From an uncultured Chlorobiaceae bacterium (lineage in GTDB: Bacteria; Bacteroidota; Chlorobiia; Chlorobiales; Chlorobiaceae), in NCBI GenBank assembly GCA_903942355.1, contig CAJAOR010000114.1, positions 1-35,848 of the forward strand: a DNA stretch of 35,848 nt, given 5' to 3'. Both the position numbers and the translations under genes were made by a program. Within the stretch, counting starts at the first letter, position 1; each line of letters starts with the position of its first letter. Below the pieces are notes generated by a model. That model saw only the letters and a program-made list of their open reading frames with translations, was not told where the DNA came from and searched no databases. Below, one piece after another: positions 1-35,848 of this stretch.

Positions 1-1
1 A

Positions 2-127
2 CAGGAATTGACACGAATGATCGCCGCAGTCGTCATGGAGCAGCGCCTGTTGATCGATATTTTATCTCTCAAAGAACAATCGCTCAAAAAGGTGAGGGAT
101 CCGGTCCTTCAACTGGCTTTATTTTAA
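2..127 (+). CDS. C-terminal end of an unidentified protein (5' end outside window)
   Basis: An open frame enters from the left edge and ends at a TAA at 125-127, giving 41 residues that include MIAAVVMEQRLLIDILSLKE and end in QLALF. The peptide is helical and mixes hydrophobic and charged residues, but shows no motif I recognise. It is convergent with the DUF4405 gene, whose stop lies only 7 bp away. The frame with a downstream stop at 143 is less protein-like. The protein family cannot be named from this fragment. Confidence 0.45.
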   Translation, partial: QELTRMIAAVVMEQRLLIDILSLKEQSLKKVRDPVLQLALF

Positions 128-134
128 CCGGACA

Positions 135-572
135 CTACTGATCCTTGACAATAATACCGCTTTTTTCGAGTTGTTCAACAAGCAGCTTTGGCGTAGTTTT
201 TGCAACCAGAGCGATGGTTTCAAGCGATGATGACTCGAGGAGCTGAACAGCAATTTTTCCAGACTTTTCTCTTTCCTCAGTTTTGCCCTCTTTTTCTTCA
301 CCAAAGATTGGCAGCATCGATGTTATTGTAACGATGAGTGCGGCCCCAATGATACCTATTGCAGGCTTTTTTGAAAAATATCCGGTGAATTGCTTCCAGT
401 TCGAGGCCAGATGAAGCACAACTCCTGCGACAAAAAGCCAGCTCAACCACTTGTGAACAGGCTCGATGATACCGAGTTCGATTTCAAAAAAAATAAGGAG
501 GCCGGTGATTCCGGAAATAATAAATGCCCCAACGGCAAGCGGTGTGGCCCATGATTTAAGCGTTTGTGCCAT
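135..572 (-). CDS. DUF4405-type membrane protein (small cytochrome b-like)
   Basis: A 145-residue protein with about three predicted membrane helices near residues 12-30, 44-60 and 70-90, followed by a charged, Lys/Glu-rich soluble tail (GEEKEGKTEEREKSGK) and a short helical C-terminus. The second helix region holds PVHKWLSW and a later VVLHLASNW; paired histidines in this layout are typical of DUF4405/cytochrome b561-like proteins, where they may bind haem. The family assignment rests on this pattern. Haem binding and any redox partner are inference. The gene is single and convergent with the partial ORF on its downstream side. The roughly 60-residue soluble tail may interact with another protein, but nothing in the neighbourhood says which. 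Confidence 0.65.
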   Translation of the reverse strand: MAQTLKSWATPLAVGAFIISGITGLLIFFEIELGIIEPVHKWLSWLFVAGVVLHLASNWKQFTGYFSKKPAIGIIGAALIVTITSMLPIFGEEKEGKTEEREKSGKIAVQLLESSSLETIALVAKTTPKLLVEQLEKSGIIVKDQ

Positions 573-799
573 AGTATCTTAATTGATTTGTCCGTCGGTT
601 TCTGTTTGCGTATTTGTTTCAACAGCTCTTAATGTAGCTGGCGGATTCTTAAAGAAACCTAAGACAAAGCTTAATTTTTGCTTAAAATAAGGCGTAAGGA
701 GAAAGGTCATGCGCTGGGAAGTTGACGAACGAACTGCTTTTCAAATGAGTTACTTGAAATGTTCCACGCAATTACCATTTTTAAAAGTGGTTATAAAAT

Positions 800-1678
800 A
801 TGAAGATGCCTTTTGATCATAATGCTCTCTGTATTCGTCAGGGTGAACAGGTTGATCTCGGCAAGCGTCCGACGCTCATTGAGCCGGTATACCGTTCAAA
901 AAATGAGTATAAGGAGATGCTGGCTGATCATGTGGCGCAGTTGAGCAAACTGCAGCAGGTTCATTATGCCGATAACCGCTATGCGGTATTGCTGATTTTT
1001 CAGGCAATGGATGCTGCCGGTAAAGACGGTGTTATCCGCCATGTGATGTCCGGCGTGAATCCACAGGGGTGTCAGGTGTTCAGTTTCAAACATCCTTCAG
1101 CCCAGGAGCTGGATCATGATTTTCTCTGGAGAAGCAACCATTGCCTGCCACAGCGGGGGCAGATCGGGATCTTTAACCGATCCTATTATGAAGAGGTGCT
1201 TATTGTTCGCGTGCATCCGGAAATACTTGTTAAGCAGGGTATTCCGGATGAGCTGATCAATGGTGGGAAAGTATGGGAACATCGTTATCAGTCAATTGTC
1301 GATATGGAAAATCATCTCTATCGAAACGGAACAAGAATTGTGAAAATTTTTCTTCATTTGTCGAAAGAAGAGCAGCGTAAACGATTTCTGGACAGGATTG
1401 ACTCACCGGCCAAGAACTGGAAATTCAGTGTTGCTGATATTGAAGAGCGAAAGTACTGGAAACAATATATGCACGCCTATGAGGCCTGCCTCAGTGCAAC
1501 AAGCAGCAAACATGCGCCATGGTACGTTGTGCCCGCCGACGACAAACAAAATGCCCGCCTGGTGGTGTCAAAAATAATTTTTCATACCCTGAGCGCTCTT
1601 GATTTGGCCTATCCTGAAGCCACTCAAGAACGCCATAAAGAGTTGACAAATATCCGCAAGCGGCTGATGGAAGATTAA
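800..1678 (+). CDS. ppk2: PPK2-family polyphosphate kinase
   Basis: A 292-residue protein of the polyphosphate kinase 2 family, which moves phosphate between polyphosphate and AMP, ADP or other nucleotides in the cytoplasm. The P-loop-like Walker A motif DAAGKDG is at residues 71-77, followed by GVNPQG. The Walker B region IFNRSYYEE is at about 124-132. The helical-lid segment [16 protein letters not shown] and the late block [12 protein letters not shown] are also typical. Length and motifs resemble the single-domain class III enzymes (polyphosphate:AMP/ADP phosphotransferases), but the class cannot be fixed by eye. A second in-frame ATG two codons later (MKMPF) is an alternative start; neither has a clear Shine-Dalgarno sequence. 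The stop codon overlaps the hisF stop on the other strand by 4 bp, so the two genes share no spacer for a terminator. Confidence 0.9.
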
Positions 1679-2430
1679 ATCCGGACTGGGATTCCTCTTT
1701 CTCGCAGGTACTCCTTTGCCTCAAGGATTGAGTGTTGCCGGAAGTGGAAAATTGATGCTGCAAGGGCTGCGTCAGCATGGCCTTTGGTAAATCCTTCGTA
1801 AAGGTGCTCTAGAGTTCCTGCTCCCCCGGATGCAATGACGGGAATATGCACTGATGTTGATACTTTGCAGAGAATGTCATTGTCATACCCCTCTTTTGTG
1901 CCGTCCCGGTCCATGCTGGTAAGAAGAATTTCTCCAGCGCCGAGCTCCTGTACTTTATGAGCCCATTCAAGCGCTTCGTATGGGGTCGGATTTTTCCCTG
2001 AATGGGTATAGACCAAATAATCGTCACCTGTTTTCTTGATATCGATGGCAACGACAACGGCCTGCGAGCCATATTTTTCTGCTATCCTCGAAATCAGGAA
2101 GGGGTCGTTGACCGCTGCGGTATTGACGGAGACCTTGTCGGCACCATGCAGAAAGACCTCCCGGGCCCGTTCAACCGAACTGATCCCGCCACCGACCGTG
2201 AGGGGAATAAAAACCTCTCCGGAGACTTTCAGAACCTCTTCAAGTGTCGTTTTGCGCGATTCAAGCGATGCTGAAATATCAAGAAAGACAAGCTCGTCGG
2301 CCAGTTCATTGTTGTAGAAGCGTGCCTGCTCAAGGATAGAGCCCGCATCTCTCAATCCTTCAAAGTTTATTCCTTTTACCACCCTGCCGTCGCGAACATC
2401 GAGACAGGGTATGATCCGCTTCGCTAACAT
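1675..2430 (-). CDS. hisF: Imidazole glycerol phosphate synthase cyclase subunit HisF
   Basis: HisF is the cyclase half of imidazole glycerol phosphate synthase. It uses ammonia delivered by HisH to turn PRFAR into imidazole glycerol phosphate and AICAR in histidine biosynthesis. From the ATG at 2430 the protein is 251 residues, the usual family length, and starts with the classic [20 protein letters not shown]. Both catalytic aspartates fall at the expected positions: D11 in CLDV and D130 in VVVAIDIKK. The phosphate-binding loops TVGGGI and IASGGAG are present. A longer frame opens 17 codons upstream (2481), but that extension is not found in the family, so the shorter start is preferred. 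hisF stands alone here, away from other his genes, and is convergent with the polyphosphate kinase gene. Confidence 0.96.
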
Positions 2431-2594
2431 TGATGTATAGAGCTGAAATGCATTGTTAAAAACCGTGACACAAGAAATCAATAAAGTTCGAACTCTACAA
2501 CAATATTTTTATCGGTTCCGAACTCTGTTCCTTTTTTTCTGAATGCGGAAAATGGCATGATGTCGGGGTGTACTGACATTTCCCTGCTTAAAGT

Positions 2595-3107
2595 TTACTC
2601 TATCATATCCAGCGAAGAGCCCATTTTGGAAAACATGCCCAATATTTGGTCTTTTTTCCACAGATAAAGGGCCCACAAAATCACAAAAAGCTCGAGAAAG
2701 CCTTCATCCCATGGGAAATAGTGAGCCAATGTGACCGGCTTATTCATATCAGCAAATGGAGCAAAGATGAGTACATAGCCTGCAATGGTGTCCAACAGGG
2801 TGTGAATGAATCCATTGAACGTGAAGATAAAAGCGAGAGCTGTAGCCTGTCCGCGATGAAAGTCAAGAAGCCAAGCGAGGAGCGACAACAATAAGAGAAC
2901 AAGCCAGACAAGGGGAAAGTGAGTGAAGTATTGGTGATGGTGATGTTTGCCATGATCGACAAAATAATAGATAAAATCAAGGTCAGGAGCAATTGCACCG
3001 AACATACCCCAGCTTATAAACGTCTTGGCTCTTACCTTACTTATTTCAAACTTTTTGACAAAGAGTTTCGAAGTAATATAGCCTGCAGGCAGATGGGCGA
3101 AATACAT
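2595..3107 (-). CDS. YdjM/DUF457-like membrane-bound predicted metal-dependent hydrolase
   Basis: A multi-pass membrane protein of about 170 residues. It begins MYFAHLPAGYITSKLF, then carries PDLDFIYYF, a histidine cluster HGKHHHHQYFTHFP and FIHTLLDTIAG; His/Asp motifs between hydrophobic helices are typical of the DUF457/YdjM 'membrane-bound predicted metal-dependent hydrolase' family. The substrate is unknown. The ATG at 3107 is preferred because it lies 14 nt after the stop of the upstream DUF4114 gene. A GTG at 3143 would extend the protein by 12 residues into that gene. The gene is probably co-transcribed with the DUF4114 gene, and therefore possibly from the sigma-54-like promoter at 3895-3910. 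Confidence 0.65.
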   Translation of the reverse strand: MYFAHLPAGYITSKLFVKKFEISKVRAKTFISWGMFGAIAPDLDFIYYFVDHGKHHHHQYFTHFPLVWLVLLLLSLLAWLLDFHRGQATALAFIFTFNGFIHTLLDTIAGYVLIFAPFADMNKPVTLAHYFPWDEGFLELFVILWALYLWKKDQILGMFSKMGSSLDMIE

Positions 3108-3121
3108 TTGCTTTAATGATA

Positions 3122-3844
3122 CTATGTTAGTTTGCCTATCCACGTAAAACGGGATAGAGCTGACCGGTCAGGTCTCAGGTTCGAACCACTTGTATTCTGT
3201 TGGATATACATATCTTCGAATGAGAGCAACAAATAGGGGCTGTCTGGAGCCACATATTCCACCACGTGATTGAAGCCGTCAGGGTTTGCCGAGGCGGTGG
3301 TAGAGAATACATTCGTTCCGCCATGCATCCCATTAGAAATCAGAAAAAAATTAAGTATTGTGCCTGCCTGCATTGTGCCGAGGTCAACAAAGCTTCCAGG
3401 GGATGGTGATTGTGAACTCGGGAAAATGATCTGTGGATTTCCTGAAATAACACTCGTACCACTCGTGTTGATCCCCAGAGTGTTTTGATAACCGCCATAA
3501 TTGCCGACAAAAAAGACCTGTACATCCTGTGTCGTTCGAAGGGTTAACAGAGATGGATTCAAACTCGTCGTGGTAAATTGATTTTGTGCTTGGTATTTCG
3601 GCAGATTGGTTTGCAGCCAGGCGTTCAACGTTGGGAGAGTATTGTTCATGAACAGGGCTGCCTGCGGATCTGATGCTGGCGGAGAAATAATCGGTGCAGT
3701 TATGTCAAGGGCAGCAAACTGAGGGGCTAATGCGGCAGATGCAGGTGACACACTAAATAATAAAAAAAGAGATGCAAATATGGCAGGAGGAATCAATTTC
3801 CGTATACCAATACGCACTAAGGATTGTCTCTTTGAGTGTTTCAT
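3122..3844 (-). CDS. Secreted DUF4114-like protein, C-terminally shortened
   Basis: A 240-residue protein with an N-terminal signal peptide (basic MKHSKR start, hydrophobic core, SVSPASA-A cleavage region). The second half fits the DUF4114 domain: VQVFFVGNYGGYQNTLGINT, a LGTMQAGTILNFFLISNG segment, NPDGFNHVVEYV and LLSFEDMY. DUF4114 proteins normally continue after the FED motif with a DYND-type calcium-binding-like motif and often a PEP-CTERM or other sorting tail. Here that region is replaced by a short tail ending FTWIGKLT, with no sorting signal. Two palindromes, CTGACCGGTCAG (3160-3171) and GGTTCGAACC (3178-3187), sit exactly where the domain breaks off. The ATG at 3844 is chosen over a GTG at 3880 because it gives a clean signal peptide and the sigma-54-like promoter at 3895-3910 would start transcripts near 3883. 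Function unknown; likely extracellular. Confidence 0.65.
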   Translation of the reverse strand: MKHSKRQSLVRIGIRKLIPPAIFASLFLLFSVSPASAALAPQFAALDITAPIISPPASDPQAALFMNNTLPTLNAWLQTNLPKYQAQNQFTTTSLNPSLLTLRTTQDVQVFFVGNYGGYQNTLGINTSGTSVISGNPQIIFPSSQSPSPGSFVDLGTMQAGTILNFFLISNGMHGGTNVFSTTASANPDGFNHVVEYVAPDSPYLLLSFEDMYIQQNTSGSNLRPDRSALSRFTWIGKLT

Positions 3845-3894
3845 GATATCCAATTTAAGGTTACTGTGGATGATGTCCACCTTAGTCCAGTGCT

Positions 3895-3910
3895 TGCCAA
3901 ATGTATGCCA
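3895..3910 (-). promoter_or_regulatory. Candidate sigma-54 promoter upstream of the DUF4114 gene
   Basis: On the minus strand the sequence reads TGGCAT-ACATT-TGGCA, against the sigma-54 consensus TGGCAC-N5-TTGCA/T. The invariant GG and GC dinucleotides are spaced by exactly 10 nt. The -12 box has TGGC instead of TTGC. The -12 box is 51 nt upstream of the ATG at 3844, matching the geometry of the other two candidates in this window. Confidence 0.5.
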
Positions 3911-4070
3911 TATGACTTTTTAATGCAATAATCTTGTATGTTAAGCTGGCAGTGCTTGAGTGTCTCTTTATGCCCAGCCTATTGACTTGCATAATGAGAG
4001 GGGAGTTTGTTGAAAGCTTTCATAATAGAGTATAACAATAATCGTTAATGTCTTATTTTTGATCGATCAA

Positions 4071-5213
4071 TTATTTTTTATCGTTTATGTGAGCACGATA
4101 ATGCTGAAGCAACATTTTTGCTTGTGCCTTTGATGAAAGATGTGTTACAACAAACTCACGTGCGTAAGCGCGCATTGGTAAAAGTTGATCAGGGTTTTTG
4201 AGTATAGGCATCAGTATATCAACAAAATCGGTTATGTCAGTTCCACAACAGAACCCGTTTTTTCCTTCAACAATCATCTTTTCTGCTCCACCAGTGCGCG
4301 AGCGTATAACAGGCAGGCCTGTTGCCAAGGCTTCAAGAGCCACTAATCCAAAACCTTCATAAAGGCTTGGCATGACAAGTAGGTCTGCGGCAAAGTATGC
4401 CTCAAGCGGGTCCATCCATTCGTACAATTTACAGATGTCTTGAACGCCAGCGACCTCAATCTCTCGACGTACCTGTTTTTCAAGTTCGCCATCGCCGACA
4501 ATCGCAAAACGAATATCATTGAGACCGAAAGCTCTGGCGGATTTAGCAGCGGCAATAAGAGCCGTTGGTTGCTTAGATGGGTGAAGCCTGCCAATGAAGA
4601 GTACAAAAGTCTGGTTATCACTAATCTTAAATTGAGCACGTGCTTTTTGCCGTTCTTCGAGGGTCGGCTCACGATAATGATTGCAGTCAACACCATTGTT
4701 GATTACTTCAATTTTTGACGGGTTAATTCCCATCGATTGACATAAGTAAGTTTTTGCTTTTTCATCCAAAACAAAAAAACGGCGAGCAGTTGGAGAAAGC
4801 ATGCGTCGCAATGGGCCGATATCCATAGCTCCAACCTGCCCAGTGAAATGGGTATTATGTAAGGTGAACCAGTCCGGAAAATGGCCTGACAGGTAGCAAA
4901 GCAAGGAGGGAGCTCTACCATGGACGTGAATGACATCGGGACGAAATTGACGTATTGCTTTGTTGACAGCAATTGTTCCGCGAAGCACAGAAAAGATTTT
5001 TGGAAAAAAATCAGTAACAACGCATTGAATGCCCTGTGAGAGAAGCACGTCAAGATTACCGCCATCACATATGAGCATTACTTCATGCCCTTCTTGATGC
5101 AGAGTGGAGCATATTGTCGTAATGGCTGTTGTAACACCACCACGATAAGCAGTTGAACCCATTTGCAAAATTCGCAAGGGTGGATTTTTACTTGCTTCTT
5201 GTTGCATAGTCAT
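4071..5213 (-). CDS. GT4-family glycosyltransferase
   Basis: A 380-residue retaining GT-B glycosyltransferase of family GT4. The N-terminal acceptor domain starts with a glycine-rich loop (MGSTAYRGGVTTAI) and has VIHVHGRAP. The C-terminal nucleotide-sugar domain has FIGRLHPSKQPT (about 207-217), IVGDGELE and the EX7E motif EGFGLVALE (286-294), which places the donor phosphates. It probably adds one sugar to a lipid-linked repeat unit on the cytoplasmic face of the membrane. It is the last glycosyltransferase of the minus-strand locus, 45 bp after the preceding GT4 gene, and is followed by a 226-bp spacer to the DUF4114 gene. The donor and acceptor sugars cannot be deduced. Confidence 0.88.
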   Translation of the reverse strand: MTMQQEASKNPPLRILQMGSTAYRGGVTTAITTICSTLHQEGHEVMLICDGGNLDVLLSQGIQCVVTDFFPKIFSVLRGTIAVNKAIRQFRPDVIHVHGRAPSLLCYLSGHFPDWFTLHNTHFTGQVGAMDIGPLRRMLSPTARRFFVLDEKAKTYLCQSMGINPSKIEVINNGVDCNHYREPTLEERQKARAQFKISDNQTFVLFIGRLHPSKQPTALIAAAKSARAFGLNDIRFAIVGDGELEKQVRREIEVAGVQDICKLYEWMDPLEAYFAADLLVMPSLYEGFGLVALEALATGLPVIRSRTGGAEKMIVEGKNGFCCGTDITDFVDILMPILKNPDQLLPMRAYAREFVVTHLSSKAQAKMLLQHYRAHINDKK

Positions 5214-5258
5214 CTGTTAGATGTCAAATTTAAAAAAACAAGAGATAACGTGTTCTTA

Positions 5259-6512
5259 TTACGTGTATGACTTAATCAAGCGTGATCTCTCCTCAAAAAC
5301 AGCTTTGCTTGTAAATTGAGCTCCATCCTCTAAAGCAGACTTCTTGAGCTTTCTCAGAAGGTCACGGTCCTTGATTACAGATTCTACAGCAACTACGAGG
5401 GCGGCAATATCACCGACTGGAACCAAAATACCACCACCATTTTTGTTTATTAAATCACGAGCAAAATCGCTCTCATAGCCAACAATGGGTACACCAAACC
5501 GTAAAGCCTCCAAAAGGCACCTTGGTGATTCAGGAGTGATGTGGGTAAAAAGAAATATATCGGCTGATCGATAGTATTGCGCGACTGTAGTGCGATCATT
5601 TATAAAGCCAGGTGTTTTTACAACAGAACGGAGGTTTAATGTTTCTGCCTGCTGTTCAAATTCTTTACGGACATCTCCATCACCTAACCAAATAGCTTGA
5701 ATATAATAATTATTCATAATGATATTATGAATAACCTTTAACCATTGTAAAGGAGCTTTAGTTGCATCAAACCGGCCAGCATATAAAATTGATAAATCGT
5801 TAACTTTATTCGGATTCAGATTTGTATTATCGTGGGTATCAATTGAAGTTTTTGATTCTGAGTGCAGTCCTTCATCATGAATATTGTGGATGCAATAGGC
5901 GTGATTTTTATTGCCTTTTTTATTCATCCATTTTTGATAAACATTATAGGTATCCATTCCGTGAAAAAGGCCAAGATTGCAATTCCTAATAATTATCCAA
6001 TGCCAAGACTTCATCAATTGAGACTCAATTGCTATTCTTGCGCGACGCAGATATCCACTTTCGCGTTCAATTCTTACAATGACTTCGTGCTCCACACGAT
6101 CAGTATGGATCGCATACTTGCGTTTTTTTATTTGTGCAACTATAGCCCCGACAGCAGCCCAGTCACCCCACAATCCTCCAATAGCGAATTGTAAATAGTT
6201 GCAATCATCAATAAGCTTGTTTAATAAGGACGCTGTTTTCAAAAAATTCCAAATGTATTTGTCGATACGGTATGCCCATGGTAAGGTCACAAATTCTACT
6301 CGAGAAGAGAGGTCGTCAACAGGTAACCATGCCATCTCAGTAAGATTTAATGCAATAAATTCCGGAACGACAGCAGCGGCAATAATCAAGCGATCAAAAG
6401 AGTCGAGCCATCTTCTTATGCCATGATGTGCCTGAAATTCAACATGAATTTTACCATTTATAATCCTGAATGGGACAGGAAGTACTAACAGCATTTTGTT
6501 AACTTCGGGCAT
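5259..6512 (-). CDS. GT4-like glycosyltransferase
   Basis: A protein of about 417 residues with a GT-B fold C-terminal half: ILYAGRFDATKAPLQWL, AIWLGDGDVRKEFEQQ, VVKTPGFIND, a FLFTHITPESPRCLLEAL donor-phosphate region and FGVPIVGYES. The N-terminal half is divergent, lacks the usual glycine-rich opening, and contains VEFQAHHGIRRWLDSF. The EX7E motif is one residue short (ESPRCLLE), a variation also seen in real GT4 enzymes. The ATG at 6512 is preferred. A TTG at 6530 would place the start 1 bp after the GT25 stop, and another ATG lies at 6494. The base composition around this gene looks more AT-rich than the flanking housekeeping genes. It probably belongs to one transcript with the GT25 gene upstream. 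Confidence 0.8.
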   Translation of the reverse strand: MPEVNKMLLVLPVPFRIINGKIHVEFQAHHGIRRWLDSFDRLIIAAAVVPEFIALNLTEMAWLPVDDLSSRVEFVTLPWAYRIDKYIWNFLKTASLLNKLIDDCNYLQFAIGGLWGDWAAVGAIVAQIKKRKYAIHTDRVEHEVIVRIERESGYLRRARIAIESQLMKSWHWIIIRNCNLGLFHGMDTYNVYQKWMNKKGNKNHAYCIHNIHDEGLHSESKTSIDTHDNTNLNPNKVNDLSILYAGRFDATKAPLQWLKVIHNIIMNNYYIQAIWLGDGDVRKEFEQQAETLNLRSVVKTPGFINDRTTVAQYYRSADIFLFTHITPESPRCLLEALRFGVPIVGYESDFARDLINKNGGGILVPVGDIAALVVAVESVIKDRDLLRKLKKSALEDGAQFTSKAVFEERSRLIKSYT

Positions 6513-6531
6513 TTTTATAAAAGAATTCAAA

Positions 6532-7245
6532 TTATTGGGAGATTTTTTTTGCCGTGTTTTTAGCTTTTCTTATAAATGCTATAAATGGGCTCAGTAGAGG
6601 TGATTTATCCCAGTATGACAATGCATGCAAGTCTGTACGTGAACTTCTCTGGTACCCAAGGCTTGGGTTTACAATATAGGTGTTAATATCAGGATTTTGA
6701 ATTCTGAACGTTGATATCGCTGCATCATAGTGCATTGGCCCACCCAAAGGATCACCGGGTTGTCTTTTAAGCAGTTCTTCTAAAAAAAGTATAAACCTGT
6801 CAAATACACATCCATTTACGGCATAACAATGGGCAAGTCTCATGGGCTCAGTTATTTTAATGATTTTATTTGAAGAATTTGCGCTGATGGGATATTCATG
6901 GCCAAAGTATATGAAATCCCATTTAGTGCGACTTATTTCCTCTAATACATCATCGCATTTATTATTGATATCTTTTATAAAAGCCACGTCATCTTCCATA
7001 ATTAGCACGTTCTTTTTGTGCTCCTTTTTGGCCTCACGTATTGCGCTTAAATGGCTTAAAAAACATCCTTTGACCCCTGGGTTCTCAAATCCGGCGGAAT
7101 CATCCGGACGAATAGCTCTAAAAAAAGCTGTGTTCTCAATAGGCCATTTTTGGCGTTTAAATTCTTTAATTGTTTCGTTTTTTCTATCCAATCTTTCCGG
7201 AAGATTGATGATAAGTACTTTATCAAAAAATTCGACTATCTTCAT
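6532..7245 (-). CDS. GT25-family glycosyltransferase (LPS/LOS glycosyltransferase type)
   Basis: A 237-residue glycosyltransferase of family GT25, which includes beta-galactosyl- and glucosyltransferases of lipooligosaccharide synthesis. Diagnostic motifs are the N-terminal KVLIINLPERLDRK, GCFLSHLSA at 60-68, and the metal-binding VLIMEDDV with acidic residues at 84-86. A further conserved-looking block, GPMHYDAAIS, is near residue 170. Length is usual for the family. It is the first gene after a 242-bp spacer and is followed within 20 bp by the divergent GT4 gene. It is the only GT25 among GT2/GT4 enzymes here and probably decorates the polysaccharide, but the linkage made is unknown. Confidence 0.85.
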   Translation of the reverse strand: MKIVEFFDKVLIINLPERLDRKNETIKEFKRQKWPIENTAFFRAIRPDDSAGFENPGVKGCFLSHLSAIREAKKEHKKNVLIMEDDVAFIKDINNKCDDVLEEISRTKWDFIYFGHEYPISANSSNKIIKITEPMRLAHCYAVNGCVFDRFILFLEELLKRQPGDPLGGPMHYDAAISTFRIQNPDINTYIVNPSLGYQRSSRTDLHALSYWDKSPLLSPFIAFIRKAKNTAKKISQ

Positions 7246-7346
7246 AAAAAATGATTTATATATGAATTATTCAAAATGAAGCCAATAATTACTCATATAA
7301 CAATGGTTCTGTAAGCGAGATTCATTGTTATAAGTGCCCGACTACC

Positions 7347-7454
7347 TCATTCCAGCCATGTAAGCCCCATGAGCATAATCATTGCTATGCCAGTTAATAC
7401 AATTCTGATCCAATCAAGCCAAAGGTAATAAGTTATATTATTGCTCGATTTTTC
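7347..7454 (-). pseudogene. Possible remnant of a membrane protein gene
   Basis: In the 242-bp spacer between two glycosyltransferase genes, a stop-to-stop frame encodes 35 residues with a convincing membrane-helix segment, YYLWLDWIRIVLTGIAMIML, ending TWLE before a TGA. It lacks an upstream ATG in frame and is too short for a known family. It could be the tail of a decayed transporter or polymerase gene, or a chance frame in AT-rich DNA. Confidence 0.2.
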
Positions 7455-7487
7455 TTATGGCTTTGACACAACTATTATAATTTGTTT

Positions 7488-8783
7488 TCAATGTGCTTTT
7501 GACTCTAATAATTTGCTGTAAATATTTACTATCTTCTCGGCCTTTGCACTCCAAGAGAAATCCCTGGACCGCTGTATAGCATTCATTGACATGCCATTGC
7601 GCAGGTCGTCATTCTGAACTAATTTTGCAATACACTCTGTTAATTCTTTAACTACAAAATCTCTCGATATTGGGTCGATTTTAAAGCCCGTCTCTTCGGT
7701 AACATATTCTGCAATTCCGCCATTATTAATCACAATGCAAGGGAGGCCATTTGCCATGGCTTCCAATACCACGGCTCCGCCAAATTCACGGACTGAGGGA
7801 AAGCAGAATATATCACTATCTCTGTAGTAGCTTACCGTTTCCTGTTGCTCTACCCATCCGGTAAAATTCACTTTATCGTTAAGGCTCAACTTGCTAACCT
7901 GATTTTTAAGGGCTTTATGTTCAGGTCCATCCCCAACGATGGTGAGTTTAATTATTTCCTGTATGGATAGGTTCAGATTGCTTATGGCTTCGATGAGAAT
8001 ATCTGCACCTTTATAGGGTACCAGGCGCCCAACAAAGAGAAGATTTATTGTTTTCTTGTAGCTCTTATCAATCCGGCTTGTTTTCGTTTCGTGTTTTATA
8101 AATAAATCATCAATTCCATTTTCATAAAACAGTTCAATCTTTTTGGTTTTAATCTCAAAGAGATTTTTAATAAGGTTCATGGTATACGTAGAGCCGGAAA
8201 GAATGTAGTCGGCTTTCTCGTAGGTTTCTCTATAGCCCGGGATGATGTATCGGCCAATAAGGCGGAGAAAGTTAAAATACGAGAACTCCTGACGTGCTAC
8301 AGCTTGAAACCCTTTCGGAAAAGGAACCCCGCCATTTACCGGTCCCAAAATGAATGGCGTGTTTTTACATGCTCTAATAGCCTTTACAGGATAACGGGGC
8401 AGAATAGGGGTTAGTGCATGAACAATATCATATTCACCACCAAGAATCGAATTTTTAAACTTAGCGTATACCTGATGATTAAACTCCGCATAAATTGGAT
8501 AGGTAAGCGTATTGTATAAAGGCCAAATTATCTTCCCCTTTATCTGGCTTAATTTAGCGGCTATTTTGTAGTAGCTCTTGATAAATTTACTTTCGGGGAT
8601 GTATACAATATCTCTCTCCGGGTGAGCTTTATCCATTGCGGCTTTGTTCCTCTCATGAGTGACCAGTGTTGTGTCTACGAGTTGGCTGATGTGTTTATAG
8701 AATGAATATCCTACAAGCGGTACCGATGGCCACTCAGGATTACATTGCTCTATAATTAAGAGTACCTTTACGTTATTCTTCAT
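7488..8783 (-). CDS. GT4-family glycosyltransferase
   Basis: A GT-B glycosyltransferase of 431 residues. The C-terminal domain carries LLFVGRLVPYKGADIL (about 249-264), TIVGDGPEHKAL, VNFTGWVEQQET and the EX7E motif EFGGAVVLE (333-341), all typical of family GT4. The N-terminal domain has PVNGGVPFPKG, a segment seen in GT4 enzymes with long acceptor domains. The ATG at 8783 is chosen because an AGGGA Shine-Dalgarno sequence precedes it at good spacing; an in-frame TTG at 8807 would overlap the upstream gene. It is the fourth gene in the run beginning at 12275. The sugar specificity is unknown. Confidence 0.88.
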   Translation of the reverse strand: MKNNVKVLLIIEQCNPEWPSVPLVGYSFYKHISQLVDTTLVTHERNKAAMDKAHPERDIVYIPESKFIKSYYKIAAKLSQIKGKIIWPLYNTLTYPIYAEFNHQVYAKFKNSILGGEYDIVHALTPILPRYPVKAIRACKNTPFILGPVNGGVPFPKGFQAVARQEFSYFNFLRLIGRYIIPGYRETYEKADYILSGSTYTMNLIKNLFEIKTKKIELFYENGIDDLFIKHETKTSRIDKSYKKTINLLFVGRLVPYKGADILIEAISNLNLSIQEIIKLTIVGDGPEHKALKNQVSKLSLNDKVNFTGWVEQQETVSYYRDSDIFCFPSVREFGGAVVLEAMANGLPCIVINNGGIAEYVTEETGFKIDPISRDFVVKELTECIAKLVQNDDLRNGMSMNAIQRSRDFSWSAKAEKIVNIYSKLLESKAH

Positions 8784-8800
8784 AATTCCCTGTTTTTTTA

Positions 8801-10003
8801 TCAGCAATTGCTGCTCTTATTGCTGGTTTCCCGAGTCGTTCTGACCCATTCATTGGTTTTGTTTTTCAGCATCATCCCCATATAAATCGGAATTTTCCAA
8901 AGCACATAGAGCGGTGCTGTTGCAAGATAGAGCCAGGTGGAGAGTGACGCTCTGCGTTGAATTTGGCCTGATGCCAGATAGACAAGAAGTATTGCCCAGA
9001 ATGAGGCCGCTAGAAATTGCCAAACGGCATCAAGTGCTATGCTCCCTACTGTTGCAAGAGTAAAGAGCATAACCAGAATTGAGAGGGGTGGTATGGCAAG
9101 TTCAGCAAGGGCGTAGAGGTACCTGAAGTCGCGTGACTCTTTAAATAGTCGGAGAAGGGGAAGTGACATATTTTTTACAAGCATGAAGCGCCCACCTTCC
9201 CAGCGATTTCTCTGGCTTGAGGCGTTTTTGGCGGAGGTTACCATTTCACTTCGAATAACAGCATCCGGATTGTAGTGTATATTGATACCGTCTTTGAGCA
9301 GAATCAGTGTAAATTCTATGTCCTCAACTATAGAGTGTGAGGGCCATCCATAGTGCTCCAGCAGTTCTGTACGAAACCCCATGCCATTGCCCCTCAGAAT
9401 AGCGCTTCCGGACATGCGGAATGATCCGGCCATCCTCAGATGATTAAAGACATTGAAAGCCGCATCAATGAGTGCCGTGCGCCATCCAGCCTGCGGGTTG
9501 CTGACACCGTTAAACGCCTGAACAGCTTCTATTTCAGGGTTGCTGAGCGAAGCACTGATCTCGCGCAGGTAGTTTTTGTCGGGGCAAACATCCGCATCTA
9601 TGATGGTGATGGCGTTGGTTGCCTGATAGTTTTCCTTGCAGTTTTTGAGAAACCAGTCGAGAGCCTCTCCTTTTCCGCGCTTCAGCTCGTTAAAGCGCTC
9701 AAAAACCTGTGCGCCAGCTTCTCGTGCATTTGTTGCTGTAGAGTCAGTGCAGTTATCTGCTATAACAAAGAGCTCAAACCTGTTCGCGGGATAATCACTT
9801 GCCAGAATATTTTCAATAGTTCGTTTTATTCCCTCTTCTTCATTATGGGCGGGAATCAGTACTCCTATATTGAGAAATTGGTTACTGATTGGTTCCTCTT
9901 TTTTGAAGAAGTATGAGGCTATTGTGCTCATAAGCAGATATCCTGCAGGCAAGGCCAGCAGGATAAGCAGGCTTTTAATGAGAAGAAATCCAACGATCAT
10001 CAT
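8801..10003 (-). CDS. GT2-family membrane glycosyltransferase
   Basis: A 400-residue inverting glycosyltransferase with one N-terminal membrane helix (about 5-30), a GT-A catalytic domain and about three C-terminal helices (from about 295). The catalytic motifs are IPAHNEEEGI, IIDADVC with DAD at 136-138, VED at 226-228 and QRNRW at 264-268. The Q(Q/R)xRW motif and flanking helices are typical of processive or polyprenyl-linked GT2 enzymes, such as cellulose-synthase-like proteins. It might therefore polymerise a backbone instead of adding a single sugar. Its ATG overlaps the stop of the upstream GT4 gene in an ATGA arrangement, indicating translational coupling. Confidence 0.85.
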   Translation of the reverse strand: MMIVGFLLIKSLLILLALPAGYLLMSTIASYFFKKEEPISNQFLNIGVLIPAHNEEEGIKRTIENILASDYPANRFELFVIADNCTDSTATNAREAGAQVFERFNELKRGKGEALDWFLKNCKENYQATNAITIIDADVCPDKNYLREISASLSNPEIEAVQAFNGVSNPQAGWRTALIDAAFNVFNHLRMAGSFRMSGSAILRGNGMGFRTELLEHYGWPSHSIVEDIEFTLILLKDGINIHYNPDAVIRSEMVTSAKNASSQRNRWEGGRFMLVKNMSLPLLRLFKESRDFRYLYALAELAIPPLSILVMLFTLATVGSIALDAVWQFLAASFWAILLVYLASGQIQRRASLSTWLYLATAPLYVLWKIPIYMGMMLKNKTNEWVRTTRETSNKSSNC

Positions 10004-11220
10004 GATTGTGCTGCTGCCTTGTTAAGTAAATCTACCATCTGGAGGTTGTTAACGTGCTGGTTGTAGTTCGCCCTTACTTTATTTCGTCCGGCTTTTCCAA
10101 ATTGCTGTCGCAACTCTGGATGATTGAGCATGGTCAGTATTTGGCTTGCAAGGTCTTCGGCATCTCCAGGCCTTGCAAGCAGACCGTCCTGGCCGTGCTC
10201 AATCAGCTCCGGTATACCGGTGATTCTTGTGGATATGACGGGGATCTCTTTAGCCATTGCTTCCATCAGCACCACAGGAACACCCTCAGCAAAACTAGCA
10301 AGCACAAAGAGATCAGCCTTGTCATAATGCTGACGCACCTTATCCTGACCAAGTACTCCGGTAAAGGTGACCATCTCCTTGAGGTTGTTCATAGCGACGA
10401 ACTTTTCAAGGGATGGCCGATCCGGTCCGTCACCGATCATGGTGAGATGAAACAATATTCCCTCTTTTTTAAGCAGCGAGCAGGCCTCAAGGAGGATGTG
10501 CTGTCCTTTAGCAGGTACCAGTCTTCCGACACAGATGATGCTGGGTACCTGGTTGCAAGGGTCAGGCCTCACGACATACAGGTCAGGATCTACACCGCAA
10601 CGCACAATGTGTTGACGGTTCCAATTTTCTGAATCACTGATACGCATGATTTGGCTTCTGCAGTAGTGGCTTATGCAGCGGACAAAACTTGCTTTTTGGA
10701 TCTTTTCGGCAAGCAATGCTGAATCGACGACATAAAAAATATCAGGTCCATGGATGGAAGTACTGTAGCTCACGCCACCATAGGTTTTCATCAGCATCGC
10801 AACTATTGCAGTGGGATTTCCGAAGTGCTCATGTATATGGGTGATCCCGTTGCGGTGCATCCACTCTAAAAGAATTCCGGCCTCAACAAAATAGGCAATC
10901 GCCTTCACAGGACTTTTTGGTCCTTTGAAGAGCAGTTTTGATGCTTCAAAAGCCATTCGAAAGTAACCGGCAGGGTTTTTGAAGAGAGAGTGGAGATGTG
11001 CTTTTGCGATCAACGGTGGCGGTGTGGCGAGTACCATCAGAGTTTGAGTGGCCTCATCTTGTTCTGCCGCGGTCATGAACTGAAGGTTCGATGGTTTACG
11101 GATAGATGCCGTATGGACCGTCATCCCGGCCTTCCTCAACGACTCAATTTCCCTGTATATAAACGTATGCGAGACTGCCGGGTACTCACTACAGAGATAT
11201 GCTATGGGTTGTTTGATCAT
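10000..11220 (-). CDS. GT4-family glycosyltransferase
   Basis: A 406-residue GT-B enzyme. The opening IAYLCSEYPAVSHTFIYREI is characteristic of a GT4 subgroup found in exopolysaccharide loci. The C-terminal domain has ICVGRLVPAKGQHILLEA, MIGDGPDRPSLE, VTFTGVLGQDKV and an EX7E motif EGVPVVLME. It is linked on both sides by 4-bp ATGA overlaps to GT2 genes, so the three genes are one translationally coupled unit. The product probably acts on the lipid-linked intermediate made by its partners; the donor sugar is not predictable by eye. Confidence 0.9.
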   Translation of the reverse strand: MIKQPIAYLCSEYPAVSHTFIYREIESLRKAGMTVHTASIRKPSNLQFMTAAEQDEATQTLMVLATPPPLIAKAHLHSLFKNPAGYFRMAFEASKLLFKGPKSPVKAIAYFVEAGILLEWMHRNGITHIHEHFGNPTAIVAMLMKTYGGVSYSTSIHGPDIFYVVDSALLAEKIQKASFVRCISHYCRSQIMRISDSENWNRQHIVRCGVDPDLYVVRPDPCNQVPSIICVGRLVPAKGQHILLEACSLLKKEGILFHLTMIGDGPDRPSLEKFVAMNNLKEMVTFTGVLGQDKVRQHYDKADLFVLASFAEGVPVVLMEAMAKEIPVISTRITGIPELIEHGQDGLLARPGDAEDLASQILTMLNHPELRQQFGKAGRNKVRANYNQHVNNLQMVDLLNKAAAQS

Positions 11221-12275
11221 ATTTCAGAGACAGAGAGTCCGGTTGTGAGAGTGTTCCGTTTGTTTTTTAATGGGTTATTGGTGATGAGACCCACATAAAA
11301 ACGGATTAACCCAAAGAGTTGAGGGATTACGACAAGAGAGCAGTGCCAGGCATAGGTCCTGGCCTCTTTCTTATTCAGATTGTTTTCACGCATAAATTTC
11401 TTGACCTTAAAGAGGCGGGGATTGAGGAGTAAGGCGGTACCGGGAACTACTGTCAGAAGCGCAAGCGCAATGGTGGCTGACGATTGGTGGATCAAGAGTA
11501 TCAAGAGGGAAAAAATCAGGCAGAAAAAAAATCCCCCCCCCTTAATAACTATTTTCTGAAATTCATATTTCCAGAAATCACTGCCAGCCTCGGCTTCGCG
11601 TTTTCGAACGGCGGCAAAACCATACCCTGAACGGAATGCTCTGGCCATGTATTGACGAACTGTCTTCATGGCCAGGTCATGCTGTGTCATCAGAGCATCG
11701 AGCCGGATAATTTTCCAGCCTGCCCGTATAATCCGCCTGCTTAGTTCAGGATCTTCTCCACCGACCAGGAGTTCGTCATAGCCAGCCATTTTCTCCAAAA
11801 CTTTACGTCGCATAAGCACGTCACCGCCAAAACAACTGGACTCACCGACGGGTCCATTCCACTCTATGTTTCCTATCCAGTTATAGATGGTGTGTTCTGG
11901 ATGCATCTCTTTGCGAAATCCCATCACGGCACCGATTTCCTCTTCATCCATGGCCTTAACTGCAATTTTCAGCCAGTCAGGGTTTAGAATCGTATCAGAA
12001 TCAAGAAAATGTACTAATTCCGAAGAGCCTTGTTTCCAGCCCTGGTTTCTACCAAGACCAGGCGTAGGATACTCTGGATTGATGGCTATCACCGTAACGG
12101 ATTCATAACCCTTAGCAACCTCAATGCTCCTGTCTTTGGAACCACCGTCAACGTAATAGAGATGGATTTTTTCTTTTGGGTAATCTGATGCAAAGACAGA
12201 ATCAATGCACCTGCCAAGTGTTTTGCTGGAGTTAACGCCTATAAGGACGCAATCGATATCTGACAGATGCGACAT
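11217..12275 (-). CDS. GT2-family glycosyltransferase with C-terminal membrane helices and slippage-prone tract
   Basis: A 352-residue GT2 enzyme: GT-A domain with IHLYYVDGGSKD, a metal-binding DSD at 92-94 (HFLDSDTILN) and GGEDPELSRR in the acceptor/catalytic-base region at about 172-181. About three membrane helices follow from residue 243. Codons 245-251 contain a run of nine G followed, after one A, by eight T on the coding strand, encoding KGGGFFF at the start of the first helix. A one-base slip would remove the last 100 residues and the membrane anchor. It is the first gene of the distal glycosyltransferase run, and a strong sigma-54-like promoter lies 45 nt upstream of the ATG. Confidence 0.88.
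   Translation of the reverse strand: MSHLSDIDCVLIGVNSSKTLGRCIDSVFASDYPKEKIHLYYVDGGSKDRSIEVAKGYESVTVIAINPEYPTPGLGRNQGWKQGSSELVHFLDSDTILNPDWLKIAVKAMDEEEIGAVMGFRKEMHPEHTIYNWIGNIEWNGPVGESSCFGGDVLMRRKVLEKMAGYDELLVGGEDPELSRRIIRAGWKIIRLDALMTQHDLAMKTVRQYMARAFRSGYGFAAVRKREAEAGSDFWKYEFQKIVIKGGGFFFCLIFSLLILLIHQSSATIALALLTVVPGTALLLNPRLFKVKKFMRENNLNKKEARTYAWHCSLVVIPQLFGLIRFYVGLITNNPLKNKRNTLTTGLSVSEI
11524..11541 (-). repeat. Homopolymer tracts G9-A-T8 inside a GT2 gene
   Basis: On the plus strand there are eight A (11524-11531), one T and nine C (11533-11541). On the coding strand this is nine G, one A, eight T. It is the longest G/C homopolymer I noticed in the window and lies in the coding region of a surface-sugar glycosyltransferase, the kind of gene in which slipped-strand phase variation is known in other bacteria. 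Confidence 0.9.
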
Positions 12276-12319
12276 TCTTAATTTTTCTTAGAATTTGCTA
12301 ATCCAACTCATCATTTATT

Positions 12320-12335
12320 TGCAAATTGAATGCCA
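12320..12335 (-). promoter_or_regulatory. Candidate sigma-54 promoter for the distal glycosyltransferase run
   Basis: The minus strand reads TGGCAT-TCAAT-TTGCA. Ten of the eleven consensus positions of TGGCAC-N5-TTGCA match, and the GG-N10-GC spacing is exact. The -12 box is 45 nt upstream of the GT2 start codon at 12275. This is the best sigma-54 match found in the window. The 198-bp spacer it lies in holds no other gene. Confidence 0.65.
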
Positions 12336-12473
12336 AAGGCAAGAGAAGATATAAGTTATTTATTTATAGTCGATTGAGTGCGTATGAAGGAAATAGGGTC
12401 TCTTTGTGCATAGCATCTAGAGAGGCTTTTTGGAGGCAGGGCTCTCTAATTGATAGAGTCAGGGAGAGGGGTA

Positions 12474-13691
12474 TTATTCAGTGAGGTTGAGGGTTATAAC
12501 AATATTTCCCTGTTTGTTGATAAATCCACAGGTGTTTTTATTGCCTTCGTTGATCATTACTTTTGCGAGACCTTCAGAAAAACCTTGTGCTGCGCTAAAT
12601 TGGGGCTTGATGACCATTGCGCCGTATCTATCGATATAACCATAGAGATTTCCTACCTTAACAAAGGCCATACCCTCTGAAAAAGGAGATGCCTCAACAA
12701 ATTGAGGTTTGATCACCATTCTGCCTTTTTTGTCGATAAACCCATATTGCCCGTCCGTTTTGACTGCAGCCACTCCTTCTGAAAAAGCACTCATGTCATC
12801 AAAGGCCAGGTTAAAGACATTTTGACCTCGACTATTGATAAACATAGAGTTCTTTCCAGTTTTTGCTGCCGCAAATCCCTCTGAAAAAATACCTATAGCA
12901 TCAAAAATCGGGTTGATAACCAGTCTGCCTTGCCTGCCTATTACTCCCCATTTGCCAGTCAGATTATCTCCAAACCTCACAGCAGCAAGACCATCAGCGA
13001 ACCTGTTGACCGCATCAAACTGAAAGCCAATGACCATTTTTCCCTCGGTGTCAATAAACCCGAACTTGCCGGTACGTTCATCACCCATTCTAACCGCAGC
13101 AAGTCCATCAGAAAAGTCCTGCACAACATCAAATTGTGGGAGAACGATCAATCTTCCTTTTCGGTCAACAAATCCGAACTTGCCGGCACTAAATTCCCCA
13201 ATATCGACTCGGGTCATATTTTTTTTAAAACCAGGTGTTGCGCCAAACTGCTGATTGACAAGAAGTCTGCTATGGTTGTCAACATAAAAGTGATTTTCTC
13301 GAGTGTCGCCTATTACTATAGCGGCCCGACCGTTGGAAAAGTCATGTGCAGCAAAAAATTGCGGCACAAAGGCCATGTTCCCCTCTTTATCAATAAATCC
13401 ATAGCGTCCGCTGATTTTAACGACAGCAACTCCTTCTGAAAAGTCGTGCGCCTCATCGAATTGCGGAGTGATTACAATCTTACCTCGTTTGTCAATAAAT
13501 CCATAGTGGTTGCCTATCCTTACGGCAGCAAGACTATCAGAAAAGAGATGCGCACGAGTAAACTGCGAATTGAACCCGTCACCTATCATAGGTTCTGCTG
13601 AGCCAATGGCAGGAGCCTCAATAAGCAAGAAAAAAAATAAACCTATAAGGACGTTCAAGATTGTGCGTTTGTGACTAAATTGAGGATTCAT
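12474..13691 (-). CDS. Secreted WG-repeat (KWG) protein
   Basis: From the ATG at 13691 the protein is 405 residues: a signal peptide (NVLIGLFFFLLIEAPAIGSA) and then about ten tandem repeats of the WG/KWG type. Each repeat has the core YGFIDKxGxxVIxPQF followed by a DFSEGLAAVR-like segment. Repeats 3, 6, 7 and 10 are degenerate (for example HFYVDNHSRLLV, SMFINSRGQNVF). WG repeats form beta-propeller-like or solenoid structures with no fixed enzymatic role and are often exported. The start codon lies inside the 3' end of the VanZ-like gene (17-bp overlap), so the two are probably co-translated. Its position in the polysaccharide locus suggests a role in binding or localising surface material; that is inference. 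A longer frame begins at 13739. Confidence 0.8.
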   Translation of the reverse strand: MNPQFSHKRTILNVLIGLFFFLLIEAPAIGSAEPMIGDGFNSQFTRAHLFSDSLAAVRIGNHYGFIDKRGKIVITPQFDEAHDFSEGVAVVKISGRYGFIDKEGNMAFVPQFFAAHDFSNGRAAIVIGDTRENHFYVDNHSRLLVNQQFGATPGFKKNMTRVDIGEFSAGKFGFVDRKGRLIVLPQFDVVQDFSDGLAAVRMGDERTGKFGFIDTEGKMVIGFQFDAVNRFADGLAAVRFGDNLTGKWGVIGRQGRLVINPIFDAIGIFSEGFAAAKTGKNSMFINSRGQNVFNLAFDDMSAFSEGVAAVKTDGQYGFIDKKGRMVIKPQFVEASPFSEGMAFVKVGNLYGYIDRYGAMVIKPQFSAAQGFSEGLAKVMINEGNKNTCGFINKQGNIVITLNLTE

Positions 13692-14046
13692 TGCCGTAAT
13701 GCAATTTAATACGAATGATTGCTGCAACAATAATTCCAATAGTGATTCCGATATTGTTGTAGAATGCGTCCAGATTCAGATTTTCGAATCCATCACCGGT
13801 AATTGTTCCGTGCAGTATTTCAAAAAGAAAGCCTATCGGTGCTATGGAAATGGTGACCATAAATGCTATGATCCTCTTCCTGAATAAGAGTATGGGCACA
13901 AAAGCGAGAATGGAATAGATGGATATATGAAAAAGTATGTTGAATACATTCCCGGCTGAACTCGCTGTGCTTCTTGAAAAACTCGCGGCCACAAGTCCAA
14001 TAAAGACTATAATCCAGATTATTATCAGTTTTGTGGAAAGTTGCAT
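13675..14046 (-). CDS. VanZ-like small membrane protein
   Basis: A 123-residue protein with about four membrane helices. The family pattern is visible: FHISIYSILAF in helix 2, GFLFEILHG in helix 3 and LDAFYNNIGITIGIIVA before and in helix 4, corresponding to the conserved H...Y, E...H/Q and D...N..G positions of VanZ-like proteins. VanZ homologues are common in polysaccharide and exosortase-type loci, but the biochemical role is unknown. It is 22 bp downstream of the Wzy-like gene and overlaps the WG-repeat gene, so it belongs to the same transcript. Confidence 0.75.
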   Translation of the reverse strand: MQLSTKLIIIWIIVFIGLVAASFSRSTASSAGNVFNILFHISIYSILAFVPILLFRKRIIAFMVTISIAPIGFLFEILHGTITGDGFENLNLDAFYNNIGITIGIIVAAIIRIKLHYGNESSI

Positions 14047-14068
14047 TTTTAGGCAAAGTTAATAGTTA

Positions 14069-15502
14069 TTAGCGAATAAATGTTGAGTTTCGAGAAGGTG
14101 AAGCTCCAATGAAACGAGTCCCTTGAGCAATTACTCTCTCTATCATATCTGAAATATTGTTATCTGAAGGAGCTAAAAAAGAGTCTGGGTTTTTTATGAA
14201 CAACCCGATCAAACCACCAATAATGACCATATAAATGGGATTGAACATCGCATTAAGAAGGTTGTCTATCTGCGTTATGGATGAAAAGACAGCCATAACA
14301 GCCGGCGCTCCATAGGTTTCGGTTTTCCATAATTCAGGCTTTAGACGGAAAAGAAAAATTAATACCGGCAACTGAATCATAATAAAAAATACGGACAACC
14401 CGTAAATGCCATTGACACCGTAGACTATAATCCAGCCTCCATCAGTTACTGCGATATCTTTTCCTTGATCATCAAAGACTCTTGAACGATTCCAACCTCC
14501 TAATCCAAAAAAAGAGCCTTCAAATGCCTTCTTGAGAAGTATGGTTTCATTGTCGAATCTGAATTGTAATGATGCAGCTCGCGATGGACTGAGTTTTTCG
14601 GAAATATAGTCAGTAAAATTTCTGCCATCCCATGAATAGCCGATTCTTGCAACCATGTAGAGATAGGGACAGAGCAGTAATATTACAACAAGAATAAAAT
14701 TCTTATATCTGCTTGAAATATAGAGCACGCCAAGACCAATGAGTAAATATGCAATTGCACCGGCAGACTGCATCATCATGGTCGTAAAGACAAGCATAAG
14801 GAGCAGGTAAAGAGAGGGTATCTTTAATATTTTTTGAGGGAGTGCTTTGCAGTAATAGAGCCAACTCCCAAGCAAAGAAGCCAACATCATCCACATGGAA
14901 GTCATAAGACCATGGTCCATGTAGACTGATGGCCTGTACCCACCGTTTTCGCGCAAACTCTGAGCAAAGCTTGTTTGGGAAAACCCGTAGGTCAGACGAT
15001 GCATCTGGGGGCTGATGATCATTTCAATCCAACAAAAGGGCACATAGATAATGCCACCGATAAAAATAGTTAAGGCCAGGGTTTTTAAGGCATCGGTATC
15101 AGTAAAATAGATTCTGCCAATATAGTAGGGGAGGCCATATTTTATGCCCGAGTACAAAATTGTCGAAAGACCGTCATAAACCCCTAAACCATTGAACACT
15201 GAAGAAAAAAACGAGGCGGAACACCACAGCACAATCAGTATATCGGCGATATGAAACTTGAAGTTTAAAAGTCGTGCTTTATCACAAAAATAGGCTCCGG
15301 CAAAAATGCCGAGACCGAGAACAGTTGATTTTGTGTTTTTAAGCAAAAAAATGTCATAATTAGCAACCGGCAGGAACATCCATCCACCCACATAGGCTAT
15401 GACGGGCACAAGGCGCGCATCAATCTTTTTGTAGAGAAAGATGACGATTGGCGTCCATGCCAAAAAAGCAAGCGGCACCAATATGTTTCCCGGGGCACTC
15501 AT
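14069..15502 (-). CDS. O-antigen polymerase/ligase-like integral membrane protein (Wzy/WaaL type)
   Basis: A 477-residue protein with roughly ten to twelve membrane helices. A large periplasmic loop around residues 160-200 contains RLTYGFSQTSFAQSLREN and GGYRPSVYMDHG, followed by a later loop with FEGSFFGLGGWNRSRVF. Arg/His/Gly-rich loops of this sort are typical of the Wzy_C/O-antigen ligase superfamily. It would polymerise or transfer lipid-linked repeat units in the periplasm. The only other candidate polymerase in the locus is the processive-type GT2. It is linked by a 4-bp ATGA overlap to the acyltransferase upstream. Polymerase and ligase cannot be separated by eye. Confidence 0.75.
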   Translation of the reverse strand: MSAPGNILVPLAFLAWTPIVIFLYKKIDARLVPVIAYVGGWMFLPVANYDIFLLKNTKSTVLGLGIFAGAYFCDKARLLNFKFHIADILIVLWCSASFFSSVFNGLGVYDGLSTILYSGIKYGLPYYIGRIYFTDTDALKTLALTIFIGGIIYVPFCWIEMIISPQMHRLTYGFSQTSFAQSLRENGGYRPSVYMDHGLMTSMWMMLASLLGSWLYYCKALPQKILKIPSLYLLLMLVFTTMMMQSAGAIAYLLIGLGVLYISSRYKNFILVVILLLCPYLYMVARIGYSWDGRNFTDYISEKLSPSRAASLQFRFDNETILLKKAFEGSFFGLGGWNRSRVFDDQGKDIAVTDGGWIIVYGVNGIYGLSVFFIMIQLPVLIFLFRLKPELWKTETYGAPAVMAVFSSITQIDNLLNAMFNPIYMVIIGGLIGLFIKNPDSFLAPSDNNISDMIERVIAQGTRFIGASPSRNSTFIR

Positions 15503-16005
15503 TGTTGTTTATTATGAACTATAGCGGGTATACCAACGGCTGTAGATGCCTCGGGGACATCATTCAAGACAACAGCGTTAGCCCCAATGCGAGCGTGAGC
15601 TCCAATGTGAATATTTCCGATTATTTTGGCTCCCGCTCCGATATCAACATGACCATCAATAACGGGAAGTCCTGGCTTGAATCCCTTTCCGATGGTAACT
15701 TGCTGAAAGATAAGGCAGTTTGGGCCGATTTCAGCATCAGGATGAATAACGATACCGTTTGGATGAGGAATCATCAGACCGCCACCTATTTTGGAATTCA
15801 AAGGGATATCAGCACCGCTTACAGCACTCCAGAAGCGGTGCCGCAAAACAAGAAAAGGAGATATCATTTTTGAAAGAAAGTCATTATTTGCCTTCAGACG
15901 TTGGTAACTCCTGATTGTTAATAAAAGGTGTTTTCCTGGATCATATTTTCCCGGGATTATTTTTTCTCGCTTCCAGTCAGGCTGTGTAGATGAAATAATC
16001 ATCAT
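15499..16005 (-). CDS. Left-handed beta-helix acyltransferase (serine acetyltransferase-like)
   Basis: A 168-residue protein. A helical N-terminus is followed by hexapeptide repeats from about residue 85: IPLNSKIGGGLMIPHPNGIV, IHPDAEIGPNCLIFQQVTIG, DIGAGAKIIGNIHIGAHARI and GANAVVLNDVP. The order and the HPNGIVIHPDAEIG active-site region match CysE/WcaB-like O-acetyltransferases that use acetyl-CoA. In this context it probably acetylates a sugar of the repeat unit and not free serine. A GGAG Shine-Dalgarno sequence overlaps the stop of the preceding GT4 gene, so the genes are coupled; the start has a second ATG immediately after the first. Confidence 0.85.
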   Translation of the reverse strand: MMIISSTQPDWKREKIIPGKYDPGKHLLLTIRSYQRLKANNDFLSKMISPFLVLRHRFWSAVSGADIPLNSKIGGGLMIPHPNGIVIHPDAEIGPNCLIFQQVTIGKGFKPGLPVIDGHVDIGAGAKIIGNIHIGAHARIGANAVVLNDVPEASTAVGIPAIVHNKQQ

Positions 16006-16008
16006 TCT

Positions 16009-17148
16009 TTAACTCCAGATTTCAGGATATCTATTTTGGAGGAGTAACGCTCTTTGTTCAGCAACCCTTTCCCAAGTAAATTGTTGCGCTCTTAGCTTTG
16101 CGTTCTTACCAAGTTGACTTCTTTTTTCAGGGCTTTCCGAAAGCTCTGTTATTGCTGCAGCCCATGCATCAACATCCTTATCTGAAAGCACCAGGCCATT
16201 TATTTTGTCTTGTACGATTGCGCCGCCTCCCATTGCGCTAACAATTGGGGGTATTCCGTGAGCCATTGCTTCGTAGGTGACCATTGGACCACCTTCTTCA
16301 ATACTTGGAAAGACAAAAACGTCAGCCATGTTGTAAATTTCCCCAATATTATTGGTATAGGTAATAAGCCGTATATTTTTTTTATTCAGATTTTGAGCAA
16401 AAACAGTTGCAATATAATTATCAATATTGCCACAAAGAATTAAATCGCCGTCAATATCAGCACGACTCCAAGCCTCAAGAAGAAGAGGAATCCCTTTGCG
16501 CATACAGAGTTTTCCTACAAACAAAAATACTGGACGGGAGTTTTTTTTGCGAGGTTCATCTACCAGGGGGAAACGATCAGGTTCCCATCCATAGCTTGAA
16601 GAGAGTATTTTGGCTCCAGGAACATTATTTTCGAGCAATGAACTCTTAACCATCGGACTTGGGGAAAAAATTGCATCGGCAAGTGCAAGTTTTTTGTTTT
16701 CCTCAGCAATGTCTTCATCGGTTATTGTGATCACCGGTGTTATACCTAATATATTAGCAGCATCAGTTACTAATCTACGGGAAGTAGCGCGATGACAGTT
16801 TATCCGTTCAGTAATAATTTTAACGCCTTTATCACTAAAAAAAATAAAGACATCAAGTGATAATCCTGCCCAGAGGTAAACATGGGAAGAAAGAATTTCT
16901 TGTTTGCAAAATCGTTTTTCAGTAATACTTCTTATCTGATTAGTTGTATAAAATTTATAGAAAATTTTTTTATTCGAACCTTTTAACGCTGGTTTGATCC
17001 ATGTATAAGTTAAAGAGTCATCAGTTCCCGCAACAGAAAGAGTTGCTTTCTTCCCTTTTTTGTTCCAGTATCGACAAAGGGAAATCGGTACATGACTATT
17101 GCCAAGATTTGAGGCATGATAACCAAAAAGAACTGGTAATGGGCTCAT
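16009..17148 (-). CDS. GT4-family glycosyltransferase
   Basis: A 379-residue GT-B enzyme. The N-terminus HASNLGNSHVPISLCRYW contains a glycine/asparagine loop. The C-terminal half has FLFVGKLCMRKGIPLLLEAW, DLILCGNID and the EX7E motif EGGPMVTYE within PSIEEGGPMVTYEAMAHG, followed by a typical PPIVSAMGGG. It lies 21 bp downstream of the co-polymerase gene and just before the acyltransferase, which suggests that assembly, export and modification genes share one transcript. The sugar added is unknown. Confidence 0.88.
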   Translation of the reverse strand: MSPLPVLFGYHASNLGNSHVPISLCRYWNKKGKKATLSVAGTDDSLTYTWIKPALKGSNKKIFYKFYTTNQIRSITEKRFCKQEILSSHVYLWAGLSLDVFIFFSDKGVKIITERINCHRATSRRLVTDAANILGITPVITITDEDIAEENKKLALADAIFSPSPMVKSSLLENNVPGAKILSSSYGWEPDRFPLVDEPRKKNSRPVFLFVGKLCMRKGIPLLLEAWSRADIDGDLILCGNIDNYIATVFAQNLNKKNIRLITYTNNIGEIYNMADVFVFPSIEEGGPMVTYEAMAHGIPPIVSAMGGGAIVQDKINGLVLSDKDVDAWAAAITELSESPEKRSQLGKNAKLRAQQFTWERVAEQRALLLQNRYPEIWS

Positions 17149-17169
17149 AAAGAATTTGTGGTGATAAAT

Positions 17170-19428
17170 TTATTGCTGTTTCTTATTCAAAATTATATTA
17201 TTTAAAGTCTTAAGCAATTTATCAATGTTGTTGTTTTTTGATGTAGGATTCTTTATAAAATTAATAATTCTCTGAGGTAAGACTTTCTTTATAAATTCCG
17301 GAGGATTATCAAAAAGTTCTTCAATAGAAAGAGTCTGTCTTACACCGCCAAAGTTCAGAATAGGAGCAATTCCAGGAACTCCAAGACGAATAAGCAGTTC
17401 TGCAGAATGCCTCAAGTCTTTGAATTTAGAGCTATCACCAAGACAAACCAATGCGACTATATCACTGTAAATTGCAAGCTGTTCCGTAAGGTGGCTTTTT
17501 AATAATGACGGACTGTCGATACAGATAAAGTCATACTCTTTTTTGACTTCATCAAGCAGGGTTTTTATTAACTGCCGAGGTATAGGATTTGCCGTTATAT
17601 TGCCTGCATACATCATATCAATATTATCACCCGGGGTGGAAATAATGTAATCTTTCCATGACACGCCATTATAGAGATAATCGCATAGTCCTGGTAAATT
17701 AAGCTGAAAATCAGAGTCATTATCAACCACAGGAACCTCAATGTCACCATCTATCATGAGGACTTTTGGAGCAATTCTGGAAAGTGCTTTGGCGCAACTG
17801 AATGCAATTGCTGATGAGCCTACACCTTTTTCAATTCCAGTAAAGAGAATTGTTCTTGTATTATCGCGGTCTTTTTCGCGACAGAACTTTATGGCTAGAC
17901 TGCCTATCTGATGGGCCTTAAAATCATCCGGAGCAATACTCAGATGTTGCTCGTTATCTCTTTGTTTGTCAATATCTGAAATTGTCTGTGTAGGAGGATA
18001 ACCAAGAGCGTGCTCAACGTCAATCGGTCGACGGATGGTATCATCAAAATATTCATAGAGAAAAAACGCACCGCCGACTACGGCGAACGCGCCGAAAAAG
18101 AACATCGTCAAGAGGTTTTTTGTATTTGATTTAAGAGGAGCGCTTGGTGTTCTCGCCAGAGATTCTATGGATATACGTAACGGGGCCTTGTTTTCAATCT
18201 CTATCTCCGTTATTCGAGTATCAAGCATATCGAGAACACCACGCTTATGTTTTACAAACTCAGAGAGACTTTCTCCTTTATGAATCCCTATTGAGACGCG
18301 TTTTGACTCTTTTAAGTTTTTATCGAGTTCATCCTGAATTTGCAACTCAGTTTTTTTAGTTTTTTCTAAATCAGTTTTTGCATGTACCAATTGTGTATTT
18401 ATATCAAGATTTCTCTTGCCATTCAGTACTGATTTTGCCGTAGTCCTAATCTCACTGTGCAACTTGGTTGCGTATTTTTTCATGGCATCCATGCGTTGTT
18501 CAACATAGATCCGGTCTGGATTCTTCGGCGTCAGTCCATCTGTTGTGCTTCTCATTTCCTGGAGTTGCTGATATGTCCAAGAATCTGTTGAATAAAGTGA
18601 TTGGTTATTCATCACCAACTCATCAATAAGAGGGTCTAATGAAAACGAAGATATTTCTTTGCCTTCAGTTTTTATTTTTTCATAATTTGTTTCTGCTTTT
18701 ATTCTTTCAAACATGGCATTGTCATATATGCCTAAAAGTGATATGCTGTTTTTGGCTGCAATGTTAAACTCTTCGGAATATGCTGCGGTCGAAATATCCT
18801 TAGTAAGACTGTCAAGATTTCGCTCATACATAGACATTTGATCTTCAATAGACTTTTTTTGACCGTAAAGATATTTTAGCTTATCTAAATCGATGGTATT
18901 GTTTTTTGTTCGATTGTCGTTAATGTAGACATTCATGAGCTTGTTCACTATTTCTGCAAGCCCCTGTGGTTTGCTTCCGGAAATTATGATCTCCAAGAGA
19001 TGTGTTCCTGGAAACGGCTTGACCGTAATGATATGATCAAGAATATCAGCGCAAACATCTGGCGATTTGATGCCGGGAAACATCGCGCTTCTTTCGCTGG
19101 AACTAAGTTGCTCGACAGTAAGCTTTAGAATATCAAATGATTTTATAGAGTGCGCTTGAGTGTTGGCGTAATCTTTATAATAGTTGACTATAGAGGACTC
19201 ATCAGATGTTGCAATTAATTTGGATATAACCGGGTCAAGCTTTAGAAACGCGTGGACTTCATAGTATGGGTTTTTTATCAAAAAAATTAACGGCGTTAGC
19301 ATTGCGAACAGAAACGAGCCTAAAAAAAGAATAAACAGTCCGTATCGCTTTAAAAAACCGATGATATCGAATGATTTAGAACGATTTCCATAAGGGAGTA
19401 CCTCTCTTACGGCATTTTCTTTAAGCAT
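17170..19428 (-). CDS. Wzc/Wzz-like polysaccharide co-polymerase with degenerate kinase-like ATPase domain
   Basis: A 752-residue inner-membrane protein of the BY-kinase/chain-length-determinant type. TM1 is at about 31-51 and TM2 at about 437-460. Between them is a large periplasmic, coiled-coil-rich region with KLDPVISK and ARTPSAPLKSN just before TM2. The C-terminal cytoplasmic part has a Wzc-like P-loop domain: IEKGVGSSAIAFS at about 532-544, KVLMIDGDIEVP (Walker A') and YDFICIDSPSLL (Walker B). The lysine of the normal GK[ST] P-loop is Ser538 here, and the C-terminus (IINFIKNPTSKNNN onward) has no tyrosine cluster. ATP binding may be weak and tyrosine autophosphorylation appears absent. 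It is next to the ABC transporter and the Wza-like protein and probably controls chain length or opens the exporter. Confidence 0.88.
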   Translation of the reverse strand: MLKENAVREVLPYGNRSKSFDIIGFLKRYGLFILFLGSFLFAMLTPLIFLIKNPYYEVHAFLKLDPVISKLIATSDESSIVNYYKDYANTQAHSIKSFDILKLTVEQLSSSERSAMFPGIKSPDVCADILDHIITVKPFPGTHLLEIIISGSKPQGLAEIVNKLMNVYINDNRTKNNTIDLDKLKYLYGQKKSIEDQMSMYERNLDSLTKDISTAAYSEEFNIAAKNSISLLGIYDNAMFERIKAETNYEKIKTEGKEISSFSLDPLIDELVMNNQSLYSTDSWTYQQLQEMRSTTDGLTPKNPDRIYVEQRMDAMKKYATKLHSEIRTTAKSVLNGKRNLDINTQLVHAKTDLEKTKKTELQIQDELDKNLKESKRVSIGIHKGESLSEFVKHKRGVLDMLDTRITEIEIENKAPLRISIESLARTPSAPLKSNTKNLLTMFFFGAFAVVGGAFFLYEYFDDTIRRPIDVEHALGYPPTQTISDIDKQRDNEQHLSIAPDDFKAHQIGSLAIKFCREKDRDNTRTILFTGIEKGVGSSAIAFSCAKALSRIAPKVLMIDGDIEVPVVDNDSDFQLNLPGLCDYLYNGVSWKDYIISTPGDNIDMMYAGNITANPIPRQLIKTLLDEVKKEYDFICIDSPSLLKSHLTEQLAIYSDIVALVCLGDSSKFKDLRHSAELLIRLGVPGIAPILNFGGVRQTLSIEELFDNPPEFIKKVLPQRIINFIKNPTSKNNNIDKLLKTLNNIILNKKQQ

Positions 19429-19437
19429 ACGTGGAAA

Positions 19438-21198
19438 CTATTTCTTTATAAAGAGCGATGGAGTTCCGTGTGACTCAACTTTTCCATTCTGGAGATTGTA
19501 AACGGTGTCACATTTTTCGATTGTACTTAGTCTGTGGGCAACGATGATGATTGTTTTTGATCCTTGCAGGGCATTTACGGCTTCCATAACCTCTTTTTCA
19601 GTTGCGATATCCAGAGCACTTGTCGCTTCGTCAAGCACGAGTATAGAGGGATTGTGATAGAGTGCGCGAGCGATGCCGATCCGTTGACGTTGGCCGCCCG
19701 AGAGGCGAACGCCCCTCTCACCCACAATGGTATCAAGTCCTTCCGGGAGTTCCTCCACAAATTCTGTAAGATATGCGGCAGAAATCGCCTTTTTTACAGA
19801 CTCTTCATCAATATCTTCGGTTGGCAATCCGAATGCTATGTTTTTCCGAAGCGTATCATCAGTCAAATATATTGATTGTGCTACATAACCGATCTGGTTC
19901 TGCCATCCACGTATGTTTTCTTGAATATCAAGACCGTCTACTTCAATAGAACCAGAATCAGGTTTCAGTAATCCCAGAAGGATATCAACAAGCGTGCTTT
20001 TGCCAGATCCACTTTTTCCGATAAAACCTACAGAGGTCCCCTGCTTAATGGTAAGAGAGATATTGTTGAGGGCAGGAGATGGAGCTGTGGGATAGGTATA
20101 GGAAATATTTTGAAGGACGAGTTGGTTGTTGAATGATTTCGACGCTGTTTCAGGTTTATTTGTTTCATCAACCGGCAGTGCAAGCTCCTTTTGCAGGATA
20201 TCAATGACCGGCGAGCAATATTTTAGCGCCTGTGATGCACCGAGAATCCTGTTTATGGATGGTATTAGGCGGAACGCAGCTACAGCAAAAAGGCCCATCT
20301 TGGGGATGATGTCTCCAATTGCACCTCCCTGAGCTAACGTTGTAATGACAAGCAGTGCAAAAGCGGCAATTGTCAGCAACTCCATGAGCAGGCGGGGTAA
20401 CTGCTGCACGGTTGCGTTTAATTGTACAACACTTGCACGTGCATTGGTATGAACTTTATATCGATGTAAAAATTCAGAATCTCGTCCCAGTAATTTAACA
20501 TCTTTGGCACCACCAAGCCCTTGCTGGAGGTGAAGGAGCCTCATCCCATCATGTAGCTGACGAATTTCACCCCAGTGGGTCATCCTTTTTTTTGTCAGGC
20601 TCATAAATCCAAAACCTGTCAAGCCAAATATGCTGATGATGATAATGCTGCCCACTGGATCGACCAACACGACCATAATGCATATAGCAACAATAACGAG
20701 AGACTCCGTAATGAGTTGTAATGTTGGGGTTACAACGTTATTGGTAAACACCCCAACTTCAGTAATCACATTTTGGATTAACAGAGCGGAGTTTTGCTGC
20801 AGGTGAAATGCGTATGGCTGACGCAGGTAGATAGTGAAGAGGCGAAGCGAGAGCCTTGCCTCTACATTGGAGATAAAGCGATTTTGGGCCCAGGCCAGCA
20901 AGCCTAAATAAACAGCCTTGCAGAGATAGACACAAAACAGCAGCAGGACGCCACCGATCAAGAGTGTATTAGGATCCGGGTTCCCTAAAAATTGGAGCAG
21001 CGGACGGATAGCCGGATATTTTTCGGCGATATTATGTGCAGAAAAAATTGCAAGCGTCGGTATCACTAAACCGATACCAAGCGTTTCAAGACAAACACCG
21101 ATAAGCATTAAAAAAAGCAATATCGTAATGTTTACTCGCTCTTTTGGTAGCAGGAACAGCTTAGCTTTTTTATGTAACGACAGGAAAGAGAGAGTCAT
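19438..21198 (-). CDS. ABC transporter with fused membrane and ATPase domains (flippase/exporter type)
   Basis: A 586-residue half-transporter: six membrane helices in residues 25-320, then an ATPase domain with Walker A GKSGSGKST at 394-402, signature LSGGQRQRIGIARAL from 499, Walker B ILVLDE at 519-524 and the switch His in IIVAHRLSTIE. The architecture is that of MsbA/PglK-like exporters, which flip lipid-linked oligosaccharides or lipids and act as homodimers. No Wzx flippase is present in the window, so this protein is the best candidate for moving the lipid-linked repeat unit across the inner membrane. It lies between the Wza-like and Wzc-like genes, 9 bp from the latter. Confidence 0.92.
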   Translation of the reverse strand: MTLSFLSLHKKAKLFLLPKERVNITILLFLMLIGVCLETLGIGLVIPTLAIFSAHNIAEKYPAIRPLLQFLGNPDPNTLLIGGVLLLFCVYLCKAVYLGLLAWAQNRFISNVEARLSLRLFTIYLRQPYAFHLQQNSALLIQNVITEVGVFTNNVVTPTLQLITESLVIVAICIMVVLVDPVGSIIIISIFGLTGFGFMSLTKKRMTHWGEIRQLHDGMRLLHLQQGLGGAKDVKLLGRDSEFLHRYKVHTNARASVVQLNATVQQLPRLLMELLTIAAFALLVITTLAQGGAIGDIIPKMGLFAVAAFRLIPSINRILGASQALKYCSPVIDILQKELALPVDETNKPETASKSFNNQLVLQNISYTYPTAPSPALNNISLTIKQGTSVGFIGKSGSGKSTLVDILLGLLKPDSGSIEVDGLDIQENIRGWQNQIGYVAQSIYLTDDTLRKNIAFGLPTEDIDEESVKKAISAAYLTEFVEELPEGLDTIVGERGVRLSGGQRQRIGIARALYHNPSILVLDEATSALDIATEKEVMEAVNALQGSKTIIIVAHRLSTIEKCDTVYNLQNGKVESHGTPSLFIKK

Positions 21199-21222
21199 CT
21201 TTTTGTTTTTTCGATTGTTTAT

Positions 21223-22287
21223 CTATTTGCCGAAGGAGTTGATTATCGTTGAATTTCCTTTGATGAGATTCATATCTCCTATGCCCATACTCATTATTTG
21301 CAACGAAGGCATAAGTTTTTCGAGGGTATAGTTGAACTTTGCCATACCTGTTGCACTGATATAGACAATATCATTAGGCAACAGCGTGAAGTTTTGACTG
21401 AAGTCTCCATGGGCGATAAGTTTATTGAGATTAACCGTAATGACGTCGCCCTTCACTTCCTGTTGCCTGACAATAAATACTTTTTCGGGGTTTGCATCTT
21501 TGTTCAACCCTCCTGAAAGCATGATTGCTTTCAGGACGTTCATACCATCTTTCAATTGCACGGCGCCTGGATTTTTTACCTCTCCCATCACATAGACAAT
21601 TTCATCATTCAGTTCAGGAAGGAAAATCACATCATTGTTTCTGATCGGTGCATTCAGGCTCATATTGCCGTTTTTAAGGAGATCCTGAAGATCGATCCAT
21701 ATAACACTGTTATTGCCTCGGATGATCGAGCATCTTGTCATTTTGCCCTGATCAGGAAGTCCCCCAGCAAGAGCAAGGCCTTCAAGCAAGGTCCCATTGC
21801 CAGGGAAGTTTATGACACCAGGCTTAGCAACCCGGCCAAGTACAAAAGCCTTGTTGTTATGAAACTCTTTGATCTGTACCGTTACTTCAGGCTCTGTATA
21901 GAGTACCTCAAGTTTTGACGTTAACAATTTTTGCACCTCTTCGGAGGTGTAGTTGATGACATTGAGATTGCCTACTCTGGGCATAGCGATAAAGCCGTCA
22001 GGTGAGACCAGTATATTCTCCTGCGAAAGCTCAGGCCTCCGCCAAACCTTGATAGTGACTAGATCACCCGGGCCCAAACGATACTGATAGGTCTCCTTGG
22101 GTCTTATAGCTTCTAACTGCTCTTTGGTGGCAAACTTCTGGTTTTTTTGGGGAAGTTCAATACTGAAATCTCTCTCAGGAGGAGCAGGGACACGGGTGGG
22201 TTTTGGCGAAATGCCACTGCATGCACTTATCATCACTGAGAGCATAATGCCGCATAGTATGGTAATTATATGTTGTTGTAACCTCAT
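21223..22287 (-). CDS. Polysaccharide export outer-membrane lipoprotein (Wza/KpsD-like)
   Basis: A 354-residue lipoprotein. The signal peptide ends in VMISAC with Cys23 as the lipidation site. The poly_export domain follows (YQYRLGPGDLVTIKVWRRPE and VSPDGFIAMPRVG), then SLBB-type repeats starting near AFVLGRVAKPGVINFPGNG and VYVMGEVKNPGAVQLKDG. These proteins form the outer-membrane channel for capsule and exopolysaccharide. The C-terminal segment after ISATGMAKFNY is short and ends in NSTIINSFGK, possibly the amphipathic helix that crosses the outer membrane. It begins after a 170-bp spacer that may contain its own promoter and a weak terminator, so the export genes may form a separate transcriptional unit. 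Confidence 0.92.
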   Translation of the reverse strand: MRLQQHIITILCGIMLSVMISACSGISPKPTRVPAPPERDFSIELPQKNQKFATKEQLEAIRPKETYQYRLGPGDLVTIKVWRRPELSQENILVSPDGFIAMPRVGNLNVINYTSEEVQKLLTSKLEVLYTEPEVTVQIKEFHNNKAFVLGRVAKPGVINFPGNGTLLEGLALAGGLPDQGKMTRCSIIRGNNSVIWIDLQDLLKNGNMSLNAPIRNNDVIFLPELNDEIVYVMGEVKNPGAVQLKDGMNVLKAIMLSGGLNKDANPEKVFIVRQQEVKGDVITVNLNKLIAHGDFSQNFTLLPNDIVYISATGMAKFNYTLEKLMPSLQIMSMGIGDMNLIKGNSTIINSFGK

Positions 22288-22335
22288 GGAGCCATCAAAA
22301 AAAAATGTTGCCGAGTGTATCGTTTAAAATAATAC

Positions 22336-22358
22336 AAAAAAATTGCCGATAGCTCGGT
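22336..22358 (-). terminator. Weak hairpin plus T-run between acetyltransferase and export gene
   Basis: On the minus strand CCGA-GCTA-TCGG is followed by CAA and seven T. The stem is only four base pairs, so this is a weak candidate terminator or attenuator about 50-70 nt upstream of the Wza-like start codon. Confidence 0.25.
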
Positions 22359-22457
22359 TGAATTAAATTTTTATCCTATAGGTGATTACGGTGAATCTCG
22401 TTTTTGTTCTGCCAGTCATATAGCAAGCTTTAGGGCTCTTCTCTCTGATGTTGTGAG

Positions 22458-22991
22458 TCAGGCGGTGACCGAAAGGGAGAGACGCTCTTTATGGGGAATA
22501 ACTTTTGCTGGAATACCTACGGCAAGGCAGTTGTCGGGGACTGAGGTTATTACTACGGCATTGGCGCCGATATCGACATTGTTGCCGATAGTGATATTGC
22601 CGAGGATTTTTGCCCCGGTGCCGATATTGACATTGTTGCCGATTGAGGGGGCGACTTTTTGGTCAATATTTTTCAGGCCGATTGTTACTCCGTTTCGGAT
22701 AATGCAGTTATCGCCGAAACTGGCATAACCGCTGACAATGATATCACCAAAATGCTCAATACGGAAATTTGCTCCAACCGGAACCTCACAGGGAAGTTCT
22801 ATACCCGTAAGCACCTGTACGATTTTATAGAGAAATTTGTAAAGGAGAGAAAAGGGGCGCCGGATAATCCCGTTTTTTAAGGTGTAACGCCAGCGTCCGA
22901 ACCTGTAGACGATCATTACCCAAAAGCCTTGTGAGCTCCAGACTCCATTATAGGTTGCTAAATCAGCTCGAATGTTCGAAAAGAGAGTCAT
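22458..22991 (-). CDS. Serine O-acetyltransferase-like hexapeptide protein
   Basis: A 177-residue CysE-like left-handed beta-helix protein. The N-terminus (ADLATYNGVWSSQGFWVMIV and YRFGRWRYTL) is short compared with true CysE. The hexapeptide repeats run from about residue 75: FRIEHFGDIIVSGYASFGDN, CIIRNGVTIGLKN, GNNVNIGTGAKILGNITIGN and IGANAVVITSVP, followed by LAVGIPAKVI. The short N-terminal domain and the context suggest acetylation of a sugar in the polysaccharide instead of cysteine synthesis. It is 13 bp downstream of a GT2 gene and is the last gene before a 170-bp spacer. Confidence 0.85.
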   Translation of the reverse strand: MTLFSNIRADLATYNGVWSSQGFWVMIVYRFGRWRYTLKNGIIRRPFSLLYKFLYKIVQVLTGIELPCEVPVGANFRIEHFGDIIVSGYASFGDNCIIRNGVTIGLKNIDQKVAPSIGNNVNIGTGAKILGNITIGNNVDIGANAVVITSVPDNCLAVGIPAKVIPHKERLSLSVTA

Positions 22992-23004
22992 AAGTGACAG
23001 GTGA

Positions 23005-23976
23005 TTACCAGGGTGTCGGAGGTGAAAGAGTGCCTAAACGGGTATCAGAAAGCGACTGGAGAATCAGCTTGCTTATTGCCATGGCTGCAGCTCGTTTTTT
23101 AGCAGCATCTTTTGAGGGCAGCAGATTTTTTATGTATCGGGCGACATACCAGAGCAGTTCGACGCCTGTGGCCAATAACATAGAGATAAGGCCTTTGTTT
23201 TTGCGGTAATAGAGGCACTCACCGCGCATCCTGAAGGAGAGAACCTGTGCTGCTCTCACATCAATCGTTTTGTCTTTTCTTGTTTTACTGCTCGCCCCGC
23301 CTATGTGTATCACCTCGGCATCCGGAGTGAAATAGACTTTCCATCCTGCTTTTTTGGCACGAAGGCAGAGGTCGGTCTCCTCATAGTAGAGGTAGAAGCG
23401 ATTGTCGAAAAATCCGATTGCGTCGAGCATCTCCTTACGAACAATGGTATAGGTGCCTGGTACCCAATCGACTTCTATAGGCCTGTCGTGAGCAAATCCG
23501 CCGAATTCGTGGTGGTTCAGGATAGGGGATGTTGGGAATTTTCCGCTGATTCCCGAGAGTGTAAGCAGCTTGTAGAGTGCATTAGGAAACCGGCGCGCCG
23601 ATGGCTCAATATGGCCTTCCGGTGAAATTATTTTGCCTCCGCAAAGGCCGCACTGCGGGGTGCGATCCATAAACTCTATGCAGTGTTGAATTGATGAAGG
23701 CCTGATATAGGCATCGGGGTTGAGCAGAATGATATATCGGCCGGTTGCGTGCTCGAACGCCTGATTATTCGCTGCGGCAAAGCCAACGTTTTGAGTGTTT
23801 GCAGTCAGGCGCACAGAAGGGAATTCACTCTGCACCATAAGGGCTGAATCGTCGGTGGAGTTGTTGTCGACAACAAAAACCTCGAGATCAATACCCGTAC
23901 TATGGGTAAAAAGGGCCTGGAGGCAGTTACGGAGGATATCCTTTGTGTTGTAACTGACAATAATTACTGATACCAT
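23005..23976 (-). CDS. GT2-family glycosyltransferase (rhamnosyltransferase-like)
   Basis: About 323 residues with a GT-A domain at the N-terminus: VSVIIVSYNTKDILRNCLQA, VFVVDNNSTDDS, NVGFAAANNQAF and the LLNPDAYIRPSS metal-binding region. Later motifs are VDWVPGTYTIVRKEML, YYEETDLCLRAKKAGW and VIHIGGASS. This set is typical of WbbL-like rhamnosyltransferases of family GT2. A C-terminal amphipathic or membrane-associated segment is near residue 270. The second ATG (23976) is preferred because AGGA lies 5 nt before it; the first ATG (23982) is two codons upstream with no spacing for a Shine-Dalgarno sequence. Confidence 0.87.
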   Translation of the reverse strand: MVSVIIVSYNTKDILRNCLQALFTHSTGIDLEVFVVDNNSTDDSALMVQSEFPSVRLTANTQNVGFAAANNQAFEHATGRYIILLNPDAYIRPSSIQHCIEFMDRTPQCGLCGGKIISPEGHIEPSARRFPNALYKLLTLSGISGKFPTSPILNHHEFGGFAHDRPIEVDWVPGTYTIVRKEMLDAIGFFDNRFYLYYEETDLCLRAKKAGWKVYFTPDAEVIHIGGASSKTRKDKTIDVRAAQVLSFRMRGECLYYRKNKGLISMLLATGVELLWYVARYIKNLLPSKDAAKKRAAAMAISKLILQSLSDTRLGTLSPPTPW

Positions 23977-24001
23977 GTGCATCCTGAGGTAGTTTGGTTG
24001 G

Positions 24002-24445
24002 TTATGAATGTATCGGTCTAGCCACGTCCACCTGTTTGGTCATCAACAGAGTGTTTTTGCCGTTACTTCTGGAGTAGGAGACCTTATCCATAAGGTGATT
24101 GATAAGAAACAGTCCGTACCCTCCCTCCGGATAACTGGATATCACAGGGCTGTGTGTTTGAGGGTTGAACTGCGAATTAGAGTCAATCATGGTTGCTGTA
24201 AGCTCTTGCTTATTGGTGGTTAAGGTGATTGTGACCTCTTTTGCCTTATTGGAAGGGTCAGCATATCGTACAGAATTTGTAAAAGATTCGCTGATGGAGA
24301 GTTCGAACGCATGAGCAAATTCGGAAATGTTGCTGGTAGCGCGTGTTTCATGAGCAAAAATTTCAGCGATATTGCGAGCTATAACCGAAACTAACTTGAC
24401 ATAGATTAAATCGCCCTGCAGGGTAAGGGTGAGTATCTTTTTCAT
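24002..24445 (-). CDS. RsbW-like serine kinase/anti-sigma ATPase (HATPase_c_2), copy A
   Basis: A 147-residue GHKL ATPase of the RsbW/SpoIIAB type, which phosphorylates a STAS partner or binds a target protein. The N-box is ELSISESFTNSVRYA and the G2 box is YPEGGYGLFLI followed by a LMDKVSY strand. The G1 box, normally DxGxGF, reads DSNSQF, lacking both glycines. It is clearly paralogous to the ATPase at 29985-30422 and shares its altered G1 box, SISE/SVSE N-box and QFNP segment. It lies directly after the broken STAS gene, so its cognate antagonist is lost here. It could be served by the intact STAS proteins at 25982 or 30461. Confidence 0.85.
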   Translation of the reverse strand: MKKILTLTLQGDLIYVKLVSVIARNIAEIFAHETRATSNISEFAHAFELSISESFTNSVRYADPSNKAKEVTITLTTNKQELTATMIDSNSQFNPQTHSPVISSYPEGGYGLFLINHLMDKVSYSRSNGKNTLLMTKQVDVARPIHS

Positions 24446-24471
24446 ATAAGAGCTATAAAATTTTTGACTGA

Positions 24472-24599
24472 TTACATAGCTGTCGCTGCAACGTCATCAT
24501 ATAAAGCAACTGACTCTCCGGTGACTGCTCGATATGGCTAAGAATGCCTTGCAGTGAGACAATCGGAACGTTATTGCTGTTTTTTTCAATGACAGTCAT
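24472..24599 (-). pseudogene. STAS-domain anti-sigma antagonist gene with internal deletion
   Basis: The ATG at 24599 overlaps the stop of the fusion gene (ATGA). The first 20 codons give MTVIEKNSNNVPIVSLQGIL, which aligns without gaps with the start of the intact STAS protein at 30784 (11 of 20 residues identical). Soon after, the reading shifts. In another frame TGESVALYDDVAATAM and a TAA match the STAS C-terminus (DIYDDVSAAAEA). The middle, including the DSSGLG phosphorylation motif and about 65-70 codons, is missing. The original frame reads on to a TAG at 24453-24455 and would make only 48 residues. It sits between the fusion gene and an RsbW-like gene, the same order as the intact block at 30 kb. 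Confidence 0.8.
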
Positions 24600-25972
24600 A
24601 CGGTATCTTCTTGATGTATTCTGTTGAAAAGAGCTTTTTGTGTCATTGCTATATCCTTAAAAGGATTGCTGTGAACCGCATAGTAATGATTGACGATATC
24701 TGAATCAATATCATTTTGCGGCCAATCTTCAGCTTCGGCATAACTGAAAACGCCAGGTCTGAGATGCGCTTTGCTCTCCTGAGTCACCTCAACCGGTCGG
24801 CTTCCGATAAGATCAAGATGGCCACTCAGTACCTTAAAAAGCCACATATAGCGATCCAGGGAAAAAAAAGCAGCCAGAGCACTCAGCATGCCCTTTTTTC
24901 TTAGAGTCGTCACTGGCAGAGCCACCTTGCACCGTGGTTTCGCGGAGTGATAGATTGTTGTTTTTGTCGACCAGGAGCCTCGTAACTCAAGTATCGGTCT
25001 TAAAAGAAGATAAGGAAGCAATAGGAGAGTAATGAGCGATATCGCAATACAGCCGTGCACGATCCTTAGGAAGAGAGTTGCTGAACCGCCGGTTTGGCTT
25101 ATGCTACTTAAAAGATGCGGGTCTTCCATTGTTAGCGATTGCCCGCTTTCGGGGTCAATAAGAACATTGCCGGAGGCAATTTTTCTTTCAACTTCAAGCT
25201 GTTCACCAATAAAGGTGTTATCCATAACTATGCTTGATGCAACAGTGCTTTTCCTGTCGACAATCACATTGTTGCCAATGATTGCTGCCGGCCCGATTAC
25301 TGAACCGGCAAGTATCTGGACGTTGTTGCCGATAATGACCGGTTTAACAATTTTCGCGCTTTTTTGAATGACAACATTTCTGCCAATGTAGCATCCCGCC
25401 TCATTGTTATACCCCGGTAGCACGTAGTGTAACAATCTGTTGTGCAGCAGATCTTTGGCGAGTTCATAGTACTGCCCTGCAGAGTCAAGAACAACAGTCG
25501 ATAAGGGAGGAGTCTCGCGGCTGTTTTCTGAAGCGACAGGCGAGCCGGTCAGGCTGAGGGTTTTTTGGTCGAAACCCAAAACATCGCCTGATGGAAGGGA
25601 CGCAAAAAAAGAGCGGTAGTCAGCATTTTTATTGTAATGAAAAAAAAGAATGTTGTTGATAATCATAATCCGTTCATTCGAACAGAATTTGCTGTTTTTT
25701 TCCAGGATTTTATTGAGGCTGTCCGATGGCAGAGAGTTCGCATAACTGATATCAATGCCCCATCTATCGCCTTTTTCGCAAAAGTCTGCAACATCGTTGA
25801 TTGTTTCATCACTTATAATCCTGATAGCGGTGCTGCCAGCCAGGATAGAAAAATCAATGAAAAACTCGATAAACGGCTTGTTGCACAGGGGAACGAGCAG
25901 CGGATGATGGCCGGGCAAGATATCGTGCAACCAGGGATAATCGACCCCTTTTGTGATAATTATTGTTTTCAT
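24596..25972 (-). CDS. Fusion of degenerate sugar nucleotidyltransferase, hexapeptide helix and sugar-transferase-like domain
   Basis: A 458-residue protein of three parts. Residues 1-180 resemble NDP-sugar pyrophosphorylases (PLLVPLCNKPFIEFFID at about 24-40), but the catalytic loop, normally AGGxGTRL, reads TKGVDYPW. Residues 195-265 are left-handed helix hexapeptides (YIGRNVVIQKSAKI, IIGNNVQILAGSVIGPAAII). A membrane helix lies at about 300-325, and the C-terminal part matches the end of polyisoprenyl-phosphate sugar transferases (SGHLDLIGSRPVEV at about 383-396, then LRPGVFSYAEAEDWPQ). The usual FKFRSM and LDELPQL motifs of that family are missing or altered. It may be a regulatory or scaffold partner of the intact sugar transferase two genes upstream. 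Its last codons are duplicated at 30781-30840. Confidence 0.75.
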   Translation of the reverse strand: MKTIIITKGVDYPWLHDILPGHHPLLVPLCNKPFIEFFIDFSILAGSTAIRIISDETINDVADFCEKGDRWGIDISYANSLPSDSLNKILEKNSKFCSNERIMIINNILFFHYNKNADYRSFFASLPSGDVLGFDQKTLSLTGSPVASENSRETPPLSTVVLDSAGQYYELAKDLLHNRLLHYVLPGYNNEAGCYIGRNVVIQKSAKIVKPVIIGNNVQILAGSVIGPAAIIGNNVIVDRKSTVASSIVMDNTFIGEQLEVERKIASGNVLIDPESGQSLTMEDPHLLSSISQTGGSATLFLRIVHGCIAISLITLLLLPYLLLRPILELRGSWSTKTTIYHSAKPRCKVALPVTTLRKKGMLSALAAFFSLDRYMWLFKVLSGHLDLIGSRPVEVTQESKAHLRPGVFSYAEAEDWPQNDIDSDIVNHYYAVHSNPFKDIAMTQKALFNRIHQEDTV

Positions 25973-25981
25973 GGTCCCAGC

Positions 25982-26338
25982 TTATTGTCCTGCTGTTGCT
26001 GCATTGAATGAAGCTACAGCGGAGGCGGCGTCGGGGTATATAGAAAAAAGCTGTTTAGCTTTGGTAAGCTCAAAAATTAAAGAGACCTTTGGCCCAAGAG
26101 CAGCAAGCCTGAGATCACCCTTATGCTCAAGCGCCTTGCGCAGACAGGAGACTATAGTACCCAAACCGCTGCTGTCGATAAAGTCCAGAGCGCTGCAGTC
26201 AAAAACAATATTGGCACTTTGCTGTAGCCAGAGTGAAAATGCTTTTTGAAGTTCATTGCAGTTACTGGCATCAATGCGGACCTGCAGTAAAGCAATGCCA
26301 ATTGTTGTATCGGTAGATGTATCGAGTTGAAAGATCAT
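25982..26338 (-). CDS. STAS-domain anti-sigma factor antagonist (RsbV/SpoIIAA-like) inside the biosynthetic genes
   Basis: A 118-residue STAS protein. The phosphorylation motif IDSSGLGTIVS is intact and is preceded by NIVFDCSALDF, a typical strand-turn before the phospho-serine. The N-terminus MIFQLDTSTDTTIGIALLQV is also strand-rich. Such proteins are phosphorylated by an RsbW-like kinase and dephosphorylated by a PP2C phosphatase. It lies between the sugar transferase and the fusion protein gene, 9 bp upstream of the latter, so its synthesis is tied to that of the polysaccharide enzymes. It may act directly on one of them, as lone STAS proteins do in some biofilm loci. Confidence 0.85.
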   Translation of the reverse strand: MIFQLDTSTDTTIGIALLQVRIDASNCNELQKAFSLWLQQSANIVFDCSALDFIDSSGLGTIVSCLRKALEHKGDLRLAALGPKVSLIFELTKAKQLFSIYPDAASAVASFNAATAGQ

Positions 26339-26352
26339 ATTGTTATCGTGTT

Positions 26353-27072
26353 TTAGTATGCACCTTTGCCTGTCAGCACGGCCGGGATAGTTTTTAGAAG
26401 CAAAAGAAGATCATTGAGAAAACTTGCGCTTTTGATATACTGCATATCAAGCATAACCTGTTCATTAAAGGGGATATCGCTTCTGCCGCTTACCTGCCAA
26501 AGACAGGTAATGCCGGGTATGACGTGCAGTCTTTTACGCTCTTCAAGGGTATATTTTGCCACCTCCGACGGGAGTGGCGGTCTGGGCCCAACAAGACTCA
26601 TGTCGCCAATGAGGACATTGAGAAGTTGCGGCAGTTCATCGATGCTGAGCTTGCGGATTACCCTTCCAACCCTTGTGATTCTGGGATCTTTTTTAATTTT
26701 GAAGATAACACCTGCTGTCGACTCGTTCTTCGCTGCCAGTTCTGCTTTTAAATGGTCGGCATTAAGAATCATCGACCTGAATTTGTAAAACTTGAAATGC
26801 TTGCCATTTCGGCCCACCCTTGTCTGGTAATAGAGGACAGGGCCGGGATTTTCAATCCAGATGCAGAGCGCTGTCAAGAGACAGAGAGGAAGAAAAAATA
26901 ATCCACCAACTATTGCGACTGTTATATCCAACACTCTTTTCAGGAGATAGGAAAACATTACCGTCACCTCCCATGAAGTGACCTTCACGGAGCGTCTGAA
27001 GCGGACCTTTGGATTGATCGACTCGCTGACTTTCTCTATCAGCTCTTTTCGGACTGTTGGATCAAGTTCCAT
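26353..27072 (-). CDS. Polyisoprenyl-phosphate sugar-1-phosphate transferase (initiating enzyme)
   Basis: A 239-residue bacterial sugar transferase (PF02397 type), which starts a repeat unit by moving a sugar-1-phosphate from a nucleotide sugar to undecaprenyl phosphate. One membrane hairpin is at about 47-72. FKFYKFRSM is at 93-101, then DPRITRVGRVIRKLSIDELP, IGDMSLVGPRPPLP and PGITCLWQVSGRSD, all canonical. The small size is that of monotopic PglC/WbaP C-terminal-type enzymes with a roughly 40-residue N-terminal extension. It is the second gene of the locus, 6 bp after the TagA/WecG-like gene. Galactose, glucose, N-acetylhexosamine or bacillosamine donors cannot be told apart here. Confidence 0.93.
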   Translation of the reverse strand: MELDPTVRKELIEKVSESINPKVRFRRSVKVTSWEVTVMFSYLLKRVLDITVAIVGGLFFLPLCLLTALCIWIENPGPVLYYQTRVGRNGKHFKFYKFRSMILNADHLKAELAAKNESTAGVIFKIKKDPRITRVGRVIRKLSIDELPQLLNVLIGDMSLVGPRPPLPSEVAKYTLEERKRLHVIPGITCLWQVSGRSDIPFNEQVMLDMQYIKSASFLNDLLLLLKTIPAVLTGKGAY

Positions 27073-27078
27073 ATAAAT

Positions 27079-28305
27079 CTACCGTGTAGAGTGCCGATTA
27101 ATTGCGTTGGTGGATCTTTCCCGAATCCTTGACGAATAAGCGCTAGAGATCGATTTTGAGATCTCTTTCCATGCTAATGGTATAAATTGGCTGTCCCTTA
27201 TCAGATAACGCCTCCACATTCGTGTCGGTTCGCTTGCCAGACGCCAGATCCATTCACAGCCTGATCTCTGTATCCACAGGGGAGCCCGATGAATAACACC
27301 TGCAGCAAAATCAAACGCTGCGCCAACACAGAGTATAGGACCAACCTGTAGTCGATCACTATGTTTTGCGGCCCATTTTTCCTGTTTTGGAGCCCCAACA
27401 CCAATAAAAAGGATGTCGATATTTCGGGTGTTTATATCATTAATAATCCAATCGGTCTCTTTCGGCGTATTCTCAAATCCAAAAGGGGGGCAGTAGATAC
27501 CTGATATTTTCAAGCCAGCAAATTTGCCTTTGAGTTTTGCTGCTGCCTGTTCGGCAATACCAGGATTGCCTCCGAGGAAATAGATATTCAAGTCGGCTTT
27601 TGCAGCTTTTTCACACACGGCTATCAAGAGGTCGGCACCGGTTACCCGCTCCGGAAGACTTCCGTCCTTCACTATTTTGCTCAACCAGACAATAGGCATT
27701 CCATCAGCATATCTAAAGAGCGCATTGTCATAGATTTGCTTCATGTCGCTATCCTCTTGCAGCATAACGACATGGTCTACATTTGGCGTGACAACAAGGC
27801 CCTTTTTCTTTTCCTTGCCCGCGTTAATGATTTGAGTAACCGCTGAGGAGAGTGTTGCCCGTTCAAATGAAATGCCTAAAAGTTCTGTTTGCATTTTTTC
27901 TGGTACCTTTGGCTCATGGTTGATTATTTTTTCGGCAACAACTAAAAAGCTTTGATAGCTTCCGAAAAAAATCAGTCCTAACGATCGAAGCAAACGCTCA
28001 TTCTCTTCATCTTCATTTTTTGAGAGGCAGATGATTTTGCATGGATTGAGATGCTGTTTAATATAGCTGAGCAGTTTTGCATCAGGAGCCTCAGAGAAGC
28101 TGTCAGTCATCACAATTAGCTCAAAGTGGTGCCTTTGCGTGCTTATCAATTCAAGTTCTTCAGTGCTCTCGGCCAGGCTAATATGGTAATTGGTATTTTG
28201 AAGCAAAGAGCAAAGCGAAGGGACCTCTATTTTTTTTCCTAAAATCAGTGCGTTAATCACTCGGGGGATATGTGTCTTTGTTTTTAAAAGCCCTGTGTTA
28301 ATCAT
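27079..28305 (-). CDS. WecG/TagA/CpsF glycosyltransferase (GT26) with N-terminal pseudo-receiver domain
   Basis: A 408-residue protein. The C-terminal 270 residues are a GT26 enzyme: VVTPNVDHVVMLQ from about 171, FRYADGMPIVW, RVTGADLL, FFLGG-type loop YFLGGNPGIAEQAA and FIGVGAPKQEKW. Family members transfer N-acetylmannosaminuronic acid, N-acetylmannosamine or glucose to a lipid-linked sugar. Residues 15-130 have the alternating strand/helix pattern of a response-regulator receiver (NALILGKKIEV, HFELIVMTDSF, KIICLSKNEDE), but the phospho-acceptor position is Thr67 and the acidic pocket is absent. It could sense a signal without phosphorylation. It is the first gene of the polysaccharide locus and is preceded by a sigma-54-like promoter 50 nt upstream. 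The start codon has GGAA just in front of it. Confidence 0.88.
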   Translation of the reverse strand: MINTGLLKTKTHIPRVINALILGKKIEVPSLCSLLQNTNYHISLAESTEELELISTQRHHFELIVMTDSFSEAPDAKLLSYIKQHLNPCKIICLSKNEDEENERLLRSLGLIFFGSYQSFLVVAEKIINHEPKVPEKMQTELLGISFERATLSSAVTQIINAGKEKKKGLVVTPNVDHVVMLQEDSDMKQIYDNALFRYADGMPIVWLSKIVKDGSLPERVTGADLLIAVCEKAAKADLNIYFLGGNPGIAEQAAAKLKGKFAGLKISGIYCPPFGFENTPKETDWIINDINTRNIDILFIGVGAPKQEKWAAKHSDRLQVGPILCVGAAFDFAAGVIHRAPLWIQRSGCEWIWRLASEPTRMWRRYLIRDSQFIPLAWKEISKSISSAYSSRIRERSTNAINRHSTR

Positions 28306-28354
28306 TTCCGGCCCCGTTTATCGCAGTAGTTTTTTTTAATACACTTTTTATAAA

Positions 28355-28370
28355 TACAATTACAGTGCCA
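28355..28370 (-). promoter_or_regulatory. Candidate sigma-54 promoter for the polysaccharide locus
   Basis: The minus strand reads TGGCAC-TGTAA-TTGTA. The -24 box is a perfect consensus and spacing is exact; only the C of the -12 GC is T. It lies 50 nt upstream of the ATG at 28305 and immediately downstream of the gene for a sigma-54-dependent activator. That activator's stop is about 165 bp away, which leaves room for activator binding sites. Confidence 0.6.
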
Positions 28371-28475
28371 GAACGTGATAGAGTCGAGAACGCTATATGA
28401 AAAAATATTTTACGGGTCAATAGGGTGGTCTGGACGCATCGATTGACTGTCACAATGCGAGATATTCTTTTTTCT

Positions 28476-28494
28476 CTCTCTCATGGCGAGAGAG
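28476..28494. repeat. Inverted repeat CTCTCTC-ATGGC-GAGAGAG
   Basis: A perfect 7-bp stem with a 5-nt loop, between the activator gene and the first polysaccharide gene. No T-run follows it on the minus strand (the next bases are AGAAAAAAG), so it is not a standard terminator. It lies about 106-124 bp upstream of the sigma-54 -24 box, a possible position for an activator binding site. Confidence 0.4.
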
Positions 28495-28534
28495 GGAAGA
28501 TGCATAGAGGAGGAGAGCTGTGTGAGAAAGGAGA

Positions 28535-29872
28535 CTATAAGTTGTAGATTTTCAGGCGGCGGTAGAGTGTTGCTTCGCTGATACCAAGAAGTTTGGCTGC
28601 GGCGCGTCTGTTGCCGGTTGTCTGATTGAGGGCTTTACGGATTGCGTCTTTTTCGTGAGAGGCAATACTTGCTGGTTGTTGGTTGTCAACTCTTTCGTCA
28701 TTTGTTGCCGGATAGGGGTTGAAAGAGAGGCTATCGCGCTCCATAATATCGCCATGGGAGATGGTTATGGCTCCACGGACGACGTTTTCGAGTTCACGGA
28801 TATTGCCTGGCCAGTCAAAAGCCATGAGGGCGTTCATGGCACTTTCGGAAAATTGCTTGGCTGGGTATCCTTCCTTGATGAGCTTGTCAATAAAGTAATT
28901 GCAAAGAAGAGGGATATCAAGCCGTTGCTCACGCAGTGGCGGGGCAAAAATTGTGATAGCATTCAGGCGGTAGTAGAGGTCCTGGCGAAAGGTTCCTTTT
29001 TTGACGGCTTCGGTAAGATTGCAGTTTGTAGCGGCAATGATTCGGATATTAACGGGATAAATTTTTGTTTCTCCAACTGGTTTTACTGCTCGCTCTTGAA
29101 GGGTGCGGAGCAATTTAGCCTGCATCGAGAGAGGCAGTTCAGCTATTTCGTCAAGAAAAAGAGTGCCTTTATCCGCAGAGCGTATCATGCCAAGCGTGTT
29201 TCGGTCGGCACCGGTAAAGGCACCTTTTGAGTGCCCGAAAAGTTCGCTCTCAATAATGCTGTCGTTGATTGCGGCACAATCGACAGGGATAAAGACTTCG
29301 TTGCTTCTTGCGCTTTGAGCGTGTATGGCACGGGCAATAACTTCCTTACCGGTGCCGCTTTCGCCCTGAATGAGAATTGTTGTTCCGGTCGGGGCTATTT
29401 TAAGCAGCAGCTTTTTGAGCTTTTGCATTTCAGGTGACTCACCTATAAGGCCCTTAAAATCAAAGGCACCGGAAGGAGAGTGCAGTGCAACAGAAGTTGT
29501 CTGTTCCGCAAATTTATAGAGGGATCGGTTTGTCCCGACTAACGGGGTATTTGACGCGAGAATGGATAAGAGCAGTTCTGAAGGTAGTTGAGTTAAGGCG
29601 GTTAAGGTGTTGCCTAACTCATCCTGATTGCTGACAAGAATCACTTTTTTTGCCGGGTGCTTTTCGAGATTATGCTGGATAAAACATAGCCCTTCTTGTG
29701 CCTTCTCATGCAGTGCCATAAGGATTATGTCGATATCGTCAGCAAGGATATGATGCTCGGCATCGGTAATGTTGTCACAGTTTATGATCTTTAGATGCGG
29801 ACGTTCCCTGTCTATCAAGCCTTGGTGAGCTCTCTTTTTTTTTTCATTTATTACGAGTATTGTCGAAGACAT
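28535..29872 (-). CDS. Sigma-54-dependent transcriptional activator (NtrC family) with degenerate receiver
   Basis: A 445-residue enhancer-binding protein. The AAA+ domain has Walker A GESGTGKE at 170-177, the sigma-54 contact loop GAFTGA at 217-222, Walker B GTLFLDE at 236-242 and an arginine-containing FRQDLYYRLN. A Fis-type helix-turn-helix ends the protein (NRRAAAKLLGISEATLYRRL). The N-terminal 125 residues look like a receiver (TILVINEKKKR, IDIILMALHEKA, KKVILVSNQDE), but Ala53 replaces the phospho-Asp and the N-terminal acidic pair is reduced to Asn-Glu. It is thus unlikely to be switched by phosphotransfer. Codons 10-13 contain a run of ten A. It lies between the PP2C/STAS/HATPase genes and the polysaccharide locus, which is preceded by a sigma-54-like promoter. 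Confidence 0.95.
   Translation of the reverse strand: MSSTILVINEKKKRAHQGLIDRERPHLKIINCDNITDAEHHILADDIDIILMALHEKAQEGLCFIQHNLEKHPAKKVILVSNQDELGNTLTALTQLPSELLLSILASNTPLVGTNRSLYKFAEQTTSVALHSPSGAFDFKGLIGESPEMQKLKKLLLKIAPTGTTILIQGESGTGKEVIARAIHAQSARSNEVFIPVDCAAINDSIIESELFGHSKGAFTGADRNTLGMIRSADKGTLFLDEIAELPLSMQAKLLRTLQERAVKPVGETKIYPVNIRIIAATNCNLTEAVKKGTFRQDLYYRLNAITIFAPPLREQRLDIPLLCNYFIDKLIKEGYPAKQFSESAMNALMAFDWPGNIRELENVVRGAITISHGDIMERDSLSFNPYPATNDERVDNQQPASIASHEKDAIRKALNQTTGNRRAAAKLLGISEATLYRRLKIYNL
29835..29844 (-). repeat. A10 homopolymer at codons 10-13 of the sigma-54 activator gene
   Basis: Ten consecutive T on the plus strand, ten A on the coding strand, in codons for Glu-Lys-Lys-Lys. Slippage by replication or transcription would shift the frame near the very start of the regulator. 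Confidence 0.9.
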
Positions 29873-29984
29873 AAACCTTACCTATTATTTAGTGATGCTT
29901 TTTCCTCGACCTATGACCATACGGGCCAAATCGTCATTTAAGGTCTTGCGGGACTGTAAGGAGAGCATGCAAAACTCGGGAAGG

Positions 29985-30422
29985 CTAATAATATAACGCA
30001 TTATTACATGTTATTTTTGGTTGTTTTGTCATGGTCAGTATGTTTGAGTCATCTTCCCTTGTGTAAGCAACCTTGTCCATTAGCCGGTGGATCAAAAAAA
30101 GTCCATATCCGCCTTCAGGATAACTGTTTATGTCTGGAGCCTCAGTAATCGGGTTGAATTGCGGATTCTTGTCAATGATGTTTACCGTGAGGGTGCCGTT
30201 GTCGGACCAGAAGCATATCTTAACCTGTTTTTCCTTTTGTGAAGGTTCCGCATATCGGACCGAGTTTGTAAATGCTTCACTAACGGAGAGCTCATAGGCA
30301 TGACAGAATTCAGCTACGTTGGCACCATCGGCAAAAATTTCAGCAACATTACCGGCCATAATGGAGACAATCCGGAGATAACGGAGATCAGCCTGCAATG
30401 TTAAGGTGGCTATCGGGTTCAT
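29985..30422 (-). CDS. RsbW-like serine kinase/anti-sigma ATPase (HATPase_c_2), copy B
   Basis: A GHKL ATPase of about 145 residues, paralogous to the one at 24002-24445 along its whole length (TLTLQADLRYLRIVSIMAG, YELSVSEAFTNSVRYAEPS, IIDKNPQFNP, SYPEGGYGLFLIHRLMDKV). As in the paralog, the G1 box DxGxGF is altered (DKNPQF), while the N-box and G2 glycines remain. The ATG at 30422 is preferred because it aligns with the paralog start; a longer frame opens at 30452. It follows the intact STAS gene by 38 bp and precedes the sigma-54 activator gene. Expected role: phosphorylates the STAS protein or sequesters a partner; the partner here need not be a sigma factor. Confidence 0.87.
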   Translation of the reverse strand: MNPIATLTLQADLRYLRIVSIMAGNVAEIFADGANVAEFCHAYELSVSEAFTNSVRYAEPSQKEKQVKICFWSDNGTLTVNIIDKNPQFNPITEAPDINSYPEGGYGLFLIHRLMDKVAYTREDDSNILTMTKQPKITCNNALYY

Positions 30423-30460
30423 AAGTAAGATGATTTGCCTTTTCTTGTGCATCTTTTTTA

Positions 30461-30784
30461 TTATGCCTCAGCCGCAGCCGACACATCATCATAAATATCA
30501 AACAGCGTATAGGCCTGTGTGATTTCAAATACTTTTTTTACTCGTTCATTCATTCTTGCCAGTTTGACCACGGCATTGCTTGTCTTTTTTTTCCGGGCAA
30601 TCCCTACCAGCACTCCGAGACCGCTACTGTCAAGAAATTCAATATTTTCCAGGTCAACGACAATAGATTGCGTATCCGGCAACCCTGCTACGTAGGATTT
30701 CAGCATTGGAGCAGAGGAGGCATTGAGGATACCCTGAATCGAGAGAATTATATAGTTGTTGATGGTCTTTTCGCTGATGTTCAT
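30461..30784 (-). CDS. STAS-domain anti-sigma factor antagonist (RsbV/SpoIIAA-like)
   Basis: A 107-residue STAS protein: NNYIILSIQGILNASSAPML at the N-terminus, SIVVDLENIEFLDSSGLGVL with the intact DSSGLG phosphorylation motif, and TQAYTLFDIYDDVSAAAEA at the C-terminus. Length and motifs are standard for RsbV/SpoIIAA. It is preceded by the remnant of a fusion-gene 3' end, with which its ATG forms an ATGA overlap, and followed by an RsbW-like gene. The REC-PAS-PP2C gene immediately upstream supplies the expected phosphatase. Confidence 0.93.
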   Translation of the reverse strand: MNISEKTINNYIILSIQGILNASSAPMLKSYVAGLPDTQSIVVDLENIEFLDSSGLGVLVGIARKKKTSNAVVKLARMNERVKKVFEITQAYTLFDIYDDVSAAAEA

Positions 30785-30840
30785 GCGGGTTCATTTTTAT
30801 GTGTTTTGTTGAAAATGGCTTTTTGTGTCATGGAAATATT
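30781..30840 (-). pseudogene. 3'-end remnant of the fusion gene (last 20 codons)
   Basis: The spacer between the PP2C gene and the STAS gene encodes, in one frame ending in TGA, NISMTQKAIFNKTHKNEPA. This aligns without gaps with the end of the fusion protein at 24596 (DIAMTQKALFNRIHQEDTV). A 14-nt stretch, ATGACACAAAAAGC, is identical, and the final TGA overlaps the next ATG in both places. It marks a duplicated segment. Confidence 0.75.
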
Positions 30841-30848
30841 TCATTGAA

Positions 30849-32534
30849 CTACTCTCTCTTCGTTGATTGCTTGTTGCCAGAAAGCTTCATGACGATGTCA
30901 CTCCGGGATCCGATACGGATAACAATGCAGGTGGCATCATCATCAAAGGTACGCCTTCCGGTAGCCTCAAAAAGCTGCGTGCTGATTTTTTCTATCAACG
31001 CATCAGGCTGGAGCCTGTGATGCTCAACAATTAAATTACGCAACCGTTCTGTCCCGAACATGGTATTGTCAGGCAAGAGGCTTTCGGTAATGCCGTCGGA
31101 GTACATGACAAAGATATCGTCCTCTTTGAGCGGGAAGCAAACCATTTTGTATTGCTGTTCTTCAATCATGCCCACAGGAAGGTTTTTTCCCTTGAGCATT
31201 GTGCAGGTTCCATCATCGGCATGAAAATGGATGGTAGGGGTGTGGCCACAGTCAATCATGGAAAACTCCCTTTTTTCCAGATCAAGGCGTATAAATAAAA
31301 GTGTTGCATAAATACCGATATCAAGAAGCTCAAAAATGCATTGTGCATGCAACTGGGTGGCAATATCCTCCAGTTCAGGGAGTTGATGGTTCTGGTGTTT
31401 TTTTTGTGCGACGGTTTTCAGAAAAAGCGACTTTAAACCCGCACCAACCAGAGCCGACAGTATGCCGTGTCCCATGACATCGCCAATGAACATATCAGCA
31501 TGCTTGTTGTCGTAAAGGATAAACTCTGTAAAATCACCGTTCAGATGACCTGAAGAGATGGTAAACTGGCTCATTGAAGTCCCATCAAGGGATTTGGGGA
31601 TCGTACTTTGCAACAGTTTCTGCTCAATTTGTGTCTCAAGTTCCTGCTGCAGGTGTTCATAACGTGCCCGGCTTTTTTCTTCCTCAATCCGCGAAGAGAT
31701 ATTCCTTGCAATGATGACGGTATGGAGAACAGAATCAAGGATGAGGGTTCCTGTCGTGACCTCAAGCGGTATTGAACTGCCATCTTTTTTAATCCCGTCT
31801 ATTCGTCGAACATTCCCTTCTCTGAGCGATGCAAGGTTGTTTGCAGGATCTTGGCAGGCACTATACAGGGCGCACGAATTGTTTAGCGGAATGATAAAGT
31901 CCGTAAAACTTTTCAAGTGGAATTCTTGCTCAGTTAGTCCAAAAATGGTTTCAGCAGCCAGATTATTATAGACAATAAATCCCTGCTCATTGAGCAGAAA
32001 AATGGGGTCAAATGCGGAATCGTTCATTGTCCGGAATTGCGTTTCACTCTGACGTAATTCTGCGGACATGATGTGAAGCGTATTATTGACCTTCAACAAC
32101 TCCTCGTTTTTTGTTTCAAGCTGACTGAACAGCATCTGCCGTTCCTCTTTCAGTTGAAAATAATCAATGGCATCCTTTATGACTTTCTTGAACCCCTCCG
32201 GCTCGATTGGTTTTGGGATAAAGCGGAAGACTTCACCAGTATTGATGGACTCAATAATCTGGTCGATATCATGAATGCCGCTGAGAATAACGCGCACAAT
32301 ATCAGGATGGCTTATTTTTACCCGGTTGATGAGCTCCATGCCCGTCATCTCCGGCATGCGCAGATCGGTTAACAGAATCGTTATATCATGAGTTTCAAGC
32401 AACTCCAAAGCCTCTTTACCGCTTGCTGCAAAGTATTTTATATAAGGTTCCTTGCGTAAAAAACGGTTCAATGAACCAAGTGTATCCTGCTCATCGTCAA
32501 CAAAAAGGATCGCAATTTCAGAGAGGGCTTTCAT
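30849..32534 (-). CDS. Response regulator with PAS and PP2C-type (RsbU/SpoIIE) phosphatase domains
   Basis: A 561-residue protein. The receiver at residues 5-125 has an intact acidic pair (FVDDEQ, D13-D14), phospho-acceptor Asp57 in LLTDLRMPEMTG and Lys in FRFIPKP. A short coiled coil (about 128-160) links to a PAS domain (about 165-280; FDPIFLLNEQGFIVYNN). The PP2C/SpoIIE domain (about 310-550) has LNGDFTEF, DMFIGDVMGHGILSALVGA, MIDCGHTP, YSDGITES and DDDATCIVI, the metal-binding and catalytic signature. It would dephosphorylate a STAS partner when its receiver is phosphorylated. It is the first gene of the minus-strand regulatory block. The cognate histidine kinase is not in the window. Confidence 0.95.
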   Translation of the reverse strand: MKALSEIAILFVDDEQDTLGSLNRFLRKEPYIKYFAASGKEALELLETHDITILLTDLRMPEMTGMELINRVKISHPDIVRVILSGIHDIDQIIESINTGEVFRFIPKPIEPEGFKKVIKDAIDYFQLKEERQMLFSQLETKNEELLKVNNTLHIMSAELRQSETQFRTMNDSAFDPIFLLNEQGFIVYNNLAAETIFGLTEQEFHLKSFTDFIIPLNNSCALYSACQDPANNLASLREGNVRRIDGIKKDGSSIPLEVTTGTLILDSVLHTVIIARNISSRIEEEKSRARYEHLQQELETQIEQKLLQSTIPKSLDGTSMSQFTISSGHLNGDFTEFILYDNKHADMFIGDVMGHGILSALVGAGLKSLFLKTVAQKKHQNHQLPELEDIATQLHAQCIFELLDIGIYATLLFIRLDLEKREFSMIDCGHTPTIHFHADDGTCTMLKGKNLPVGMIEEQQYKMVCFPLKEDDIFVMYSDGITESLLPDNTMFGTERLRNLIVEHHRLQPDALIEKISTQLFEATGRRTFDDDATCIVIRIGSRSDIVMKLSGNKQSTKRE

Positions 32535-32927
32535 TATTTAAAGGTCTTCATTGTCAAGCAGTTAAGAGATGTTCTGCTGTAAAAAAACGGAGAGATGTGT
32601 TCCTGAAATCTCAAGTTACTGTCGATAAATTTCGCCCGGCGTTGGAGATTACGCAATTTCTTTTGGTAATATAATGAATAATACTCTTTTCAGTCAGTAA
32701 TGGCCTATGGACAGGAAGGAACTGTGCGATGTAACCAGTTTTTTCCATCCTGACATTTCAAGATATTTTCAGCACTTGGGCGGGTCGTAAGTTGATGACA
32801 ACAGTGTTATCGATGAGTTCTGCCATGTCGGTGGGGTGGTGTAATCTGCTCAAGTGTGTACATAAGTTGGAAATGTGTTATATTGGCGGGCTATTGTTAT
32901 AAGGAAGATAAAAATGATGGTAAGATT
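32535..32927. other. Intergenic region between divergent genes; no gene found
   Basis: This 393-bp stretch separates the minus-strand PP2C regulator from the plus-strand four-Cys protein. It must hold promoters for both. I see no convincing -35/-10 pair or sigma-54 site. An open frame from 32856 extends the plus-strand gene upstream but is not protein-like. Confidence 0.5.
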
Positions 32928-33278
32928 ATGAAATTTCCTGTTTGTGAATTTGCGGAATCAGAGGCGGGGTTTTACTCGCAGTGCGCATCCTGCCCGATAG
33001 ACTCATCTTCTTCAGGTTGCGCTCTCGATGCGCTTCAAGACGGTACCTACCAGTTTGAAGGAATAACTCCCCATGGCGGAGTCAGGGCTCTTTTTTGTTT
33101 CAGGGATAACGAGGGTAATCGAGTCACAAAGCGGGATGCCCTGCATGTTGAAATTCATGAGCTGGATGATCAGGGCCATCTTATAACGATTCTTTACGGT
33201 ATGGTTGACCCTGAAGGAATGATTTATCTGAAAAGTTCGGACACTGAACAAGCTCATAGTCAGAAAAATATACAGTAA
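32928..33278 (+). CDS. Small conserved-looking protein with N-terminal four-cysteine cluster
   Basis: From the ATG at 32928 the protein has 116 residues. The N-terminus MKFPVCEFAESEAGFYSQC begins a cluster of four cysteines at 6, 19, 22 and 31 (CASC, then a Ser-rich loop and GC), an arrangement that could hold zinc or an Fe-S cluster. The rest is strand-rich (YQFEGITPHGGVRALFCF, HVEIHELDDQGHLITILYG) and ends in a charged tail. I do not recognise the family. It lies 20 bp upstream of the ferredoxin-NADP+ reductase gene on the same strand, so a redox-related role is possible but unproven. A start at 32856 would add 24 residues lacking a clear ribosome binding site. Confidence 0.6.
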   Translation: MKFPVCEFAESEAGFYSQCASCPIDSSSSGCALDALQDGTYQFEGITPHGGVRALFCFRDNEGNRVTKRDALHVEIHELDDQGHLITILYGMVDPEGMIYLKSSDTEQAHSQKNIQ

Positions 33279-33295
33279 TCCAGTACCCCCCTTAG

Positions 33296-35255
<1,960 letters not shown>

Positions 35256-35269
35256 TCACCTGTTCCGTT

Positions 35270-35848
35270 ATGCATTCCGAAATGGTTCCGATAGCGCTTG
35301 TTCAAGCCTCTTGCACAAGCGACCCGGTTGAGAATCTTGTAAAAGCCTGCAATAAAATACGGGAGGCTGCTGCTCAAGGCGCCCGTATTATCTGCCTGCA
35401 GGAGCTTTTTCTCACTCGCTATTTCTGCCAGACGGAGGATTATGAGTCATTTAACTATGCTGAATCCATTCCTGGCCCATCAACACTCGTCATGCAGGAA
35501 CTTGCCCGTGAGCTTGAGGTTGTCCTTGTCGTCTCCTTGTTTGAAGCAAGAGCGAGAGGGCTCTATCACAATACGGCCGTCGTGATTGATGCTGACGGGA
35601 GCTATCTTGGCAAGTACCGCAAAATGCATATTCCTGACGATCCCGGTTTTTATGAAAAGTTTTATTTTACGCCGGGCGATCTTGGCTATAAGGTTTTTAA
35701 AACACGGTATGCCACCATTGGCGTTTTGATCTGCTGGGATCAGTGGTACCCTGAAGCAGCAAGGCTGACAGCTCTCAAGGGTGCGGAGATTCTTTTTTAT
35801 CCAACGGCTATCGGGTGGTCCGCAAGTGAACGTTCCGCCGAAGTGCGT
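35270..35848 (+). CDS. Carbon-nitrogen hydrolase, N-carbamoylputrescine amidase-like (3' end outside window)
   Basis: The first 193 residues of a nitrilase-superfamily amidohydrolase run off the right edge. The catalytic Glu lies in IICLQELFLTRYFCQ, the Lys in KYRKMHIPDD and the nucleophilic Cys in IGVLICWDQWYPEAAR. The motif order and FYPTAIGW match N-carbamoylputrescine amidase (AguB), which makes putrescine. The start at 35270 lies 14 bp after the menA stop. A second ATG four codons later is an alternative start. Confidence 0.88.
   Translation, partial: MHSEMVPIALVQASCTSDPVENLVKACNKIREAAAQGARIICLQELFLTRYFCQTEDYESFNYAESIPGPSTLVMQELARELEVVLVVSLFEARARGLYHNTAVVIDADGSYLGKYRKMHIPDDPGFYEKFYFTPGDLGYKVFKTRYATIGVLICWDQWYPEAARLTALKGAEILFYPTAIGWSASERSAEVR

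Follow-up and report, generated by a model that had tools for sequence, protein, structure and literature searches.

Two stretches of the window, the 35,848-nucleotide contig of an uncultured Chlorobiaceae bacterium analysed here, share the order fusion-gene 3' end, STAS gene, HATPase gene. Each is without what the other keeps: the STAS gene of copy 1 has lost 27 and 166 bp, and copy 2 has only 3' codons of the fusion gene. The initial annotation read them as an ancestral block that had been duplicated and had then decayed in a complementary way. Did the second copy arise in place or did it come from another lineage? The window genome (G000; 258 contigs, 77% complete) belongs to the Chlorobium group, and the relatives compared are Chlorobium strains and uncultured Chlorobiaceae, mostly metagenome assemblies.

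Organization of the Locus

On the minus strand, the window reads PP2C, STAS_B2, HAT2, sigma-54 activator, WecG, sugar transferase (SugT), STAS_A, fusion gene, broken STAS_B1, and HAT1 (table 1). GT2, acyltransferase, Wza, ABC, Wzc, and more polysaccharide genes follow 3' of HAT1, down to ~3.1 kb. Throughout the family, nearly all genomes having the fusion gene carry a STAS gene and then a HATPase gene behind it, the usual order being PP2C - (activator, WecG) - SugT - STAS_A - fusion - STAS_B - HATPase - GT2 - acyltransferase - Wza - Wzc. The closest relatives of the window, in a nine-genome clade by rpoB and FNR, have one such block, located between FNR/MenA and hisF. In G055, G029, and G073, FNR/MenA-PP2C and hisF/PPK2 flank the cluster that we term resident. 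A different cluster, termed incoming, has the same flanks in the window, G069 (FNR/MenA-PP2C side), and G076 (on two contigs). As the same flanks surround two different clusters in close relatives, these clusters occupy one locus.

Table 1. Resident and Incoming Features of the Window.
Feature	Coordinates	Strand	Evidence
PP2C regulator, resident, 561 aa	30849..32534	-	Receiver PF00072, PAS PF00989, SpoIIE phosphatase PF07228; tree follows species clade
Resident fusion-gene relic, ~15 last codons and former intergenic STAS_B2 leader	30785..30839	-	74% over 85 bp with copy 1
STAS_B2, resident, intact, 107 aa, DSSGLG motif	30461..30784	-	PF01740; 83-90% to resident orthologues; tree
HAT2, resident HATPase, intact, 144 aa	29985..30419	-	PF13581 2.4e-25; groups with species relatives
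Seam: 25-codon relic, 3' end of the incoming cluster's own PP2C	29888..29962	-	Between HAT2 and sigma-54 activator; conserved in G000, G069, G076, G011
Sigma-54 activator, incoming	28535..29872	-	PF00158; 87-89% to G069/G076/G011, 74% to G046
WecG/TagA-type glycosyltransferase with N-terminal extension, incoming	27079..28305	-	PF03808; 79-87% in G069/G076/G011
Bacterial sugar transferase SugT, incoming	26353..27072	-	PF02397; 90% to G046, 74-77% to resident type; tree
STAS_A, incoming, 118 aa	25982..26338	-	PF01740; 75% to G046, 64-67% to resident type
Hexapeptide and sugar-transferase-like fusion gene, incoming, intact, 458 aa	24596..25972	-	PF00132, weak PF02397; groups with G046 100/98
STAS_B1, incoming, decayed, frameshifted	24472..24599	-	DNA alignment with intact G069, G076, G046 genes
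HAT1, incoming HATPase, intact, 147 aa	24002..24445	-	PF13581 1.6e-20; 88%/83% to G069/G076, 62-63% to G046
Remaining incoming cluster: GT2, acyltransferases, Wza, ABC, Wzc, polymerase-like, glycosyltransferases	3122..23982	-	Collinear orthologues, mostly 80-96%, in G069/G076/G011; Wza and GT2 trees

Some genes of the cluster are unusual in themselves. The gene at 12474-13739 encodes a WG-like repeat protein of 421 aa and is the least conserved of the shared genes (72-80%). The WecG-type gene (27079-28305) has an N-terminal extension of ~130 aa; its two parts are separate frames in G046, and the N-terminal part is a gene of its own beside a different WecG in other genomes. In G056, G043, and G079 (L073 5710-6006, L074 12882-13178, and L122 5681-5977, respectively), the PP2C and WecG matches share ~300 bp, which would fit two overlapping or fused genes.

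Homology and Relics of the Two Copies

Pairwise blastn of the two segments gave two collinear matches, one at the junction of the fusion 3' end and the STAS start (85 bp at 74%, E 1e-11 in this pairwise search) and one in the HATPase gene (375 bp at 65% DNA identity, E 4e-19; proteins 58% identical). The proposed homology and common gene order are thus confirmed, with similarity extending beyond the junction. The homologous region is in fact wider than first described: it takes in the PP2C gene of the resident block as well as a second relic, at the seam.

STAS_B2 begins with an ATG at 30784, and the ~55 bp before it (30785-30839) match the fusion 3' end and the STAS leader. The same fusion-gene relic is present in G044, G069, and G076, and a full-length resident fusion gene in G055, G011, G013, G029, and G073. 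In four of these five relatives, all with the resident block intact, a TAA ~13 bp upstream of STAS terminates the fusion gene; in the window, a T-to-A change destroyed this TAA and the frame now extends to a TGA. Only ~15 codons are therefore genuine fusion-gene coding sequence: copy 2 has indeed lost the gene, to a slightly greater extent than the 20 remaining codons reported. Likewise, the ATGA overlap common to the two copies is no sign of descent, since in the relatives the fusion gene ends at the upstream TAA. This ~55-bp relic may have been kept because STAS_B2 has its translation-start region there. For HAT2, ~30419 is a more likely start than the initially annotated 30452, 11 codons earlier, judging from the relatives, which align from MNPI/MHPI with stops just upstream.

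On the other copy, remnants of STAS_B1 lie between the fusion stop (24598-24596) and the HAT1 ATG (24445) and correspond to the first ~20, ten middle, and last ~13 codons. Compared with the intact orthologue of G069 (L114), the 27-bp deletion is in frame and the 166-bp deletion out of frame.

The Two Copies Have Different Ancestries

The resident-block relatives G055, G013, G029, G073, and G011 are 83-89% identical to copy 2 of the window in STAS_B and 73-79% in the HATPase; their fusion genes are just 53-56% identical to that of the window. For the window's fusion gene, HAT1, SugT, activator, Wza, and ABC genes, the nearest relatives are G069 and G076 (G011 in part), followed by G046 (65%, 63%, 90%, 74%, 81%, and 83% identity, respectively). 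In the HATPase phylogeny, which the initial annotation had itself proposed as the check, naming a split of the copies into unrelated clades as the outcome against it, copy 2 groups with G044, G055, G011, G013, G029, and G073, and copy 1 with G046 (100/98). Similarly, the window's fusion gene groups with G046 (100/98), apart from the resident type. The SugT, Wza, GT2, and activator trees agree with the history of copy 1, and the PP2C tree follows the species clade. In the rpoB and FNR trees, each a single-gene species tree, G046 is placed elsewhere, with G037, G043, and G056; the STAS_B tree is weakly supported. Judged from these phylogenies, the two copies demonstrably have different ancestries and are xenologues.

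Had the block been duplicated within the window lineage and then decayed in a complementary way, the tandem arrangement, the junction similarity, and the complementary losses would be explained. Genuine tandem duplications of the regulator pair do occur behind the fusion gene in genus g2: G034 (L029 1495-3236) has two tandem STAS-HATPase pairs, and G040 (L025 175-2402) two pairs and a third STAS gene, which are local duplications. For the window, this origin is extremely improbable: a single clade for both copies is rejected by the AU test (p-AU 0.0067 for the HATPase and 1.1e-11 for the fusion gene), and the genes flanking copy 1 share its history.

The explanation of which we are highly confident is an in-situ xenologous replacement of a surface-polysaccharide cluster with patchwork retention, in the Chlorobium group. 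It builds on two ancestries, seams, relics, and intact intermediates, all of which can be read in the genomes compared. The resident locus before the swap would have had the order PP2C - ... SugT - STAS_A - fusion - STAS_B2 - HAT2 - GT2 - ... - hisF. Into this site, a homologous cluster would have recombined from a different Chlorobium lineage, to which G046 is the closest known relative, its incoming part starting inside its own PP2C 3' end and joining immediately after HAT2, where the resident GT2 begins. This would have placed two homologous STAS_B-HATPase pairs with separate ancestries in tandem. In the window lineage, the resident SugT-STAS_A-fusion segment is gone except for ~15 fusion codons, with STAS_B2-HAT2 kept beside PP2C, and the incoming set is retained apart from the internally deleted STAS_B1. 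We infer homologous recombination as the route, as well as the direction of transfer. No near-identical donor cluster was found among 65 genomes of the genus, the nearest, G046, being from 62-66% (HAT1, fusion gene) to 90% (SugT) identical, and G046 may itself be a recipient.

The copies could alternatively be old paralogues, stemming from a duplication before the Chlorobium radiation and sorted by differential loss. The copies are as diverged as those of distant species, and the long-branch taxa G023 and G021/G025 are placed close to both clades, as this origin would have it. It is nevertheless highly unlikely, as one copy must have been lost independently in nearly all sampled genomes with the block, and as whole clusters with matching flanks alternate at a single locus.

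Seams of the Replacement

PP2C adjoins the activator directly in G046. In the window, G069, G076, and G011, the sequence separating HAT2 from the activator includes a stretch that corresponds to the 3'-terminal ~25 codons of a PP2C gene, for example TDRETFDNDLTCMVICI. A PP2C profile built from the relatives was convincing for the relic of G076 alone (9.0 bits vs. at most 3.3 in shuffles), and we therefore searched in the opposite direction, starting from a profile of the four relics. Against 9004 ORFs, all 21 non-self matches listed were PP2C C-termini (best E 6e-7). The window relic by itself scores 0.2 bits, no better than shuffles, and its identification rests on the alignment with the other three. 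The seam is eroded in the window, where 112 bp separate HAT2 from the activator and the exact position is blurred. In G069, the sequence just before the PP2C relic still encodes the N-terminal ~25 residues of resident GT2 (18.4 bits vs. at most 5.0 in 400 shuffled seams). Taken together, the PP2C relic and the GT2 start place the entry point of the incoming cluster inside its own PP2C and its junction at the beginning of resident GT2. Both relics, one from a second PP2C and one from resident GT2, further argue against an in-situ duplication. At the opposite border of STAS_B2-HAT2, what remains of the resident fusion gene, its final codons, abuts the PP2C end in the window, G044, G069, and G076.

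The window assembly is fragmented and incomplete, and a chimera of contigs from two organisms joined in one metagenome bin might be suspected. This is hardly credible, because the joins recur in separate assemblies: PP2C-relic-STAS_B2 in G044, G069, and G076, and HAT2-PP2C relic-activator in G069, G076, and G011.

Intermediates, Order, and Timing

Under the replacement scenario, several relatives represent distinct stages. The resident block is intact, as before the swap, in G055, G013, G029, and G073. G069 and G076 carry both STAS_B2-HAT2 and STAS_B1-HAT1 with all four genes intact (on two contigs in G076). G011 retained the resident SugT-STAS_A-fusion-STAS_B2-HAT2, followed by the incoming activator and WecG; the incoming genes from SugT to STAS_B1 are absent, and HAT1 is reduced to its C-terminal half, on another contig. 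On this gene content, G011 is a lineage in which the overlap was resolved in the opposite way to the window.

G044, sister of the window's species, has the order PP2C - fusion relic - STAS_B2 - HAT2 - membrane gene - hisF, and its fusion-relic junction is that of the window. It is without the incoming cluster: no close Wza was found, and the membrane gene is of the resident, not the incoming, type. Because G044 combines the relic with a resident-type downstream gene and no second copy, which also speaks against duplication, the decay of the resident fusion gene probably preceded the arrival of the incoming cluster, an order that rests mainly on this one genome. For the window, the simplest succession would be loss of the resident fusion gene, gain of the incoming cluster, and loss of STAS_B1, which makes complementary decay of a duplicate unnecessary.

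Synonymous divergence bears on the timing. Between the window and G069, G076, and G011, median dS is 0.48, 0.39, and 0.54 for the incoming genes versus 0.79, 0.76, and 0.81 for core and resident genes (Mann-Whitney p = 8e-5, 1.5e-4, and 8e-5, respectively). No such drop was significant at 0.05 in control pairs with resident clusters or between G069 and G076; codon bias could depress dS in some genes, and the control pairs include many of the same gene families. The lower dS indicates that the cluster reached or left the window's lineage after those species split, and it is unexpected for old paralogues.

Other signs of rearrangement were also seen at this locus. Between G013 and G029 (L067, L068), the Wzc, acyltransferase, and polymerase genes have dS of 0.86-0.99 and the rest of the cluster 0.11-0.30, a contrast that, on these values, is attributable to a further partial swap inside the resident cluster. 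In G011, the polysaccharide cluster is reversed relative to hisF, and a ~400-aa glycosyltransferase-like gene occurs twice around it in opposite orientations (L066 510-1709, L081 10201-11406), which suggests an inversion via these copies. G076 has two tandem copies of this gene near hisF (L189 8943-11418).

Predicted Function of the Retained Regulators

According to Pfam, the block encodes a SpoIIE phosphatase, a STAS protein with the serine motif (DSSGLG, STAS_B2), and HATPase_c_2 proteins. The N-box and G-box residues E48, N52, D83, N85, G104, and G106 are invariant in the HATPase alignment, and both HAT1 and HAT2 keep the ATP-binding residues. From these families, we infer that PP2C, STAS_B2, and HAT2/HAT1 form a putative partner-switching module (phosphatase, STAS, kinase) controlling polysaccharide synthesis. 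PP2C would dephosphorylate the STAS protein, which the HATPase would phosphorylate or bind, and sensory input at the receiver/PAS part of PP2C would set the state of the polysaccharide system. No cognate sigma-factor gene was seen in the block; a sigma-54 activator and sugar transferases are encoded nearby.

Comparison of the window with G069/G076 shows purifying selection on HAT1 (dN/dS 0.21-0.39), part of which may have acted before STAS_B1 was lost. No significant relaxation of selection followed this loss: the HAT1 of the window has more unique changes (6 versus 1 and 9 versus 3), but the difference is not significant (chi2 3.6 and 3.0). Given this selection and the ATP-binding residues of both HATPases, the remaining STAS_B2 may serve both. 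The initial view that the copies share one working set thus survives in part: the set is mixed, with the fusion gene from one copy and STAS_B from the other, and it includes two HATPases with intact ATP-binding motifs. It is possible, if somewhat doubtful, that the switch has been rewired, with a single resident STAS_B under two HATPases of different ancestry and HAT1 kept without its own STAS_B partner, placing the foreign cluster under hybrid resident-plus-foreign control. With this locus, one can ask experimentally whether a resident STAS protein is able to work with a HATPase of foreign origin, and hence whether regulatory partners are interchangeable across lineages.

Comparison with Known Systems

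In Vibrio fischeri, the STAS protein of the SypE/SypA system governs a polysaccharide locus (PMC4517449). Like SypE/SypA and the RsbW/SpoIIAB - RsbV/SpoIIAA - RsbU/SpoIIE systems, the window block combines a phosphatase, a STAS protein, and a HATPase_c_2 kinase-like protein, here beside polysaccharide genes. Unlike in RsbU/RsbV/RsbW and SypE/SypA, STAS and HATPase are here encoded separately, there are two STAS types (A and B), the block lacks a sigma-factor gene, and the window has one STAS_B for two HATPases. We found no literature on partner switching in Chlorobiaceae polysaccharide loci.

More generally, this locus shows that an apparent duplication with complementary decay can stem from an interspecies swap of surface-polysaccharide clusters. 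It also offers a rare series of snapshots: before the swap, with both pairs intact, with two opposite resolutions, and in a sister without the incoming cluster.

The work of Omelchenko from 2003 is reportedly the reference for in-situ xenologous displacement and the mosaic operon. Its hallmarks are found here: the same site, conflicting phylogenies of which one is the species tree, and remnants at the seams. As in mosaic operons, homologues of different ancestry coexist in one operon-like locus, the resident being partly displaced and pseudoparalogues left. A difference is that the two seams and the two relics can be seen here, as can intermediates that have not decayed and a sister lineage with the opposite resolution; what survives is an orphan regulator pair rather than a single enzyme. 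Capsule and O-antigen clusters are exchanged whole between conserved flanking genes, and the window's entire surface-polysaccharide cluster was similarly swapped within conserved flanks. This exchange differs in that it concerns green sulfur bacteria and in that the cross-over point falls within the regulatory head of the cluster itself, which leaves part of the old regulation in place. The locus is a new, well-resolved case of a known process.
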